Positions 1 through 64,000 of a stretch of DNA of 64,000 bases are shown one piece after another. The translations under genes were made by a program, and so were the position numbers. The notes under the pieces were generated by a model. It was not told where the DNA came from. It worked only from the letters and a program-made list of their open reading frames with translations, and made no database searches. The stretch comes from Arcobacter sp. LC1. GTDB lineage: Bacteria; Campylobacterota; Campylobacteria; Campylobacterales; Arcobacteraceae. Every line of letters begins with the position of its first letter. Positions within the stretch are counted from its first letter, which is position 1. The DNA lies in the NCBI GenBank assembly GCA_021378565.1, contig JAACJU010000002.1, positions 1-64,000 of the forward strand, read 5' to 3'.

Positions 1-155
1 ACGGATGTGATAAGAGCTGAAAGCATCTAAGCTCGAAGCCAACTCTAAGATGAACTTTCCCTGAAGACCCCTCTAAGACTAAGAGGTTGATAGGCTAGGT
101 GTGTAATCATTGTAAGATGTTTAGCTGACTAGTACTAATAGGTCGTTCGGCTTAT
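1..155 (+). rRNA. rrl: 23S ribosomal RNA, 3' end (partial)
   Basis: This is the 3' terminal part of a 23S rRNA gene; the rest lies upstream of the window. It carries the conserved end of domain VI, including the GACTAGTACTAATAGGTCG stretch near 128-146, and appears to end at about 155, just after CGGCTTA. A 5S gene follows on the same strand, which fits the usual rRNA operon order. The exact 3' end is estimated from homology. Confidence 0.93.
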
Positions 156-561
156 TTTTTAGTATTCTATGGATTACTATCTTTTTAAGTGTATATGTTT
201 TTATATGCTTATTGTGTTTTTTAAGACTTTAACAATAATTCTCATTGAGTTGAGAATAAAGTAAATATGTAAATGTGTTTTTTTATTTAGAGATATTTCT
301 TTTTGAAAGATTTATTTATATTTAGGAATGTTTCTTTTTGAAAGATTTGTTTCTTTGAAATATGTTTATATTTAGAAATGTTTCTTTTAAGTATGTTTGT
401 TTAAAAGATTTGTTTCTTTTAGAATATGTTTTATATTAAGAATATTTCTTTTAAGTATGTTTGTTTAAAAGATTTGTTTCTTTGGAATGTCTTTTTATAG
501 AATATGTTTATATTTAGGAATGTTTCTTTTAAGTATGTTTGTTTATTTTATTCTCAATTTT
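156..561. repeat. AT-rich 23S-5S spacer with imperfect direct repeats
   Basis: This 406-base spacer holds no gene. A block beginning TTTCTTTTAAGTATGTTTGT recurs at about 381, 445 and 523, and again at about 895, upstream of the second 5S-like copy. A shorter motif, TTTCTTTTTGAAAGATTTG, appears near 298 and 329. The copy at 523 sits just before 5S copy 1 and the copy at 895 just before copy 2, so the spacer seems to have been duplicated together with the 5S unit. Confidence 0.7.
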
Positions 562-678
562 TTGGTGGCTATAGCAAAGTGGAAATACCTAGTCCCATCT
601 CGAACCTAGCAGTCAAGCACTTTTGCGCTGATAATACTACAGGGTTCCCCTGATGGAAACGTAAGTCGCTGCCAAATT
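562..678 (+). rRNA. rrf: 5S ribosomal RNA (copy 1, apparently intact)
   Basis: This is the first of five 5S-like units and the only one downstream of the 23S gene with standard geometry. The 5' arm TTTGGTGGC can pair with the 3' arm GCTGCCAAA, apart from a G-U wobble. The loop region around CACTTTTGCGCTGATAATAC and the GGAAACGTAAGTCG segment are present. Ends are approximate. It is the best candidate for the functional gene. Confidence 0.85.
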
Positions 679-932
679 TGAGATGTTTTTATTTAATTTA
701 TTCTTATTTCTATTCTTAATTTATTTCAAAATATCATTTATCCTATTATTTTTTTTATCTTTTTTAAAATATATTTATTTATATTTAATGCTATATATTT
801 TATTTTTTTGCATATATAATGTAGTTTATTTATTTTATGTATGTTTATTTTAAAATATGTTTGTTTATTTTGTGATATGTTTATATTTTAAATGTTTCTT
901 TTAAGTATGTTTGTTTATTTTATTATCATTTT

Positions 933-1050
933 TTTTGAGGACAAAAGCAAGTGGAAATACCTAGTACCATAGCAACCTAAAGTCCAAGCACTTTTGCGCT
1001 GATAATACTACAGGGTTCCCCTGATGGACAGTCAAGTCCCTTGCCAAATT
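933..1050 (+). pseudogene. Degenerate 5S rRNA copy 2
   Basis: The middle (GTGGAAATACCTAG through TGCGCTGATAATACTACAGG) matches copy 1 closely. The terminal stem is damaged: the 5' arm reads TTGAGGACA and the 3' arm GTCCCTTGCCAAA, and GATGGAAACG is replaced by GATGGACAG. The downstream spacer (GAGATGTTTTTATATAATTT) is shared with the other copies, so this looks like a duplicated unit that has drifted. It is probably not a working 5S gene. Confidence 0.75.
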
Positions 1051-1316
1051 TGAGATGTTTTTATATAATTTATTCTTATTTCTATTCTTAATTTATTTCA
1101 AAATATCATTTATCCTATTAATCTTTTTATTTTTTTTTGAATATATTTATTTATATTTATATTTAAATTTGTTTGTTTATTTTATTATCTATTTATTTCT
1201 TTTGATTTTAAAATCTTATTTTATGACTTTATCTTTAATGCTATATTTTTTTTGCATATATAATTTATTTTATGTATGTTTGTTTTAAAATATGTTTGTT
1301 TATTTTATTCTCAATT

Positions 1317-1436
1317 TTTTTTGAGGACAAAAGCAAGTGGAAATACCTAGTACCATAGCAACCTAGCAGTCAAGCACTTTTGCGCTGATAATACTTACAG
1401 CTTGCCCTGATTGATAGTGAAGTCACTTGCCAAATT
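1317..1436 (+). pseudogene. Degenerate 5S rRNA copy 3
   Basis: It shares the damaged 5' arm TTGAGGACAAAAGCAAG with copy 2, keeps GTGGAAATACCTAGTACCAT and TTTTGCGCTGATAATACTTA, then diverges (CAGCTTGCCCTGATTGATAG). The 3' arm is AGTCACTTGCCAAA, which cannot form the normal terminal stem with the 5' arm. The flanking spacer resembles those after copies 1 and 2. Confidence 0.75.
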
Positions 1437-1648
1437 TGAGATGTTTTTATATAATTTATTCTTATTCTTTAATTTTTCACTTATTTTTATTATTCTTTTT
1501 ATTTCAAAATCTTATTTATTTTCTTAGTGACTTTAGCAATGTTTTCATAAAATTACTTTTTATACTTTTTGACTTTAATTGTAATCTTATAATGTATTTA
1601 TTTACAGAATTTATTTTTTAAAATATGATTGTTTGTTTTATTCTCAAT

Positions 1649-1778
1649 TTTTGGTGGCTATTATTTGTTATAATTAAAGTGGAAATACCTAGTACCATAG
1701 CAACCTTGCAGTCAAAGCACTTTTGCGCTGATAGTGCTTACAGCTTGCCCTGATGGAAACGTAAGTCGCTGCCAAATT
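1649..1778 (+). pseudogene. Degenerate 5S rRNA copy 4 with an insertion near the 5' end
   Basis: Both terminal arms are normal again (TTTGGTGGCTA and AACGTAAGTCGCTGCCAAA, as in copy 1). About 15 extra bases (TTATTTGTTATAATT) sit between GGTGGCTA and AAAGTGG, and there are several substitutions, including ATAGTGCTTACAGCTTGCCC. A transcript would have a disrupted helix I/II junction. The mix of intact and damaged segments suggests gene conversion between copies. Confidence 0.72.
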
Positions 1779-1950
1779 TGAGATGTTTTTATATAATTTA
1801 TTCTTATTTCTATTCTTAATTTATTACTTACTTTTATTATTCTTTTTATTTCAAAATCTTATTTATTTTTTTAATGATTTTAACTTTATTATACTATATT
1901 TTACTAAATATATATTCATCGCCTTATAATTTTTAAATGAGAAATTATTT

Positions 1951-2070
1951 GTTAGCTAGTATTTGCCATAATTAAAGTGAAAATTTCTAGCACCACCCTT
2001 TGAGCATAGCATTTGCGCCGATAATACTTATAGCTTGCTCTGATGAGCAGTTATTCACTTGCCAAATTTT
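1951..2070 (+). pseudogene. Degenerate 5S rRNA copy 5 (most diverged)
   Basis: Only fragments are recognisable: ATAATTAAAGTGAAAATTTC, TTGCGCCGATAATACTTATA and CACTTGCCAAATTTTAGATG. It shares the inserted TTTGCCATAATTAAAGTG-type 5' end with copy 4. It is the farthest from the 23S gene and the most decayed, consistent with a gradient of age or of conversion. Confidence 0.65.
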
Positions 2071-2154
2071 AGATGTTTTTGGCATTCTATTAAAATTTAA
2101 TCCAGTGATTTTAATTTCAATATTGTATTTAACACGTTTTATTATAGTTTTATT

Positions 2155-2535
2155 TTAAATGCTAATATTTTCTAAAAAAGTTATTTCTTCATTCTTTATA
2201 AGCAAGGCATCTATGCAAAAAGCATTTTCTATACTCTTGCTTTGCAAATAAAAATCAACAGATTTAAGTATTTTTTTCATTTTTTTTGGACTTAGATTTT
2301 GGCTTGGTTCAAAATTTACTCCACTTTTAACTTCAATGAAATGGTAGGTATTATTTTTTTTGGCGATTATATCTATCTCACCTAATTTTTTAGCATAAAA
2401 ATTAAAATCTATTATTTCAAATCCAAGCTTTTCTAGATAAAACCTAGCTTTTGCTTCAGCTTTATCGCCTTTTTGTTTGGAGCTTATCACTTCGGATTTT
2501 ATCATCTTGGACTTTACTTTAGCCTCCACCGACAA
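2155..2535 (-). CDS. yraN: YraN/UPF0102 family endonuclease-like protein
   Basis: This 126-residue protein has the UPF0102 fold signature: an N-terminal helix with KGDKAEAKARFYLEKLGF, then FYAKKLGEIDIIAKKNNTYHFIEVKS. The G-E-I-D and F-I-E-V-K residues match the restriction-endonuclease-like active site (E, D, E-x-K) of the YraN family, whose cellular role is unsettled but probably concerns nucleic acid processing. The length is typical. Its first bases overlap the end of thiS by 17 bases on the same strand, so the two are probably co-transcribed and translationally coupled. Confidence 0.88.
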   Translation of the reverse strand: MSVEAKVKSKMIKSEVISSKQKGDKAEAKARFYLEKLGFEIIDFNFYAKKLGEIDIIAKKNNTYHFIEVKSGVNFEPSQNLSPKKMKKILKSVDFYLQSKSIENAFCIDALLIKNEEITFLENISI

Positions 2536-2719
2536 ATTGTAAAAGCTCTAGTTTATCCCCATCTTTTGGCTTGCAAGTTTGCCATTCATTTTTTTTAACT
2601 ATATTCATATTAAGTGCAGCTGCCATAACTTTATCTTCGATTTTTAAATCCTTTATTATGCAAGCTAAGGTTAGATTGTTTGATAGTTCTTTTTCTTCTC
2701 CGTTTATTGTTAAAAACAT
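2519..2719 (-). CDS. thiS: Sulfur carrier protein ThiS
   Basis: This 66-residue protein has the beta-grasp ThiS pattern: MFLTINGEE at the start, AAALNMNIVKKNEW in the middle and a FVGGG C-terminus. The terminal Gly-Gly is the site that becomes a thiocarboxylate and donates sulfur to the thiazole ring of thiamine. Partner enzymes (ThiF, ThiG, ThiH) are not in the window. The gene lies immediately upstream of yraN on the same strand. Confidence 0.85.
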   Translation of the reverse strand: MFLTINGEEKELSNNLTLACIIKDLKIEDKVMAAALNMNIVKKNEWQTCKPKDGDKLELLQFVGGG

Positions 2720-2934
2720 AGCATTCCTTTTTTGCCCTTTTTAAAATTCTATCAAAAAAAGCAAAGAAAAGCAATTCTTAGATAGATACGCGAGAAATAA
2801 TCACCAAAAGACTTTTTTATAATTAAATTAGTTAGAATAGGGAAAATTTTAAATTTTAAATTTTAAATTTAAAATAAAAAAGGAAAAATAAAAATATGAA
2901 TAGTGCAAAAGTATTTTTAAAAAAATATTCATGT

Positions 2935-3400
2935 TAGAAATTTTATATCTTACTTTGTGGAATAAATGTACAAGCTAGTAGCAATAATCTATGGTGAAGT
3001 TCAATGCTAAACAAGATTATACAATGAGGAGTTTTAAAAGTTGGAGTGATTTATAATACTTGTCCTTTAATGTGAGAAATAGAAGAGCTAAAATTATTTG
3101 TTTTGATGTGAATATTGCAAGGAATATGTAGGGCAATGGGCGTAAAATTAAAAGGTTGTTCAGTGTTTTAGGCTGGAAGTGATATAATAATCACTGAAAT
3201 GACAATTATATAAAAAACAACAAAAACATGCAAAATTCTAACTTCTGAAGATACTCTTGTTATTATGAATAGGCGAGCTGATGCTATGATTTTGATGTTC
3301 CTTTTAATGGTTTATTATCCTAAACACTTAACTTTATACTTATTTTTATTGGATATTTATTAGAAAAAAATCTTAAGAAAGGCGGAATAAATAGAAATCT
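2935..3400 (+). pseudogene. Unidentified decayed coding remnant in an 830-base gene-free stretch
   Basis: Between thiS and the DUF2165 gene (2720-3556) there is no intact gene, and 2840-2900 is low-complexity A/T. From about 2935 one plus-strand frame reads like protein with scattered stops. It includes the segments GICRAMGVKLKGCSVF and SEDTLVIMNRRADAMI, then a likely frameshift into FDVPFNGLLS near 3290-3320. I do not recognise the family. The higher complexity of this part against its surroundings is the reason to call it a remnant. Confidence 0.35.
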
Positions 3401-3556
3401 TGAGCATGTTAAGACTTAAAAATATTTCATAATTGCTTGATTTTCATATTCTATCTTTTTTATTTACAACTTAAATAAATTATCTATATAAATTTTTTAT
3501 AAAATATTTATTTTTTATTTTGTATAATTTTTATAATTAATTTTAAGGAGTAAGAA

Positions 3557-4054
3557 ATGTTAGATTCACAAAAAGCTTTTAGGTTATTTTCTTTGATGAT
3601 AATCCTAACGATTACAACAATTGCGGCGATTGCTTGTTTTGGAAATATTACAGACAGCACTTCAAATATGAAATTTGTTTATCATATTTTTGAAATGGAC
3701 ACGACTTATCATAGTCCTGGAGTAATGTATAGAGCGATTGATTCAAACCTTATGCATTGGCTTGGTTTTTGGGCTATTGTTGTTTTTGAAGCCTTGGTTG
3801 CAATCACAGGGTATTGGGGACTTTATCGTTTATTGAAAAATATTAACAAGTCAAGTGATGTATTTGAAAAACAAAAAACTCTTTGTTTTATAGCTATGTT
3901 TTTTGCTGTTGTTATTTGGGGATTTATTTTCCAAGCAGGAGGCGGTGAATGGTTTGTATCTTGGCAATCAGCTTCTTGGAATGGATTAAGAGATGCTACG
4001 CGGATTGTACTTTTAGCAGTCGGTGGGGGAATTACTTTAAGACTTGCTAAGTAA
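3557..4054 (+). CDS. DUF2165 family small integral membrane protein
   Basis: This 165-residue protein has about four hydrophobic segments (near residues 9-28, 67-90, 107-126 and 144-162). It matches the DUF2165 pattern, including HWLGFWAIVVFEA and QAGGGEWFVSWQS. The start is supported by TAAGGAGTAAGAA before the ATG. The family has no established function. It stands alone, convergent with the O-acylation genes downstream. Confidence 0.8.
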   Translation: MLDSQKAFRLFSLMIILTITTIAAIACFGNITDSTSNMKFVYHIFEMDTTYHSPGVMYRAIDSNLMHWLGFWAIVVFEALVAITGYWGLYRLLKNINKSSDVFEKQKTLCFIAMFFAVVIWGFIFQAGGGEWFVSWQSASWNGLRDATRIVLLAVGGGITLRLAK

Positions 4055-4136
4055 AACTTACCTAAAAATTTAAATTAAGAGCTTGGCATTCATTTAGCTT
4101 GGCTCTTATGCGTTATCTTTGGATGCTAGATATTAA

Positions 4137-5075
4137 TTACTTTTTTAAAATATTATTGATTGATGTGCTTATTTTCTTTGCCCCCAAATAATTTAAATGA
4201 AATTTATCAACAAAATATTTATCACTTAAGTTTAAAGATTTAGTTAAATTGATGTAAATAAAATTATTTGTTAAAGCGAGAGAATGTAGTTTTTTTGTAA
4301 ATAAGGAAGATTCTTTTTTAACTATTCTATATTTTAATATTTTTTGTCTGATTGGCACGCTTGCTACTATTAATTTTATATTTTTATTCCTAAGATAGGC
4401 ATTCATTTTTTCTAAAGTCGCAAAATCATTATTATCTATTGTATCTTTTGGAATTTTAGACCACCTGCCTTTTTTTATATAACTTTTGTTATCAAAATTT
4501 AAATTGACACCACCATATTCATCATAATTTAAATAAGCATATCTATTATGATTTTTATATAATTCTCTATAAAAAAATGTATCTGTCATATGCGAGGTAA
4601 GGGTTTTTAATGTGTGGTAATATGGGTATATAGAATTAATATGATATATATATATGTGAATTTCTATTGAATTAATAGATTTTTTTCTATTGCTAGCAAA
4701 GTCAATATATTGGGTTGAAAAAATAATATATTTTTTATTTTTTAAGCTAATAATTTTTAATAGCTGGAAGACTTCGCTAACTTGTAAACCCCAAGATGAC
4801 AAATTTATTACTTTGCCTAACCTATGATTTTTTTCTAATATTCTTGAATTTATATTATTTAAACCCATTGAAGAGCCAATAACTATAGTACTTGATTGTT
4901 GCAATAGTTTAATATTTTTTCTTAAGAATCTAATTTTAGCATCATAAGAGATTGAATTAGAAAAACGAAAGGGAATATTATTAAGATTATTTTCTAATAT
5001 TATGAATAAAGTTATTATTAAATATATTATTGGTACAAGTGCTAAGCTTATAAAAATCCATTTTTTACTATTCAT
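4137..5075 (-). CDS. SGNH-hydrolase-like protein paired with an MBOAT acyltransferase
   Basis: This 312-residue protein has one N-terminal membrane segment (about residues 6-27) and an extracytoplasmic domain. The motif VIGSSMGLNNINS carries the expected nucleophile serine of the SGNH/GDSL fold, and DKFHLNYLGAKK near the C-terminus supplies the Asp-x-x-His pair. It starts 10 bases after the MBOAT stop on the same strand. MBOAT-SGNH pairs usually pass an acyl group (often acetyl) across the membrane and attach it to a surface or cell-wall glycan. The acceptor is unknown, and PatB-like, AlgX/J-like or DltD-like roles are all possible. Confidence 0.72.
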   Translation of the reverse strand: MNSKKWIFISLALVPIIYLIITLFIILENNLNNIPFRFSNSISYDAKIRFLRKNIKLLQQSSTIVIGSSMGLNNINSRILEKNHRLGKVINLSSWGLQVSEVFQLLKIISLKNKKYIIFSTQYIDFASNRKKSINSIEIHIYIYHINSIYPYYHTLKTLTSHMTDTFFYRELYKNHNRYAYLNYDEYGGVNLNFDNKSYIKKGRWSKIPKDTIDNNDFATLEKMNAYLRNKNIKLIVASVPIRQKILKYRIVKKESSLFTKKLHSLALTNNFIYINLTKSLNLSDKYFVDKFHLNYLGAKKISTSINNILKK

Positions 5076-5085
5076 ACGACACCTT

Positions 5086-6569
5086 TTAAAAATTAAAATA
5101 AAGAAAATTAGATACTTTGTACATATTTAAAAAACTAAGTGCTAAGCAAAAAGCAGTTAAGAGCAAAGTCCCATAATTTAACTTAAATCTATCAATCATT
5201 TCCATGGAGTTTTTAAACATAAAAGTTAAAATCAAACCAAAAATAATAGCTAAAATGAGCATCTTAGCACTACCACCTATATTTGTCCAATTCCCAAAAT
5301 GTATCCCATAAGAGCTTAAAAACCCTAGTTTTGCTTCAACTCTTTCAGGCAAGACAATATTTGACAAGTCAAACATAGAATGTAGAATACTTAAAGCTCT
5401 ATCCCAAGATTTTGCTCTAAAAAATACCCATGTAATATCTACAAAAATAAAAGTTACTAATATAGCTAACCAAGTCCAAAGCTTAAAGCCTAGAGCTTGC
5501 CAAACTCTATGCAGGCATAGTGCAATGCCATGCAAAAATCCCCAGAATAAAAAGGTCCAACCAGCTCCATGCCAAAAGCCACCTAAAATAAAAGTAGCCA
5601 TCAAATTCCCATAAGTTCTAAATTTACCTTCTCTGCTTCCTCCAAGAGGAATATAAATATAATCTCTTAAAAATCTAGAAAGTGTGATGTGCCATCTTCT
5701 CCAAAAATCTTGAATACTTGTCGCTTTGTAAGGAGAAAAGAAATTAATCGGCAAGACTATATTAAATAAAAGTGCTAAGCCTATCGCCATATCCGTGTAA
5801 CCACTAAAATCAAAATATAATTGAAATGAATAAGTAAAACTAGTTGCCCAAGCTTCAATGAAATTTAGTGTAGCGTGAGTATCAAAACCAGCATTTGCCC
5901 AAGTAGCAAAAGTATCAGCAATAACAGTTTTTTTAAATAAGCCAATTGAAAATATAAATAGCCCTTTAGCTATATTGTTGTAATTTATTTTAGAGTTACT
6001 TTTGTCAGCAAATTGTGGCATCATTTCTTTGTGATGTACTATTGGCCCTGCTATTAGCTGAGGGAAGAAAGTAACAAACAAAGAATAATTCAAAAAATCA
6101 TATTCTTTTGTTCCGCCTTTGTAGCTATCAACTAAATAAGAAATTTGTTGAAAAGTAAAAAATGATATTGCGAGTGGCAAAACTAGGTGCATTAAGTTGA
6201 TATGCGATGATGTAAAAAAGTCAAAATTCTTTATGAAAAAATCAGAGTATTTAAAATAGCCCAAAAGTGCAAGATTGCAAAAAATAGCAAAAAGAAGGAG
6301 ATGTTTTTTAGTGAATTTTAGTTTTGAGCTTTTCGCCCCCCCCCACTTTTTACAGGCTTAGCTAGAATATTTCCTAATTTATAATTAAATATCATTGATA
6401 CTAATATCAAAGGAAGATATATAATATTCCACCACGAATAAAAAAATATTGAAGCTATGGCTAAAAATGCTTTTGAGATTTTTGTTTGTTTTTTGTAATT
6501 TAGAAAAAAGTATATGAAGAATACTATAGGTAAGAATACAAAAATAAAACCATAAGAATTAAATAACAT
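5086..6569 (-). CDS. MBOAT O-acyltransferase, split by a frameshift in a G9 tract (probably phase-variable)
   Basis: Membrane-bound O-acyltransferase of the AlgI/PatA/DltB type. The first 83 residues (start at 6569, good AAAGGAGC site) end prematurely just after KSGGG. The remaining 392 or more residues are open in another frame from before 6264 to 5086. The switch point is nine Gs on the coding strand (6344-6336). With ten (or seven) Gs the reading frame runs through as SGGGAKSSKLKFTKKHLL and gives about 494 residues, a normal MBOAT length. Catalytic-region motifs FWRRWHITLSRFLRDYIYIP and GGFWHGAGWTFLFWG are intact. The sequenced state would be OFF. It feeds the SGNH partner directly downstream. 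Confidence 0.85.
6336..6344 (-). repeat. Homopolymeric G9 tract inside the MBOAT gene
   Basis: Nine consecutive C on the plus strand, read as nine G in the MBOAT coding strand about 76 codons from the start. Long poly-G tracts are the standard contingency loci of Campylobacter. The downstream frame requires a length of 7 or 10 here. Confidence 0.9.
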
Positions 6570-6642
6570 TTTGCTCCTTTTTTATGTTTGGAATATTTAG
6601 TGCAAAATATTATCTTTTAAGATGTTAAGCCAAGCTTAAAAT

Positions 6643-6651
6643 GGGGGGGGG
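6643..6651 (+). repeat. Second homopolymeric G9 tract, upstream of the MBOAT gene
   Basis: Nine G on the plus strand (C9 for the minus-strand genes) lie 74 bases upstream of the MBOAT ATG and 58 bases downstream of the GH4 stop. A minus-10-like GATAATAT lies between the tract and the MBOAT start, so length changes could alter promoter strength, or transcript read-through from the GH4 gene. It is outside any reading frame I can support. Confidence 0.85.
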
Positions 6652-6708
6652 TAGAGTAAATTTTTAAATTTTCTTAAAAAAATATTTTTACTTACTCTTT
6701 TAAGCATC

Positions 6709-8052
6709 TTAAAACTCTAAAAATTTCTTTTGTTTTTCGTGCATTGTATCAAAAAGAGCAGATAGTTCATCAAGCGTGCAAATTGCAGAACTAAGTGGAT
6801 CAAAATACAAGGCTTGCTTTAATAGATTTAAATCTTTTTTTAAAACTCCTTCGCAAAGCATTTCTTGAAAAATAATATTTGTTTTATTTAAACTTGCACA
6901 TTGCGAGGGCAAGGCTTCGCAAATACTTGGTGCTATTCCGTCCTTATCCACTAGAGCTGGAATTTCCACGCAAGAATTTTGTGGTAAATTTGGAACGAAA
7001 TTTTTATTTAAGACATTTACATTTACTCTTGTTTTTTCATCATTTATTATAGCATTTATTATTTTTGGCGCATTAAAAATATTTCTTTTTACTTCTATCT
7101 TTTTTTCTCCTGAAATTTCTGCTTGAATTACTCTTGTCATTTCTTTTAATTTTTGTTTTTCAAGCTCAAGTAAATTCCATCTTTTTGGTAAAAAATGTTT
7201 TGTAAGTTTTGGATTTTTCTTAAAATAAGGAACAAGGTCACTCATATGCCAATGGTTTATAGTACTGAAATAGCCAAAATATTTAAGTATTTCTAATCTT
7301 ATAAAATCTTCTTCTTTAGCTTTTTTATCATTAACTAAGCTTCTTAAATCTGGATATAAATCCTTGCCATTAAGTTCAAGTTTTGTTATCCAAGTCATGT
7401 GATTTATTCCTGCAAAGTCATATTTTAATTCACTTTTTAATTTAGAATTTATTATATCTTGTCTTTTTTTGTTTTCACTTGGATGATAAATCCATGTTCC
7501 AAGTCCTAAAAATCCTAGTATTTGTGCTAGCGTGTAATGCACTCCATAACAAAGTCCATAAACTTTTGTATTTGTATTTTCGCTTAGTGCTTTGATAATA
7601 GGTGCAAGTGGATTTGAATAATTTAATAAAATTGCCTTAGGACATAGATACTCCATTTTTTTTGCAATATCAAGTAAAACGGGCAGGTCTCTAGCTGCTC
7701 TAAAAATAGCACCGATACCCATGGTATCTCCTGCTTCTTGCGCAATATTAAAACTAGCAGGAATATTTATATCATATTCCCAAGCTTCTAGTCCACCTTT
7801 TGCTATACAAGTTATAACGAAATCACTATTTTTTAAACTAGCATTTAAGTCTAAACTTTTTTCAACTTTTGCTTTTGTATTTTCTTGTGAGATTAATTTT
7901 TTTGTAAATTCATAGGTAAAATTTAATCGTTTTTCATCAATGTCATGTAAGTAAAATAAGCAGTCTTTTACATTTTCGTAAGAAAAGAGTGCAGATAAAA
8001 GTTGTCTTGCAAAAGCAGAGCTTCCTGCTCCTATTAAAGTTATTTTTTTCAT
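6709..8052 (-). CDS. Glycoside hydrolase family 4 enzyme
   Basis: This 447-residue protein has the GH4 architecture: an N-terminal Rossmann NAD-binding segment (KKITLIGAGSSAFARQLL), the LNYSNPLAP motif, GLCYGVH at the Cys/His metal-site region, and the C-terminal QALYFDPLSSAICTLDEL block. GH4 enzymes hydrolyse glycosides by an NAD-dependent redox mechanism with a divalent metal. The C-terminal block resembles the alpha-glucosidase/alpha-galactosidase/galacturonidase branch rather than the 6-phospho branch; the exact sugar cannot be read. It is the last gene of a minus-strand run with a CUT2 sugar transporter, so it probably cleaves the imported glycoside in the cytoplasm. Confidence 0.85.
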   Translation of the reverse strand: MKKITLIGAGSSAFARQLLSALFSYENVKDCLFYLHDIDEKRLNFTYEFTKKLISQENTKAKVEKSLDLNASLKNSDFVITCIAKGGLEAWEYDINIPASFNIAQEAGDTMGIGAIFRAARDLPVLLDIAKKMEYLCPKAILLNYSNPLAPIIKALSENTNTKVYGLCYGVHYTLAQILGFLGLGTWIYHPSENKKRQDIINSKLKSELKYDFAGINHMTWITKLELNGKDLYPDLRSLVNDKKAKEEDFIRLEILKYFGYFSTINHWHMSDLVPYFKKNPKLTKHFLPKRWNLLELEKQKLKEMTRVIQAEISGEKKIEVKRNIFNAPKIINAIINDEKTRVNVNVLNKNFVPNLPQNSCVEIPALVDKDGIAPSICEALPSQCASLNKTNIIFQEMLCEGVLKKDLNLLKQALYFDPLSSAICTLDELSALFDTMHEKQKKFLEF

Positions 8053-8141
8053 TTTGTTCCTTCTAAATATTTCTTTTTATATATATTTACATTCATATAT
8101 TTAATTTATTATTCATTTTCTTTCTTGAATCTTTTTATTTT

Positions 8142-9092
8142 TTAAGTTTCTCTTTTTTTGGAAAGTTTTGCATAAGCACTAACGGCTAGTAAAATAATAA
8201 TGCCATAAATAAATCTAGTATAAAATCCATCAAGCCCGATAGCTATAATTCCTGATTCAATAATACCAATTATAACTGAGCCAATCACAGTGCCAAAAAC
8301 ACTTCCGCTACCTCCAAAAACGCTAGTTCCACCGATAAAAATCGAAGCAAAAACTAGAAGTAAATAACCCTCTCCGTTTGTAGGCCACCAAGTTCCCATC
8401 TCAAGATTTAAAATTGCAGCACAAAAAGCACTTATTAAACCCATTTGCACAAAAAGTATAATTCTTACTTTTGAAGTATTTATTCCCATCATTTTTGCAG
8501 CTTTTATATTGTCACCAATAAATAAAACACTAGTTCCAAACTTGTGTCTAAATAAAATAAAATATAAAATAATTGCAAGTAAAATTGCCCACAAACTTTG
8601 AGCTGGCAAAAAACCAAAGACTCTAGCAGTGAAAATTTTATCTATAATTTCGCCTTTCATTTTTATGACACTAAGAGCGTGCGAATCACTTAAAATCATA
8701 GCAAGTCCACGAAATAAAAACTGACTTCCGATAGTCGCTATTATTGAGGGGACTCCAATTTTTACTACTACAAGGCCGTTAAAAAGTCCTGCTAAAAAAC
8801 CAGTCACAAGGCAAAAAATAAAGGCTAAGAAACCACTTCCAGTACCTAGATAAGTTTGGGCAAAAACATAACCACTTAGAGCTAAAACAGCAGGAAATGA
8901 AAGGTCTATTTCTTTTGCTATGATTAAAGGTGTTAATCCTAGAGCTAAAAGAAGCGGGAAGGGGATTATGGAAAGGTACGATAAATAAATTCTAAAATGC
9001 AAAAAAACTTCAGGAGCTAGAGCCATAAAAATACCTATTGTAAATGCTAAAATAAAAAATATTGAGATTTGTTGTTTGTATTTATAAAACAT
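8142..9092 (-). CDS. CUT2-family sugar ABC transporter permease (RbsC/FrcC-like)
   Basis: This 316-residue protein has about nine hydrophobic helices. It carries the branched-chain/ribose permease signatures EIDLSFPAVLALSGYVFA and GLFNGLVVVKIGVPSIIATI, plus the FGGSGSVFGTVIGS loop that contacts the ATPase. Its start codon overlaps the ATPase stop by one base, implying translational coupling. It forms the membrane channel for the sugar bound by the periplasmic protein encoded at 9838-10794. Confidence 0.88.
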   Translation of the reverse strand: MFYKYKQQISIFFILAFTIGIFMALAPEVFLHFRIYLSYLSIIPFPLLLALGLTPLIIAKEIDLSFPAVLALSGYVFAQTYLGTGSGFLAFIFCLVTGFLAGLFNGLVVVKIGVPSIIATIGSQFLFRGLAMILSDSHALSVIKMKGEIIDKIFTARVFGFLPAQSLWAILLAIILYFILFRHKFGTSVLFIGDNIKAAKMMGINTSKVRIILFVQMGLISAFCAAILNLEMGTWWPTNGEGYLLLVFASIFIGGTSVFGGSGSVFGTVIGSVIIGIIESGIIAIGLDGFYTRFIYGIIILLAVSAYAKLSKKRET

Positions 9093-9841
9093 TATTTGGC
9101 AACTCTTAAAAGTGTATTTTGCAAACCTTGTAAAGAAATATCTTTTTTTAAAATATTTTCTTTAACTTCACCTTTGTCGATTATTAAAAATCTTGTGCTT
9201 AGCTCATAAGCGTGAGCTAGATTGTGAGTTATAAAAATTGATGATTTTTTATGTTCTCTTAATGCTTTTATAAAATCTAAAACTTTTTTAACTTCTTTAA
9301 TTCCTAAAGCTGTGGTTGGCTCATCTAAGATTATGATTTTTGAGTTAAAATGCACAGCTCTAGCAATCGCTAGTCCTTGTCTTTCTCCACCTGATAGCGT
9401 GCTTACTTTTGAATCTGCTAAAACTCCAGAACCTCTAAGACCAAGAAAATTTTTAAGTAAATTTAGGCTTATGGCTTTTTCTTTTTTAATATCTATAAAT
9501 CCAAAAAAATTAACAAGCTCTCTTCCTAGAAAAATATTTTTATAAATTTCTTGCTCTTTTGCTAGGCTTGAATCTTGATAAACAGTTTCTAACCCATAAG
9601 TTCTAGCTTTTTTTATATTGTATTTTTTAGGGTTTAATTTTTTTCCATTTATAGAAATACTTCCCTTGTCTATTTCTTCTAAGCCACTTAGGCATTTTAT
9701 AAGTGTTGATTTGCCAGCTCCATTGTCTCCTAAAAGTCCTAGGGTTTCGTTTTCATATAAAGTAAGGCTGATGTTTTTTAGGACATCTACCTTACCATAA
9801 GATTTATAAATATTTTCAAATGCTAAAAGCTCTTTGCTCAT
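9092..9841 (-). CDS. CUT2-family sugar ABC transporter ATPase, single-domain (FrcA-like)
   Basis: This 249-residue protein has one nucleotide-binding domain: Walker A GDNGAGKST, signature LSGGERQGLAIARA, Walker B KIIILDEPTTALG and switch His in IFITHNLAHA. RbsA, MglA and XylG are about 500 residues with two domains; one domain is the FrcA-type arrangement, where the protein dimerises. It overlaps the binding-protein gene by four bases (ATGA) and the permease by one. Confidence 0.87.
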   Translation of the reverse strand: MSKELLAFENIYKSYGKVDVLKNISLTLYENETLGLLGDNGAGKSTLIKCLSGLEEIDKGSISINGKKLNPKKYNIKKARTYGLETVYQDSSLAKEQEIYKNIFLGRELVNFFGFIDIKKEKAISLNLLKNFLGLRGSGVLADSKVSTLSGGERQGLAIARAVHFNSKIIILDEPTTALGIKEVKKVLDFIKALREHKKSSIFITHNLAHAYELSTRFLIIDKGEVKENILKKDISLQGLQNTLLRVAK

Positions 9842-10794
9842 CTTATATTTTGTTTAGCTAAAGACTCAATTTGTTTTATATTATCTTTGCTTATAAAACC
9901 AGCTCCTGTATCAATATGCAATCCTGAGAAGCCATATTTTTTACTTAAAACTAGTCCTGTAACAGCTAAATAACCTTGTAAAAATGGTTGCCCATCTGAG
10001 ACTAAATCAACATAACCATTTTTTATTGCATGTATTGTTGCTGATGAAAGTGAGCCACCGCAAATATAGTAAGCTTTTGCACTTATGCCAGCTATTTTTG
10101 AAAAATTTTCCATTTGTGCAGTTAGTCCACCGTGGTCTATGAAGATTAGTTTTGTTTGTGGATATTTTGTTATATAAGCTGTGAAAACGGGAGAGCCTAA
10201 AGATGGGTCTTTGTTTATTTCATTTGAAATCTCTATATATATTGTTTTCATTCCTTCTTTTTTAAGTTCATCTAACATACCTCTAGCACGCATTCCACGA
10301 GTTGGTTGAGATAATAATCCCCAAACCAAAGCAAGACTTCCTTTTTTTGTTTTGTTTCTTTTTATCGCTTCTTTGACTAAGGCTTGTCCACTTTTATAAT
10401 AACTTGTGCCTACATAACCAAAACCTTTTGGAGCATATTTTTGCTCAGCTCTTGGCAAAGGAGTATCTAGTGAAGTTATAATAATACCTCTTTTTTCTGC
10501 CTTTTTTAAAAGCAAAGAAAAAGCGTCATCTCCAGGATGTCCCATAATCGCTATACCAGCAGGAGAGCTTGCTAAGGCTTTTTTGAAGTTGTTTATCATT
10601 TTTGAAGCTTGCCAATTTGAATAATAAATCTTAAGATTTATATCAAGATTTTTAGCCGCCATTCTAGCGCCATTTACAACTATGCTGTCATACGCTCCAC
10701 CAACTGGACCACCAGCGTCAAAGTAAAAAGTTAGTTTTGGGGTAGCTTGAGCAATCCCTAGTAAAAGACATAAAGCTAATAGAATTTTTTTCAT
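9838..10794 (-). CDS. Periplasmic sugar-binding protein of a CUT2 ABC transporter
   Basis: This 318-residue protein starts with a signal peptide (KKILLALCLLLGIAQA, cleavage about residue 17), followed by a type I periplasmic binding fold: GGAYDSIVVNGARMAAKNL, then SPAGIAIMGHPGD, then ITSLDTPLPRA. This is the RbsB/YtfQ-like family that captures pentoses, hexoses or inositols. It is the first gene of the transporter-GH4 operon. The ligand cannot be deduced. Confidence 0.87.
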   Translation of the reverse strand: MKKILLALCLLLGIAQATPKLTFYFDAGGPVGGAYDSIVVNGARMAAKNLDINLKIYYSNWQASKMINNFKKALASSPAGIAIMGHPGDDAFSLLLKKAEKRGIIITSLDTPLPRAEQKYAPKGFGYVGTSYYKSGQALVKEAIKRNKTKKGSLALVWGLLSQPTRGMRARGMLDELKKEGMKTIYIEISNEINKDPSLGSPVFTAYITKYPQTKLIFIDHGGLTAQMENFSKIAGISAKAYYICGGSLSSATIHAIKNGYVDLVSDGQPFLQGYLAVTGLVLSKKYGFSGLHIDTGAGFISKDNIKQIESLAKQNIR

Positions 10795-10867
10795 ATTTTT
10801 CCTTTTTTTGTTTGTTTAGAATCCAAAGCACTAAAAGTATGAAATTATAATCTTTTACTTTATGTGT

Positions 10868-10882
10868 ACCTAAAACTTAGGT
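10868..10882. promoter_or_regulatory. Short inverted repeat in the divergent intergenic region
   Basis: ACCTAAAACTTAGGT is a perfect 6-bp inverted repeat around a 3-base centre. It lies in the 304-base gap (10795-11098) between the divergently transcribed sugar-binding protein and dehydrogenase genes. It is a possible operator; no regulator gene is adjacent. I see nothing else convincing in the gap beyond A/T-rich promoter-like sequence. Confidence 0.3.
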
Positions 10883-11098
10883 CTGAAGATTTCTGATTTT
10901 TTAGTATATTTTTATTTTGTTTAAAAACAGTTAAAGTAATGCAGGTATATGTAATTTTCTAATATTTTTTTATATAAATTAACTTATCTTAACAATAATG
11001 CTTAATTTGCTTTTTTATTAATTTTAAAATTTTTGGAGTTGTTAAGCAAATTTTATTTATAATAATTTTGATTTTATTTGATGATAAAGGAATAAAAA

Positions 11099-11860
11099 AT
11101 GAATTTTTTAGAAAATAATTTAGCTCTAATTACAGGAGCTAGTTCAGGGATTGGTGCAGCGTGTGTGCGAGTATTGGCAAAAAACAAAGTAAACTTACTA
11201 CTTCTTGCAAGAAGAGAAGATAAACTTAAAGAGTTAAAAAAAGAATTAGATGCTTATGGAGTAAAAGTTGAGATTTTTGTTCTTGATGTTAGTAAAAAAG
11301 AAAAGGTACAAGATTTTGCTAAAAAAATAGAAAATTACAATATAGATATTTTGATAAATTCAGCAGGTCTAGCCCTTGGCTTAGAAAGTATTCAAGATGG
11401 TATTTTAGAAAATTGGGACAAAATGATTGATGTAAATATTAAAGGCTTTTTATATATTTCAAGAATTATTATTCCAAAAATGTTAAAGCAAAATAAAGGC
11501 CATATCATAAACTTAGGAAGTGTCGCAGGATTGTATTCTTATCCAAATGGAAATGTCTATTGCGCTACTAAATCTGCTGTGCATTCTTTGAGCAAGGCTA
11601 TGAATGCTGATTTATTTGGAAGTGCAATAAAAGTCTCAAATATTGCGCCTGGAGCTGTAGAAACTGAATTTTCAAGTGTAAGATTTAAAGGTGATGAAAA
11701 GAAATCGGCTGAAGTTTATGAGGGTTATAAGCCTTTAGAAGCTTACGATATTGCTGATTTAATATTTTACGTTTTAAACACTCCAAAGCATGTAAATATT
11801 CAAGATATAAATATTATGCCAACAGCTCAGCGAAATCCTTATTTGGTGGCAAAATCCTAA
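11099..11860 (+). CDS. Short-chain dehydrogenase/reductase, YdfG-like
   Basis: This 253-residue classical SDR has the cofactor motif TGASSGIG (residues 14-21), the NSAG motif, and the catalytic Ser (LGSVAG) with YCATK (Tyr-x-x-x-Lys). The C-terminal VNIQDINIMPTAQ matches NADP-dependent 3-hydroxy-acid dehydrogenases such as YdfG. The substrate is not proven by sequence. It is transcribed away from the sugar transporter, with a ribosome site in AAAGGAATAAAA before the ATG. Confidence 0.85.
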   Translation: MNFLENNLALITGASSGIGAACVRVLAKNKVNLLLLARREDKLKELKKELDAYGVKVEIFVLDVSKKEKVQDFAKKIENYNIDILINSAGLALGLESIQDGILENWDKMIDVNIKGFLYISRIIIPKMLKQNKGHIINLGSVAGLYSYPNGNVYCATKSAVHSLSKAMNADLFGSAIKVSNIAPGAVETEFSSVRFKGDEKKSAEVYEGYKPLEAYDIADLIFYVLNTPKHVNIQDINIMPTAQRNPYLVAKS

Positions 11861-11922
11861 GCTTCCAAGATAGGGTTTTGAGATTTTTTCTAGGTATTTA
11901 TAAAATTTATAATTTATTTTTT

Positions 11923-11957
11923 AAAAGCCCCTTAGTCTTTAATCTCAAGGGACTTTT
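11923..11957. terminator. Bidirectional terminator between the SDR and cyclophilin genes
   Basis: AAAAGCCCCTTAG and CTCAAGGGACTTTTT form an imperfect stem with A and T runs on both sides. It is positioned between two convergent genes, so it could end both transcripts. Confidence 0.6.
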
Positions 11958-12034
11958 TAAATTACCTAGATTTTGTTAAGCTTTTATTTTTTAGTATTCT
12001 AGCACTTTAATACTCTAGACTTTTAATCTTTTTC

Positions 12035-12550
12035 TTATTTTTTACTTTTCTTCTTGCTTTTTTCATTTTTGCTTTTGCTAATAACAATAGAATTTATTAT
12101 ACTTCCTTGTTTTAGTTTGCTTAAAGTCTCAAAGCTAGTAGCATCATCTTCATCAATTCCACCAAAAACAGTATGCACTCCATCAAGATGAGGGCAAGGC
12201 ACAAAACAGATAAAAAATTGGCTTCCTCCTGTATCTTTTCCTGCGTGCGCCATACTAATACTTCCTTTTTTATGCTCTTGATTTTCGTTTGTTTCACAAG
12301 CAATAGCCCAAGAAGGACCACCCATACCAGTGCCATCAGGACAACCTCCTTGAGCCATAAACCCGTCAATTACTCTATGAAAATTTAAGCCATCATAAAA
12401 GCCAGATTTTACCAAGTTTGTGAAGTTCGCTACTGTGTTTGGAGTATCTTTTGGAAATAATTTTATCCAAATAATCCCTTCATCTGTGTCAAATTTTGCA
12501 TAAGCAAAATCTTCTAATTCTTCTTTAGTATAATCATAAGTTTTTAACAT
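12035..12550 (-). CDS. Peptidyl-prolyl cis-trans isomerase, cyclophilin type
   Basis: This 171-residue cyclophilin has FHRVIDGFMAQGGCPDGTG (the catalytic Arg is in FHRV), then SMAHAGKDTGGSQFFI and HLDGVHTVFGG. There is no signal peptide, so it is a cytoplasmic PpiB-like enzyme that speeds proline isomerisation during folding. It ends in a basic KSKKKSKK-type tail. An RBS-like AAAGGATTAAAT precedes the ATG. Confidence 0.9.
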   Translation of the reverse strand: MLKTYDYTKEELEDFAYAKFDTDEGIIWIKLFPKDTPNTVANFTNLVKSGFYDGLNFHRVIDGFMAQGGCPDGTGMGGPSWAIACETNENQEHKKGSISMAHAGKDTGGSQFFICFVPCPHLDGVHTVFGGIDEDDATSFETLSKLKQGSIINSIVISKSKNEKSKKKSKK

Positions 12551-12628
12551 ATTTAATCCTTTTTTCGTTTTTATAAAGTTATTATAAATTTTATCATAAA
12601 TTTTATAAAATAACTTAATTCACTTTTT

Positions 12629-14482
12629 CTAAGGGCTTGTTTTTTCTAGATATCTAAGTCTTATTAAAGCGTTAATTATTTGCTTAAAAATAGGAACAGC
12701 TGAGTGGGAAGCGTAATAATAATACCAATGTTTTCCTGTAGTAAGTGGTTTAAAAATTGTTACTCCTACGGTATATTTTGAGTTTTTGTCATTTACAAAT
12801 CCAAAAAATGAGCTAATATATTGTTTTTGGTATTGCCCTTTTAAAGCGATTTGCGCCGTTCCTGTTTTGCCCCCAATTTCTAATCCTTTAATCTTCGCAT
12901 CTCTTGCTGTACCAAACTCAACTGTTTTAATAAGCATATTTTTTATAGTGCTTGCAGTTTGCCTTTTGATAGTTCTAACACCAATTTCTTTATCAAAATC
13001 ATGAACTATTTTACCCTTATCATCAATTATTTTTGATACAAGTTTAGGTCTAATCATAAATCCATCATTATCAAAAGTTGTATAAGCTTGCATTAATTGC
13101 ATAAAAGTAGTAGTCATTCCTTGCCCATAAGAAACGGTTGCTTTATAAACATTTCCATTTTTTTCATTTTTTCTTTTATATAATTTACTTATAGGAATAA
13201 AACCTATTTTTTCATAGGGTAAATCTATACCCGTTTTTTTCATAAGCCCAAATTTTTTGAAGCCATCAGCAAATTCTTCGCCATCAAGTTTTTGAGCAAG
13301 TTGTAAAATACCAATATTACTTGAATACATAATTACATCATCAAGCGTTAAGAAATGCTTTTTAAATCGGTGGTCATCGTGAATTGTAAAACCACCTATT
13401 TTATAAGAGCCTTTTGGAAATCTTCCAAATTTATCTTTTTTGCCTTTGTTGTGAGCATAAACTAAGTCATTTCTTTGTATCTTTTTTTCATCAAGTAAAA
13501 GAGCCATAGTGATAGGTTTAACTACTGAGCCTGGCTCAAACTGGTATTCAATAGCATTTACATTTAAATAAGGAATATCTTTTTTCAAAATATTATCAGG
13601 ATTAAAACGGTTTGAACTAGCAAGGCTTAAAATCTTGCCCGTTTCACTTTCCATAACACAAGCGATAACTTCTGAAGCATCATATTTTTTTTTGTATTTA
13701 TCAAGTAGTATTTCTATATTTCTTTGCAGTCTTAGAGGGATATTTAAAATCAAGCTATCGCCATCTTTTCTATTTACTATCAAAGAGTTTTTGTTAAAAG
13801 AGATATAAGAAAGTACATCTCGCTCACCTTTTAAGACACCATTTGTTGTATTTTGTAAATAAAAATTATAGTATTTTTCAAGTCCTTTTACGCCTCTTAC
13901 CCTAGTAATTCCATCTTTAGTCTCAAATTTTTTGATATATCCAATCACAGGCGTTAGGGTATTTTTATAAGAAAAAACTCTTTTTTCACCACTTTCGTGT
14001 ATGTTCAATCCTATCGTTATCTTGTCATCTCCAATTCTGCGAGCTTTGAAAACTCCAAGCCGTCTTAGCTTGAAGCCTAGTTCTTTTAGATTTTTTGCAG
14101 TTTTTGAGTCTATATTATAAGATAAAATCAAAGTACCTTTTCGTTTCATATTTTGGATTTTATCTCTTATTGTTTTAGTAGAAATTCCACTATAAATCCC
14201 AAAAAGTTTGATGAAAATATCTAATTTTTTAGGATTTAAAAATCTTGTATCAATAGAAGCCTTGTATAATTTTTTTGAGGAACTTATTTTAAAATTGTCA
14301 CTACTTATAATATCGCCTCTAATAGCCAAGTCTTTTTTTTCACTTTTTAAAGACGGCAAGTGTCTAGGCTTTTCCACAGTATCAGTAAGTGAGGCTAGTA
14401 GCAAAAAAATGCAAACTAAGATAAGCATAAAAAGTATAAAAATTTTTTTTAATTTATTTTTTTCAAGTTCTTTTGAAGGCAT
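12629..14482 (-). CDS. ftsI: Class B penicillin-binding protein (FtsI/PBP2-like transpeptidase)
   Basis: This 617-residue protein has a cytoplasmic tail, one membrane segment (about 13-32), a PBP dimerisation domain and a transpeptidase domain. The active-site motifs are all present: S319-V-V-K in EPGSVVKP, SSN in MYSSNIGIL, and K539-T-G in GGKTGTAQ. Such enzymes cross-link septal peptidoglycan with an FtsW partner, and an FtsW-type gene is divergently encoded next to it. A role in elongation instead of division cannot be excluded from sequence alone. Confidence 0.85.
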   Translation of the reverse strand: MPSKELEKNKLKKIFILFMLILVCIFLLLASLTDTVEKPRHLPSLKSEKKDLAIRGDIISSDNFKISSSKKLYKASIDTRFLNPKKLDIFIKLFGIYSGISTKTIRDKIQNMKRKGTLILSYNIDSKTAKNLKELGFKLRRLGVFKARRIGDDKITIGLNIHESGEKRVFSYKNTLTPVIGYIKKFETKDGITRVRGVKGLEKYYNFYLQNTTNGVLKGERDVLSYISFNKNSLIVNRKDGDSLILNIPLRLQRNIEILLDKYKKKYDASEVIACVMESETGKILSLASSNRFNPDNILKKDIPYLNVNAIEYQFEPGSVVKPITMALLLDEKKIQRNDLVYAHNKGKKDKFGRFPKGSYKIGGFTIHDDHRFKKHFLTLDDVIMYSSNIGILQLAQKLDGEEFADGFKKFGLMKKTGIDLPYEKIGFIPISKLYKRKNEKNGNVYKATVSYGQGMTTTFMQLMQAYTTFDNDGFMIRPKLVSKIIDDKGKIVHDFDKEIGVRTIKRQTASTIKNMLIKTVEFGTARDAKIKGLEIGGKTGTAQIALKGQYQKQYISSFFGFVNDKNSKYTVGVTIFKPLTTGKHWYYYYASHSAVPIFKQIINALIRLRYLEKTSP

Positions 14483-14569
14483 ATTTATCCATAATATAGT
14501 ATAATATAAAATTATAACAAAATGAATATAAAAATTAAAGAAAACATCAAATAAAAAAAGAGTTTTTCC

Positions 14570-15871
14570 TTGAATAAAGCAGATTATCCACTTTTTATCT
14601 TAGCCTCTTTACTTATAGTTATTAGCATAGTATTTTCTTATTCTTTGTCCATTTATACAGTTACGATTTATGATTATAACCAATTTCATTTTTTTCTAAG
14701 ACAATTAATCGCTGGAATTATTTCTATTTTTATTATGTGGGGCTTTTGCTTTATTAATCCTCAAAAAATAGTAAATACCTTAGGGCTTAGCATATTCATA
14801 ATTTTTTTATTTATTTTAATACTTATGCCTTTTTTGCCAACTGCACTTATAAACGAAGCAGGGGGCGCAAATCGCTGGATAAGACTTCCTGGGATTTCTA
14901 TATCTCCTGAAGAATTTTTCAAGATAGGTTTTATATATTTTCTAGCTTGGAGTTTCAGAAGAAGGGTTGTTGAAGTCGCTAAAAAGATTCCTCTTAAAGA
15001 AGAATTTATGTTGCTTTTACCTTATTTTGTTGCTTTTATGCTTGTAGTTTTTTTGTTAGCATTTTTGCAAAAAGATTTAGGGCAAGTTGTACTTCTTGGA
15101 CTTATTTTAATCATTTTACTTATTTTTGCAAATAGGAGTTTTAAGATTTTTCTTAGCCTTGGGCTAATTGCAATTTTAGGAGTATTTACACTTATTGTCA
15201 TAGCTCCACATAGGATTGAAAGATTTTATTCTTGGTGGTCTATGGTTCAAGACAAGATTTTATCTATCGCACCTGCTTGGGCTGAGCAGTATTTAAGAGT
15301 GCAAAATTTACCTGAACCTTATCAAGTTTCAAACTCTTTAAATGCTATTTATCATGGAGGATTTTTTGGTACAGGCGTAGCAAACGGAGTATTTAAACTT
15401 GGATTTTTATCAGAAGTTCATACAGATTTTGTTTTAGCTGGAATGTCAGAAGAGATAGGAATTATAGGACTCGGAATTGTAATTTTTATTTTACTAGCTG
15501 TTGTTTGGAGAATTTTTAGAATAAGCAGAAGGATAGAAAACGCTACTTATCATTTATTTTGTCTTGGAATTGGACTTATGATAATACTTGCTTTTTTGAT
15601 TAATTCTTACGGAATTTCAGGCTTGATTCCTATAAAAGGAATAGCAGTTCCATTTTTAAGCTATGGTGGTTCAGCCTTAATCTCAGTTTCTATTTCTGTC
15701 GGTATGGTTTTGTCAATATCAAAAGAAATACCCATAAACTTATCGCAAGAAGAATATTTATATGATGAAGAAGAAGAACAAAAATTTGATGAAGATTTTG
15801 ATGATGAAGATGCAGAAAATGAATATTATAGCCCTCAAGAATATGAAGATTATAATAAAGATTATGAATAA
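14570..15871 (+). CDS. ftsW: FtsW/RodA/SpoVE-family glycan polymerase
   Basis: This 433-residue membrane protein has about ten hydrophobic segments and the SEDS signatures: GGANRWIRLPGISISPEEF, LQKDLGQ, and GISGLIPIKGIAVPFLSYGG. SEDS proteins polymerise lipid II into glycan strands. The C-terminus is an acidic tail rich in Glu/Asp/Tyr. The best start is a TTG at 14570, as no suitable ATG lies in frame before the first helix. It is followed 8 bases later by murG, the order known from Campylobacter. Confidence 0.87.
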   Translation: MNKADYPLFILASLLIVISIVFSYSLSIYTVTIYDYNQFHFFLRQLIAGIISIFIMWGFCFINPQKIVNTLGLSIFIIFLFILILMPFLPTALINEAGGANRWIRLPGISISPEEFFKIGFIYFLAWSFRRRVVEVAKKIPLKEEFMLLLPYFVAFMLVVFLLAFLQKDLGQVVLLGLILIILLIFANRSFKIFLSLGLIAILGVFTLIVIAPHRIERFYSWWSMVQDKILSIAPAWAEQYLRVQNLPEPYQVSNSLNAIYHGGFFGTGVANGVFKLGFLSEVHTDFVLAGMSEEIGIIGLGIVIFILLAVVWRIFRISRRIENATYHLFCLGIGLMIILAFLINSYGISGLIPIKGIAVPFLSYGGSALISVSISVGMVLSISKEIPINLSQEEYLYDEEEEQKFDEDFDDEDAENEYYSPQEYEDYNKDYE

Positions 15872-15879
15872 GGATAAAA

Positions 15880-16908
15880 ATGACTGAAGCAATAGCAATA
15901 AGTGGAGGAGGCACAGGCGGACATCTAAAAGTTGCCAAAGCCTTAGGAGATGAATTTCACAAACAAGGAGTAAGACTTATTTTTTTAGGCTCAAGCAAGG
16001 GGCAAGACAAGGCTTGGTTTGAACACGATAAAATTTTTGAAAAGGCTTATTTTTTTGATACTTCAGGAGTGGTAAACAAAGGCGTTTTAGGCAAAGTTTC
16101 TTCTTTATTTAATATGCTTAAAAAAGCAAGAGAAGTGAAAAAAATATTTAAAAAATATAAAATAAAAAAGCTTATTTCAGTAGGCGGATACGGCGCTGCG
16201 CCTGCTGTTTTTGCTAGTATTTTAAGCCCTAAATGCTCTTTATATATTCATGAACAAAATAGTGTTTTTGGAACTTTGAATAAATATTCAAGTTTTTTTG
16301 CTAAAGAAGTTTTTAGCTCTTATCTAGCAAATTCAAAGTTAAAAGCATACCCTGTATCAAAAGAATTTTTTGATAACGCAAGAATCAGAACTGAACTTAA
16401 AAATATTATTTTCTTAGGAGGCTCACAAGGTGCTAGGGCTATAAATGATTTTGCTCTTAGCCTAGCAAAGGATTTAAAGTCAAAGAATATAAATATCATT
16501 CATCAAGCAGGAAAAAATGATTTTATAAGAGTTAAAAAAGCTTATGAAAAATTAGGTGTAAAAGCTGAGGTGTTTGATTTTGATAAAAACTTAGTAGAAA
16601 AAATAGCTAAGGCAGACTTTGCTTGTGCAAGAGCTGGTGCATCTAGTCTTTGGGAATTAGTAGCTTCAGGTTTGCCTTGCTTTTTTATTCCTTTTCCATA
16701 TGCCGCGAAAAATCATCAATATTTTAATGCAAAGTTTTTAGTGGATAAAAAATTGGCTTTTTTGCAAAGTGAAAAAAACCTTAGTAAAGAGTATTTTTTG
16801 AAGTGCTTAGAATTTCCAAACTCTGATTTAGAAGCTTTAAGCAAGGGTTTGAAAATACAAATAAACCCTAATGGCACAAAAGATATAGTTAATAATATTT
16901 TAAAATAG
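15880..16908 (+). CDS. murG: UDP-N-acetylglucosamine:lipid I N-acetylglucosaminyltransferase MurG
   Basis: This 342-residue GT-B enzyme has the N-terminal loop SGGGTGGHLKVAKAL, the VGGYGAAPA motif, the acceptor-domain HEQNSVFGTLNKY and the C-terminal LGGSQGARAIN and CARAGASSLWELVASGLPC motifs that bind UDP-GlcNAc. It converts lipid I to lipid II on the inner membrane face. AAGGATAAAA precedes the start. It is probably co-transcribed with ftsW. Confidence 0.95.
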   Translation: MTEAIAISGGGTGGHLKVAKALGDEFHKQGVRLIFLGSSKGQDKAWFEHDKIFEKAYFFDTSGVVNKGVLGKVSSLFNMLKKAREVKKIFKKYKIKKLISVGGYGAAPAVFASILSPKCSLYIHEQNSVFGTLNKYSSFFAKEVFSSYLANSKLKAYPVSKEFFDNARIRTELKNIIFLGGSQGARAINDFALSLAKDLKSKNINIIHQAGKNDFIRVKKAYEKLGVKAEVFDFDKNLVEKIAKADFACARAGASSLWELVASGLPCFFIPFPYAAKNHQYFNAKFLVDKKLAFLQSEKNLSKEYFLKCLEFPNSDLEALSKGLKIQINPNGTKDIVNNILK

Positions 16909-17030
16909 TTTATATGATTTTGAGTATTTCTAATATTTTTTTGTCCAATTTTAACTTAAAAAATACTTACAAATAAAATAGTTAGTATCGAGGTAAAAGA
17001 AAAAATAATTAAAAATGTTATAATGATAAT

Positions 17031-18728
17031 ATGTTAGGTATATTTATAACTAAAACAAAAATTTATTTTTTAGCATTTTTTATTTGCATAGTTTTTTCTT
17101 CTTGTGGTAATTCTGGTGGAGATAACGATGCAAAAACTATAGTAAAATTTTCAAATATTCAAGAATTTACTGCAAATGTTCCACTTAAGCCCCAAAGTCT
17201 AAAAGTCATTGATGGATTTGTTTCTTCCATAAAAGAAGACAATAAAGATATGAACACAACTGCAGATTTACTTGCTGAATATTCTTATGATGATATAAAA
17301 TTTGAAAAGCATGGCAATACTTATACAATATTAAATAATACTCCAACACCTATAAATGGGCTTACGATTGATTATAATAAATCTGATGTAGCTTTGCTAA
17401 AATTTTCTAAGCAAATTCCATCATTTCATGACGCTAGTTTTTCTATTTTAGATAGTGGTGAATTTAATAATATAAAATACGATAATCAAATGAGTTTATT
17501 TTTGCCTTATATTCAACAAGCTGATAGAATAAATAGAGATTGCACAGGAATAGCAGGATGTGAGTCTTCTCCTACTAAATACCAAGAAAGTCTTTATAGA
17601 ATTATTGTTTTAAATATTCATAATGCTGTTAATGAACTAGCTTTTTCAAAAAAAATCCATTCATTTTTTAAGGATAATTGTCAAAATTTTGATTTGTGTG
17701 TTGAATATATGAAAGTAGATCCAAAACTATCTTATGCAACTAGAAGTACCTTGCAATTTGGCTCAAACAAGCATTCTTTGCACTTATACGTTACACAAGA
17801 TTATGCATATGAGGGTGCAGGTTCAGGAGGAAGACCAAATCTTGATTTATATAAAGATAATTCGAGCGGTTATGCAAGTCTTTATCAAGCACATGTAAAT
17901 CCTCCTAAGCTTGCTTCAAATGATGATAGCTGGAACTATTATGGATTCTTCCATGAGATTTGTCACGGTTATTTTTTTAATCATGCAGCAGGTGACTCAA
18001 AATATGTCAAAGGTAACGGTGCTAGTGGTATGAATTCTTTTAATCAATACGGTTTTGATAAAATGTTTAGAGAATGGCAAAAATCAAACCCAGATAAAGA
18101 TAGAATTTCAGCTTTAAAAGTGCCTAAGATTTTTGTAAAAGCAGAATCAGCAGGCTCAAATCAAGTAATACTAAAATACTATTACATACCTACTAATTTT
18201 GCTTATGATAACTTAGATGTTAAGCTTATTGCAAATACTCCAATAAGTGGAAATATGAGTGTGAGTGGCAATGAAATAAAAATATCTTTAAGCAATTATT
18301 TGCAAATTCCTTTGTATATTCGCTCAAGTTCAAAAGATTATACCTATGAATCAACCTTAAGATTAAAACATACTAAATTTGCAAATTTAAAAAAATATTA
18401 TATCGGTGGCATTAAATATACTGTTTTAGATAAAAATGAAATTTTAAATAAAAATGCTAGTGCGAGAGATGTTATAAAAATATGTTCAAATATAAACGAA
18501 CCTTTGGCTACAAGAGCACAATATCAGATTTTATGGAATTATTTACAAAAAAATAATAAACTAGACGAACTTGAAAAAAAAGTATTTTTAGCAAGTGATG
18601 GACCAAATGGTGCCACAAGTTGGAGATTGACCTTTACCGATGATTTTATGAAGCATTTTTCAGACTGGGTTGATGTAAGTAAACCTTTTGGCTCAGATAA
18701 AGGTATAGTTTGTTTAAGCCCTGAGTAA
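17031..18728 (+). CDS. Putative lipoprotein with an HExxH metallopeptidase motif
   Basis: This 565-residue protein starts with a lipoprotein signal (hydrophobic 11-22, lipobox FSSC with Cys25). Residues 308-312 read HEICH within YYGFFHEICHGYFFNHAAGD, a zincin-type HExxH. Downstream there is an Asn/Gly-rich stretch and FDKMFREWQ, and the C-terminal third looks beta-rich. An M60/gluzincin-like surface peptidase is possible, but a third metal ligand cannot be placed and the family is not recognised. It is a single gene between murG and uppP. Confidence 0.55.
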   Translation: MLGIFITKTKIYFLAFFICIVFSSCGNSGGDNDAKTIVKFSNIQEFTANVPLKPQSLKVIDGFVSSIKEDNKDMNTTADLLAEYSYDDIKFEKHGNTYTILNNTPTPINGLTIDYNKSDVALLKFSKQIPSFHDASFSILDSGEFNNIKYDNQMSLFLPYIQQADRINRDCTGIAGCESSPTKYQESLYRIIVLNIHNAVNELAFSKKIHSFFKDNCQNFDLCVEYMKVDPKLSYATRSTLQFGSNKHSLHLYVTQDYAYEGAGSGGRPNLDLYKDNSSGYASLYQAHVNPPKLASNDDSWNYYGFFHEICHGYFFNHAAGDSKYVKGNGASGMNSFNQYGFDKMFREWQKSNPDKDRISALKVPKIFVKAESAGSNQVILKYYYIPTNFAYDNLDVKLIANTPISGNMSVSGNEIKISLSNYLQIPLYIRSSSKDYTYESTLRLKHTKFANLKKYYIGGIKYTVLDKNEILNKNASARDVIKICSNINEPLATRAQYQILWNYLQKNNKLDELEKKVFLASDGPNGATSWRLTFTDDFMKHFSDWVDVSKPFGSDKGIVCLSPE

Positions 18729-18801
18729 TTTATATTTAAAGTATTTTTTCACTTTATTTGACCTGATGTTTATAACTAATAATCTTATTTATTTTTATAG
18801 C

Positions 18802-19578
18802 TTAGAAATATTGAAAAAAGACTAATAAAAATATTCCAAAAATTATCCTATAAACTCCAAAGCCTACAAAAGTAAACTTTCCCAAAAACTTCATAAATAA
18901 TTTCATAGAAATTAAGGCAACTAAAAAAGCTATGACAAAACCTATCGCTAAAACATCAGCTCTAGCACCTACAAATTCGTGAAAATGTTTTAAAAAATCA
19001 TAAGCAGTTACAGCTAACATCACAGGAAAGGCAAGTAAAAAGCTGTATTTTGCAGAAGCTTTTCTAGTTAGCTTTACAAGCATAGCGCCAATTATTGTAC
19101 TTCCTGCGCGACTTGTGCCTGGAATTAAAGCAAAAACTTGGGCAAGACCTATAAAAAGTGCTTGTTTATAAGATATTTTTTCTATATCATCTAAATGCGT
19201 ATCTTTATCTTCTTTATAAAATTTTTCAACTATAAGAAATATCACACCACCAATTATAAACATAATCGCTACAATTTCTACGCTAAAGATTTCTTTTATT
19301 TGCTTAGCTAGTAAAAATCCAATGATTGCAATAGGTAAAAATGATACAAATATTTTAGTCCACAACTTAACTTTTTTAAAAGTAAATTCTTCTTTGTAAG
19401 AAAACAAAACAGCTAAAATAGCTCCTAGCTGGATAATAACTTCAAAAGCTTTTGTAAAATCGCTTTGTGCTAATCCTAAAAATTTTGAAGCAACTATCAT
19501 ATGCCCTGTTGAAGAAATAGGTAAAAATTCTGTGATACCTTCAATAATTCCTAAAATACTTGCATCAAAAATATTCAT
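18802..19578 (-). CDS. uppP: Undecaprenyl-diphosphatase UppP (BacA)
   Basis: This 258-residue polytopic membrane protein has the two BacA motifs: GITEFLPISSTGHM (residues about 14-27, with catalytic Glu and Ser) and ALIPGTSRAGSTI (catalytic Arg). It recycles undecaprenyl pyrophosphate to the monophosphate carrier used for peptidoglycan and surface glycans. Its start overlaps the stop of mqnA by four bases. Confidence 0.93.
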   Translation of the reverse strand: MNIFDASILGIIEGITEFLPISSTGHMIVASKFLGLAQSDFTKAFEVIIQLGAILAVLFSYKEEFTFKKVKLWTKIFVSFLPIAIIGFLLAKQIKEIFSVEIVAIMFIIGGVIFLIVEKFYKEDKDTHLDDIEKISYKQALFIGLAQVFALIPGTSRAGSTIIGAMLVKLTRKASAKYSFLLAFPVMLAVTAYDFLKHFHEFVGARADVLAIGFVIAFLVALISMKLFMKFLGKFTFVGFGVYRIIFGIFLLVFFQYF

Positions 19579-20252
19579 TTAAAACCTTTGTTTACATTTC
19601 TTGCCAAAATAAAAAATTTTCTTAAAGCTTTTTGCTCTTTTGGCCCGATATTATAACTAATCTTTTCTAAATAACTTAAGATTTGTTTTGGCGTAACTCC
19701 TGTATTTTTTGCATATTTATCTAGGATATATCTAGGAATTTTGACTTTAGTTTGCAAAAAATTATGAGTAAGTTTTTTATAATATTCTCCGTGCTTGTTG
19801 TAGCTTAGCCTTGCAAAGACAAAAGGAAGATTGTATTTTTCATGCCAAAACTTAGCTAAATCAATAATATCTTCTTTCTTTTCTTTATTGTTGTGCCAAA
19901 AATAAAGAGCCTTATCCCCCATAATAACTTTGCCATCAAGTCCTAAAACTTTGCAAAGGGCATTTGAAGTAGCTGATTCTTTGTCTTTTTCATAAGCTCC
20001 CTTTTGTACTAAAACTGATAAAACTTCTTTTTGTGCCACTATGCCAACATTTAAAGATTTTTCTTTTTGTGAGGCAATTGATGAAATAAAGCCTGCATTT
20101 ACTCTTTTTTTATTTACTTGAACATTTATTTTAGCTGGATAAGTTTTTTTATATCTAATTGTTCCTTTTATTTGAGAAGAACTTATGTATTTTTTTATAA
20201 AAGTTTCAAAAGGCAATAGATTTATATAATCTATTTTTGCGAAAATCATCAA
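19575..20252 (-). CDS. mqnA: Chorismate dehydratase MqnA (futalosine pathway)
   Basis: This 225-residue protein has a periplasmic-binding-like fold: DYINLLPFETFIKK, NAGFISSIASQK, MGDKALYFW, then DLAKFWHEKYNLPFVFARL. This pattern is typical of epsilonproteobacterial MqnA, which converts chorismate to 3-enolpyruvylbenzoate, the first step of menaquinone synthesis through futalosine. The start is either of two adjacent Met codons. It is coupled to uppP. Confidence 0.82.
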   Translation of the reverse strand: MMIFAKIDYINLLPFETFIKKYISSSQIKGTIRYKKTYPAKINVQVNKKRVNAGFISSIASQKEKSLNVGIVAQKEVLSVLVQKGAYEKDKESATSNALCKVLGLDGKVIMGDKALYFWHNNKEKKEDIIDLAKFWHEKYNLPFVFARLSYNKHGEYYKKLTHNFLQTKVKIPRYILDKYAKNTGVTPKQILSYLEKISYNIGPKEQKALRKFFILARNVNKGFK

Positions 20253-20689
20253 TATTTCCTTAATTTTTTTCTTATAATAATAAAATTTTTATAAAATAAT
20301 AGTTAAGTCAAGTTATTACAATATTTTTTTATGAAATACGATGATAAATAAGTGCTTTTATTACTTCGTTCTTAATTTATCTGTTAAATAATATACTAAT
20401 TATTATATTAAGTTTTTATTTATAATTAAATAAGATTAAGAATAATATTACATTATTATACAAAGTATTAGTTTATAATAATTGGAGTAAAATCGCTTTA
20501 TGCAAGATAAGATTTCTTTTAGAGAAATTTTAAAAGAGGACAATAAAAGGGTTATTTTGTAGGATTAGTTTAAGATTTAGCTTGAGTTTCGAGCTTTATT
20601 TTAAAAGGTATCTTTTGCAAAACAAGTATTTTAGTATTTAGATTTTCTAAGTTTAAAATATTTGTTTCATTCTAAAGGGAGGATAAGCA
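20253..20689. other. Intergenic region upstream of haoC
   Basis: This 437-base A/T-rich gap lies between the divergent mqnA and haoC genes. I see no structured RNA and no convincing gene. A 20-codon frame (20500-20562) has a poorly spaced ribosome site. The promoter of haoCA must lie here; GGGAGGATAAGCA is the ribosome site just before haoC. Confidence 0.5.
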
Positions 20690-21241
20690 ATGGATAAATA
20701 TAAGGGAAGTAAAAATTTCAAATTTTACCTCATTGTCGTAGTGATAGCTATCGTAGTATTCATATTTTTAGGATTACTCGGAGTTGGAGCTGTGAAAATG
20801 ACGGGGACTAAGAATTTTTGCACAGTATGTCATAGCATGAAACCTATGGCTCTTTCGTACGAAGCTGATGTACATGGTGGAAATAACAAAACAGGCCTTA
20901 GGGTTGAATGTGTTTATTGTCACTTACCTCAGACTAGTACTTTAGCTTATTTGTTTGTAAAAGCTAAAACAGGGCTTCATCATATTTATGCGGAAAGTTT
21001 TTATAACTTGAAAAAATTTGATTGGCAGGAAAATAGAAAGCATAGAGAAAGTTTTACTTATGACAGTGCATGTTTGAAATGTCATAGTAATCTTGAAAAT
21101 GCGACTATGTCAAACCTAAAAGCATTCAATGGACACAGAGCATATTTTGCTAAAACAACAAAACAAACTTGTGTATCTTGTCATCCAAGTGCTGGACATA
21201 AAAATCTAGGTATTTATCTAGATAAAATGTCAAAAAAATAA
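20690..21241 (+). CDS. haoC: NapC/NrfH-type tetrahaem cytochrome c, quinol-oxidising partner of HaoA
   Basis: This 183-residue protein has one N-terminal membrane anchor (about 12-32) and four CxxCH haem sites (CTVCH, CVYCH, CLKCH, CVSCH). It is of the NapC/NirT/NrfH class that takes electrons from menaquinol. The first motif is followed by SMKP, as in NrfH-like proteins. Only 11 bases separate it from the octahaem cytochrome, so the two form a complex-encoding operon. Confidence 0.88.
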   Translation: MDKYKGSKNFKFYLIVVVIAIVVFIFLGLLGVGAVKMTGTKNFCTVCHSMKPMALSYEADVHGGNNKTGLRVECVYCHLPQTSTLAYLFVKAKTGLHHIYAESFYNLKKFDWQENRKHRESFTYDSACLKCHSNLENATMSNLKAFNGHRAYFAKTTKQTCVSCHPSAGHKNLGIYLDKMSKK

Positions 21242-21252
21242 GGAGAGAGAAA

Positions 21253-22602
21253 ATGTTTAAAAAAATAATCTTAGTCATGCTTGTAACAAGTGGCTTGTTA
21301 TTTGCGGCTAAAGTAGGCGATGTTACGGGGACTAAAACATTAAAAGTCGATATGAATATGACAAAGTTAGCAGCTTCATGTGTACAATGTCATGCCAAAA
21401 AAACACCTGGTCAGGTGAATGAGTGGCGAAAAAGTAGACACGGACACGTTGGGGTTTCATGTCTTGATTGCCATGTGGTTAAAAAAGACAGTCCTTTGGC
21501 TGGACAAAATTGCCCAGGTGTAAAAGGAACTAACACTTATATCTCAGTTGTAGTTACTCCAAAAACTTGTAAAAGATGCCATCCAAATGAAGTCAAACAA
21601 TTTGACCAAAGTGGACACGCAAGAGCAGCTATTCAAATTAAATCTAAAGCTGGTATGCAAGCTTTGATGCATAAAGTTGAAGCTATGGGAGACCATAAAT
21701 TTATAAATTCTCCTGAAGCAACTGGTTGTATGCAATGTCATGGTACAGTTGTTAAAGTTAAAAATGGAGTTCCAGATCCTGCTACTTGGCCAAATATTGG
21801 TATAGGTAACGTTTATCCTGATGGAAGTGTTGGAAATTGTATTTCTTGCCATAGTGGACATTTATTCTCTATAGCAGAATCAAGAAAACCAACTGCTTGT
21901 GCATCTTGTCACTTGGGACCTGATCATCCAGATAAAGAGATTTATAACAACTCTCAACATGGACACATATTTAATTCTGAAGGTTCAACTTGGAATTATA
22001 CTGCAGCACCTGACGCTTGGGAAGCAGGAGATTATAGAGCTCCAACTTGCGCGGTTTGCCATATGAGTGGAATAGGTTCTTTAAAATCAACTCACAATGT
22101 AAGTTTGAGATTAAAATGGAATCTTTGGGCACCAATTTCAAAATTAAGAAATGGCGGTTATGAAACTGCAGTTCCAAATTATTTGAAAAAAGGTAAATTT
22201 ACTAAAGGAAATCCATTAGCTGGAAATCCAAAAGGTAGTGCAGCGGCACGTGCGCAAATGAAATTAGTTTGTAAATCTTGTCACGTAAAAACATTTACTA
22301 ATAACTTCTTTATAATGGCAGATCAACATGTAGGACTTTACAATGTTTATGCTAAAGAAGCTAAAAAAATGTTTGATACTCTTAAAAAAAGAGGGCTTAT
22401 CAAAAAAGACAAATGGTCTGATACCGTATTTAAAACTTGGTACCATTTATGGCATCATGAAGGTAGAAGAATGAGACAAGGCGCTTTAATGGGTGGATCT
22501 GATTTTGCTCACTGGAATGGAGTATTCGTACTTCAACAAGACATTAGAGTTATTAGAACCATTTACAATAAAAGAATGAAAAGTGGTAAAATAGAAGATT
22601 AA
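21253..22602 (+). CDS. haoA: Octahaem cytochrome c of the epsilonproteobacterial Hao type
   Basis: This 449-residue protein has a signal peptide (cleavage near FAA, residue 19) and eight CxxCH sites: CVQCH, CLDCH, CKRCH, CMQCH, CISCH, CASCH, CAVCH and CKSCH. The C-terminal YHLWHHEGRRMRQGA and FAHWNGVFVLQQD regions resemble hydroxylamine oxidoreductase. Known epsilon-Hao enzymes reduce nitrite and hydroxylamine to ammonium in the periplasm rather than oxidise. It is coupled to haoC and followed by a strong terminator. Confidence 0.88.
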   Translation: MFKKIILVMLVTSGLLFAAKVGDVTGTKTLKVDMNMTKLAASCVQCHAKKTPGQVNEWRKSRHGHVGVSCLDCHVVKKDSPLAGQNCPGVKGTNTYISVVVTPKTCKRCHPNEVKQFDQSGHARAAIQIKSKAGMQALMHKVEAMGDHKFINSPEATGCMQCHGTVVKVKNGVPDPATWPNIGIGNVYPDGSVGNCISCHSGHLFSIAESRKPTACASCHLGPDHPDKEIYNNSQHGHIFNSEGSTWNYTAAPDAWEAGDYRAPTCAVCHMSGIGSLKSTHNVSLRLKWNLWAPISKLRNGGYETAVPNYLKKGKFTKGNPLAGNPKGSAAARAQMKLVCKSCHVKTFTNNFFIMADQHVGLYNVYAKEAKKMFDTLKKRGLIKKDKWSDTVFKTWYHLWHHEGRRMRQGALMGGSDFAHWNGVFVLQQDIRVIRTIYNKRMKSGKIED

Positions 22603-22620
22603 TATCTTCAAAATTTAAAA

Positions 22621-22647
22621 CAAAGAGCTTAGCTCTTTGTTTTTTTA
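22621..22647 (+). terminator. Rho-independent terminator of haoCA
   Basis: CAAAGAGCTTAGCTCTTTG is a perfect 9-bp stem around a single base, followed by TTTTTTT. It lies 18 bases after the haoA stop. Confidence 0.88.
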
Positions 22648-23011
22648 TTTACTTATACACTTACTCAAAAACTATCAAATATATACGAAATCTAAAAAAT
22701 CTAAAAAATTTAAACACATAAAAACTCAATAAAAAACTTTTAACATAAAATTATAAATCCTATCAAGTCTTCATATTTCAAAAATTTCTAGTTTATTTAT
22801 GCTTGGTTATATAGTCCAATACAAAGGTTTTAAAAGCTTAAGATATAAGCAAATGATAAAAGTCAAAAGAGGACTTGATTCACTTGTTTATTGATATTTG
22901 AGGATAAAAACAACACCATAAACGATTTAGCTAAAGCTTTGAGGAGGTATTTAAATTTTAATGCTTTTACTTAGAAAAAATATGCTAAAATAAATAAAAA
23001 AAGGATAGCGT
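22648..23011. other. Gene-free spacer between haoA and moaD
   Basis: About 360 A/T-rich bases. A plus-strand frame from 22799 reads MLGYIVQYKGFKSLRYKQM and continues for 31 residues, then contains several stops. It could be a decayed gene but is not recognisable. AAAAAAGGATAGCGT before 23012 is the moaD ribosome site. Confidence 0.45.
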
Positions 23012-23233
23012 ATGGTACGTGTTGAATTTTTAGGACCAATTGGAAAAGATGGTATAGAGCTTGATGTTGAAAATGTAGAGCAATTAGCAAAGCATTTAAA
23101 ACAAGATAAAGATATGAATGCTTGGCTTGATATTTCTGCTTTGGCTGTTAATGATGTATTGGTATCTTCAAAAAGTTGCAAGTTAAATGATGGAGATAGA
23201 GTTTCAATTTTACCTCCTGTTTGTGGCGGTTAA
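23012..23233 (+). CDS. moaD: Molybdopterin synthase small subunit MoaD
   Basis: This 73-residue beta-grasp protein ends in PPVCGG; the terminal Gly-Gly carries the thiocarboxylate that supplies dithiolene sulfur for molybdopterin. SALAVNDVLVS and LNDGDRVSILPPV match MoaD. moaE begins one base after the stop, so the two synthase subunits are made together. Confidence 0.9.
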   Translation: MVRVEFLGPIGKDGIELDVENVEQLAKHLKQDKDMNAWLDISALAVNDVLVSSKSCKLNDGDRVSILPPVCGG

Positions 23234-23234
23234 A

Positions 23235-23678
23235 ATGGAAGGACTTTGTATTTATGATGGCGATTTGGATGTACAAAAAATAACATCATCTTGGTATGAA
23301 AAATACAAAACTTCTAACTATGGTGCTTTGATTAATTTTATTGGAGTTGTAAGAGAAGAAAATGGCATACAAGGGCTTAGCTTTGACATTTATGAACCTA
23401 TTTTAAATTTATGGTTTAAAGCATGGCAAGAAAAGGCAAAAAAACAAAAAGCTATAGTGCTTATGGCACATAGCCTAGGAAATGTGCCAAACCATAAAAG
23501 CTCTTATATCGCAGGGATTTGTTCTCCTCAGCGAAGAGTAGGGCTTGAATTAATAGATGAGTTTGTTGAAGATTTTAAAAAAAATGCACCGATTTGGAAA
23601 TATGATTTAATAAATAATAAAAGAATTTATGCAAAAGAGAGAAGTACCGCTTTAAGTGGTGCTGGAATTTTGAGTTAG
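23235..23678 (+). CDS. moaE: Molybdopterin synthase catalytic subunit MoaE
   Basis: This 147-residue protein starts at the ATG just after the moaD stop; a longer upstream frame inside moaD is less likely. MoaE features: GALINFIGVVRE, then MAHSLGNVP, and the C-terminal DLINNKRIYAKERSTAL carrying the basic active-site region. It inserts two sulfurs into precursor Z. MEGLCIYDGDLDV at the N-terminus is typical for the genus. Confidence 0.9.
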   Translation: MEGLCIYDGDLDVQKITSSWYEKYKTSNYGALINFIGVVREENGIQGLSFDIYEPILNLWFKAWQEKAKKQKAIVLMAHSLGNVPNHKSSYIAGICSPQRRVGLELIDEFVEDFKKNAPIWKYDLINNKRIYAKERSTALSGAGILS

Positions 23679-23735
23679 AATTTAGAAAATATAAAAATAA
23701 ATAAAGAAAAAGAAATACAAAACAAAGAAGTAAAA

Positions 23736-24527
23736 ATGAGAGTAGATTTGCATAATCACACAAGTTTGTGCAACCACGCTAGTGGAAATATGGAAGAATA
23801 TATTATTCAAGCTATAAAATTAGGTATTGATGTTTTTGGATTTAGTGAGCATGCTCCTATGCAATATGATAAAAAATACAGAATGAGTTTAGATGATATG
23901 CCTTTTTATGAAGAAAGCATAAAATTTTTGCAAGAAAAATATAGTGGACAAATACAAATAAAAAAATCTTTTGAAGTAGACTTTTTGCAAGACCTTGTTT
24001 TAGATGAGATTAAAAATGCTAAAGTTGATTATCTGATAGGTTCAGTTCATTTCTTAAGAGATAAAAAGTCTTTTTGGTCTTTTGATGATCCTGAATTTAT
24101 AGGCGGATATGAAAATAAAAATATTGATAAGCTTTGGCTTGAATATTTTGAAGCTATTGAGCAACTTGCAAAATCAAGACTTTTTGATGTGCTAGGACAT
24201 ATAGACTTATTGAAGCTATTTAAATTTTTGCCGAAAAAAGAAATAAAAAGTCTAGCTTTGGGAGCTTTAAAAGAAGTAAAAAAAGCAAATATGGTACTTG
24301 AAATAAATTCAGCTGGTTTTGATAAGCCTATAAAAGAGCAGTACCCTTCAAAAGATATTTTGGAATTAGCCTTTGAGCTTGGTATTAATATCACTTTTGG
24401 AAGTGATGCCCATAGTATTGCACAAGTTGGAAGACACTATTTAAAATGCACAAAACTAGCCAAAGATATTGGATATAAAAAATGCGTAATTTTTTCAAAC
24501 AAAGAAAAAGAGCTAGTTGATTTTTAA
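23736..24527 (+). CDS. PHP-family histidinol-phosphatase (HisJ/HisK-like)
   Basis: This 263-residue protein has the PHP metal motifs DLHNHTSLCNHASG (residues 4-17), GFSEHAPM, a mid-protein IGSVHFL, GHIDLLKLF and a C-terminal TFGSDAHS. PHP phosphatases of this size usually hydrolyse histidinol phosphate in histidine synthesis. Other PHP phosphatase substrates remain possible, as no his genes flank it. Confidence 0.82.
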   Translation: MRVDLHNHTSLCNHASGNMEEYIIQAIKLGIDVFGFSEHAPMQYDKKYRMSLDDMPFYEESIKFLQEKYSGQIQIKKSFEVDFLQDLVLDEIKNAKVDYLIGSVHFLRDKKSFWSFDDPEFIGGYENKNIDKLWLEYFEAIEQLAKSRLFDVLGHIDLLKLFKFLPKKEIKSLALGALKEVKKANMVLEINSAGFDKPIKEQYPSKDILELAFELGINITFGSDAHSIAQVGRHYLKCTKLAKDIGYKKCVIFSNKEKELVDF

Positions 24528-24616
24528 GTTTTTAAATATTGTACAAAAAATAAACAGAAATTTTCTTTAGTTTTTGCTAATTTGGGATACAATAAAATAA
24601 AACTTTAGGAGAAAAT

Positions 24617-26044
24617 ATGGCTAAGTTTGTTAAAAATATTGATGATTTTTTTGTCTTTTGTAAGAGTAATGAAGTTGAGTTTGTTGATTTAAGATTTACA
24701 GATTTAAAAGGTATTTGGCATCATCTAACGTATAAAATGACCGCAGTTGATAAAGATATTTTAGAAAAAGGTTTTCCTTTTGATGGCTCGTCTATTGAAG
24801 CTTGGCAACCTATTAATAAATCTGATATGATTTTAAAAGCAGATATAGAAAGTGCTTTTATAGATCCTTTCACAGCTGATAGCACTATTATTGTTTTTTG
24901 TGATGTTTATGATATTTATAAAGACGCTTTATATGAAAAATGCCCTAGATCGATTGCTAAAAAAGCCTTATTGCATTTGGAAAAATCAGGCATTGGAGAT
25001 GATGCTTATTTTGGACCTGAAAATGAATTTTTTGTTTTTGATGATGTAAAAATAATTGATGGGATAAATGAATCTTATTATAAAGTTGATTCTGATGAAG
25101 GATGCTGGAGCGACAACAAAAATATTGATGGTGGAAATATAGGACATCGCCCAAGAACAAAAGGTGGCTATTTTCCAGTTCAGCCAACAGATTCTATGGT
25201 GGATTTAAGAGCTGAAATGATGCAAGTACTTGAACAAGTTGGACTTGATGTTATCTTAGGGCATCACGAAGTAAGTCAAGGGCAGGGCGAAATTGGTATT
25301 AAATTTGCTAACTTGGTTGAAGCTGCTGATAATGTGCAAAAATATAAATATGTTATTAAAATGGTGGCACATCTAAACGGTAAAACTGCTACTTTTATAC
25401 CTAAGCCTTTATATGGGGACAACGGAAGTGGAATGCATACGCACCAATCTATTTGGAAAAATGGTAAAAACTTATTTTATAAAAAAGGTGAATATGGCAA
25501 TTTGAGCGAAGTAGCTAAGCAGTATTTAGCTGGAGTTTTTAAACATGCTAGAGCTGTGGCAGCTTTTACAAATGCTAGTACAAATTCTTATAAAAGATTA
25601 ATTCCAGGTTTTGAAGCACCTTGTATTTTGACTTATTCTTCGCAAAATCGTTCAGCATCTTGTAGAATACCTTATGGCTCAGGAGAAGCAGCTACTAGGA
25701 TTGAACTTAGATTTCCTGATTCAACAGCTTGCCCTTATTTAGCTTTTGCGGCTATGCTTTTAGCAGGGCTTGATGGAATTAAAAATAAATTTGAAGCAGC
25801 ACCTCCTATGGATGAAGATTTATTTGAATTATCTCTTGATGAAATTAGAGAAAGAAATATTCCGCAAATGCCTCATACTTTAAGGGGAGCTTTGGAAGCT
25901 TTGATTAGAGATAATGATTTCTTAAAACCTGTTATGACTAAAGAATTTATTGATACTTATCAAGCTCATAAGTTTGAGACTCAAGTTTGGCCAATGGAAG
26001 CTAGACCTACACCTTTTGAATTTTTAAGCACTTATTCTTGCTAG
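24617..26044 (+). CDS. glnA: Glutamine synthetase type I
   Basis: This 475-residue protein has the GS signatures: [20 protein letters not shown] (metal-binding Glu), [39 protein letters not shown] and NRSASCRIP. It makes glutamine from glutamate, ammonia and ATP. The start follows TTTAGGAGAAAAT. It is the last chromosomal gene before the prophage and has its own terminator. Confidence 0.96.
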
Positions 26045-26059
26045 AATTTTGCTAGATTT

Positions 26060-26081
26060 AACCCCAAGATTTTTGGGGTTA
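26060..26081 (+). terminator. Terminator downstream of glnA
   Basis: AACCCCAAGATTTTTGGGGTT is an 8-bp stem with a short loop, 16 bases after the glnA stop, followed by an A/T-rich stretch. Confidence 0.75.
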
Positions 26082-26195
26082 AAATTATATTTTCTCTTTA
26101 TGCTTTTACGCTTTAAAAACCTATTTTGACTTATTAGAATATTCTTTAATGTTTAGTTAACGAACATAACGATACCATCGGCTCTACAGCCTGAC

Positions 26196-26212
26196 TGTGC
26201 AGTTTTTGTGTA
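26196..26212. other. attL: attL core candidate
   Basis: TGTGCAGTTTTTGTGTA is repeated exactly at 63421-63437 and lies two bases from the integrase stop codon. It lies in the glnA-PBP1A intergenic region, not in a tRNA gene. Confidence 0.8.
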
Positions 26213-26214
26213 GA

Positions 26215-27261
26215 TTAAGAAATGCTTAAATCCATTTTATCTAAAAAAATTGCTCGTCTAATTCTTTTATCTTTAATAAATTTAGAGTATTTTTTTAAAG
26301 TTATATCAGCTGTTTTGTGTCCTAACATTGAGCTAACCCAAAGTAGTTCTTCACCATTATTTAACATATTACTAGCAAAACTATGTCTAGTTTGATAAAT
26401 ATTTCTATATTCCATATTTAGCTGTTTTGATAAACTTTTCCAAGTGAGTCTCAAAGTTGAAGAGGTATTATAATGTTGTTTTGTCTTTTTATTAATAATA
26501 ACATATTTACAAAGACCATTAATTCTTTTTTGTTTTTCTAAAAATAATCTTGCTTGAGGCAATAGGTCTATAACTCTTTTCGAACTAGGAGTTTTTGGAC
26601 TTTGTATTAATCCTGAAGTAATTGTTCTATTGATACTAATTTCATCATTTTCAAAATCAATATCTTGCCATTGTAAACCTAGGGCTTCACCTATTCGCAT
26701 ACCTGTAAAAAATAAAACTCCTAAAAAATTTAAAAAACTTTTTTCTGCCTTAGAGTTTAAAATTTTCATTATTTCATCTAATGAAAAAGGTTTCATTTCA
26801 TAGGTACTTAAAAATTTAGGTTTTTTGATTACAAATGGACTAGCCTGTATATATTCAGCGATTAGTGCTTTCTCAATAGCTTCTTTTAAAATAGCCTCAG
26901 AAGTTTTTATCGATGATGAACCGCTAAAAGTTTTGTACCAATCAAAAATATCTTTTGGCTTTAATTGCTTAAGTTTAATATTTTTAAAAAATGGTATAAC
27001 TTTATTGGTATAACAAGAATTGTAAGCTAAAAGGGAAGTTCCCTTTAGGATTTTCTCTTTTTCTTGCAATACCTCTTCACAAAGCTCTAAAATACTCGGT
27101 ATATTTTCTTTTTTATTAACATTAAATTTGTCAAAGAACTCATCTTCATTTACTGTATTAGCAAATAAGACTCTATTTTTGGGAGTATCTTGTAATTTTG
27201 TAGATACTCTCTTGCCTGAAATGCTGATATATAACATTCCATTTCGATTATAAAATTTCAT
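26215..27261 (-). CDS. int: Prophage tyrosine-type integrase
   Basis: This 348-residue protein has an N-terminal arm-binding part, a core-binding SAM-like domain and a catalytic domain. Catalytic residues: R189 (RIGEALGLQW), R292 in YQTRHSFASNM, H315 in MLGHKTADITLKKYS and nucleophile Y325. The box II first position is Tyr rather than His, as in many phage integrases. I choose the ATG at 27261, preceded by AAAGGAAACGAA, over an upstream GTG at 27291. It ends next to attL and catalyses integration and excision. Confidence 0.92.
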   Translation of the reverse strand: MKFYNRNGMLYISISGKRVSTKLQDTPKNRVLFANTVNEDEFFDKFNVNKKENIPSILELCEEVLQEKEKILKGTSLLAYNSCYTNKVIPFFKNIKLKQLKPKDIFDWYKTFSGSSSIKTSEAILKEAIEKALIAEYIQASPFVIKKPKFLSTYEMKPFSLDEIMKILNSKAEKSFLNFLGVLFFTGMRIGEALGLQWQDIDFENDEISINRTITSGLIQSPKTPSSKRVIDLLPQARLFLEKQKRINGLCKYVIINKKTKQHYNTSSTLRLTWKSLSKQLNMEYRNIYQTRHSFASNMLNNGEELLWVSSMLGHKTADITLKKYSKFIKDKRIRRAIFLDKMDLSIS

Positions 27262-27562
27262 TTCGTTTCCTTTGAAACTCCATAATCGCACTTTTTATAA
27301 AGACAATCTTAACACAATTATTATTAACAACTTTGTTATAATGCACTCCTTTGATAAATTTGCCTGTCTGTATCCAGCTGTAAAGTGTATTTGGACTTAT
27401 GTTTAAATATCTTGCTACATCTTTAGTTTTTTGAAAAGACACTTTTTCATCTAGCTTTTTATTTAAATTTTTTACTTCATCTTTTAAATAGTTTATAGCT
27501 TCGTACATCTGTGGTAAAAGCTCAAGGTTATTAAAAGCACTAGTATTTATTACATAGCTCAT
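27248..27562 (-). CDS. Small helix-turn-helix protein, excisionase-like
   Basis: This 104-residue protein has an N-terminal coiled-coil-like segment and a central MerR/excisionase-type helix-turn-helix (TKDVARYLNISPNTLYSWIQ). It overlaps the integrase start by 14 bases and the preceding small gene by four. A role in DNA binding at the attachment site or as a control factor for the integrase is likely but not shown. Confidence 0.6.
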   Translation of the reverse strand: MSYVINTSAFNNLELLPQMYEAINYLKDEVKNLNKKLDEKVSFQKTKDVARYLNISPNTLYSWIQTGKFIKGVHYNKVVNNNCVKIVFIKSAIMEFQRKRNEIL

Positions 27563-27696
27563 TTTTTGCCTCTTTCTCTTATCTTAAATTCAAGCTTTTT
27601 ATTTTTCTTATTTTCTTTTTGAAGCATCAAAAAATAATCAAATTCTATTACAGCTAAGCTAAAAACTCCTAAAATCGTATTTATAATAATATTCAT
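27559..27696 (-). CDS. Small prophage membrane protein, 45 residues
   Basis: The frame runs MNIIINTILGVFSLAVIEFD, has one hydrophobic segment and ends in a lysine-rich tail. It overlaps both neighbours by an ATGA or TCA/CAT junction, i.e. four bases each, as in a translationally coupled operon. No family is recognised. The tight overlaps are the reason to accept it. Confidence 0.55.
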   Translation of the reverse strand: MNIIINTILGVFSLAVIEFDYFLMLQKENKKNKKLEFKIRERGKK

Positions 27697-28427
27697 ACTG
27701 CTAATCCTAATAGCTCATCTGCTAGGGCAATTTGTCCTTTACCTGTAATCTTTGTAGTTAAAATAATCCTATTATATATATCTTCATCATTTTTAAAAAG
27801 CTCTTTTTCTATAACTCCAAAATATCCATTATCTATATAAACTTGATATGGTTGATTTTTTCTTCCACCACTGCTTATTAAATAATTTTTCTCTCTTAAC
27901 AATTTAAAAAGATTATTTTGCCCTATAATAAAACCTCTTTTACTAATAAGCTTAGCAAACTCACCTATTAAAATACTTGCTTTACTTTGTGCTATACTAT
28001 TTGCAAACAGCACTTTAGGCTTATCATCTTTTATTTTGTTTTCCAAGGCTTTTACTCTTTCAGTTGACATATTGAGTGCCTTTTGTACAACTTCTTCGTA
28101 TGTTTCAATTTTGGGTGTATTGCCTTGTTTTTCAACTTCTATAAAATAGTTTCTTATTTCTCTACCTTTAATAGTTCTTGAAGCTAAAGCTATGTGTTTG
28201 GCTATATCTAAAGTTACTATGTATTCTTTTAATATTTGACGCTTGACTTTTATGTCAATCGTCAAAAAGTCAATATCAAACTTCAGACCCAAACTATTGA
28301 TTTGAGTTTTAATCCAATTAGCAAATTCTTGCTTTATTTCCAAATTTTGCCATAAGTCCCTAGCATTAATACTATTGACTTCTTTAGCGCCTATTGCATT
28401 TTTGTTTATTTTGATTAATTCTTGCAT
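27693..28427 (-). CDS. Phage antirepressor, AntA/AntB-like N-terminus with KilAC C-terminus (copy 1)
   Basis: This 244-residue protein has an AntA/AntB-type N-terminus (VNSINARDLWQNLEIKQEFA, then LDIAKHIALASR) and a KilAC C-terminus (FANSIAQSKASILIGEFAKL through TTKITGKGQIALADELLG). Antirepressors inactivate the CI-type repressor or act on DNA. Its N-terminus is nearly identical to the antirepressor at 61421-62197, whose C-terminus instead matches the one at 50881-51657. Confidence 0.82.
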   Translation of the reverse strand: MQELIKINKNAIGAKEVNSINARDLWQNLEIKQEFANWIKTQINSLGLKFDIDFLTIDIKVKRQILKEYIVTLDIAKHIALASRTIKGREIRNYFIEVEKQGNTPKIETYEEVVQKALNMSTERVKALENKIKDDKPKVLFANSIAQSKASILIGEFAKLISKRGFIIGQNNLFKLLREKNYLISSGGRKNQPYQVYIDNGYFGVIEKELFKNDEDIYNRIILTTKITGKGQIALADELLGLAV

Positions 28428-28711
28428 TATTTATCCTTATTCATATTTGATAAGTCTATTTGGTTAGACAACTGTTTGATTTGTATATCTAGATTGGCTA
28501 TGAGTTCTTGATTTTCTTTAGCTTTTTCGATAATAAACTGTAACGAATCTTCTAAAATGCCAAATGCTTGTGATTCGTAAGAATTGTTACTATGTTCAGT
28601 GAAGTCTTGCATAGCAACTAATAAGACTGTTAGTCCTCTTAGTCTATCTGTAACTTCAAAATTAAAGTCTTCGCTGTTAGGTGTGTCTTGAAAGTTTTGT
28701 CTATCATTCAT
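28427..28711 (-). CDS. Hypothetical prophage protein, 94 residues
   Basis: An acidic helical protein: polar N-terminus, then LRGLTVLLVAMQDFTEHS and a C-terminal coiled-coil-like run (ENQELIANLDIQIKQLSNQI). It touches the antirepressor start by one base and is in the same minus-strand operon. No function is recognised. Confidence 0.55.
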   Translation of the reverse strand: MNDRQNFQDTPNSEDFNFEVTDRLRGLTVLLVAMQDFTEHSNNSYESQAFGILEDSLQFIIEKAKENQELIANLDIQIKQLSNQIDLSNMNKDK

Positions 28712-28817
28712 TTTAAATACTCCTATATGTATTTTGTATATTGAATGATAGTATTTAAATACTTAAAGTATTATAAAAGTATCTTTAAAATAGTTATTTG
28801 TATTTATTTAGTATATT

Positions 28818-29033
28818 TTACTCAGTCTTTTTCTCAATTTTCTCAGCTATTAAATGATACATATATGTATTTAATGCCAATCCTGTTGCTTCTGCTAGTT
28901 CTTCTAACTGTTGCTTTGTCTTATCGCTTAATCTTAATTGTATGAGATTGCTTCCTTTGGTTTCTTTTTTTTCTGATAAATCAAATTTTGCATTTTTATA
29001 CTTTCCAAATGCTTTTATTAAATCTTCTTCCAT
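28818..29033 (-). CDS. Small ribbon-helix-helix-like DNA-binding protein
   Basis: This 71-residue protein reads LIQLRLSDKTKQQLEELAEA then LNTYMYHLIAEKIEKK, the strand-helix-helix pattern of Arc/MetJ-like regulators and antitoxins. AAAGGATAAAT precedes its start. No toxin gene is adjacent, so a phage regulator is more likely than a toxin-antitoxin pair. Confidence 0.55.
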   Translation of the reverse strand: MEEDLIKAFGKYKNAKFDLSEKKETKGSNLIQLRLSDKTKQQLEELAEATGLALNTYMYHLIAEKIEKKTE

Positions 29034-29135
29034 ATTTATCCTTTAAATCGTATTCTTTGTTAAACTTATTGTAACATTATACTGCTATTATACTGCTACA
29101 CTACTACAATTTGCTATGGTACTTCATATAACTTT

Positions 29136-29375
29136 TTAAAACTTAGCTTCATATATTAAATCTTTAGCGACTCTTTCAATCCTTATAATTGCAATATTTA
29201 AGAAAAAACCAGTAAGTGTCTTTTTGTCTTCTAGCATTTTTTTTGTTTCTCTTAGTTGACTAGTTGCTTTTAAAATGGCTAAACTCATACTTCTTTGTTT
29301 TTCTTTTAAAGACTCAATTTGTTCGATAATTTCTACTTTTTTTATGACAAAAGGTTCTAATTTTGCTGTTGACAT
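29136..29375 (-). CDS. Hypothetical prophage protein, 79 residues, coiled-coil
   Basis: Charged and helical (EIIEQIESLKEKQRSMSLAI and ATSQLRETKKMLEDKK), then a short hydrophobic end. AAAGGAAAAAAC precedes the ATG. No family is recognised. Confidence 0.5.
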   Translation of the reverse strand: MSTAKLEPFVIKKVEIIEQIESLKEKQRSMSLAILKATSQLRETKKMLEDKKTLTGFFLNIAIIRIERVAKDLIYEAKF

Positions 29376-29511
29376 AGTTTTTTCCTTTCTATTAAAATAA
29401 TTAGTATTTAAAAATTTTGAGTATTTGTAGGAATTTTGTTTTTATCTAAGGCTCTACTATTTTTACTAATAGAATTTTTTGTAGATTATAAATATGTTTT
29501 AAAAATAATTT

Positions 29512-30363
29512 TTATGCTTCCTTTAGATGGTTTTTAATAATAATCCTTTTTAAAATTTTTTTACTAATTACATTTTCTATGACTGCCTCAAATTCCACTA
29601 ATATTTTATCTCCTGACATGGAATGTATGATATATTTCATGCAATCGTGTGGAATATCTAAATCTATTGTATCTTTTGTTTCTATTCCAAATAAATCATT
29701 TTTCCCCAATATTGCCTTACCAGTCATCGAATTTTTATTACACTCATAAATAGACAATTCAGCTTTATAGAGAGTATTAAGTCTTTCCTCTTTAAGATTT
29801 TCGATAAGTTCTAGACCTTTGTTTACATAGTCAATACTTTCACTATTTAAAAAAATTTTATTATTTATAGAAAAATTATCTATATGATGCAAAGAAATTT
29901 TTTTATTTATATCTTTGACATCTTTATCTATACCTAACATCGTTGTATATGCTGGTATGGGCATAATAATATTAACATCTCCATTTGTTATAATCGAATC
30001 TGTTATAGTTGAATTTTTATTGTTAATACTGATACTTTTATCTTTACTAAAAGTCTTACCTATTTTTTGTATCATATCTATTGCTAAGGTTATTGTATTT
30101 AACACTGTAGTGTGATTGTCCATAAGAAGAGGAGTTATAAAAGCACCATAATCAAGAAGAAGCTGAAAATCTAAAGATGCGTGATTAATTTCTTTTGTAA
30201 TAATTTGATATTTATTTTTTATATCGCTATTGTTTCCAGTGTATGCACTATATGCTTTGTCTGTGATATTTGATATTTTTTTACCTAAAAAAACAATATC
30301 CCTTAAGTCTAAAACATTTTCAAATATTTTCCCCTTAAATTTTACATCAAACATTTCATTCAT
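29512..30363 (-). CDS. Hypothetical prophage protein, 283 residues
   Basis: No signal peptide or membrane segment. The middle (KSISINNKNSTITDSIITNG) is Asn/Ser-rich and beta-like. The C-terminal half (SIDYVNKGLELIENLKEER, then KILVEFEAVIENVISKKILK) looks like a mixed alpha/beta domain. AAGGATAAATT precedes the start. It stands alone between small regulators and a gene-free gap. Its position among accessory genes suggests cargo, but no function can be assigned. Confidence 0.55.
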   Translation of the reverse strand: MNEMFDVKFKGKIFENVLDLRDIVFLGKKISNITDKAYSAYTGNNSDIKNKYQIITKEINHASLDFQLLLDYGAFITPLLMDNHTTVLNTITLAIDMIQKIGKTFSKDKSISINNKNSTITDSIITNGDVNIIMPIPAYTTMLGIDKDVKDINKKISLHHIDNFSINNKIFLNSESIDYVNKGLELIENLKEERLNTLYKAELSIYECNKNSMTGKAILGKNDLFGIETKDTIDLDIPHDCMKYIIHSMSGDKILVEFEAVIENVISKKILKRIIIKNHLKEA

Positions 30364-30610
30364 AATTTATCCTTATATAATACTTGTATTATCATTATAA
30401 TAAAATACTACTTATTCTTTTACTAAAATTTTGCAACTTTCTTTTCTTGGTGTGCCACTACCTCACAAATAAAACGAAATATTTAACCCTTGGGCTATCT
30501 CGTACCTCCTAAATGCTATTTGCTACATTTTAAACTTGGGGATTTGAACATTGAGTTTTTAAATAACTAACAAAATTTAAAAGTTTAGAAACTTTTAAAT
30601 TGTTATGTTG

Positions 30611-30633
30611 AAAGTATAATATTATTATACTTT
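30611..30633 (+). promoter_or_regulatory. Perfect 11-bp palindrome with a promoter and no intact gene downstream
   Basis: AAAGTATAATA and TATTATACTTT flank one central T, and a third half-site (TATACTTTT) follows at 30640. AAGGAGCAAGGT then precedes an ATG at 30664 whose frame stops after 10 codons (MEFKGIYKIT). The 516-base gap (30364-30879) holds nothing else I can support. It looks like the operator-promoter of a gene since deleted or decayed. Confidence 0.55.
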
Positions 30634-30879
30634 ATGCTATACTTTTAAAAATTAAGGAGCAAGGTATGGAGTTCAAAGGAATATATAAAATCACATAGAA
30701 ACCAATCGTTGATAAATCCTAAGATGATACATTTGGTAATTTCTAATTAAAATATCTTAATTTTTGATAAAATAAAATTAGATATCTTAAATTTTAATAT
30801 AAAAAATACTAAGGTCTGTATATATGTAAATTCATATATTATAATTTAATTTGATGAATATAATAAAAAGGATATTGGA

Positions 30880-31489
30880 ATGTTATCTATAGATCAATTC
30901 AAAGAAGTATTTCCAAACTCTAAGGATCCAGAGCAATGGGTATAAGCTTTCGATATATTAAAAAAATATCAAATAAATACAATAAATAGAATAAGTTCTT
31001 TTATTGCTCAATGTGGACATGAATCTGGGGGGTTGGAGAGTATTTAAAGAAAATCTAAACTATTCAGAGGAAGCACTTAACTTATTATTTCCTAAGCATT
31101 TTAAAGATGCTGGGTGGGATGCTAAAGATTATGCTCGTAAACCAAAAAAAATAGCAAATGCTATTTATGAAAATAGAATGGGTAATGGTAATGAAGCATC
31201 AGGGGACGGATGGAAATATCGAGGAAGAGGGCCAATCCAAATAACAGGTAAAAATAATTATAATTCTTTTATTAAAGATATGGATTTAGATATTAAACTA
31301 GAAGAACTTGCCACAAACAAAGAAATATCAATTAAAAGCGCGATATGGTATTGGAATAAGAATAATCTTAATAAATATGCTGATAATGATGATATAGAAG
31401 CTCAAACTAGAGCAATAAATGGCGGGGATAATGGGTTGAAAGAAAGATTAAAGTATTATAATGAAATAAAGGAGCTATTAAATGAGTAA
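30880..31489 (+). pseudogene. GH19 chitinase/lysozyme-type endolysin, broken by a stop and a frameshift
   Basis: The first frame (MLSIDQFKEVFPNSKD) meets a TAA at 30943-30945 after 21 codons. It then reads on through INTINRISSFIAQCGHESGG to a G6 run at 31027-31032, where it must shift to WRVFKENLNYSEEALNLLF. The GH19 hallmarks are present: the catalytic Glu in GHESGG, ENLNYS, then GDGWKYRGRGPIQITGKNNY and AINGGDNGLKERL. This enzyme would cleave peptidoglycan for host lysis. A separate intact lysozyme lies at 60695. The nonsense codon argues against a simple sequencing error. Confidence 0.85.
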
Positions 31490-31508
31490 GACTAAATAAG
31501 ATATATTT

Positions 31509-31799
31509 TTAATTTACTTTATTTTTATACAATGTTGAATACTTTATTAAATGTTGTTTTAATTTATCATTTTTTATATTAATATGTTTAATATTATAAT
31601 ATTTTAGACATTCTTTAAAATTTCCTTTTGAATTATAGAATATTTTTATAAAATATGCAGGAATAGAAATTTTATTTTTTATTCTCTTTAGATTTTTTGA
31701 ATAATGGATTAAATTAATAACCTCTATGCTTCCAAATTTAACAGCTAAGGCTCCTATATCTTTATATGAATAACAAATTTTAAAATATTTTTTGTTTAA
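31509..31799 (-). pseudogene. Gene remnant without a start codon
   Basis: An open minus-strand frame of 96 codons lacks a plausible start. It reads SYKDIGALAVKFGSIEVINL, then ISIPAYFIKIFYNSKGNFKE, and ends near 31509. The composition is protein-like. It is convergent with the broken endolysin and the family is unknown. The rest of 31490-31966 is A/T-rich and shows nothing clear. Confidence 0.4.
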
Positions 31800-31966
31800 T
31801 TACTTGGCTACAAGATTTTAAATTTATAAAAGAATTAATATTTAATGCAAAAAGCTGAAAAAATAATAATGTAGTAATCATTAATAATTTTTTTTATGAA
31901 TTATTCCTTTGCATAATGGGACCAAGACAAGTTGGTGTGGTGTAAAAAGTTAGAATAAAAATAATT

Positions 31967-32359
31967 TTAATAATGTTTATTTAACTTATTGATAAAGCAT
32001 TGAATATCTCTGATAGCACCACTAATCTTTTTTTTTGATGCTATTGCATCATCAATTTTAACAGTTAAATCAAGATAACCATTTATAATTTCTTTTTTCA
32101 AATAAATTTCTAATTTCTCTTTGCTATACATATCGAAAAATCTATTTATTTTTTCTTTATCTTCAATAAATATATCTCTTTTTTCACTGATTGATTGATT
32201 TAACTTAGATTTTATTTCTTGTAAAATCTCTCTAAACACGTCAATAAAATTTGCTCTATCAATCGTTTTTGTTCGCTTGTCTCTTTTAAAAGTTTCTAAA
32301 AGTGTGTATGACGAAACAAAAATAGCTATTAAAGCTAATAAAATACTAACATAATTCAT
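31967..32359 (-). CDS. Small membrane-anchored protein, third gene of the GHKL/STAS operon
   Basis: This 130-residue protein has one N-terminal membrane helix (about residues 4-21), then a charged helical cytoplasmic part (FIDVFREILQEIKSKLNQSI; KKISGAIRDIQCFINKLNK). Its start overlaps the last base of the STAS-like gene. No family is recognised. Its position suggests a membrane effector or anchor for the two upstream proteins, which is inference. Confidence 0.6.
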   Translation of the reverse strand: MNYVSILLALIAIFVSSYTLLETFKRDKRTKTIDRANFIDVFREILQEIKSKLNQSISEKRDIFIEDKEKINRFFDMYSKEKLEIYLKKEIINGYLDLTVKIDDAIASKKKISGAIRDIQCFINKLNKHY

Positions 32360-32697
32360 TATTTTTTATTTTTTTCAATTTCTCTTTCAACATAAGACAT
32401 CATTCTTTTTTTAAATCTTCTAGAATTTGGTGTATCATCTTTTATTTTAATAAAGGTATTTAAATCCTCAATGGTATGATGAAGTGCATACTGTCCAAAA
32501 GCTTCTGATAAAAAAGATGGACCATAAGAAATTTTAGCTCCATCTGGATCTATCAATATGGGTTGTTTTTTATCATACATTTTATCCAAAACTTCATTGC
32601 GAAATTTTTCACCTGAATTTGGCCCCAATCTTATCCATCTTGGTCCGGGATAAGGACTAAATTCTTTAGCAAAATCATAAGGTATTATTTCTAACAT
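32359..32697 (-). CDS. STAS-like DUF4325 protein
   Basis: This 112-residue protein matches DUF4325: a central PNSGEKFRNEVLDKMY and IDPDGAKISYGPSFLSEAFG. The family resembles STAS domains of the anti-anti-sigma factor type, which bind GHKL ATPases. It starts 7 bases inside the end of the GHKL gene, so the two are translationally coupled. That pairing echoes SpoIIAB/SpoIIAA-like partner switching. Confidence 0.78.
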   Translation of the reverse strand: MLEIIPYDFAKEFSPYPGPRWIRLGPNSGEKFRNEVLDKMYDKKQPILIDPDGAKISYGPSFLSEAFGQYALHHTIEDLNTFIKIKDDTPNSRRFKKRMMSYVEREIEKNKK

Positions 32698-33836
32698 TTT
32701 TTATCCTTCATAAATATTTTCCAGCTAATCAAAAAACCATCTATCTTAAATCCCATATCAGCCATATTCTCATACTCTTTACCATTATAATATTTATACT
32801 GATAATTTCCACTGCCTGACATTATTTGCATTTCACAATTATACAATATTTTCTTTGCAAAAGTCTTAAATGTCTTAAAACCATATCCTCTTGCTCTACC
32901 TTGCTTTCCTTTGTATTTCGGTAATTCGTCATTTACTAGCATTTTTATAATATCAGCATCAGTTTTATTTAGTTTATTTATAGTTTGTCTTAAAAAAGCT
33001 TTTATTTTACCATTTGAATTATACTCGATAGTTTTTCTTAATCCTACACCATAATCTCTAAATGAAAATTCTATAAAATTTGCACTTTTATCATAATGTC
33101 CGCATAGCCACCATTTACCTTTTTTTCTATATGGTGTTTCTTCTATATAGGCATGCTCAACACTATTAGCCATTGCCTCTGAAATTGCATCATCAAAATA
33201 ATCTTGAATTTCTTTATCTTCTAGGAATTTTATCTGATCAGTGATAAAATCTCTAACATCGGCTATATATTTTGTTTCAGCAAATACACTAGTCTTAATA
33301 GAAAGAAAATATTTTTCTTTTGTTTTTTCTTTTATTTTATAAGGTTTTTTTATTCCAAAGTTTTTAAAAAAACCAATTTTATACAACATGTATTTTAATT
33401 TTTCATTATTTTTATCGATACCATGTTTTTTATTATATCTCAATCGTTTTGAATTGCTTCCAGGTTTTTTAATTGGTTTTGCTTTTTGTAACATATCGAT
33501 TTCTGAAATAGAATAAAGAAGCCCATTCAATGATATATCTCTTAATTGATTTAGTTCGATGTTGATAGAATAATTATTTCTCTTTATTTTTTCTCTTATG
33601 TCTTTTGTTAAAAATTGAATATTTTTTAAATTTTTTTCAAAATCTATATAATTAGGAAAAACAATCATATCATGATTATGTTTTTTATTTGTGTGTTCTT
33701 TATTGCAATTATATCTTTTTCTTTGTTCATATTTTTGTATTTTTTTCCATTTTGCACTTCTAGTGAATTTTTTATGTTTTTCTGTTAATCTAGAATATTT
33801 TATATATAATCTTCTTATAATTTTTCTTGAATTCAT
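32691..33836 (-). CDS. GHKL-superfamily ATPase (HATPase domain), prophage-encoded
   Basis: This 381-residue protein has a basic N-terminal half without a recognised domain, and a C-terminal Bergerat ATP-binding fold: N-box DAISEAMANSVEHAYIEE, G1 box FSFRDYGVGLRK, and G2 box GKQGRARGYGFKTFK. There is no His-kinase dimerisation box, so it is more like an anti-sigma-type or free-standing ATPase. It lies 60 bases downstream of the CI-type repressor on the same strand, so it may be expressed in the lysogen. It is first of three coupled genes. Confidence 0.75.
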   Translation of the reverse strand: MNSRKIIRRLYIKYSRLTEKHKKFTRSAKWKKIQKYEQRKRYNCNKEHTNKKHNHDMIVFPNYIDFEKNLKNIQFLTKDIREKIKRNNYSINIELNQLRDISLNGLLYSISEIDMLQKAKPIKKPGSNSKRLRYNKKHGIDKNNEKLKYMLYKIGFFKNFGIKKPYKIKEKTKEKYFLSIKTSVFAETKYIADVRDFITDQIKFLEDKEIQDYFDDAISEAMANSVEHAYIEETPYRKKGKWWLCGHYDKSANFIEFSFRDYGVGLRKTIEYNSNGKIKAFLRQTINKLNKTDADIIKMLVNDELPKYKGKQGRARGYGFKTFKTFAKKILYNCEMQIMSGSGNYQYKYYNGKEYENMADMGFKIDGFLISWKIFMKDKKC

Positions 33837-33896
33837 AAAAACCTTCTTTAATTTTTATTTGCAAAGTGTTTTAACTTCTTTTGTAAAATATCTAAC

Positions 33897-34610
33897 TTAT
33901 CCTTTTAAAATTCTTCCTGCAACTCTGCCTATGACACTAAAATTGTCTAATTCTTGACTTTCTTTAGAGATTGTTTCACTTTCATAAGCTTTATTTTCGC
34001 TCGAAATAACAATATCTCCATTTAAACAAAATTTTATATTTTTAAGCATCAAATCACCGTTTTTATTTATAATATATTTTCCATCACTTCTCACAAAATT
34101 ATCTTCAACTGGACTATAAAGGATTATGTCTTTAGCATTTACATAAGGTGTCATGCTATCACCTATAATTTGGATTCCAAAAATATCATTATTTTTATAC
34201 TTACTTAGTATCAGATTAATATCAATATAGATTTCATCTAACACAATATCTTCTACCAAACCACCGCTTCCAGCACCTACATATCCGTATAGTAGCGATA
34301 TTTTTTTAACATTCTCAGGAAGCACAATTTTAGGCGATAGCGAATTATGATTATTTTTATCATAACTAATATTTTGTTCAATTTTTTCTTTTTGAATTTG
34401 TCCATCTGTAAAAAAATCCAAAAAGCTAACTTCGCATATGTCAGCTATGGTCGTTATTATTTCATAAGGTGGATTTTTAACAGTACCATTTTTATATTTT
34501 TTTATTGAAGCAACGCTTAGTTCAATGCCTCTTTTTTTTAATTCTTTACTAAGCTCTTCAGCTTTTATTTTATCTTTTACAATTTTTGAAAATATCAAAT
34601 AATCAAACAA
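33897..34610 (-). CDS. CI-type repressor with S24 autopeptidase domain
   Basis: This 237-residue protein has an N-terminal helix-turn-helix (SKELKKRGIELSVASIKKYK), a linker, the GYVGAGSGG stretch near the expected cleavage site, IQIIGDSMTPYV with the nucleophile serine, and DLMLKNIKF with the catalytic lysine. It should maintain lysogeny and cleave itself in response to RecA. It is divergent from the broken Cro-like gene, with operator-like inverted repeats in between. Confidence 0.87.
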   Translation of the reverse strand: MFDYLIFSKIVKDKIKAEELSKELKKRGIELSVASIKKYKNGTVKNPPYEIITTIADICEVSFLDFFTDGQIQKEKIEQNISYDKNNHNSLSPKIVLPENVKKISLLYGYVGAGSGGLVEDIVLDEIYIDINLILSKYKNNDIFGIQIIGDSMTPYVNAKDIILYSPVEDNFVRSDGKYIINKNGDLMLKNIKFCLNGDIVISSENKAYESETISKESQELDNFSVIGRVAGRILKG

Positions 34611-34631
34611 ACTTTATCCTTTTCTAAGTAA

Positions 34632-34697
34632 GGGATAATAATTATATCCCAAATCTAAGATAAAATAGTTATCCTTTTAAAATAACTTTAAGGATAA
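34632..34697. promoter_or_regulatory. Operator region between the repressor and early genes
   Basis: Two inverted repeats share the half-site TTATCC/GGATAA: GGGATAATAATTATATCCC (34632-34650), and TTATCCTT with AAGGATAA (34669-34676 and 34690-34697). A further TTATCC lies near 34614 at the repressor start. They sit exactly where a CI/Cro pair would bind to control divergent promoters. Confidence 0.65.
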
Positions 34698-34715
34698 TTA
34701 TTTTATACTTTTATC

Positions 34716-34960
34716 ATGGAACGAAAAAAAATTAAACAAATTCTTTTAAATTTTGGTTATTCTGAAATATCTACAAAAAAATATTTCAGTTAAAAACAAG
34801 ACCAACACTTTTAAAAGCAATCAAATTGCAAAAACTTTATGGCATTCCTTGCACTGCTTGGATAGATATAAAATCCTATATAGAGAATGATACAAAAAAA
34901 GACAAACAGAACACAAGTGCAATCAAAAAAGAAAATTTAGGAGTAGAAAATGGAACATAA
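34716..34960 (+). pseudogene. Cro-like regulator, frameshifted at an A7 run
   Basis: The first frame (MERKKIKQILLNFGYSEIST) ends at 34793. After a one-base shift at the A7 run (34775-34781) it continues as IFQLKTRPTLLKAIKLQKLY and GIPCTAWIDIKSYIEN to 34960, giving a protein of about 80 residues with a helix-turn-helix-like part. It is the first gene right of the operators, so it is probably the Cro equivalent. The homopolymer site allows a phase switch, decay or sequencing error. Confidence 0.6.
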
Positions 34961-35021
34961 TTATATGTATATTTCAATTTTATGTGTACTTACAATACTT
35001 TGGGCTAATGGATTATTATAA
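34950..35021 (+). CDS. Tiny prophage membrane peptide, 23 residues
   Basis: MEHNYMYISILCVLTILWAN is almost one hydrophobic helix. TTAGGAGTAGAAA precedes the ATG at a good distance, and the start overlaps the end of the Cro-like frame. No family is recognised. Confidence 0.45.
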   Translation: MEHNYMYISILCVLTILWANGLL

Positions 35022-35041
35022 AAATTAAAGGAGTAATAATT

Positions 35042-35533
35042 ATGGATGAAATTTTTGATACAGATGAGTTACCAAATTATAAAATATATGAAATAGCTCA
35101 AAAGGTTGTAGCTGATTATATGAAAGCGAAGAATTGCAAAATCAATCCAGTTGCTGCGGAACTTGAAACAACGGTAGGTGTACTTTATAGGCAATTAAAT
35201 CCAAAAGATTTAACTATGCCTTTAAATATTGACAGAATTATAGCAATAACTAGGCTAACAAAAGATAATGCAATTATAGAAGCTATTGCTAAAGAATTTG
35301 ACTTAAATATTATAGAAAATTTAAAAGTACAAGAAAGCAATGCAGATATAAATCTAAGTGTTGATATAGCTAATATGGACAATAGCGAAGTATTTAAGGA
35401 TGTAAAATTAGCAATAGAGGACAATATCATAACAAAAAAAGAAAAAAAGACAATTTTGAGCGATATTGAAAAAGCACAAAAAGCAAATGCACAACTTAAA
35501 TCTAGGATTTTAAGTGTGGTTACTAAAGATTAA
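35042..35533 (+). CDS. Phage regulatory protein, CII (CP76)-like
   Basis: This 163-residue protein has the CP76/CII-like region NPVAAELETTVGVLYRQLNP, then LNIDRIIAITRLTKDNAIIE, and a helical C-terminus (KKTILSDIEKAQKANAQLKS). The family acts in the lysis-lysogeny decision or in replication control. AAAGGAGTAATAATT precedes the start. Confidence 0.65.
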   Translation: MDEIFDTDELPNYKIYEIAQKVVADYMKAKNCKINPVAAELETTVGVLYRQLNPKDLTMPLNIDRIIAITRLTKDNAIIEAIAKEFDLNIIENLKVQESNADINLSVDIANMDNSEVFKDVKLAIEDNIITKKEKKTILSDIEKAQKANAQLKSRILSVVTKD

Positions 35534-35558
35534 ACAAAAATTTTTAAAAGGAGTAAAA

Positions 35559-35765
35559 ATGTATGGTTCAAATAAAATAAAGACTCAAAAACAAAATATA
35601 AAAGAGTATTTAGAAGATGGCTTAGGCTTGACAAAATTAGGAGCTTTTAAAAATGGCTTTGGTATGAATCTATCTTCTAGAATTTCTGAGCTTAAAAAAG
35701 ATGGCTTAGCGATAAAAACTAGACCTTATATGATTGGTTCAAGAGAAGTGGAATATTATCTGTAA
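35559..35765 (+). CDS. Small helix-turn-helix protein, 68 residues
   Basis: The start is the ATG after AAAAGGAGTAAAA, not an upstream in-frame codon inside the CII-like gene. KQNIKEYLEDGLGLTKLGAF and LSSRISELKKDGLAIKTR form a winged-helix-like pattern seen in small phage proteins. It ends at the base where the helicase frame starts. Confidence 0.6.
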   Translation: MYGSNKIKTQKQNIKEYLEDGLGLTKLGAFKNGFGMNLSSRISELKKDGLAIKTRPYMIGSREVEYYL

Positions 35766-37001
35766 TGGATAATACTTTTGTTTTAGCAATCGAACAAAAC
35801 ATATTAGCAAGTGCTATTTACGAGTCTGAGCTAAGTGAGGAAATATTTTCTAGCTTAGAAGCTAAGGATTTTTATACACAAAGCTCAATGATTATTTTTA
35901 TAGCAATGCAAAAGCTTTTTAGGCAAGATTTACCACTTGATGAAGAGTTTATAAGAAAAGAGATAAATAACCCTAGAGTTGATGTTGTTTTGATTGAAAT
36001 ACTTACTCCAAATGCTATTGTTAATGTTACAGCTTATATCAATGAGCTTAAAAAGCTTAGACAAAGAAGAGAACTTATAAATCTTAATTTAGATTTGAAA
36101 AAAAATATAGATAATGAAAATGTTAGTAATGATGATATTTTTGAAAAGCTGAAACAAGAAGAAGAAAATATAAGAGCTTTGGGATATAAAAAAATAAATA
36201 TATCAAATGCTAATGATTTAAGTGCGAGTGAGCCTGAGTTTTATTGCCAAGATTTTTTACCTATTCCAAACGGTACGATTAGTCTTATTAGCTCAGCTGG
36301 TGGCGTTGGTAAAACTTGGTTAGCCTTGCAACTTGCACTTAGATTTTTAAAACAAAACAAAGATAAAAAAGCTTTTTTGTGGCTTAGTGAAGATAGACAA
36401 AGTTTAGTAAAATCTAGGGTACTTAAGCTATGTGATGCTTTGAATTTTGATTTAAAATTATTGGATAGATTAAATATTAGCTCAGATTTTCCTTTTGCTT
36501 TGCTTCATAGAAATAAAGGAGTGTGGCAAATAAGCTCTAAATTAGAACAGATGAAACAAGAGCTAAAAGACTATAAGTTTATAGTATTTGACCCCCTTGC
36601 TAGCTTTTTATGGAGCAGATGAGAACGACAACAGCCAAGCAAGGCTTTTTATGCAACCTTTTTTGAATTGGTCAAGTGAGCAAAATAAATCTATTATATT
36701 TTTACATCACGCTTCTAAAGGTTCAAATAATACAACCAAAGCAAGAGGTGCAGGAGCTTTTGTAGATGCTTGTAGAATAAGCTATGAGCTAGACAAAGTG
36801 TACTTAAAGGATGGCAAGGCATTAAATAGAGCTTGTTTGCATGAGCGAACTATCAAGCTAGCAAAAGATAATTATGGTGCAATAAAATATCTAAATAAGT
36901 TTGATGTTATAAGGCAGGTAACTCCAAAAGCTGGAGCTGGAGATTATGAACCTGAGGTGATTAATTATTGCTTGCCACAGAACTTAAATAATAATTTTTA
37001 A
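35765..37001 (+). pseudogene. Replicative helicase/ATPase (DnaB N-terminal plus RecA-like AAA_25), frameshifted
   Basis: Residues 1-130 resemble the DnaB N-terminal helical domain (EQNILASAIYESELSEEIFS), followed by a RecA-like core with Walker A SSAGGVGKTWLALQLALRF and Walker B KFIVFDPLASF. Right after FDPLASF a T5 run (36606-36610) shifts the frame. Removing one T restores YGADENDNSQARLFMQPF and the downstream FLHHASKGSNNTTKARGAGA. The rest is open to 37001. It should unwind DNA at the phage origin. As sequenced the ATPase is cut in two. Confidence 0.85.
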
Positions 37002-37011
37002 AGGGATTAAT

Positions 37012-37857
37012 ATGAAAAAAATTTTAAAGCAACTAAATCAAAGACCAATTGCTTATTATCCAATTTATAGACAATTGACAGGTTCTACAACTGGAGGTAT
37101 TTTATTATCTCAGCTTATGTATTGGTTTTCTAAAAAAGATAAGATTTTTAAGACAAATGAGGAGATGATAAATGAAACTTTTTTGACTCAAGATGAGCTT
37201 AAAAGTGCTAAAAGAAAAATCAAAAACCTAGCATTTATTACGGTGTCTTTAGAGGGTTTACCTGCTAAAACTTTTTATGAAATTGACTGACAAAAATATG
37301 AAAAAACTTTGAATAATCTACCCGAACAAGTTGGGGGAAATCCCACCAACTGTGTGGAGGAAAAAGCACCAACAGTGCGGGGGAATTTACACCAACATAC
37401 TATATATACAAAGACTACTACAGAGAATACTACAAATATTAATATGCAGAATTTGGAAAATTCGGCGAGTAAACAAGATAATATTAAAAATAAATATTCT
37501 AGGGATTTTAATATTATTTGGAATTTATACGATAAGAAAACTTCAAACAAAAAAAGAAGTTTTGAAATATATAAGCGAAGATTTAAAAATATTAATATAA
37601 ATAATTTTAAAAAAGCAATTGAGAATTATAAAGAAAATATTGATATAAATTTTATTAAAGATTTTGATGGATTTTTGAATGGTTTGATTGATAGCTATTT
37701 ACCTAAAGAAATTTGGATAATCGATAAACAAGGCTTGAAGCTAAGAGGAAATTATTTTGAGAATAAAAATATTTTTGAAACAAACGATAAAGAATTTTGT
37801 TTAGACTCTAAAAAAATAGCTGAGCTTCTAGAAGCTGATAAGTTTGGTTATGTATAA
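37012..37857 (+). pseudogene. Phage replication protein, interrupted by an in-frame TGA
   Basis: The first part (GGILLSQLMYWFSKKDKIFK, TFYEID) is the N-terminal domain found in many phage replication/DnaT-like proteins. The TGA at 37288-37290 follows EID. The same frame continues as QKYEKTLNNLPEQVGG and a second helical domain (DFNIIWNLYDKKTSNKKR) to 37857. The stop lies where a Trp codon (TGG) is common in the family, so one G-to-A change would explain it. Confidence 0.65.
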
Positions 37858-38125
37858 TTTTGTACCTGAGGGTTTTATTCTAGCTAAGCATTTAGCTGTA
37901 AAATTAGGACTTCCTCAAAACTATTTCAAAAGAGCTTTAAAAGAAAATATTTCTGTTAATGCAGAATTTCTAGAACTTGATAATAAATTTTTATATATCA
38001 AACTTCCAAGAGAGTTGCAAGGCAAGATAGATTCTTGTGTATTTGCAAAAATATCAAAAGAGCAAACAAAAGATTATGATTTTATATTTAGGCTTTCTAA
38101 AAAAACTTTGTTAGGAGGATATTAA
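37850..38125 (+). CDS. Hypothetical prophage protein, 91 residues
   Basis: I use the ATG at 37850; a TTG two codons earlier is possible. It overlaps the preceding gene by 8 bases. GFILAKHLAVKLGLPQNYFK looks like a helix-turn-helix, and LDNKFLYIKLPRELQGKI like a short beta domain. The position between replication genes and HNH suggests a regulatory or DNA-binding role, not assigned. Confidence 0.55.
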   Translation: MYNFVPEGFILAKHLAVKLGLPQNYFKRALKENISVNAEFLELDNKFLYIKLPRELQGKIDSCVFAKISKEQTKDYDFIFRLSKKTLLGGY

Positions 38126-38126
38126 C

Positions 38127-38468
38127 ATGGCTAAAAAAATATGTCCTATCCACGGCATTTATAACATAGGTGAAGATTATACACCTTGTCCAAGATGTAA
38201 AGCAAATAGAAACAAAATTTATGATAAAAATAATCGAGACAAAGAAATGAATAAATTCTATCATAGCAAAATTTGGAAACAAACAAGAGCTTTACAACTT
38301 AGCATTGAGCCACTTTGTGTTATGTGTGGAAAGCTTGCTGATACAGTTGACCATATCAAAGCAATAAAAAATGGTGGAGATAAATTACACTTTGATAATC
38401 TTCAATCTATGTGCAAAGTTTGTCATAATATCAAAGAATTTCAAGAGGGAAATAGGTTTTTAAAATGA
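38127..38468 (+). CDS. HNH endonuclease
   Basis: This 113-residue protein has zinc-ribbon cysteines (CPIHG, CPRCKANR; then CVMCGK and CKVCHNIKE) around the catalytic DTVDHIKAIKNGGD and HFDNLQSMC. HNH proteins beside terminase help cut packaged DNA in HK97-type phages. The start follows AGGAGGATATTAAC. Confidence 0.87.
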   Translation: MAKKICPIHGIYNIGEDYTPCPRCKANRNKIYDKNNRDKEMNKFYHSKIWKQTRALQLSIEPLCVMCGKLADTVDHIKAIKNGGDKLHFDNLQSMCKVCHNIKEFQEGNRFLK

Positions 38469-38571
38469 TTTTAAATCAAGCGGGGGCTATCAAAATCCTT
38501 ATAAAATTTGTCTGTTTCACCGAACGGTCTACTAAATTTTTGAAAACTCTTTTATCAAGGGGTGGGTTAAA

Positions 38572-39036
38572 ATGTTGAATTGGAATAAAATCAAAGTTGA
38601 AGTTGAAACTACAAAGCTACCCTATCGAAGCATTGCTAAGAAATACAAGCTAAACCATAGCACCATATCAAAAAAAGTTAAAAAAGAAAATTGGAACGTT
38701 TCTCATAGAGCCAACAAAAAAGCCCCAAGCATTGTTGACAAAAAGCCCCATTTGCAAATCATAGGTAAAGTAGCATTAAGAAAAATAGATGAAATTAAAA
38801 AAGAGCTAGGGCAAAATTATAGCAATGTTGATGAACCTTTAATCGTGATTTATGCAAAAAATTATGAGAGATACTTGGAATTAGAAAAAAAACTATCCGT
38901 TGGAATTTTATCAACTTCAACTAAAACAGGAACTGAGTATCTATCTCCAAATTTTACAGCCATATTAGCAATTCAAAAAAATTTAGTAACTATTGCAAAT
39001 CAATTAGGACTTAGCATAAGCTCAAGAAAAAATTAA
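38572..39036 (+). CDS. terS: Terminase small subunit (P27-like), probably frameshifted near its 3' end
   Basis: This 154-residue protein has the N-terminal helix-turn-helix YRSIAKKYKLNHSTISKKVK and the C-terminal TAILAIQKNLVTIANQLGLS typical of P27-family small terminases. It stops at SSRKN, but a one-base shift in the A6 run just before would continue as LNLKLGKQDLTPTLFDIAKE to 39129, overlapping the large-subunit start as usual in phages. The small subunit recognises the packaging site. The 103-base gap before it (38469-38571) has a G-rich AAGCGGGGGC patch and may include the cos site. Confidence 0.75.
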   Translation: MLNWNKIKVEVETTKLPYRSIAKKYKLNHSTISKKVKKENWNVSHRANKKAPSIVDKKPHLQIIGKVALRKIDEIKKELGQNYSNVDEPLIVIYAKNYERYLELEKKLSVGILSTSTKTGTEYLSPNFTAILAIQKNLVTIANQLGLSISSRKN

Positions 39037-39120
39037 ATCTAAAATTAGGTAAACAAGATCTAACTCCTACCTTGTTTGATATAGCAAAAGAAGTAAATAA
39101 GATTGATGGGAGCTTTTTAG

Positions 39121-40754
39121 ATGATATTTAAAGACAAAAATTACGAAGCTTATTATGAAAAAACTTTTATTAGACATCAAAATGACTTAGCTGATGTCAA
39201 ACTAGGAATTAAAAAAAATCTTAGATTTAATAAAGCTTTAGCATTAAGTTACATAAAAATTATCGAGCAACTAAAACACTACAAAGGAGAATTAGCAGGA
39301 GAGAAAATCAAACTTGAGCTTTGGCAAAAGAAGATGATTCCCATTGCCTTTGGTTGGCAAAAATTAAATAACACAAAAGAATGGGTTAGAAGATTTAATA
39401 CTATTTTTATTTTTTTACCTAGAAAAAATGGTAAAACAATTTTAGCATCTGCTTTAGGCTTAGCTGATAGCATAATCCTTGGCGAGATTGGCGGAGAAGT
39501 TGTTATATATTTGCTACTAAAAACAAACAAGCTAAACTAGCTTGGCATGGTATTGAAAAAATGATAGACTCAAATCCTGATTTAAAAGATGTTACAAAAA
39601 ATACTTACGGAGTAATAACTTTACAGACTAACGATGTAAGCTTTAGCACCTTAGGTCGAGATAGTGACACAGAAGATGGCTTGAATGTTTCTTTTGGCAT
39701 AGCTGATGAATATCATGCTCACCCTGACAATTCTTTGTTTGAAGTCGTTAAAAGCTCACAAGGAGCTAGAAAGCAACCTTGTATGCTAATTATTACTACC
39801 GCTGGTTTTAATATTTAAAGCCCTTGCTACGATATGTACGAATATGCAAAAAATATCTTAGAAAATAAAATACAAGATGATAATTTCTTTGCTTTTATAG
39901 CTGAGGCTAGTAAAGATGATGATGTATTCTCTGAGCTCACTTGGGCTAAAGCAAATCCAAATTATGGAATATCTATTAAAAAAGATTACATGAAAAACAC
40001 TGCACTTGAAGCACAAAACAGACCAAGTTTAAAAAATAACTTTTTAGTAAAAAATTTAAATATCTGGACTAACTCAAGCGAGGAATTTATATCTTATAGC
40101 GATTGGCTTAGCTGTGCTGGAGAGTTTATTTTTGATGATAACTTGCCTTGTATCTTAGGATTTGATTTATCTATAGCTGATGATTTCTCTGCTTTAGTAA
40201 AAGTTCAAAAGCAAAAAAATAAGTATTTAATCAAAGCTTTTCATTATGTGCCTAAAGCAAATATTGAGAAAAGAGAAAAAACTTTGCGAGTGCCTTTGTT
40301 TGCTTGGGCAAGAGATAAAGTTATCATAGCTACAAATGGAAGAGCTATTGATTACGATTTTATTTACGAGGATATAAAAAAATCTCTTAATACTTGCGAA
40401 GCTTTAGTTTATGATCCGTATAAAGCAAAATATCTAATTAAAAAACTTGAAGATGAGGGCTTTAGCGATACTATTTCACTAAGACAAGGATTTTTATCCC
40501 TATCAAGTCCTACTAAATTTTTACTTGATTTAGTAAAAGATAAAAAAATAATTCACCAAAATGACCCAGTTTTAAATTGGCAAGTATCAAACCTTGCAAT
40601 TTTAAAAGATGCAAGTGGCAATATAAAATTAGATAAAGCTAATGAAAATAGAAAAATAGATGCCTTTGCGGCTTTAATCAATGCACTTAGTTATTTTGAA
40701 GCAAAATCAACTGAGGTTGATATTTATGAAGAAAGGGGGATGAGAGTTTTGTAA
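39121..40754 (+). pseudogene. terL: Terminase large subunit, broken by a frameshift and a stop
   Basis: Frame 1 (39121-39540) holds IFLPRKNGKTILASALGLAD (Walker A type RKNGKT) and ends after GGEVVI; a missing T near 39510 would restore ATKNKQAKLAWHGIEKM. The second frame reads LNVSFGIADEYHAH (Walker B/catalytic) to a TAA at 39816-39818 after TTAGFNI. It then continues in the same frame as SPCYDMYEYAKN to 40754, with nuclease-domain motifs LGFDLSIADDFSAL and KIDAFAALINAL. The packaging motor is not made as one chain. Confidence 0.9.
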
Positions 40755-41221
40755 TTTTTTTTAAAAAGTCTAGAAAGTCTCTTTAGAATTCGATTCTTAT
40801 TATTTTTCCCAGTTTTATTATGATTTAGTGATGTAAAAATTTCAGCATGAGTTTTTTTATTTTTAGTAGCTATGTCTAAAACAAGAAATAATTGATTCTT
40901 TTTATCATCCTCCATTTTTCTAATTTCTCCAACATTTGCAATAAATTGAGCCTCAGCTTTCTTTTTTGCACCTTTTTCAGTTTCTTTAAAATCTTTTATA
41001 AAATCATCAAAATCACATCTCAATACGGATAAAGCAGAAATTCTATCAAATACAGAAATTAAAGAAAATGATGCAAGTTTTCCCTTTTTCGTACATTGTC
41101 CACTGAATGCAAGCCTTACTAAAGTTTCTTCATCTTTGACAATACCAGGAGAATATAAAGTTTTTTGTACTTCGCTTTCTTTCTTTATATTGAGATCATA
41201 ATTGTCTCCCATAGCATTCAT
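40724..41221 (-). CDS. Third gene of a prophage cargo cassette, 165 residues
   Basis: The start overlaps the stop of the middle gene by four bases (ATGA). The N-terminal half reads LYSPGIVKDEETLVRLAFSG, then ISALSVLRCDFDDFIKDF; the C-terminal half is charged. It resembles proteins that accompany TIGR04255-type genes, from memory of gene neighbourhoods rather than a named family. Its 3' end overlaps the terminase 3' end by 31 bases on the other strand. Confidence 0.55.
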   Translation of the reverse strand: MNAMGDNYDLNIKKESEVQKTLYSPGIVKDEETLVRLAFSGQCTKKGKLASFSLISVFDRISALSVLRCDFDDFIKDFKETEKGAKKKAEAQFIANVGEIRKMEDDKKNQLFLVLDIATKNKKTHAEIFTSLNHNKTGKNNKNRILKRLSRLFKKNYKTLIPLSS

Positions 41222-41871
41222 ATAGAAACTTTAAACTTTATCATTTTGGTTAAATCCATATTTTCTTTTTTATTATTTTCAATTTTTCTTATCATATAAT
41301 TAGCTTCTTCTGAACTACTTTCAACATGACTTACGCTAAAAGTAGTTTTAAAAAAAACTTCAAAACTTTTCATTAATTTATATGGTATTTTATACATTGT
41401 TACATCATCTTCCCCATAAAATACATCTGAAATTTCACTGAAAAAAGTGATTTTATCTTTTACATCAAAACTTACCTCTATATAGTCTAAATTATTTTCC
41501 CAAAAAATACCAATCATCCCATTGCCTGCCAACATAATCTCTGGAAAAGGAACTCTAGTTTTTTGTAAAAGTTTTAAAAAAAAGTTTGCTGTGCTTAAAA
41601 TCTTTTTTTTAGGGACAACACCTTGATATCCATCCCAATTTTTTTTTAAATTATTAAATTTTTCTAGTTTTCTATATAAATTTTCATATCCTTTTTGAAG
41701 GTCTTTCAAAGTCATTGAAGACTGTTGAATAAATGAAGCTTTAAATGAATTATCAAAATTATTATTGTTATAGCCTATTTTTGTTTCTTTACCGTTATAA
41801 AAATCAGAAAAATTTTCTATTCTTAATTCTTTTAGTTTGCCATATTTAATTAATTCTAAATTACTACTCAT
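41218..41871 (-). CDS. Middle gene of a prophage cargo cassette, 217 residues
   Basis: I use the internal ATG at 41871 (MSSNLELIKYGK), which overlaps the upstream stop by 8 bases, over a longer frame. The signature LEKFNNLKKNWDGYQGVVPK followed by PEIMLAGNGMIGIFWENN recurs in uncharacterised proteins found in cargo regions. No enzymatic motif is visible, and the likely role is a component of a three-protein system. Confidence 0.55.
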   Translation of the reverse strand: MSSNLELIKYGKLKELRIENFSDFYNGKETKIGYNNNNFDNSFKASFIQQSSMTLKDLQKGYENLYRKLEKFNNLKKNWDGYQGVVPKKKILSTANFFLKLLQKTRVPFPEIMLAGNGMIGIFWENNLDYIEVSFDVKDKITFFSEISDVFYGEDDVTMYKIPYKLMKSFEVFFKTTFSVSHVESSSEEANYMIRKIENNKKENMDLTKMIKFKVSI

Positions 41872-42643
41872 AACTGCTCTTTTTTTTAAAATCAAAAATA
41901 ATATTTTCATGTATTATATCAGCAAAAATCTTTTTACTATGACTATGCATAACTGAAAAAAAATCTTTTATTTTTTTCAGATCAAATACTTCGTTATAAA
42001 ACAAAGTATGCTGAAATTTCAAGTTAACTTTGTGTTGTGAATTACCATTTTGATTAGCAAAATAATTTATATTTATGTTATCAAGTTCTTTGTAATTGCT
42101 TAATTTAGAAAAATATCCTTGATTGACGTGCCAAAAATCATCTGAACTTAAAATGTTTTTTGTTAAATATTTATTATCTTTCTTAAACAGTCTTTCTTTC
42201 CATCCTGATGTTTTATTTATTTTAAATTCATTAAAATAATCTAAAATAATTTTATTTATTTCATATTCTTCTGTAACTAAGTTCATAGCTTTTTCAATAT
42301 ATTTATAAGTTTTTTCTGAAATTTTACTCCATTTTGTATAATAATTATAAGATATTAAAAGTACATTTTTATCCATTCCAAATGTCACAACATTACCATT
42401 ATTTTCTTTTTTAGTACAAATAACATTTACTTTTTTTATCTTATCTATTTTTACATTATTTGACATAGCAGTAAAAGAAGTAGCATTTTCAATGCTAGTA
42501 TTATCAAACTCTTTTTTAAAAAAATCATCTTTATTTATTATTTCTATTATTTTTTCAAAATTTTCAATACTACTTTTAAATATTAAAACGAAATTCACTG
42601 ATTTTACAGCATTATTTTTAGAGCATGACTCTACATTTTCCAT
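41864..42643 (-). CDS. TIGR04255-like protein, first gene of a prophage cargo cassette
   Basis: This 259-residue protein has a central LDNININYFANQ and a C-terminal FDLKKIKDFFSVMHSHSKKI with FADIIHENIIFDF, matching the end pattern of TIGR04255 proteins (a helix with a conserved His followed by F-x-x-x-I). It starts at 42643 in a minus-strand operon placed between terminase and portal. Biochemical function is unknown. Confidence 0.6.
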   Translation of the reverse strand: MENVESCSKNNAVKSVNFVLIFKSSIENFEKIIEIINKDDFFKKEFDNTSIENATSFTAMSNNVKIDKIKKVNVICTKKENNGNVVTFGMDKNVLLISYNYYTKWSKISEKTYKYIEKAMNLVTEEYEINKIILDYFNEFKINKTSGWKERLFKKDNKYLTKNILSSDDFWHVNQGYFSKLSNYKELDNININYFANQNGNSQHKVNLKFQHTLFYNEVFDLKKIKDFFSVMHSHSKKIFADIIHENIIFDFKKKSSYE

Positions 42644-42689
42644 TTTTAATTCCTTTTGAACATTTTATCATAATTTTATTAAATTCATT

Positions 42690-42727
42690 CCCTATTGTTA
42701 AAAAAGTGACAATAGGAATATTATAAT
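42690..42727 (+). promoter_or_regulatory. Palindrome-promoter element 1, in front of the portal operon
   Basis: CCTATTGT (42691-42698) and ACAATAGG (42709-42716) form a perfect 8-bp inverted repeat around ten bases, directly followed by a minus-10 TATAAT at 42722. The same element occurs at 50760, 51705 and 62310 (minus strand). The first codons after it (ATGAGTGATAATATAAAAG) are shared with the copy at 50760. Confidence 0.8.
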
Positions 42728-42732
42728 AAGGC

Positions 42733-42924
42733 ATGAGTGATAATATAAAAGCAAATATAATTTTACATTTTTTCATACTTTTAAATCTTGCAGTTTCTTG
42801 TCTTGGGATTTATGTAATATTTCCTTGCTTTGCAAAAATAGCTTTTTCCTTAATTTTATTTTTTATTCCTTTATCACTAATTATTATCACTCTAATAATT
42901 TCTTATAAAGAAAACAAACAATGA
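42733..42924 (+). CDS. Small prophage membrane protein upstream of portal
   Basis: This 63-residue protein has a short polar start (MSDNIKAN) and two hydrophobic segments (about 10-31 and 36-56). It begins 6 bases after the TATAAT of the palindrome-promoter, so the transcript would be nearly leaderless. It overlaps the portal start by four bases. Function unknown. Confidence 0.6.
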   Translation: MSDNIKANIILHFFILLNLAVSCLGIYVIFPCFAKIAFSLILFFIPLSLIIITLIISYKENKQ

Positions 42925-44144
42925 TAAATTTATTAAATTCATTCAAGCCAAGAGTTGAAGAAAACGGAGGGCTATTTCAAAGTCTAAATCCCTTTAGCTC
43001 GATTGGTGAAAATATTACAAGTTCAAGAGCCTTAGCTCACACTTGTGTTTTTGCTTGTAATAAGATTTTGTCTGAGAGTATCGCAAGTTTACCGTTAGTT
43101 TTATATAAAAAAGATGGCAAAAACAAAGAAAAAGCAAAAGAACATCCACTTTATAATATTTTAAAACACCCAAATAGCGAAAACACAAGCCTAGAATGGC
43201 GAGAAATGATGATAACAAGCCTAAATCTAAAAGGCAATCATTACACACAAATTATCAGAGACGGTAAAAATAATATTTTAGAACTTATGCCTTTAGACAC
43301 TGATAGAATGAGCATTAAAAGATTAGAAAAATCAAAAGAGCTAGTCTATATTTATAAATATGATGATGTGAACGAATATCCTTTGAAGTTTGAAGAAGTT
43401 TTACATGTAAAAGGCTTAAGTCTTGATGGTGTTTACGGACTTAGCCCAATAACATATAATAAAGAAGCTATATCGTTATCTTGCGCAGTTGAAAAGTTTG
43501 GCTCTAAATATTTTGCAAATGGAGCGACACCAAGCGGAGCTTTAAGCGTGGCTGGAACTTTGAGTGAAGATGCCTTTAAAAGATTAAAAGAGCAGTTTGA
43601 GGAAAGTTATACAGGCTTAATCTCAGCACATAAGCCTTTAATCTTAGAAGGTGGTTCAACTTTTGAAAAAATATCTATGAGCAATGAAGATAGTCAGTTT
43701 TTAGATACAAGAAAATATCAAAAGACAGATATTGCAAGTATTTTTAGAGTACCGCCGCACATGATTGGAGATTTAGAGCGAGCTACTTTTTCAAACATAG
43801 AGCAGATGAGCCTAGAATTTGTGATTTATTCTTTATTGCCTTGGCTTACTAGAATAGAACAAGCTATGCAAAGAGATTTGTTATCTGTAGCAGATAGAGC
43901 AGATGGATATTTTATAAAACATAACCTATCAGCACTTTTAAGAGGTGACCAAGCAAGTAGAAGTGAGTTGTATAAAAACTATATCCAAAATGGAATCTTT
44001 AGCATAAATGATGTCTTAGAACTTGAAGATAGAAATCCTACCGATTTAGGAGATAAGAGATATTTTCCTTTAAATTTCGCAACTTTAGAAGATATTCATA
44101 ATGGCACAAATTTAAAAAACAAGGAGGTAAAAAATGAGAGCTAG
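42921..44144 (+). CDS. Phage portal protein, HK97 family
   Basis: This 407-residue protein has the HK97 portal signatures: ALAHTCVFACNKILSESIAS, LKHPNSENTSLEWREMM, FSNIEQMSLEFVIYSLLPWL and LEDRNPTDLGDKRYFPLN. Twelve copies form the DNA entry channel at one capsid vertex. It is coupled to the preceding membrane protein and overlaps the protease by 11 bases. Confidence 0.93.
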   Translation: MINLLNSFKPRVEENGGLFQSLNPFSSIGENITSSRALAHTCVFACNKILSESIASLPLVLYKKDGKNKEKAKEHPLYNILKHPNSENTSLEWREMMITSLNLKGNHYTQIIRDGKNNILELMPLDTDRMSIKRLEKSKELVYIYKYDDVNEYPLKFEEVLHVKGLSLDGVYGLSPITYNKEAISLSCAVEKFGSKYFANGATPSGALSVAGTLSEDAFKRLKEQFEESYTGLISAHKPLILEGGSTFEKISMSNEDSQFLDTRKYQKTDIASIFRVPPHMIGDLERATFSNIEQMSLEFVIYSLLPWLTRIEQAMQRDLLSVADRADGYFIKHNLSALLRGDQASRSELYKNYIQNGIFSINDVLELEDRNPTDLGDKRYFPLNFATLEDIHNGTNLKNKEVKNES

Positions 44145-45006
44145 TAAATTATTAGCTAATAAAATATTTGCAGTTGAGGCTGAATATTTTAAGGGAGTTT
44201 TAGAGTTTTTAAACTCAAATGACAAATACGAGGCAAAGGATTTTACTCCAGATAGTGGCTCTAGTGCTATGTCCGTGCAAGGTGATACTGCATTTTTGAG
44301 TATTAAAGGTGCGATTTTTGCTTATGCAAATGTCTTCACACAAATTTGTGGAGGCACAAGCTTAGATACCTTAACACAAGATTTTAATCTATGCTTAGAA
44401 AATCCAAATATTAAAAATATTATTTTTCTAAGTGATAGTCCAGGAGGTGAAGCAAAAGGCATAAGTGAATTAGCAAATAGTATCTACCAAGCGAGAAATA
44501 AAAAAAATATTGTTTCTTATGTTAGTGGCTCTTGTTGTTCAGCAGCTTATTGGCTATGTTCTGCAACTTCAAAGATATATGCTGATAAAACTGCGCTTAT
44601 TGGCTCAATTGGTGCGATGCTTAGCATAAGCGATGATAGCGAAGCATTAAAAAAAGATGGCATCAAAAATATAAATATTATCTCAAGTGTAAGTCCTAAA
44701 AAAAATGAAGATATAAACACACCTGAGGGCTTAAAATCTTTACAAAAAATAGTCGATGAATTAGGACTTATTTTTGCTACAGATGTAGCAAAAGCTAGAG
44801 GTATTGACCTTGAAAAAGTAAAGAGTGATTTTGGTCAAGGTGGTGTAATGCTTGGAATGCAAGCAAAAACACAAGGTTTAATAGATGAAATCTCAAGTTT
44901 GCAGGAGGTAGCACAAATTTATATGCAAGCACAAAACACAACAGCTAAAAATATGTCCTTTGAACATCGTTCAAGAAAATTAAAATTATTAAAACTAGGA
45001 GTTTAA
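44134..45006 (+). CDS. Head maturation protease, S49 (SppA-like)
   Basis: This 290-residue protein has the S49 fold: LSDSPGGEAKGISELANSI, SYVSGSCCSAAYWLCSAT (the Ser/Ala region of the active site) and LIGSIGAMLSI. It should process the capsid scaffold during head assembly. AAGGAGGTAAAA precedes the ATG. Confidence 0.88.
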   Translation: MRASKLLANKIFAVEAEYFKGVLEFLNSNDKYEAKDFTPDSGSSAMSVQGDTAFLSIKGAIFAYANVFTQICGGTSLDTLTQDFNLCLENPNIKNIIFLSDSPGGEAKGISELANSIYQARNKKNIVSYVSGSCCSAAYWLCSATSKIYADKTALIGSIGAMLSISDDSEALKKDGIKNINIISSVSPKKNEDINTPEGLKSLQKIVDELGLIFATDVAKARGIDLEKVKSDFGQGGVMLGMQAKTQGLIDEISSLQEVAQIYMQAQNTTAKNMSFEHRSRKLKLLKLGV

Positions 45007-45008
45007 AA

Positions 45009-46265
45009 ATGAGTATAGAAGAATTAAGAGCTTTAAGATTAAGCAAAATAGAGAAAATGGATGCACTTTTAAAAAAAGGTGAAAACATAAGTGAAGAAGA
45101 AACAAAAAGCTTTGATGCACTTGATAAGTCTCAAGCAGATTTAAAAGCACAAATCCAAAGAAGTGAAAAGCTAAGTTCTTTAAATGAAGAGTTAAGTAAG
45201 CCAACATCAAAAGCTTTTAAAGATGTAAACATTGCAAAAAATGTAGCTGATGATGAAGTTTTAGAAAACACTGGCTTTAAAAACTTTGGAGAATATTTAC
45301 AAGCAGTTCAAGGCGGTGTAGATAGCCGTTTAAATTTCACAGCAGACCAAAGTCTAGGAGTTCCCAAAGAGGGAGGTTTTTTAGTACCGCCTGAGTTTGG
45401 TAAGCTTTTGATTGATTATGATCCAGACCAAAGTTTAGTAAGACCAAGAGCTACAGTTTTGCCAGCCTCAGGAAGTAGTGAAGCTGAGATTAGATTTCCT
45501 TCACTTGACCAAAGTGGTGCTGATAATATGTATGCAGGTGTTAGTGTCTCTTGGCTTGATGAAAACAAACAAATTCCATCTAGTAATTGGAAATTAAAAG
45601 AAATTAGCCTAAGAGCGAAGGGCATCAAAGGATTGATTCCTTTATCAAACGAGCTTCTAAGAAATACCGCGACTTCTTCAAAACTTGCTAGCACTCTTTT
45701 AAGACAAGCTCTAAGTTTTGCTGAGGATGAAGCTTTTATTAGTGGTGATGGAGTTGGTAAACCTACTGGATTTTTGAAAAGTGCTTGTCTTATAAAAAGT
45801 AAAAGACTTCAATCAAATAAAATTAGCGTAGATGATTTACTGCAAATGATTAGCTCATTTAGAGGTAAAAGCCCTCAGTGGATTATTTCAAAAACAGCTT
45901 TTATCCAAATAGCAAATCTAAAAGATAGCGTAGGTAACTTGCTTTGGCAACAAAATGTAATCAATGGCTTTAAAGGTACTATTTTTGGTTATCCTGTGAC
46001 ATTTAGCGATTATATTCCAACACTTGGAACTGTAGCTGATGTTATTTTGGCTGATTTTTCTAAGTATTATATTAAAGATGGACAAGGAATAGTCTTGTCT
46101 ATGAGCTCACATGAAAACTTTAGCTCTGATAAAACATTAATCAAAGCTACTAAGTTTGTAGATGGTAAAGTAGCAACTACTGATAAGATGAATATAAAAG
46201 GTGTTGATTATAGTCCTTTTGTTGCTTTAGATGGCTCTAGTGCTAAAAACACACCTAGTGTTTAA
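45009..46265 (+). CDS. Major capsid protein, HK97 fold
   Basis: This 418-residue protein has an N-terminal coiled-coil delta domain (SIEELRALRLSKIEKMDALL) and a HK97 core (SLGVPKEGGFLVPPEFGKLL, LRAKGIKGLIPLSNELLRN, DEAFISGDGVGKPTGFL). The delta domain is normally removed by the protease encoded just before. Confidence 0.93.
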   Translation: MSIEELRALRLSKIEKMDALLKKGENISEEETKSFDALDKSQADLKAQIQRSEKLSSLNEELSKPTSKAFKDVNIAKNVADDEVLENTGFKNFGEYLQAVQGGVDSRLNFTADQSLGVPKEGGFLVPPEFGKLLIDYDPDQSLVRPRATVLPASGSSEAEIRFPSLDQSGADNMYAGVSVSWLDENKQIPSSNWKLKEISLRAKGIKGLIPLSNELLRNTATSSKLASTLLRQALSFAEDEAFISGDGVGKPTGFLKSACLIKSKRLQSNKISVDDLLQMISSFRGKSPQWIISKTAFIQIANLKDSVGNLLWQQNVINGFKGTIFGYPVTFSDYIPTLGTVADVILADFSKYYIKDGQGIVLSMSSHENFSSDKTLIKATKFVDGKVATTDKMNIKGVDYSPFVALDGSSAKNTPSV

Positions 46266-46285
46266 GGTAAATTTTAAGAATATTT

Positions 46286-46813
46286 ATGAAAAATATCTTA
46301 GATAAACTAAATACAATAAGCCCAAGTTCCCAGCTAGGTATTAGCCTAGCTGAGGCTAAGGACTTTGTAAAAATTCTTGATGATGAAAACGATACTATGC
46401 TAACAAGCATGATAAAAAGTGCTACAACTTATGCAAGTATTTATACAAATAAAATACTTAGTCCTACTACATTTGAGTTTATAACTTCAAGTCAAGATTT
46501 TAATATTCCGACAAATCCTTTAATAAAAGTTTTGAGTATAAAAGATGAGCTAGGAAATGCGCTAAAAAAAGATGATTATAAGCTTTTTGAAAGTGACATT
46601 ATAAGTTCTATCAAAATACTGAAAAAAACTTCAAAAATAACTATAAAATATCAAGCTGGTTATATAAATATTCCTGAACCTATCAAATCTTGGATTAAAG
46701 TCAAGGTTGCTACTTTGTTTGAATATAAAGAGCAATTTACAAGTAATACAAATATTTACTCACCTAGTTTTATAGATGAGTTTTTAAATATTTATAGAGT
46801 TAGGAATATCTAA
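46286..46813 (+). CDS. Head-tail connector protein (gp6-like)
   Basis: This 175-residue protein starts with LGISLAEAKDFVKILDDEND and has the DPFLKVLSI-type strand (NPLIKVLSIKDELGNALKKDDY) and IKSWIKVKVATLFEYKEQF of HK97 gp6-like adaptors. It sits right after capsid and joins portal to tail. Confidence 0.8.
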   Translation: MKNILDKLNTISPSSQLGISLAEAKDFVKILDDENDTMLTSMIKSATTYASIYTNKILSPTTFEFITSSQDFNIPTNPLIKVLSIKDELGNALKKDDYKLFESDIISSIKILKKTSKITIKYQAGYINIPEPIKSWIKVKVATLFEYKEQFTSNTNIYSPSFIDEFLNIYRVRNI

Positions 46814-47137
46814 ATGCGAGCTGGCAGATTAAAACATAAAATTCAATTTTTAGAAAAAACTTCTAGCACAAATGAATTAGGAGAAATTACAAACTCTTGG
46901 AATCAAGTATATGAATGTTTTTGCGATATATTTTCACAAAGTGAAAAAGAATTTATCAAAGAGCCTTTAGATGAATTTATCAATTTCAATAAAATAAAAT
47001 TAAGATATTCAGCCTTAGTTAAAATCACTCAAAAAATATCTTATAAAAATAAAAACTTCAAAATCCTTAGCTTAGAAAATATAGGACTAAGAGATAAAGA
47101 ATTAAGATTAATTTGTAAAGAGATTAAAGATGATTGA
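46814..47137 (+). CDS. Head-tail adaptor/head closure protein
   Basis: This 107-residue protein has the pattern of the Phage_H_T_join family: MRAGRLKHKIQFLEKTSSTN, then TNSWNQVYECFCDIFSQS and LSLENIGLRDKELRLICKE. It overlaps the next gene by 8 bases. Confidence 0.82.
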   Translation: MRAGRLKHKIQFLEKTSSTNELGEITNSWNQVYECFCDIFSQSEKEFIKEPLDEFINFNKIKLRYSALVKITQKISYKNKNFKILSLENIGLRDKELRLICKEIKDD

Positions 47138-47537
47138 TACAACAATAGACTCAAAAGCACTTATTAAAGCTTTAAAAACCTTTCCTAAAAATATTCAAAA
47201 AAATGTAGTCAAAGGAGCATTAAGAGCAAGTGCAAAGCAAACATTAAAAGAGCTAAAGGCAACTTCGCCTCTTAGATATGGTAATCTAAAAAAATCTTGG
47301 AGTATAGTAGCTAGGAAACAAAGAGTTTCAAATTTAATAAAAGTAACAATAACAAATAAAAATAAAAAGTATAATGGATTTTATGCTAATTTTATTGAGT
47401 ATGGAACTTCTAAAATACCGCCTGAGCCTTTTATGAGACCAGCACTTATAAAGACTGCTCCAGAATGTGTTAATCAAGCAAGAGAGTATTTAAAACTTAG
47501 AATTGATAAAGAGATTTTAAAAGCAAAAGGTTTATAA
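47130..47537 (+). CDS. HK97 gp10-like tail component
   Basis: This 135-residue protein has FPKNIQKNVVKGALRASAKQ, SPLRYGNLKKSWSIVARK and FYANFIEYGTSKIPPEPFMR, the usual motifs of the gp10 family. It acts at the head-tail junction. Confidence 0.85.
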   Translation: MIDTTIDSKALIKALKTFPKNIQKNVVKGALRASAKQTLKELKATSPLRYGNLKKSWSIVARKQRVSNLIKVTITNKNKKYNGFYANFIEYGTSKIPPEPFMRPALIKTAPECVNQAREYLKLRIDKEILKAKGL

Positions 47538-47917
47538 TGAATAATGCAAAAAATACTAAAAGCCTTGAAGTCTTACTGTATGAGCATTTAAAAAATGATA
47601 TTGATTTAAAAAAGCTTATCGATACTAGAATTTATCCTATGAATTTAAAGCAAGATTGCTTGTTTCCTGCTCTTAGATTTTTTATAATTTATGAAGATAC
47701 TAAGCAAGACTTACAAGGTGATATTTATACTAATACTTTACATTTTCAAATAGATATTTTTTCAAGAACTTACCTAGAAGCAAGAGAGTTAAAAGAGCTT
47801 TTAAAATCAGCAGTTTATAACTTCAAATTCCAAAGCTTTGAATTTAATTCAAAAGATATGTATGAAAATGATACAAAACTTTTTAGAATAGTTTGTAGCT
47901 TTTTTATTAATCGTTAA
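47537..47917 (+). CDS. Tail completion protein, DUF3168-like
   Basis: This 126-residue protein has the DUF3168 layout: LYEHLKNDIDLKKLIDTRIY, PALRFFIIYEDTKQDL and HFQIDIFSRTYLEARELKEL. DUF3168 proteins are tail-terminator-like. The last base of the preceding gene is its first base. Confidence 0.78.
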   Translation: MNNAKNTKSLEVLLYEHLKNDIDLKKLIDTRIYPMNLKQDCLFPALRFFIIYEDTKQDLQGDIYTNTLHFQIDIFSRTYLEARELKELLKSAVYNFKFQSFEFNSKDMYENDTKLFRIVCSFFINR

Positions 47918-48435
47918 TTATATTCAAAAATCTTTAGTTTGTTATCTTCTATGCCATTTTTTAATTTTCGTGCCATTGAGTCCATTACATCGTTATGCTC
48001 AAGTTTCCAATCCAAATCATATTTTGTAGAGCGATAATTACCTATATCAAAGGATATTTCTTCTTTGCCTCCTATGCATTCTTGATGAGGAGTTATTGTA
48101 GTATGTCCGTATTTTATATTAGTATAGTCTATATTATATTTTTCTGTGCAAGTTTCATCATCTATATCTGATATGACTCTAAGAACTGCAAAATTTGGTT
48201 TTTTGCAAATTTTTATATTATATTTTTTTAGATATTTTTTAGTTAAAGTTTTCAAGCTTTTTAAGTCTAGATTGTTTTTAAATTTTAAAGTTAAACAAGT
48301 ATTTAAACTTACATCTTTTATACTTGTATTTACAGGGTCGTACGGTTTGATATAAGTTTGGTATATACAAGCATTAAATAAAATCATCACAAAAATTAGT
48401 CCTAAAGCTTGTTTAATATTTCTTATCCCTTTCAT
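47914..48435 (-). CDS. Prophage-encoded putative lipoprotein
   Basis: This 173-residue protein has a hydrophobic signal and lipobox FNAC with Cys near residue 22, then YQTYIKPYDPVNTSIKDVSL and a beta-rich domain with four further cysteines (LNTCLTL, IKICKKP, ETCTEK, QECIGG). It is on the strand opposite to the structural genes, convergent with and overlapping the DUF3168 gene by four bases, and is typical lysogenic-conversion cargo. Superinfection exclusion is possible but unproved. Confidence 0.6.
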   Translation of the reverse strand: MKGIRNIKQALGLIFVMILFNACIYQTYIKPYDPVNTSIKDVSLNTCLTLKFKNNLDLKSLKTLTKKYLKKYNIKICKKPNFAVLRVISDIDDETCTEKYNIDYTNIKYGHTTITPHQECIGGKEEISFDIGNYRSTKYDLDWKLEHNDVMDSMARKLKNGIEDNKLKIFEYN

Positions 48436-48587
48436 AATATTACCTTTTAAATGGATATATTAATTATACTTAAAATTTCTTTTAACTTTTATTTTTCAAT
48501 AGTAAGTGCTTGACTTAATTGCAAAAATAATATATAATGTTTCTACAATTCGCCTAACGGCACACCCACTTTTTAAGTGGGGTAACA

Positions 48588-48983
48588 TTATTCAATCAAT
48601 TTTAAATACTTCTTTTTTAATTTATCAAAGTTTTCTTCATCTATTTTACCTATTTTATTTAAGAGTCTTTTAGTAGAAAAAAGTTTAGTTTGTACTAAAA
48701 TAGCCGAACTGGGTTTATTCTCAATAAAAGTAAAATTATAAAAGAAATTTCCTTCTTTAATGCTAGTGCTTAAAGGGATACCCAAGAACATATCTTTTGT
48801 AAATTTTTTGTAAATTAACACAGGTCTTATAAATTCTTTACCTTTTCCGTTTTGCTCAAATCCAATATTTTGTCCTATTCTTGCCCAAAAAATTTCACGA
48901 GCTTTTATCCCTAAAATTCTTTTATTATCATTTGTTAATTTCTTAACTTCATTCCACTTATTATATTCATTGTCAGTATTCAT
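48588..48983 (-). CDS. PemK/MazF-like toxin (endoribonuclease family)
   Basis: This 131-residue protein has an N-terminal extension (NKWNEVKKLTNDNK), the MazF core REIFWARIGQNIGFEQNGKG, KEFIRPVLIYKKF, IPLSTS, and SSAILVQTKLFSTKRLLNKI. MazF enzymes cut mRNA. No classical antitoxin gene is adjacent; the preceding gene encodes a membrane-anchored protein and the first an HTH. Confidence 0.78.
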   Translation of the reverse strand: MNTDNEYNKWNEVKKLTNDNKRILGIKAREIFWARIGQNIGFEQNGKGKEFIRPVLIYKKFTKDMFLGIPLSTSIKEGNFFYNFTFIENKPSSAILVQTKLFSTKRLLNKIGKIDEENFDKLKKKYLKLIE

Positions 48984-48995
48984 AATTAATCTTTT

Positions 48996-49742
48996 TTATG
49001 GGTTCTTCTCTTTGGAAAGTTTTATGTATTCCCCAGACTCTTCGTCTAGGTCTTCCAAAATTCTGTCTCCTGATTTAAATCTTTCTACATCTTCAAGAAA
49101 ATCTTTTTCTAATGCTTTGGATACAGAAAAAGAAAACTTTTGGTTCTCATCTGCTTTTTTAATATCTGTTTTTATAAAAATTTCTAAATTATATTTCCCT
49201 TCTTTCCAAATAAAATATTTTTTAAACAATACCCGAAAAGGTTCTATTAGTTTATCTTCTACTCTTAAATCTTGATGTGCAGAAAATGTGTGATCAGAAC
49301 TTTTCCTCTTTCTATCAATTATATTTTTTAGTTCTCTATAAGCTGGTTTATAAATTGCTAGGTCATCTTCTTCAAAATAATTTTGAAATATTAGAGTATG
49401 ACTCCATTCCTCGTTTGGCTCTAATGTAAATTCTCTAAATAAGATAAGTTCTTTAGACTCCAAGTCATCAGTAAATTCATCAAGTTTAAAGACTTTTTTT
49501 TCAACATTGCTGGCTAATTTAGCCTTTATGCTTTTAATTAATATTTCTCTAGCACCAACATTTTTAATCGTTAAACCTAAGCTAATCCGTGGATCACCTA
49601 TTGTATGCGTAAGCCAAATTTTGCTATTAAAAGAAAGCTTAAGTTTTGGTGGTAGAATATATTTTTTTAAATGAGTCCAAATACCCATACCAAAACCTGC
49701 AATAGCAGTTACTGAAGTTATCCACTGAATAGTATTATTCAT
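48996..49742 (-). CDS. Membrane-anchored hypothetical protein in a MazF cassette
   Basis: This 248-residue protein has one N-terminal membrane helix (about 5-22) and a domain rich in beta strands (SLGLTIKNVGAREILIKSIK), then acidic helical parts. It lies 3 bases after the HTH gene and 12 before the MazF-like gene on the same strand. No family is recognised; it could be an atypical partner of the toxin. Confidence 0.55.
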   Translation of the reverse strand: MNNTIQWITSVTAIAGFGMGIWTHLKKYILPPKLKLSFNSKIWLTHTIGDPRISLGLTIKNVGAREILIKSIKAKLASNVEKKVFKLDEFTDDLESKELILFREFTLEPNEEWSHTLIFQNYFEEDDLAIYKPAYRELKNIIDRKRKSSDHTFSAHQDLRVEDKLIEPFRVLFKKYFIWKEGKYNLEIFIKTDIKKADENQKFSFSVSKALEKDFLEDVERFKSGDRILEDLDEESGEYIKLSKEKNP

Positions 49743-49745
49743 TAT

Positions 49746-49940
49746 TTAATCCTTACCCTTAATAACCTCTTGCAATTCAGCAAGTTTTTTTATTCTTTCA
49801 ATATCAAGATTATTCTTTTTGCAAAATGCACCTGTCTTTACATATTCCAATAAAATAGGGAATTTTTGTTTCCAATTTTTCAAAGTTGCTTCACTTTTAT
49901 TTAAGTCTTTTGCTAATTCTTTATATGTTATATCTTTCAT
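49746..49940 (-). CDS. Small helix-turn-helix protein starting a cargo operon
   Basis: This 64-residue protein reads ITYKELAKDLNKSEATLKNW, a helix-turn-helix close to the N-terminus, then a helical tail. It is first of three minus-strand genes leading to the MazF-like toxin and may regulate them. Confidence 0.6.
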   Translation of the reverse strand: MKDITYKELAKDLNKSEATLKNWKQKFPILLEYVKTGAFCKKNNLDIERIKKLAELQEVIKGKD

Positions 49941-49992
49941 AGTGCAAATTTTACAATTATAAACCTTATAAATGAATAAAATTTAATTTAAT

Positions 49993-50075
49993 CACGAATA
50001 AGCGAAATATTAAGTATTCTTTAAGTTCTCTTATATTATACTTCTTTTATAAATACACACGAATAAGAGAAATAT
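49993..50075. promoter_or_regulatory. Two 18-bp direct repeats in a divergent promoter region
   Basis: CACGAATAAGCGAAATAT (49993-50010) and CACGAATAAGAGAAATAT (50058-50075) differ at one base and lie 65 bases apart. They lie between the small HTH gene (minus) and the Rha-like gene (plus), as expected for tandem operators of a regulator controlling both directions. Confidence 0.55.
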
Positions 50076-50089
50076 AAAAGGATAAAAAG

Positions 50090-50728
50090 ATGAAAGCATT
50101 AATTGAAGTTTTGGGCAATGAATTATTAGTTTCACACAGAGTGATAGCAGAGCATACAGCTAACAAAGTAGTAAGTATTCAAAATCTTATTACATCAAAT
50201 ATAGATGATTTAAAAGAGTTTGGAAAGCTTCATTTTAAAAATGAGGCTATAAAAAATAGTAAAAATAAAACAAATAAACAAGTAACTTATTATTTAAATG
50301 AATATCAATTTTATTTACTTATAACCTACATTAGAAACAATGACAAAGTAAGAGAGTTTAAAAAGGCTTTGATAAAAGAGTTTCATAGTTTAAAAAATAG
50401 CAAAGGACTTCAAGGAAGAGTTGAAGGACTAACAAAAGCAAATTATTCTTATAAAAAATATATCAATAAGCTTTTAAATGATATTAAACTTTTAGAAAAT
50501 AAACAAAAACAAATACCTAACAAATGTGTGCTAGATTTTAAAGTTTGGGGTAGAAACGACCTTTTAGAATTTGTGGCAAGTGTTCAAAGACAAGAGCAAG
50601 ATTTAAATGATTGTTTTAAGATTATGATTCATAATTATAAAATAACTAATAAAATGATGAATAATTTCTTAAAATTATACCCTGAAGTTAATCCAGACTC
50701 AAAATCAAGAACTTTTACTGATTACTAA
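50090..50728 (+). CDS. Rha-family phage regulatory protein (copy 1)
   Basis: This 212-residue protein has a Rha-type N-terminus: LLVSHRVIAEHTANKVVSIQ, then QVTYYLNEYQFYLLITYIRN. From about residue 97 onwards (EFHSLKNSKGLQGRV to DSKSRTFTDY) it is nearly identical to the protein at 62342-62986. The N-termini differ, so the two share a C-terminal module with distinct sensor or DNA-binding parts. Confidence 0.75.
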   Translation: MKALIEVLGNELLVSHRVIAEHTANKVVSIQNLITSNIDDLKEFGKLHFKNEAIKNSKNKTNKQVTYYLNEYQFYLLITYIRNNDKVREFKKALIKEFHSLKNSKGLQGRVEGLTKANYSYKKYINKLLNDIKLLENKQKQIPNKCVLDFKVWGRNDLLEFVASVQRQEQDLNDCFKIMIHNYKITNKMMNNFLKLYPEVNPDSKSRTFTDY

Positions 50729-50759
50729 ATAAAATATTTTCCTTATTTCAAAAAAACTT

Positions 50760-50796
50760 CCTATTGTTAAAAAAGTGACAATAGGAATATTATAAT
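50760..50796 (+). promoter_or_regulatory. Palindrome-promoter element 2, in front of antirepressor copy 2
   Basis: CCTATTGT (50760-50767) and ACAATAGG (50778-50785) form the 8-bp inverted repeat around TAAAAAAGTG, followed by TATAAT at 50791. It precedes a 31-residue leader frame and the antirepressor at 50881. Confidence 0.8.
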
Positions 50797-50801
50797 TTGG
50801 T

Positions 50802-50897
50802 ATGAATGATAATATAAAAGTTGAAGAGTCGCAAGAACTCATAGCTATTTTATATGCACAAATCAAAAAAGGAGTAAAACATGGAAAATTTATTTAA
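50802..50897 (+). CDS. Leader-like small reading frame upstream of antirepressor copy 2
   Basis: The 31-codon frame MNDNIKVEESQELIAILYAQ begins 5 bases after the TATAAT and overlaps the antirepressor start by 17 bases, with that gene's AAAGGAG site inside it. Its first codons match those of the small protein at 42733. It could be a translation-coupling leader or a relic of a duplicated gene. Confidence 0.4.
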   Translation: MNDNIKVEESQELIAILYAQIKKGVKHGKFI

Positions 50898-51657
50898 TAT
50901 TGAAAAAGTGGAGAATAAGTTATATTTTAGTGGCACAATGCCAATAGGAACAGTTATCACATTAAAAGAAATAACAGATATTTTAGATGTAAGACACAAT
51001 GACGCAATGACAAGTACTAAAAAGCTAGGAGAAGTGCCTAGTTTTGGGGTTTTACGAAAATTGAGTATTACCTCTTCAGCTATTGGCGGAAGACCTACTG
51101 CAACTTATGCTTTAACTAAAAAACAAGCTATCGCAGTAGGTGCGAAGTTGAATAATAGTTTATTAATGAAAGTAATTGATAGATTAGAAGAGCTTACAGA
51201 AAAGCCTAAAATGCCTAATCACTTAGAAACAGCGAAAATGTTAGTTAGTAGCTTAGAAGACAATCAAAAGCTTAAAGTTGAAAATCTAGCACTTGAAGAC
51301 AAAATACAAGATGACAAACCAAAAATAGTCTTTGCTAATAGTGTATCACAAAGCTATTCAAGTATTTTAATAGGACAATTTGCCAAAGCAATTAGCAAAG
51401 GTGGATTTACTATTGGACAAAATAGGCTTTTTACCTGGCTTCGTGAAAATGGGTTTCTTTGCTCAAGCGGTGCAAACTACAATCAACCCAAACAAAAGTA
51501 TATAGATAATAAGTATTTTGAGATTATAGAACGGACTGTAAATAGCCCAGATGGAAACACTAGGCTTACAATGACAACCAAAGTTACAGGAAAAGGACAA
51601 GTTGCCTTAGCTAATAAGATTTTAGCTTCAGGTGTTGGGTTAAGGTTGGTGGTATAG
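50881..51657 (+). CDS. Rha-like/KilAC antirepressor (copy 2)
   Basis: This 258-residue protein has an N-terminal Rha-like domain (LKEITDILDVRHNDAMTSTK, then GGRPTATYALTKKQAIAVGA) and a KilAC C-terminus (FANSVSQSYSSILIGQFAKA, KVTGKGQVALANKILASG). The C-terminus is nearly identical to that at 61421-62197, while the N-terminus is different. It probably antagonises the lysogenic repressor or a related factor. Confidence 0.8.
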   Translation: MENLFNIEKVENKLYFSGTMPIGTVITLKEITDILDVRHNDAMTSTKKLGEVPSFGVLRKLSITSSAIGGRPTATYALTKKQAIAVGAKLNNSLLMKVIDRLEELTEKPKMPNHLETAKMLVSSLEDNQKLKVENLALEDKIQDDKPKIVFANSVSQSYSSILIGQFAKAISKGGFTIGQNRLFTWLRENGFLCSSGANYNQPKQKYIDNKYFEIIERTVNSPDGNTRLTMTTKVTGKGQVALANKILASGVGLRLVV

Positions 51658-51704
51658 AGATTATACAAAAAGCTAGAAATTTTTAAAATAAATTAAAAAA
51701 TATC

Positions 51705-51741
51705 CCTATTGTTAAAAAAGTGACAATAGGAATAATATAAT
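51705..51741 (+). promoter_or_regulatory. Palindrome-promoter element 3, in front of the tail operon
   Basis: CCTATTGT (51705-51712) and ACAATAGG (51723-51730) with the same ten-base centre, followed by AATATAAT at 51734. It starts the tail-tube to lysis gene block. Confidence 0.8.
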
Positions 51742-51762
51742 TAAAGAAAAAAAGGAGCTTTT

Positions 51763-52230
51763 ATGCCAAAGTCTACATCTACAAGTCCAGAATACACAGG
51801 AATTAGTGTCAAAGTCGATACTTACACAAAAGGAGTTTTAAACGGAAGTCCTAAAGAAGTAGGACATCTTGACACTGTTGGAGCTATTGTTGATAAAAGT
51901 AGAGCTAGTAAAAAATATACTCCGTTAAATGAGAGTATTTATGAAGAAATTGTCGCAATGGGTGCGATGACTCAAGGAAAATTTACTGCTACTGTGCTTT
52001 ATGATCCAAAAGCGAATGAGGGAATAAATGTAATTGAGCAAAGCATTGATGCTAGTACAGATATTTGCTTGATTATTGTATTAAATGACAAAGGTGCTAA
52101 AAATGCTACAACTTATACTCAAAAATGCAAAGTTTCTAGCTTTAAAGTAGAAGGTGAAGCTGAGGGTAAATTTAAGGCATCTTTTGAAGCTGAGCGTATT
52201 GGTTCTGCTACTGTTTTAAAGGCTTCATAA
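51763..52230 (+). CDS. Phage tail tube protein
   Basis: This 155-residue protein sits at the tail-tube position, directly before the G/GT-type chaperones. It has VKVDTYTKGVLNGSPKEVGH and a C-terminal KVEGEAEGKFKASFEAERIG typical of small tail-tube subunits. AAAAAAAGGAGC precedes the start. Confidence 0.78.
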   Translation: MPKSTSTSPEYTGISVKVDTYTKGVLNGSPKEVGHLDTVGAIVDKSRASKKYTPLNESIYEEIVAMGAMTQGKFTATVLYDPKANEGINVIEQSIDASTDICLIIVLNDKGAKNATTYTQKCKVSSFKVEGEAEGKFKASFEAERIGSATVLKAS

Positions 52231-52626
52231 ATGCCTATTAGTAATATTTTAGCTTCTTGTATGGTGCAAGAAGAAACATTTAAGCCAAAGTGCTTAGATG
52301 GAGCTGAGATAAAAATGCGAGAATTAAATCTTGCTCAAAATCTTCATTTTAGAGAGTTACTCTCACAAAAGCAAGATAAAAAAGCTATGTATTTTGCACT
52401 TGAGTGTGCGATGATTGAGCCTAAATTTTTCTCAGAAGATGAGCTTAAAAATATAAATGCAACTGGTGAAGCTTTGATTTATGAGCTTTATATGTATTTA
52501 CCTATTCTTGGAAAAAGTCAAAATGAAAAAGATACATATTATGAAAATATTAAAAAAGAAGCTGAGCAGATATTAGAAGATGAAGAGTCTAAAGAAGATG
52601 CGAGAAAAGAGCTAAAAAAGCCCTAG
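52231..52626 (+). CDS. Tail assembly chaperone, gpG-like
   Basis: This 131-residue protein starts right after the tail tube stop. It is acidic at the C-terminus (EQILEDEESKEDARKELKK) and ends in TAG at 52624-52626. The last codons contain the slip heptamer A AAA AAG, so part of the ribosomes should move into the -1 frame to give a longer product. Confidence 0.78.
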   Translation: MPISNILASCMVQEETFKPKCLDGAEIKMRELNLAQNLHFRELLSQKQDKKAMYFALECAMIEPKFFSEDELKNINATGEALIYELYMYLPILGKSQNEKDTYYENIKKEAEQILEDEESKEDARKELKKP

Positions 52627-52949
52627 AGCTTGATAAGAGGTTTTGCTTTAAACTCGCACTTGCTTTGCACAAAGGATTAGAAGAGTTAAAGCATAGTATT
52701 TCTTACCGTGAGTTTGTATCTTGGCAAGAATATTATCAAGAAGAGCCATTTTTAAGTGATAGGCTTGAGCTTATTTTGGCAAGACTAGGACAAGTTACAG
52801 CCCTTAGTGGCATGAGTGAGCTAAAACTTGATGATGATTATTTTTTTGTTTCAAAAGAATTTAGAAAACAAAATTTAGAAACAAAAAATAACAATTCTCA
52901 AACACTAGCTAAAACATTAAAAGATATTTTTGAAGTAAAGGGTGAATAA
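52231..52949 (+). CDS. Tail assembly chaperone gpGT-like product of -1 frameshifting
   Basis: At 52614-52620 the zero-frame codons CTA AAA AAG hold the canonical slippery heptamer A AAA AAG. A -1 slip continues as ALELDKRFCFKLALALHKGL to 52949, fusing the chaperone with a C-terminal domain (LKHSISYREFVSWQEYYQEE, then LARLGQVTALSGMSELKL). This second part has no good start of its own. The position between tail tube and tape measure is that of lambda G/GT. The fusion holds the tape measure during tail assembly. Confidence 0.85.
52614..52620 (+). other. Programmed -1 ribosomal frameshift site
   Basis: Heptamer A AAA AAG in the frame of the gpG-like gene, two codons before its TAG stop. See the fusion product. 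Confidence 0.85.
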
Positions 52950-52954
52950 AAGCA

Positions 52955-55900
52955 ATGAGTAAAACTATAGGTTCAGTTGTTATAGATATTGAAGCCAATA
53001 CTCAAAAACTAACTGAGGGCTTTACTAGAGCTGAGCGAAGAGTTAAAAAAACACAAAGTGCTATGAAAAGTACTCTTATGGGCTTAGCAGGTGCTTATAT
53101 GGGATTTGCTGGAGTTAGAGCATTTAAAAATCTTATATCTGATAGCATTACTAGTGCTGATAGTTTAGGAAAAATGGCTCAAGCTTTAGGAATGAGTACC
53201 AAAGGATTAAGTGAGTTAAAATATGTTGGCTCTTATGCTGATGTTGGCATAGTTAAGCTAGACAAAGCTATTGGTGCTATGGTTCGTAGAATGAATAACT
53301 TCAAACGAGATGGCACAGGTGCAAGTATAAAAGCTATGCATGAGCTCGGCATTTCTGCTTCATTTGCAAGACATAGCTTTACAAGTGTAGATAAAACTTT
53401 TAGTATTATTATGCAAAGACTTCACCAGCTACCAAGAGGGTTTGAAAAAACTTCCATAGCTCAAGATATATTTTCAAAAAATGCTGCAGGAGTTCTAAGA
53501 ATTTCTGATTTATCAACACAGCAGTTTAAAAAATTAAGCCAAGAAGGACAAAAGCTTGGACTTGTTTTTGGTGATGATATAGCAAACAAAGCAGCAAAAC
53601 TTGATGATACTTTAAATCTTTTACATAAGCATTTTGAGGGTTTAGGAAACAAAATAGCTTTTAAATTACTTCCTACTTTAAATGCCTTAGGGGACAATCT
53701 AAATAAAAATTATGATGTTTATGTAAATGATATTAAAATCCTTAGCAAAATTGTAGGGTATTACTTAGCTTATAAAGTAGCTATTTTTGGACTTAAAAAA
53801 GCGATTATTGGTATAAATCTTATTTCAAAAGTTTATTTGGTAACTAGCAAGTCTTTGCTTGTTGCTTCAAGAGTTCAAGCCATATCTTCTAAAGAAAATA
53901 TAAAAATACTTGTAGCCTTAAGAAGGGCAATGAGATTGACTGCTATAAGTACAGATGTATTAAAAGCTTCTTTGATAACTTCTGGTATAGGTGCAATAGT
54001 TGTAGGACTTGGATTTGCTGTTGAGTATTTTTTAAATAAAAGCGATAAAGCCAAAATAAGTGCTGATAATTTTTCAAAATCTTTAGATAAATTAGGTAAA
54101 AACAAAGGCATAAAAAGCCTAAATCAACAACTTGATGAAACTAAAAATAAATTAAAAAAACTTAGTAATATGCCAAAAGGTAGCTTAGCATCTTATGCTT
54201 TTTCTAATGGTGATGAAAAAAAGCGCTTAACTAAAAAAATTGCAAATTTACAAGAAAAAATAAACTTAAAACAACTAAAATCACCTAGCGATTATATGCC
54301 AAATAAAAAAGCTAGTGAACTAGTTACTTATTATGAAAGTCAAGCACAATATGCAAAAGCTTGGCTTATTAAAAAAGAGCTTTTAGAACAAAAATATGAT
54401 AGCTTAAATTTTAAACAAAAAACTAAACTTATTGAGTCTTTGCATAAAAAATATGAAAATTCTCATAAAGTAGATTTAGCTTCTTGGCAAGCTTATTATG
54501 AAAAACTAGGAGATTTTAGTGCATCTTGGTATTTAAAAGAAGAGACTTTAAAACAAAAATACCAAAAAATGAATTTAAGTAAAAAAGATGTAAATCAAGC
54601 TTTAGATAGAGATAAAAAAGATTATTTTAAAGAAAATATTTATAATAATATTGATTCAACTATAAAAAGTTCTTCTTTAGAAAATCTTACTAAAAATACT
54701 AATGATTTAATAAAAAAATTAAAAACAACATTAAAGGGAAATGAATTTGAACTTGCCAAGACAAGAGCAAACAAAGATCACGATATTAAATTAAAAAAAT
54801 TAAGAGACAAACAAAATAAACAATTTTTTATAGACTTAAATAAAAGTTTTAGTGATGCTCTTTCTAAAAGTTTAACACAAGCTATAATGCAAGGCAATCT
54901 TAATTCTAAACAGCTTTTAACTATTGCTTCAAATTCTTTAAAACAAAGTGGGCAAAGTAAAATATCAAGTTCTTTAAGTTCAGGTTTTAGCTCTTTGCTA
55001 AGTGGTGGTGGCTTTGGCATGAGTAATCTATATACTATGGGTGCTGGTCTTGCACTTACTGCACTTGGCGATATTATGGCTCCAGCAACAAAGACTTTAA
55101 TAAAAAGTGAAAACTATTTAAGTCAAATAGTAATAAACACACAAAATCTAGGACAAAGACAAGATATAAATAAAAGTCTTAATGGATATTTTTCTAGTAA
55201 TATTTTTTCAAATCCTTTTTTAAAAAATGCAAAACAACAAAGTATTTTATCAGGTCCAAAATATAGAAATATTATGCCTTATTCATTTTCAAGAGATGCC
55301 ATACCTAAACAAAAATACTATGAGCTAAGAACTCAAAAAGTCTTTAACGCACAAGATATTGCTAATAGATTTGATAAACTTTATTCAAATATGCAAAATG
55401 CCAATCAAGAAGTTTTGACAAAAATAGGCACAAAGACTTATCATGTTTATAAAAAAGGATTTTTGGGCATTGGGCATGAAAACTATAATTACACAGTAGA
55501 CATCATGAAGACTTTTACTAAAAAACACATTCAAACTATGGCTTTTTTATCTCAATTTGGCATAGATAAATTAGGCAAACTGACAAAAGATGGAATAGCT
55601 AAATTTACCAAAGCTTTTAGTGACTTAACAAACACTTTTTATAATATTTCTAAAAATGGATTAACAAAAACTCAAAGTCTACAACAAGACTTAGACAAGT
55701 TAAATCTAAGTGCTTTAAAAACAAATTTTATTGATAAGTATAAAGGTGATTTTGAAAGTTTAGGACTTGACTTAAATAAGATGACTCAAAACTCTATGAG
55801 TTTTTATTTAAATCAAGCAAACATCTCAAAACTAATCACAAAAGATAGCTCTTTAAATATTGGTGATTTGAGCAAAGCTACTAAAGAGCTAAACCTTGCT

Positions 55901-57055
55901 TATAAAAAAGAAAAGGAGCTAAAATCTGCTATTTATGATGCTTTTGTAAAAAATCAAAACTATGATAAGGCACAATTAGTCTTAAAACAAAATGCTTTTA
56001 AAGCTCAAGATTTAAGCCTTTTAAATAGTACACAAGCAGTTTATAGTTTTGTGAACTCTCTTGATAGTTTTAATGCAAGTATTGATAAAACTATTGACAA
56101 ATTAAAAACAGGTGCAAACACAAGTAACACTTCACTCATTAGCTCTTTTTGGAGTAAAGAAAAAGAAGCTAAGGGTCTTTTAGCTAAGGGTAGTTTATCT
56201 AAAGATGAAAAGCTACATTTAAAAGATTTAGTGGCTCAGATACAAAGCTTAAGTACAAACATTCAAAGTAAAAGCACAAATGCAAATAAAGCACAGATTA
56301 CAAGTAATTTGTTAGCTCAACTTCAAGATTTGAAAAAAGCTATTGCAGATTCTAAAAATAGTTTAAATAAAAATGCTATAACTTCTTTAGTTAAACTTGC
56401 AAGCCTAAACCAAAATCAAACAAAAGACTTGACTAAATTTTTAAGTCTTGGAAAAATATCTCAAGCTGAATTGTTAAAACTTAATCTTTCAAAAAGTCAA
56501 AATACTAAATTAATATCTAGTCTAGATAAATTAGGACTTTTAGTTAAATCTTCTAGCTTAGATGATTTAGTCAAAAAACAAAATTCTTACACAAAAGATT
56601 TAAAAGCTCTTTTAGCAAAAACCTCTTTAAATCTGCAAGACTTTAAAAGTGGAAAAGATTTGAGTGCTATTAAGGATTTAAAACTTCAAAGCCTATTTTC
56701 TTATAAAACAAAAAGCAAAGAAGATGAAGCAAAAGAACTGCTAAGAGTAAAACAAGAACTTAGTTTTTTATCTTTAGAGGATAAAGCAAGTGCAAGTGCA
56801 GATTTACAAAAGTTAAAAGCTAGCAATAAAGATATTTATGCTGACACTATGCAGATTTTAAAATCCTTTGGAACAAGCTATAAAGCTCAAATACCTACTA
56901 TCAAGCAACAAGTAAAACCATCAAAGCCAAATATAGTGGCTAACAAGCTTGATGACTTAACTACGATTACAATAGCTCAAGCAAATGAAATAAAAGCTAT
57001 GAAAAAAGAGCTAATTTTACTAAATGATAAAACTCCCATGCAAGGAGTTGTTTAA
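52955..57055 (+). CDS. Tail tape measure protein
   Basis: This 1366-residue protein is the longest in the prophage and follows the G/GT pair as expected. N-terminal features: TEGFTRAERRVKKTQSAMKS, SADSLGKMAQALGMSTKGLS and FAVEYFLNKSDKAKISADNF, with hydrophobic stretches around residues 340-355 and long coiled-coil repeats. C-terminal KLDDLTTITIAQANEIKAMK is amphipathic. It sets the tail length. No frameshift is seen in its 4.1 kb, in contrast to the packaging genes. Confidence 0.92.
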   Translation: MSKTIGSVVIDIEANTQKLTEGFTRAERRVKKTQSAMKSTLMGLAGAYMGFAGVRAFKNLISDSITSADSLGKMAQALGMSTKGLSELKYVGSYADVGIVKLDKAIGAMVRRMNNFKRDGTGASIKAMHELGISASFARHSFTSVDKTFSIIMQRLHQLPRGFEKTSIAQDIFSKNAAGVLRISDLSTQQFKKLSQEGQKLGLVFGDDIANKAAKLDDTLNLLHKHFEGLGNKIAFKLLPTLNALGDNLNKNYDVYVNDIKILSKIVGYYLAYKVAIFGLKKAIIGINLISKVYLVTSKSLLVASRVQAISSKENIKILVALRRAMRLTAISTDVLKASLITSGIGAIVVGLGFAVEYFLNKSDKAKISADNFSKSLDKLGKNKGIKSLNQQLDETKNKLKKLSNMPKGSLASYAFSNGDEKKRLTKKIANLQEKINLKQLKSPSDYMPNKKASELVTYYESQAQYAKAWLIKKELLEQKYDSLNFKQKTKLIESLHKKYENSHKVDLASWQAYYEKLGDFSASWYLKEETLKQKYQKMNLSKKDVNQALDRDKKDYFKENIYNNIDSTIKSSSLENLTKNTNDLIKKLKTTLKGNEFELAKTRANKDHDIKLKKLRDKQNKQFFIDLNKSFSDALSKSLTQAIMQGNLNSKQLLTIASNSLKQSGQSKISSSLSSGFSSLLSGGGFGMSNLYTMGAGLALTALGDIMAPATKTLIKSENYLSQIVINTQNLGQRQDINKSLNGYFSSNIFSNPFLKNAKQQSILSGPKYRNIMPYSFSRDAIPKQKYYELRTQKVFNAQDIANRFDKLYSNMQNANQEVLTKIGTKTYHVYKKGFLGIGHENYNYTVDIMKTFTKKHIQTMAFLSQFGIDKLGKLTKDGIAKFTKAFSDLTNTFYNISKNGLTKTQSLQQDLDKLNLSALKTNFIDKYKGDFESLGLDLNKMTQNSMSFYLNQANISKLITKDSSLNIGDLSKATKELNLAYKKEKELKSAIYDAFVKNQNYDKAQLVLKQNAFKAQDLSLLNSTQAVYSFVNSLDSFNASIDKTIDKLKTGANTSNTSLISSFWSKEKEAKGLLAKGSLSKDEKLHLKDLVAQIQSLSTNIQSKSTNANKAQITSNLLAQLQDLKKAIADSKNSLNKNAITSLVKLASLNQNQTKDLTKFLSLGKISQAELLKLNLSKSQNTKLISSLDKLGLLVKSSSLDDLVKKQNSYTKDLKALLAKTSLNLQDFKSGKDLSAIKDLKLQSLFSYKTKSKEDEAKELLRVKQELSFLSLEDKASASADLQKLKASNKDIYADTMQILKSFGTSYKAQIPTIKQQVKPSKPNIVANKLDDLTTITIAQANEIKAMKKELILLNDKTPMQGVV

Positions 57056-57955
57056 ATGAAAATAGTTCAAAAGCAAGAGCCAATTATTTTAGACTCAAAT
57101 ATTTCTAGATATGAGGCTAATATTGAGATTTATAATTCTAAAGCTAAAAAGACTTATAAGAAAGGTGAGCTTATTCAAGATGAAACTAGTATTTATAAAG
57201 TTCTTGTAGACACTAGTTCAGATTTAGTTCCAAAAGACAATGCTTTAAACTATGAATTTATTCGTAAATCTTCATACTTTGCAATATTTGACCATAAGCA
57301 AAACACAAGTACAAAGAACTTAAATAGTATTAAATATACTTTAAAAACAAGTGATATTGATTCCATTGCATTTTTTGGACTTAATGCTCAAAAAATAACT
57401 CTTAAACTTTATAATGCTGATGATGAATTGATTTATGAAAAAGAAAAAAATGCACAAGTTAGATATGTATCTGACTGGTGGAGCTGGACTTATGAGAGAT
57501 TGCACCAAAAAACTAGTCTTGTTTTTCTAGACTTACCGCTAATCTTTGATGCAAAACTTGAATTTGAGATACAAGATTTAGAAGTGACTTGCTCTTGCTC
57601 TTATGTTGTTTTTGGGCATTCAAAAGATTTAGGACTTACCCTAGTAGAACCAGCGCCTAGTATAAGTATTAGAAATATAATTGCAAATACTAAAAATGCT
57701 GAGGGCTTAACTTCATCTTTTATCTTTCAAACATATGAAAAAGTTACTTGCTCAATACTTTTTGACACAAATCGCTTGCAAGAGCTAAGGAATTTTTTAA
57801 AAGCACTAGGTTCAAAACCTGCTTTATTTGTAGCTGATAAAACTGATGAGGGATTTGAGAGTTTAATCATTTATGGTTTTCACAAAGATTTTGATGTACC
57901 TATTGGATTGCAAAAGTCAGTTTACAATCTAGAAATCCAAAGCATAAAAACATAA
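57056..57955 (+). CDS. Putative tail tip/distal tail protein
   Basis: This 299-residue protein begins at the base following the tape measure stop. The middle YVSDWWSWTYERLHQKTSLV and LTLVEPAPSISIRN are beta-rich. CSILFDTNRLQELRNFLKAL and PALFVADKTDEGFESLIIYG occur near the end. A tail-tip role is inferred from position; no family is recognised. Confidence 0.6.
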   Translation: MKIVQKQEPIILDSNISRYEANIEIYNSKAKKTYKKGELIQDETSIYKVLVDTSSDLVPKDNALNYEFIRKSSYFAIFDHKQNTSTKNLNSIKYTLKTSDIDSIAFFGLNAQKITLKLYNADDELIYEKEKNAQVRYVSDWWSWTYERLHQKTSLVFLDLPLIFDAKLEFEIQDLEVTCSCSYVVFGHSKDLGLTLVEPAPSISIRNIIANTKNAEGLTSSFIFQTYEKVTCSILFDTNRLQELRNFLKALGSKPALFVADKTDEGFESLIIYGFHKDFDVPIGLQKSVYNLEIQSIKT

Positions 57956-57965
57956 AAGGATAAAT

Positions 57966-58775
57966 ATGCCAAACAATACAAAAATAACAAAAACTCCAGC
58001 ATTGCAACTAAGTTCTTTAGCAACTTTTGATGAAGATAAGCTGCCGATTGAGGGGCAAAACAATATTACATTTAGAGCAAATGCTACTTATGCTTGGGTA
58101 ACTTTTGTAAATAGTTTAAAAGCTTTTAATACTTTGATAAATCAAACAAATGCTCTAAGCTTAGATTTAACTAGCAAACAGGTTCAAACTTCTAGTAATA
58201 CTAAAATAGTCCAAGATGATAGAGTATTTTTAGATAATTTAAGAGTGCAAAGTGCTTCTACGCTAGCAATATTACAAAATATTATAGGAGATTTTACAAG
58301 TGCAATTCAAGAGCCAAGTAGTCCAAATATTGGTTCATTTTGGTTTGATAGTTCTACTAAAATATTAAAAGTTTATGATGGTTCATTTTGGCAAGGTGTA
58401 AGTGTTCCAAGGTACTCACCTCAAAGTGAAAAAACTTTTATTTTTGAAGCTAGTTTAAGTAAAGATGATTTTATAAACACTTTAGAAGCAAATTATTACT
58501 TAGAAGATGATTGTCTGAGTGTATTTTTTAATGGCTTAAAACTGCTAATTTCAAGTGACTATACTTTAAAAGAAGATACTAGTATAGAAGACAATAAAAA
58601 GTATTTTATTTCTTTATCTCAAAATATAAAAGATAAGCTTCAAATCAAAGATACTATAAATATCACAAATCTGGGCTCAATTCAAGTTTTAAATGAAAAC
58701 ACGAGCCTAGAACAAAACATAAAAAATTATATAGATAAGAGTTTAAGAGAAATACAAACTCAAAAGGAGAATTAA
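57966..58775 (+). CDS. Putative tail fibre/tip protein
   Basis: This 269-residue protein contains SPNIGSFWFDSSTKILKVYD, the common phage tail motif for a short beta-repeat, preceded by helical parts and followed by LSVFFNGLKLLISSDYTLKE. AAAGGATAAAT precedes the ATG. It probably attaches the fibre or host-recognition protein. Confidence 0.62.
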   Translation: MPNNTKITKTPALQLSSLATFDEDKLPIEGQNNITFRANATYAWVTFVNSLKAFNTLINQTNALSLDLTSKQVQTSSNTKIVQDDRVFLDNLRVQSASTLAILQNIIGDFTSAIQEPSSPNIGSFWFDSSTKILKVYDGSFWQGVSVPRYSPQSEKTFIFEASLSKDDFINTLEANYYLEDDCLSVFFNGLKLLISSDYTLKEDTSIEDNKKYFISLSQNIKDKLQIKDTINITNLGSIQVLNENTSLEQNIKNYIDKSLREIQTQKEN

Positions 58776-58776
58776 G

Positions 58777-59232
58777 ATGTCAAAAGCTTTTGAAAATTCA
58801 CAAAGTTTTGTGCCAAATGGTGGGATTATAATGTGGAGTGGAAAAATAGTAGATATTCCACAAGGCTGGTTTCTTTGCGATGGCACAAATAAAACACCAA
58901 ATATGATAGATAGATTTATTTATGGAACAGGCACGGAAGATGATATGAAAGCTACTGGTGGAAGTGCTGATGCTGTTGTGGTGGAGCATAATCACAGCGG
59001 ACAAACTAATTCAACAGGCAATCATAATCATGGTTGGACTGCAGGTGCCAACAATGGCTATCCCGATGGCTCAGGCGATAGAACTTCAAATTATTATTTA
59101 ATGTATGCCCAAACCAACAATAGGGGACAACACTCACACTCAGTTTCTATCTCACAAAGTGGAGAAAGTGGAACTAATAAAAATTTACCCCCATTTATGA
59201 AGTTAGCTTATATTATGAAAGGAACAGACTAA
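58777..59232 (+). CDS. Tail collar/fibre protein, His-rich
   Basis: This 151-residue protein has the tail-collar motif DIPQGWFLCDGTNKTPNMID and a His-rich centre (VEHNHSG, GNHNHGW, GQHSHSV) that in fibres binds metal ions along a trimer axis. The end, NLPPFMKLAYIMK, is the standard collar terminus. It likely contacts the host surface. Confidence 0.82.
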   Translation: MSKAFENSQSFVPNGGIIMWSGKIVDIPQGWFLCDGTNKTPNMIDRFIYGTGTEDDMKATGGSADAVVVEHNHSGQTNSTGNHNHGWTAGANNGYPDGSGDRTSNYYLMYAQTNNRGQHSHSVSISQSGESGTNKNLPPFMKLAYIMKGTD

Positions 59233-59870
59233 TGAAAAATTTTATTTTATTTAAAAATGGAGATTTTGGAATAGATGGAGAAATGCATAATATTTCTTTA
59301 AAAAATTTTGATTTTGAAAAGTATAAAATAATTGAATTTAAAAATGCTAAGTATTATTTTTGGGATGAAGAAAACAAAATAACTCAAAAAAATAGTTTTG
59401 ATGATTTTGAGAATTTAAAATCTCTTTGGGATATTGAAAAGTTAAAAGAAAACCCACCAAATGACTTTAGTGTTTGGGATAATAAAACCAATACATGGAT
59501 ATTTGATTTGAATTTAAAAAAAGATAAGTCACTAGAAGAACTAGGACAAAATTATCAAAACACAATATCAGCTAATATCTTATATAAAAGCAAAAGCTAT
59601 CAAGCTGACAATAAAAGTTTTCAAAAAATTCAAAGTGTATTATTTTCAAACTTAGCTTTGAAACAAAATAAAAGCACTTATAAATGGCTTGATAGTACAA
59701 ATAAATTTCAAGATTTATCTTATGTTGATTTGCAAAATATCATAAATCTAATTAATGAAAGAGAGCAAAAAGCTTTTATATCATTTCAAAATTATAAACA
59801 ATCCATAAGGCAAGCTAGCACAAAACAAGAGCTTTTAAATCATATCAAGGAGCTATCTAATGATACATAG
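59232..59870 (+). CDS. Putative tail fibre assembly protein
   Basis: This 212-residue protein has two parts: an N-terminal part with FWDEENKITQKNSFDDFENL and a helical C-terminus with FQKIQSVLFSNLALKQNKST. It overlaps the fibre gene by one base and is followed by a holin, consistent with a fibre chaperone. The call rests mainly on position. Confidence 0.55.
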   Translation: MKNFILFKNGDFGIDGEMHNISLKNFDFEKYKIIEFKNAKYYFWDEENKITQKNSFDDFENLKSLWDIEKLKENPPNDFSVWDNKTNTWIFDLNLKKDKSLEELGQNYQNTISANILYKSKSYQADNKSFQKIQSVLFSNLALKQNKSTYKWLDSTNKFQDLSYVDLQNIINLINEREQKAFISFQNYKQSIRQASTKQELLNHIKELSNDT

Positions 59871-60219
59871 AACACCGCAAGATTTAAATAATATATCTAT
59901 TTGTATTGCTGTTTTTTTAGGACTTTGGGGAGCTGTATTAAACTTTATTAGAAGAGATTTAAAAAAGTATTCAGCTTTTAAAAAAATAAGACTTTTGATA
60001 TTAGATATGTTTATGTTTTTGACCTTAACATTGCTTGTTTTTATTGGGCTTAATGGTTACGGTTTTAATGATTTAGTATCTCTAAGCATAGCTGGGCTTG
60101 TAGGACATCACGGAGCTAGAAGTATATATTTACTTGAACTTGTAATTGCTGAACGATTAGGAGCACCTAAGACTTTTGGAGTAGTTAAAGAAGAAAAAGA
60201 AAACAAGGAGAGTAAATGA
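59860..60219 (+). CDS. Phage holin-like membrane protein
   Basis: This 119-residue protein has three hydrophobic segments (about 10-28, 43-62 and 67-85) and the region AGLVGHHGARSIYLLELVIA seen in LydA-like holin families. It overlaps the fibre chaperone by 11 bases and the next small frame by four. It should form membrane lesions at lysis. Confidence 0.65.
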   Translation: MIHRTPQDLNNISICIAVFLGLWGAVLNFIRRDLKKYSAFKKIRLLILDMFMFLTLTLLVFIGLNGYGFNDLVSLSIAGLVGHHGARSIYLLELVIAERLGAPKTFGVVKEEKENKESK

Positions 60220-60311
60220 AGTTTTTTATTTTAGCTTGTGTAATTGCCATTTTAAGTGGAATTGTCTATAAGCTTTTTGAAATATTTGTAAAAGGAGATG
60301 GAGATGTTTGA
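60216..60311 (+). CDS. Small lysis-region membrane peptide, 31 residues
   Basis: MKFFILACVIAILSGIVYKL is one hydrophobic helix; the frame ends in GDGDV. It overlaps the holin by ATGA and the next gene by 8 bases, a tightly coupled lysis cluster. AAGGAGAGTAA precedes its ATG. Confidence 0.5.
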   Translation: MKFFILACVIAILSGIVYKLFEIFVKGDGDV

Positions 60312-60684
60312 TTTCATAAAAAATATATTTGGTAGTAGTAAGGTTATTAAGAAAGGTTTAGATATGATTGATGATATGTCTTATACTCCAGAAGAAAAAG
60401 CAAAGCATAAGACAGATTTATTAAAAGAATATCAGCCCTTTAAGATTACTCAAAGATTTTTAGCTATTTTGTTTAGTCTAAATTTTATAGCTGTACTTTG
60501 GGTATCGATAGATTTGTATTTTTATCATATTGGCAAATTGGAGGGCTTTTATAGGCTTTTGGGGCAATTTGATTTAGGTGCTATTAATAGTTTAATAGTA
60601 GGTTTTTATTTTGGCGGTGGACTTTTAAATGGTGCAATACATAGTTTTAATGCCAAAAAAGAAGATTTGAGTATAAAAAAATAA
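60304..60684 (+). CDS. Holin of the 3TM type (second lysis membrane protein)
   Basis: I prefer the ATG at 60304, properly spaced from AAAGGAG, over one at 60298. The protein has an amphipathic start, MSYTPEEKAKHKTDLLKEYQ, two or three hydrophobic segments (ILFSLNFIAVLWVSIDLYFY; GAINSLIVGFYFGGGLLNGA) and a charged end, resembling the 3TM holin family. Confidence 0.7.
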   Translation: MFDFIKNIFGSSKVIKKGLDMIDDMSYTPEEKAKHKTDLLKEYQPFKITQRFLAILFSLNFIAVLWVSIDLYFYHIGKLEGFYRLLGQFDLGAINSLIVGFYFGGGLLNGAIHSFNAKKEDLSIKK

Positions 60685-60694
60685 AGGCAAAAAA

Positions 60695-61120
60695 ATGGCA
60701 AGTCAAGCAATAGAAAATATTGAAAGAGAAGAAGGCTTTAGAGGTACAGTATACAAAGATAGCTTAGGATTTGATACTTTGGGATATGGCACAAAGATGC
60801 CAATAATCGAAGAAGAGGCAGAGCTTATCTTAATATATAGATTTGAAATAATGCAAAAAGAGTTAGATGAGAAATTAAAAAATAGAAAAATAGAAACTAA
60901 AGCTATGGATATTTTATATGAAATGGCTTATCAACTTGGAGTTCCAAGAGTTCTAAAATTTAAAAATATGCTTAATGCTTTAGAAAACGGAGACTTTTTA
61001 GAGGCCAGTAAACAAATGCTTGATTCTGCATGGCACAGGCAAACTCCAGAAAGATGCGAACGGCTTGCTGAAAGAATGCGACTCCTCCATAATGGAGTCA
61101 GAGAGGAGACTGCAAACTAA
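60695..61120 (+). CDS. Phage lysozyme (endolysin), T4-type GH24
   Basis: This 141-residue protein has the GH24 pattern: IEREEGFRGTVYKDSLGFDT (catalytic Glu in the ExGF motif), LGYGTKMP, then YEMAYQLGVPRVLKFKNMLN and HRQTPERCERLAERMR. It cleaves peptidoglycan for lysis and is the intact endolysin, unlike the broken GH19 gene at 30880. Confidence 0.9.
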   Translation: MASQAIENIEREEGFRGTVYKDSLGFDTLGYGTKMPIIEEEAELILIYRFEIMQKELDEKLKNRKIETKAMDILYEMAYQLGVPRVLKFKNMLNALENGDFLEASKQMLDSAWHRQTPERCERLAERMRLLHNGVREETAN

Positions 61121-61148
61121 ACTGTGTAAACCCACCAATATCTTCTGG

Positions 61149-61365
61149 CTACTTTGTATATTTTTCAATAACTTTGCTGAAAAATATATATAGTTGTGGA
61201 AAAATCTCAGACCAATTTCTTGACTTGAGTTTTTCCATTTATCTCGAAGTCCTGTGTGGCTAGATACATTATTTTAAAAGCAGATTCTATTGGATTTGTA
61301 GTATAAATTAGCTTTTTATTAGCTTCTGCATATTTAAGAAGTTGACAATTCACCCCAATAATAAA
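61149..61365 (-). pseudogene. IS256-family transposase C-terminal remnant
   Basis: The minus strand reads LLKYAEANKKLIYTTNPIES, which is the IS256/Mutator signature IYTTN-x-IES, directly joined to AFKIMYLATQDFEINGKTQV. The usual intervening segment is missing. One base shift later the frame gives NWSEIFPQLYIFFSKVIEKY and a stop. So the copy has lost its front, an internal part and its frame. No terminal inverted repeat is seen. It sits in the 300-base gap between the lysozyme and antirepressor copy 3. Confidence 0.75.
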
Positions 61366-61420
61366 CTAAATTATTACTTAATATTTTTATTTTATTTACT
61401 CAACTACTTTTTTATAATCT

Positions 61421-62197
61421 CTACACTACTAACCTTAGCCCAACACCTGAAGCTAAAATCTTATCAGCTAGTGCAACTTGTCCTTTACCTGTAACTTTGG
61501 TTGTCATTGTAAGTCTAGTGTTTCCATCTGGGCTATTCACAGTCCGTTCTATAATCTCAAAATACTTATTATCTATATATTTTTGTTTGGGTTGATTGTA
61601 ATTTGCACCGTTTTGGCATAAGTAGCCATTTTCTCTAAGCCAAGTAAAAAGTCTATTTTGTCCTATTGAAAATCCATCTTTGCTAATTGCTTTTGCAAAT
61701 TGTCCTATTAAAATACTTGAATAGCTTTGTGATACACTATTAGCAAAGACTATTTTTGGTTTATCATTTTGTATCTTGGTTTCTAGGTGAACTACTTTTT
61801 CATCTAGTTGCTTAATAACTTTTGTATTTTCTTCTAGAAGCTCAGCTAATGATAAAGCTTTAGGCATATTGCCTTGTTTTTCTACTTCTATAAAATAGTT
61901 TCTTATTTCTCTACCTTTGTCAGTTCGTGAAGCTAAAGCTATATGTTTTGATATATCTAAAATTAAAGCATATTCAATTAAGGTTTTATTTCCATATCCC
62001 TTATTATCCCCTTTGACTTTTATGTCAAAGCGGATAAAGTCTGTATTTTCTTTAAGTCCTAAGCTAATTATTTGCTTTTTTATCCAACTCGCAAACTCTT
62101 GCTTGATTTCTAATTTTTGCCATAAGTCTCTAGCATTAATACTATTAACCTCTTTGGCACCTATTGAGTTTTTGTTTATTTTGATTAATTCTTGCAT
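61421..62197 (-). CDS. Phage antirepressor, AntA/AntB-like N-terminus with KilAC C-terminus (copy 3)
   Basis: This 258-residue protein has an N-terminus (VNSINARDLWQKLEIKQEFA) that nearly copies the antirepressor at 27693-28427, and a C-terminus (FANSVSQSYSSILIGQFAKA through KILASGVGLRLVV) that nearly copies the one at 50881-51657. It is therefore a domain chimera of the other two. AAAGGACAAGC precedes its start, and a palindrome-promoter lies upstream. Confidence 0.82.
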   Translation of the reverse strand: MQELIKINKNSIGAKEVNSINARDLWQKLEIKQEFASWIKKQIISLGLKENTDFIRFDIKVKGDNKGYGNKTLIEYALILDISKHIALASRTDKGREIRNYFIEVEKQGNMPKALSLAELLEENTKVIKQLDEKVVHLETKIQNDKPKIVFANSVSQSYSSILIGQFAKAISKDGFSIGQNRLFTWLRENGYLCQNGANYNQPKQKYIDNKYFEIIERTVNSPDGNTRLTMTTKVTGKGQVALADKILASGVGLRLVV

Positions 62198-62273
62198 TGC
62201 TTGTCCTTTCGATATTAATTTTAGAATTGTGTACTAAGATAGCTATGAGCTTACATATTAGCACTCATACCAA

Positions 62274-62310
62274 ATTATAATATTCCTATTGTCATTTTTT
62301 TAACAATAGG
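62274..62310 (-). promoter_or_regulatory. Palindrome-promoter element 4, in front of antirepressor copy 3
   Basis: On the minus strand, CCTATTGT (62310-62303) and ACAATAGG (62292-62285) flank TAAAAAAATG and are followed by TATAAT (62279-62274). It is the reverse-complement counterpart of element 2, with one difference in the centre. Confidence 0.8.
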
Positions 62311-62341
62311 AAGTTTTTTTGAAATAAGGAAAATATTTTAT

Positions 62342-62986
62342 TTAATAATCAGTAAAAGTTCTTGATTTTGAGTCTGGATTAACTTCAGGATATAATTTTA
62401 AGAAATTATTCATCATTTTATTAGTTATTTTATAATTATGAATCATAATCTTAAAACAATCGTTTAAGTCTTGTTCTTGTCTTTGAACACTTGCGATAAA
62501 TTCTAAAAGGTCATTTCTGCCATAAACTTTAAAATCTAGCACACATTTGTTAGGTATTTGTTTTTGTTTATTTTCTAAAAGTTTAATATCATTTAAAAGC
62601 TTATTGATATATTTTTTATAAGAATAATTTGCTCTTGTCAGTCCTCCAACTCTTCCTTGAAGACCTTTGCTATTTTTTAAACTATGAAACTCTTTGACCA
62701 ATAAGACTTTAAATTTAACTACCTTAGAACTATTTTTTAATAGTGTCATTAAAAAAATTGCTTGTGATTCATTTAAGAGTGCTACTGTTTTAGGTTTGTT
62801 TTTTCTGCCTAGTGCGTCCGTTGCCGATTTTAAATCGGTGACGTTAAGTTCCCCAAATTCTTCAAGCTCATTAGAAAATTTAGTTATTAAATCTCTAATG
62901 CTTTTATATTGATTGTTTGTATTATCTGCTATTGTTATAGCTGAAACTGTTGGTTTGTTGTTTTGTATTGTGATAAGCTGTTGCAT
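62342..62986 (-). CDS. Rha-family phage regulatory protein (copy 2)
   Basis: This 214-residue protein has an N-terminal Rha-type part (VSAITIADNTNNQYKSIRDL, then NESQAIFLMTLLKNSSKVVK) and the shared C-terminal module also found at 50090-50728. It lies upstream of antirepressor copy 3 on the minus strand, so the two-gene module exists twice in opposite orientation. Confidence 0.75.
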   Translation of the reverse strand: MQQLITIQNNKPTVSAITIADNTNNQYKSIRDLITKFSNELEEFGELNVTDLKSATDALGRKNKPKTVALLNESQAIFLMTLLKNSSKVVKFKVLLVKEFHSLKNSKGLQGRVGGLTRANYSYKKYINKLLNDIKLLENKQKQIPNKCVLDFKVYGRNDLLEFIASVQRQEQDLNDCFKIMIHNYKITNKMMNNFLKLYPEVNPDSKSRTFTDY

Positions 62987-63001
62987 ATTATATCTCCTAA
63001 A

Positions 63002-63016
63002 GTAGTTTAAAACTAC
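63002..63016. promoter_or_regulatory. Operator-like palindrome upstream of the Rha copy 2 gene
   Basis: GTAGTTTAAAACTAC is a perfect 7-bp inverted repeat around one base. A further half-site GTAGTTTAAG occurs near 63099. Both lie between the HTH gene and the Rha-like gene, possible targets of the HTH protein at 63109. Confidence 0.5.
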
Positions 63017-63108
63017 AAAATTTTAGGAATTATATATTATTTTTTTACATTTGTCAAGTAGTAATGTAATTATATTTTATATATTAGTAGTAAATATGTA
63101 GTTTAAGT

Positions 63109-63342
63109 TTACTTTTTAGCTTCATCTATAAGAGAAAATGCTTTTTTAAATTTATTTAGTTTATATTCATTTGATTTACTTTTTAGTAAATGTTTTATAA
63201 AGTTTTTTCCTATATCAGAGATATTACCCTTAGAAGACCAACTTCTAACCGTAACATCATTTACGCCCATAATGCTCGCTAACTCTGCTTGAGTAATATT
63301 TAACTCTTTGCAAGCTTCTTTTACTATATTTTTATCTTCCAT
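63109..63342 (-). CDS. Small helix-turn-helix regulator at the right prophage end
   Basis: This 77-residue protein has a clear HTH (ITQAELASIMGVNDVTVRSW) and a helical C-terminus. It is preceded by AAAGGATAAAT and is the last gene before the right attachment repeat. It is probably a Cro/C1-type regulator of the minus-strand Rha-antirepressor genes. Confidence 0.65.
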   Translation of the reverse strand: MEDKNIVKEACKELNITQAELASIMGVNDVTVRSWSSKGNISDIGKNFIKHLLKSKSNEYKLNKFKKAFSLIDEAKK

Positions 63343-63420
63343 ATTTATCCTTTAAAGTTTTATTTTATCTAAATTGTTAAAAGTATTTACTTAGTTAATA
63401 TATCTATTTGTGAGCTTGGG

Positions 63421-63437
63421 TGTGCAGTTTTTGTGTA
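63421..63437. other. attR: attR core candidate
   Basis: TGTGCAGTTTTTGTGTA is identical to 26196-26212. The 269 bases that follow (63438-63706) are A/T-rich and hold no gene, and the host PBP1A gene begins after that. Confidence 0.8.
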
Positions 63438-63706
63438 TAAAATCTTACACACTTTAGGGTATTTTCTATTTATTGGTTAAAAATTAATTTGTAAGAAGTG
63501 CGATTTATAGGGCTTTTTTGTTAATTTGTGTACTATTTTAATTGTATCGATTTAATGTTTAAATAAAAAATCTATATAAATTTGATATCAAGAGATTTTT
63601 TTTGCTCATTTCGAATATTTCTAAGATTTTGATTTTTGATTTTTTTGTTAGTTTTTTTAATGAAATAATTTATTAAATATTTGCTATCAATATGAAAACA
63701 TAAAGC

Positions 63707-64000
63707 CTAAAAAATAAGCTTCATATTTTCTTTTTTTCCAATTTTTGTCTTTGGTAGGGGAGAAATATTTGTGTAATATTCTTTTTTTCCGTTTACAAAA
63801 CTTGACTTGACGCTTTTTGGAATACTAAAGCGCCTTTTTAGTTCAGGATGTAGTTTTAAATACCTAGTGTAGAAGTATTTAAATACAGCTCCAGAACTTC
63901 GCCCACCCGTTTCAGTTTTTCGCATAGGAGTATCATCATCATTTCCAAACCAAATCACACTTTCCATAGTGGGTGTGTAGGCACAAAACCAAGCATCTTT
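63707..64000 (-). CDS. Penicillin-binding protein 1A, C-terminal part (partial)
   Basis: The frame is open to the window edge, so the start lies beyond 64000. The visible 97 residues read KDAWFCAYTPTMESVIWFGN, then TGGRSSGAVFKYFYTRY and HPELKRRFSIPKSV, the C-terminal end of the transpeptidase domain of class A PBPs. It belongs to the chromosome right of the prophage. Confidence 0.85.
   Translation of the reverse strand, partial: KDAWFCAYTPTMESVIWFGNDDDTPMRKTETGGRSSGAVFKYFYTRYLKLHPELKRRFSIPKSVKSSFVNGKKEYYTNISPLPKTKIGKKENMKLIF

Follow-up and report, generated by a model that had tools for sequence, protein, structure and literature searches.

Behind the truncated end of a 23S rRNA gene, one intact 5S rRNA gene is followed by four degenerate 5S-like copies. 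We judge it likely that the degenerate copies form a tandem array of 5S pseudogenes specific to this lineage, propagated by duplication together with patchy gene conversion and lacking 5S function. The array lies near the beginning of the window (the whole 64,000-nt stretch of DNA analyzed here), which is the start of contig C12 in a draft genome of 1.86 Mb and 26 contigs.

Layout of the 5S array

To separate functional from degenerate copies, we used the gathering score of the RF00001 covariance model (38 bits) as the cut-off for a functional bacterial 5S gene. Copy 1 passed, copies 2 to 4 failed, and copy 5 gave no match to the model, being detected by DNA similarity to copy 3 only (Table 1). 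The scores (93.2 bits versus 24.7 to 28.5) agree with the initial annotation, which described one intact 5S gene followed by degenerate tandem copies. It had also proposed folding each copy with a 5S covariance model; copies 2 to 5 proved not to be near threshold, copies 2 to 4 falling well under it.

Units are spaced 372, 386, about 331 and about 298 bases from start to start, close to the 300 to 385 bases claimed previously. The final ~50 nt of the 23S-5S spacer are found again ahead of copies 2, 3 and 4, and the downstream spacer TTTGAGATGTTTTTATATAATTT, or a variant of it, is common to all five copies and nearly invariant, in line with the similar spacer noted before. The initial part (670-836) of the spacer after copy 1 shows 83% identity to the spacer after copy 2. 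The earlier description of the individual copies likewise held: the terminal stem is changed in copies 2 and 3, copy 4 has copy-1-like ends and an insertion, and copy 5 is fragmentary. Copies 1 and 4 share a 45-nt exact repeat (648/1748) that runs across the 3' end of copy 4.

Nor is the array confined to one place. A comparison with other rRNA operons of the strain had been suggested, and sibling units were found to start contigs C24 (25.1 bits) and C23 (a truncated copy, 89% to copy 3 over 122 nt).

Table 1. Features of the 5S array and the region preceding it, in window positions
Feature	Position	Strand	Evidence
23S rRNA 3' end, cut at 5' end; contig starts here	1-159	+	LSU_rRNA_bacteria, 115.6 bits
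23S-5S spacer, ~400 nt, with AT-rich internal repeats of ~64 nt	160-560	+	
Copy 1, intact 5S rRNA gene	561-677	+	RF00001, 93.2 bits, E 6.8e-20; 34/34 native pairs standard
AT-rich spacer 3' of copy 1	678-932	+	
Copy 2, probable 5S pseudogene, mosaic	933-1049	+	24.7 bits; mosaic test
Copy 3, probable 5S pseudogene without native terminal stem	1319-1435	+	26.9 bits; pair count
Copy 4, probable 5S pseudogene with insertion, native terminal stem kept	1650-1777	+	28.5 bits; exact repeat
Copy 5, 5S remnant with the insertion of copy 4	~1948-2069	+	blastn 84% over 69 nt, E 1.4e-14

The repeats of the 23S-5S spacer number about three to four, arranged in tandem at 280-559. Elsewhere, the window carries prophage genes at 42921-46265 (HK97-type portal, S49 peptidase and phage capsid) and, at 52955-57055, a 1366-aa protein without a Pfam match that might, as a guess, be a tape measure protein. 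A multihaem cytochrome-like protein at 21253-22602 weakly matches the models for hydrazine dehydrogenase and decahaem cytochrome.

Base pairing and ancestry of the degenerate copies

The strongest result concerns the preservation of native base pairs. We placed the substitutions of each copy at random on copy 1 and counted the native pairs that stayed standard. Copy 2 keeps 22 of 33 pairs intact (random mean 23.2), copy 3 keeps 23 of 33 (22.2) and copy 5 keeps 16 of 29 (15.9); for the sibling units the counts are 22 of 33 on C24 (22.4) and 10 of 17 on C23 (11.2). By contrast, the functional 5S genes of three relatives, about equally diverged because they are 80-85% identical to copy 1, keep 33 to 34 of 34 pairs (P <= 0.008), and each carries three to five two-sided changes, every one of which is paired. 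Copies 2, 3 and 5 and the two sibling units thus show no sign of constraint to pair as 5S RNA.

Copy 4 is borderline. Its pairs were counted on the covariance alignment, which favors structure, since the alignment used for random placement misplaced its insertion; on this basis it keeps 29 of 34 pairs (P 0.03), or 20 of 25 when the terminal stem is excluded (P 0.09). Copy 2, counted on the same alignment, is still at random expectation. The 29 pairs speak against the pseudogene reading but are partly due to copy-1-like ends, and because the ends of copy 4 match copy 1 we read its higher count as recent exchange rather than selection. This borderline case aside, substitutions are indifferent to structure, as expected of pseudogenes, and homology to the local functional gene includes the non-coding flanks, the pre- and post-spacers being common with copy 1. 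These results suggest that copies 2 to 5 lack function.

The degenerate copies derive from one damaged founder. The same derived state occurs in at least three degenerate copies at 20 alignment columns, whereas 5000 random trials averaged 1.0 such column and never exceeded 6; this null is crude, since it takes no account of base composition or alignment, yet the difference is large, and such an excess therefore points to a single degenerate founder. Among the shared derived columns, CATAGC-AACC replaces CATCTCGAACC, and the relatives agree with copy 1 at the deleted base. Other features are common to subsets of copies: GAGGACAAAAGC at the 5' end of copies 2, 3 and C24, and the insertion of copies 4 and 5.

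Some copies are also mosaics. Copy 2 matches copy 1 in its flanks (upstream and downstream spacers) and in the helix IV/V block, while its 5' half is copy-3-like. Run tests on informative sites were significant for copy 2 (P 1e-4) and copy 4 (P 2e-4), though these values are uncorrected for several tests and come from short sequences. The mosaics are most simply explained by patchy gene conversion or some equivalent exchange, the direction of which we infer.

These observations bear on two earlier proposals. The initial annotation saw decay with distance from the 23S gene, which holds for identity to copy 1 (0.82, 0.80, 0.735 and 0.667 for copies 2 to 5) but not for the covariance score, which rises along the array (24.7 < 26.9 < 28.5). 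It also saw a frozen series of duplications; tandem duplication with partial gene conversion is borne out by the mosaic runs (P ~1e-4), whereas separate decay of each copy by distance conflicts with the 20 shared columns where one was expected.

A plausible history would begin when one unit, comprising the last part of the 23S-5S spacer, the 5S gene and the first part of the spacer that follows, was duplicated; short AT-rich repeats probably mediated this step through unequal exchange. One duplicate would then have been damaged and the degenerate founder copied, as the shared derived positions show, with patches swapped among units and with the intact gene, as the run statistics show for the swapping if not for its direction. 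Selection would maintain copy 1 only, copies 2, 3 and 5 giving no sign of it, and divergence would be greatest in the outermost units. This is seen on C12, where the unit bordering unique sequence has diverged furthest, as expected when exchange homogenizes inner units more than outer ones. If transcribed, the copies would add a dispensable trailer to the rRNA transcript.

Assembly and alternative readings

The chief reservation about the array concerns the short-read assembly of a collapsed repeat. It is unlikely, in our assessment, that the array is partly an assembly artefact in which a short-read assembler merged the units of several operons into one path. Contig ends do share exact 55-mers: the first 55 bases of C24 are an exact copy of 1297-1351 (in copy 3), those of C23 an exact copy of 955-1009 (in copy 2), and exactly 55-base overlaps occur at several other contig ends too, the pattern left by a k=55 graph assembler. 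Within the array, two repeats (694/1066, 55 nt; 1042/1770, 56 nt) have the length at which paths can misjoin, and rRNA genes are otherwise almost missing from the assembly. However, the units differ throughout, with most shared stretches below 55 nt, and C23 and C24 each independently carry a degenerate unit, set in unique flanking sequence and followed by different protein genes. Such 5S copies therefore exist whatever their order, although their number and order on C12 could change.

Because the upstream end of an operon was located in just two places, on C21 and on C25, and a whole-genome search returned no full 16S or 23S gene, the operon number is an estimate: about three rRNA operons appear to share an upstream part and to diverge after it, one carrying a single degenerate unit, another two and the third four. 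Under the pseudogene reading, tails of differing length, as deduced from contig ends, would reflect array growth or loss together with exchange between operons. Near the starts of both contigs that open with a degenerate 5S unit there are LysE-family transporter genes (L082:1232-1858 and L081:1772-2398), 95% identical over 685 bp, with differing intervening genes. Right after the degenerate unit of C23, a gene is apparently split into adjoining ORFs (L081:242-1775), with possible frameshifts.

We regard it as very unlikely that the degenerate units are functional 5S-derived RNAs with a new fold closed by GCAAG/CUUGC, for example decoys that bind 5S proteins. Copies 2, 3 and C24 do fold so that a 5' hairpin precedes a GCAAG/CUUGC stem in place of the 5S terminal stem, a possible new stem that counts against the pseudogene reading, and the arm between AAATACC and GCGC is one of the best conserved parts. 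Yet the folding z-scores are ordinary (-0.85 for copy 2, 0.46 for copy 3 and -0.81 for C24), with energies no better than those of shuffles, and non-5S flanks are conserved as well as the arm. The covariation term of the consensus fold is unfavorable (+1.88), and several copies break the GCAAG/CUUGC stem in places. A single two-sided change in 17 pairs, among five sequences that give weak power, falls short of covariation for the alternative fold, and relatives show no homologue. We give minimal credence to the related idea that the units are a family of 5S-derived RNAs, retained with a changed closing stem behind each rRNA operon of this lineage and made with the rRNA, for example as a decoy for proteins that bind 5S.

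It is scarcely probable that the units act as DNA or transcript elements, for instance as promoters or as backup terminators downstream of the rRNA operon: TTGCCA-17-TATAAT, present at 1041-1069 and at 1427-1455, agrees with the consensus at 11 of 12 bases, in sites built from the 5S 3' end and a spacer TATAAT and absent after copy 1, but promoter-like matches in the region show no excess (30 versus 24.7 in shuffles, sd 5.6), no terminator-like sites were found there, and the next genes on C12 (YraN and ThiS) are on the opposite strand.

Distribution and comparison with known 5S arrays

To determine how widely the degenerate units occur, we searched for a signature, AATACCTAGTACCATAGCAACCT, which has five occurrences in this genome, one of them with one mismatch. 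It is absent from 298 other genomes of the order (two mismatches allowed) and from a contig collection in which the window's own species may be left out, and in 103 further genomes of the family it has no match except two at three mismatches that are put down to chance; such a search would miss independent arrays of other sequence. The two three-mismatch matches, in other genera (G047 and G100), lie among ordinary protein-coding genes, have no 5S similarity and were rejected. A plasmid collection gave no match. No second 5S-like unit was found downstream of 5S in the available sequence of 20 relatives (E up to 5). Of the single-contig genomes in the family, most carry between three and nine 5S genes.

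The glutamine synthetase encoded in the window has its best matches mostly in Arcobacter and Aliarcobacter assemblies, at 79-81% identity. The host appears to belong to the Arcobacteraceae and to represent its own genus within the compared set; the relatives indicate this family and not Campylobacter proper, contrary to the earlier mention of a Campylobacter-type genome.

Bacterial rRNA genes are usually clean and uniform. We found no paper on a row of degenerate bacterial 5S genes in the open-access literature, which proves little. The array is best seen as a small record of gene duplication and decay, not as a new working RNA. Its practical importance is modest, but it would offer a natural case of gene conversion spreading damage at rRNA genes, and being resisted, and it is a caution that counts of 5S copies, like short-read assemblies around rRNA operons, can be misleading.

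Extra 5S copies are known from other bacteria: the rrnD operon of E. coli has a second 5S gene inside it (PMC11883441), and Vibrionaceae carry extra 5S copies (PMC5649133). The likeness lies in 5S copies exceeding one per operon. The extras in rrnD and Vibrionaceae are listed as 5S genes, whereas here every extra copy is degenerate, there are four of them in a row, and several operons seem to have them. Arrays of 5S rDNA in eukaryotes form pseudogenes. Concerted together with birth-and-death evolution is described for those arrays (PMC3123226). The two kinds of array are alike in their tandem units, partial homogenization and pseudogene formation; unlike the eukaryotic arrays, the present one comprises few units, lies downstream of a bacterial rRNA operon and has a single functional copy, with the terminal units most diverged.

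Follow-up and report, generated by a model that had tools for sequence, protein, structure and literature searches.

The window analysed here, a stretch of 64,000 nt from Arcobacter sp. LC1, carries an HK97-like prophage in which three genes lie on the minus strand, opposite to the plus-strand block of head genes. Gene A (41864-42643, 259 aa) encodes a TIGR04255 family protein, gene B (41218-41871, 217 aa) a protein with a WDGY domain, and gene C (40724-41221, 165 aa) the third protein and candidate effector. All three open reading frames were recovered at these positions, as expected from a first-pass annotation that had described them as one overlapping minus-strand operon, and the overlaps (8 nt between A and B, 4 nt, ATGA, between B and C) indeed join them into a single operon. 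To the left, the end of C overlaps the 3' end of the plus-strand gene for the terminase large subunit (39121-40754) by 31 bp. To the right follow, both on the plus strand, a gene for a 63-aa hydrophobic phage protein (42733-42924) and the portal gene (42921-44144). The cassette was said to sit between terminase and portal, which holds true, except that A and the portal are further separated by the small membrane gene.

A related prophage in genome G036 (locus L065) documents the empty site: its gene order is terminase, a 61-aa hydrophobic membrane gene (4623-4808) similar to that for the 63-aa protein of the window, and portal, and the gap between terminase and membrane gene measures just 72 bp, with the cassette absent. 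It is this site that the cassette fills in the window. Besides, its base composition differs from that of the flanking phage genes, with a GC content of 0.20 for A, 0.23 for B and 0.28 for C against 0.30 for terminase and 0.31 for portal, so that A and B in particular are markedly AT-richer than their neighbours. That a related phage lacks the genes at this very site and that their base composition deviates are marks of morons and other accessory genes; together with the differing insertion points among phages described below, these observations substantiate the moron-like placement suggested earlier. The three genes thus make up one accessory operon, which is mobile and has settled between terminase and the small membrane gene ahead of the portal. 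Judged from the position between terminase and portal alone, they might be taken for ordinary morphogenesis genes of this phage lineage, yet they run against the structural genes, deviate from them in GC, are missing from the same site in the G036 prophage, and recur in an inovirus-like prophage and at chromosomal loci without phage genes. The empty site and the occurrence outside tailed phages already contradict this explanation, to which we attach next to no weight.

The resident prophage is now decaying. Three-frame translation revealed that its terminase gene is disrupted by a frameshift near 39535 and an in-frame stop at 39816 (the relatives in G026 and G036 are intact, with 549-558 aa), and a frameshift near 36590 breaks the DnaB/primase-like replication gene (35765-37001) in two. 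Given the terminase lesions, the prophage can probably no longer package itself. Unlike these two genes, all three cassette frames are open. Upstream of A, a consensus scan returned a promoter-like site on the minus strand (42673-42701; TTAACA, 17 nt, TAAAAT; 10 of 12 positions), which is weak evidence since the same scan of the region yielded 30 sites when 17.6 were expected from shuffles. A perfect 8-bp inverted repeat, CCTATTGT-N10-ACAATAGG (42691-42716), overlaps this site and might represent an operator, or may have arisen by chance.

Elsewhere in the same prophage, further accessory genes were observed. An early-region trio on the minus strand (31967-33836) comprises a 381-aa protein with an ATPase-like motif (recognised by eye), a DUF4325 STAS-like protein (Pfam, E = 4.7e-11) and, third, a protein of 130 aa whose start is hydrophobic; the trio had no match in PADLOC and looks like another accessory cassette. 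A second accessory block, in the tail region (47914-49742, minus strand), holds a lipoprotein-like gene, a PemK/MazF-like toxin gene (48588-48983, E = 2.3e-6) with no obvious antitoxin, and a gene for a 248-aa protein. Paralogues of the AntA/KilAC antirepressor and Rha types are spread along the prophage (27693-28427, 50881-51657, 61421-62197, 50090-50728 and 62342-62986), and their C-terminal parts are near-identical.

As for the individual proteins, the assignment of A as TIGR04255-like was confirmed by a score of 32.9 bits (E = 5.8e-8), above the NCBIfam cut-off of 30, with positions 27-247 of the 252 in the model covered. PADLOC returned no credible match for A. An AlphaFold2 model (pLDDT 80.5, pTM 0.84) gave weak matches only, to helix-grip (START/Bet v1) and TBP-like folds (E 0.002-0.003, TM 0.16-0.25), and its strands and helices succeed one another in a sequence reminiscent of a duplicated TBP-like fold; given how weak these matches are, we draw no function from them. 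B does contain the LKKNWDGYQG pattern noted before and has no Pfam or NCBIfam family above cut-off. The one similarity found for it is a weak partial match of residues 64-139 to positions 257-332 of the 375 in PDC-M32A, a PADLOC candidate model (E = 1.6e-5), the best match within the B family being that of the G270 member (E = 1.3e-8). The start of B is the ATG at 41871, and a longer reading from 41910 would add MKILFLILKKRAV.

The product of C carries the sequence pattern pointed out in the first-pass annotation, LYSPGIVKDEETLVRLAF, and belongs to a conserved family with the motifs E..R, LSVLR, D.A and HA[DE]I, which matched no family in Pfam, NCBIfam or PADLOC. For a Sulfurovum member, an AlphaFold2 model of good quality scores (pLDDT 85.6, pTM 0.83) was obtained, for which Foldseek found nothing at E<=0.001 (best E 1.7 in PDB and 0.07 in BFVD), and no catalytic family was detectable for C. 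The window's C lacks an SP.H motif that all eight other C proteins have, and in its B, as annotated, the hydrophobic stretch present at the N-terminus of most relatives is missing and is regained only with the upstream ATG at 41910. Taken together, these two features suggest that the window's copy of the cassette may be altered.

We searched the family with B and the phylum with PDC-M32A and TIGR04255, and then scanned the flanks with profiles. Six other genomes turned out to hold the three families together and in unchanged order, a recurrence that makes a chance grouping of the three genes untenable. Seven complete triads are hence known in Campylobacterales, namely those of the window, G024 (L006), G270 (L038), G432 (L039), G449 (L035), G428 (L036) and G393 (L037); A orthologues are present in the six others, and the B family is kept in all seven. 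A search of 399 genomes with C alone added two further C genes (G529 and G311), for which contig ends cut off B and A or A only, and this search revealed no credible C gene with intact upstream sequence that lacked B and A. The expectation that similar triads recur has therefore proved right, all the more so in view of a wider set with exchangeable third genes (see below), while the literal combination of this B with this C turned up nowhere outside Campylobacterales. Matches to B or PDC-M32A in G072, G050 and G224 lie inside unrelated genes and were dismissed as chance, and a match to C in G194 (E = 5.5e-4, inside a 456-aa frame) likewise looks like chance.

At two of these loci, phage-type genes lie next to the cassette. 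In G024, the triad adjoins the integrase gene of a prophage that carries Zot-like and filamentous-phage replication genes (phage family assigned by eye), and the pair in G529 adjoins a gene resembling the filamentous-phage replication gene of that prophage; other triads lie among chromosomal genes. The G024 element (L006:1-14944, Aliarcobacter sp.) is a filamentous-phage-like prophage with a Zot-like ATPase, a secretin-like protein, an integrase and the triad, and a partial duplicate of the integrase end (14373-14786) lies beyond the triad, as if the latter stood between direct repeats. Among the four close copies (L006, L035, L036 and L037), whose hosts belong to three families, gene A is 83-90% identical at the DNA level, and dN/dS ranges over 0.07-0.21 for A, 0.13-0.40 for B and 0.11-0.26 for C. 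All three genes are thus under purifying selection, and such identity across three host families, combined with ratios well below 1, indicates a mobile unit that is maintained by selection. Several searches of mobile-element collections came back empty: IMG/VR contained no close relatives of C when queried with a single protein and no match to profile-derived patterns for A and B, plasmids contained no close relatives of B, and tblastn with the Sulfurovum proteins gave no hits for A, B or C in plasmids and none for A in phages.

Beyond the literal triad, TIGR04255 led a three-gene run at every gene examined, including all others in the phylum (L027-L034). The protein encoded by the second gene is smaller and in most cases starts with a hydrophobic stretch, and the third genes fall into unrelated families: the window's type, a HEPN-like type, a type we refer to as LSNSCD, and a Cys/His type. 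Twelve further loci make up this exchangeable set, five of them HEPN-like (L027, L029, L031, L033 and L043, the latter in Sulfurimonas phage SNW-1), five LSNSCD (L028, L030, L040 on a Phocaeicola plasmid, L041 in Pseudomonas phage VW-6S and L042 in Pseudomonas phage Dobby) and two Cys/His (L032 and L034). A constant A, a smaller B and a C drawn from unrelated families hence define a wider cassette type. Both Cys/His-type B proteins and some HEPN-type ones are without a clear hydrophobic stretch. At L040 (3606-5321), the LSNSCD cassette stands directly behind an integrase in a 15-kb unannotated plasmid record. In the two Cys/His operons (L032:4984-6987 and L034:4316-6240), the third genes had no profile match and share conserved H.G.LY and GLTC[AS]T motifs, which are reminiscent of hydrolases of the NlpC/P60 or YiiX type; at L032, the cassette follows a DNA cytosine methyltransferase gene, a second gene and one for a very-short-patch-repair-like endonuclease. 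Profile comparison gave no support for a shared origin of the window's C with either the LSNSCD or the Cys/His third genes.

A profile of the HEPN-like third genes retrieved three hits in PDB, all of them HEPN proteins, although the best is marginal (E = 0.0038), and a profile-profile comparison with the PF05168 HEPN proteins of the phylum did not reproduce this result; the Pfam HEPN model did not match these genes either. The HEPN relation of the third genes at these five loci is therefore likely but not proven, and the C of this version would probably be an RNase. For the window's own C, a HEPN effector was considered and rejected, as there was no PDB or Pfam match and the profile comparison with the HEPN-like third genes reached a probability of 16%.

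Two further explanations were considered. In the first, the cassette would act in addiction, as a toxin-antitoxin module by which the prophage or another element is stabilised, with C as toxin, A and/or B as antitoxin, and phage defence as no more than a by-product. The HEPN-like C of part of the cassettes would fit this, as would the compact, translationally coupled operon, the carriage by prophages and a plasmid and beside integrases, and the open cassette frames next to a broken terminase and DnaB-like gene. However, three genes with a first protein of 260 aa and an often hydrophobic-start middle protein would be unusual for a simple toxin-antitoxin module, and no antitoxin-type DNA-binding domain was found, so that we regard an addiction module as unlikely, though still the most serious competitor. 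The second explanation takes up the hydrophobic start seen in many B proteins, which in the best cases exceeds 95% of shuffles: as an export signal, it would point to a cassette for lysogenic conversion, one that alters the envelope or some other property of the host without being aimed at phages, with C modifying a periplasmic or surface target. Against this, inspection found no signal or membrane segment in A or C, a HEPN-like C would act as a cytoplasmic RNase, and the window's B is devoid of the hydrophobic stretch, which makes lysogenic conversion a rather improbable explanation.

Phage carriage is documented for the LSNSCD version. In 36 of 37 distinct IMG/VR contigs with an LSNSCD gene, TIGR04255 lies directly upstream on the same strand, at a distance of 300-640 bp that leaves room for B, the one exception starting at a contig end; some of the 36 contigs are close relatives and thus stand for fewer independent events. 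The genes neighbouring these cassettes include CI-type repressors, integrases, Q-like antiterminators, HNH and tail genes, and in Dobby (Peduoviridae) the cassette is situated between integrase and portal. Such varied neighbours imply that the insertion points vary and that different phages were entered at different places.

A constant A, an exchangeable C (HEPN-like in one version), carriage by phages and insertion at accessory sites are together best explained by a conflict system that the resident prophage would direct against competing phages, through superinfection exclusion or abortive infection, and we put the probability of this reading at roughly 0.5. The layout, a constant first gene with an exchangeable third, matches that of a phage-versus-phage defence (or toxin) system. 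Under such a scheme, all versions would share A as the part that senses or provides the scaffold, B could link A to C as an adaptor and perhaps anchor the complex to the membrane, and C would be an effector that, once released, harms the cell or the invader. Weighing against this reading are the failure of PADLOC to recognise A or C, the absence of any catalytic family or fold match for C, the marginal HEPN score, the signs that the window's copy may be altered, and the B proteins of other versions in which a clear hydrophobic stretch is missing. More tentatively, phage-borne TIGR04255 operons might constitute a new and widespread class of three-component immune systems, made up of a sensor or scaffold A, a coupler B and swappable effectors, modular in the manner of CBASS or retrons, and with an effector fold in the window that has not been seen before; we hold this bolder version to be somewhat less likely than its being wrong.

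If the conflict reading is right, a sporadic protein family would turn out to be the hallmark of a modular phage-borne system, whose range here extends over Campylobacterota, Pseudomonas phages and a Bacteroidota plasmid. A constant core with swapped effectors would further offer a ready test for each version, and searching for TIGR04255 genes would be a simple route to more cassettes and to new effector types. The cassette type seems to be undescribed in the published open-access papers and the databases searched. In line with the earlier statement that no assigned function was known, "TIGR04255" occurred in none of those papers, nor was TIGR04255 mentioned there together with HEPN, and in the PADLOC library of defence systems A and C went unrecognised, with B matching a candidate only in part.

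Among known systems, the PADLOC candidate PDC-M32 (PDC-M32A/PDC-M32B), reported from phiLM21-like prophages of Sinorhizobium meliloti (PMC12429752), has one part in common with the cassette, the last third of PDC-M32A (positions 246-356 of 375), to which the WDGY region of B can be aligned. However, B lacks the other two thirds and the gene content is unlike; the PDC-M32B partner had no match in A or C of the window and three relatives. Membership in PDC-M32 was thus ruled out, there being neither a full-length PDC-M32A nor a PDC-M32B partner next door. HEPN conflict modules such as HEPN-MNT and retron-HEPN share with the cassette type the HEPN-like third gene of one version, whereas the window's C is not HEPN-like. 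P2-like phages possess a cos-proximal defence hotspot between gpA and the portal gene gpQ, whose reported contents include old/tin, DUF4238, DprA-PRTase and a system of three genes that lack clear domains (Rousset et al. 2022, PMC9122126). The Dobby cassette adjoins the portal gene at the corresponding place, while the description of the hotspot consulted here names no TIGR domain. TIGR04255 itself (NCBIfam sporadTIGR04255, "TIGR04255 family protein"), to which A belongs under the curated cut-off, is a named family without assigned function, and none of the papers searched describes the conserved operon in which it occurs.
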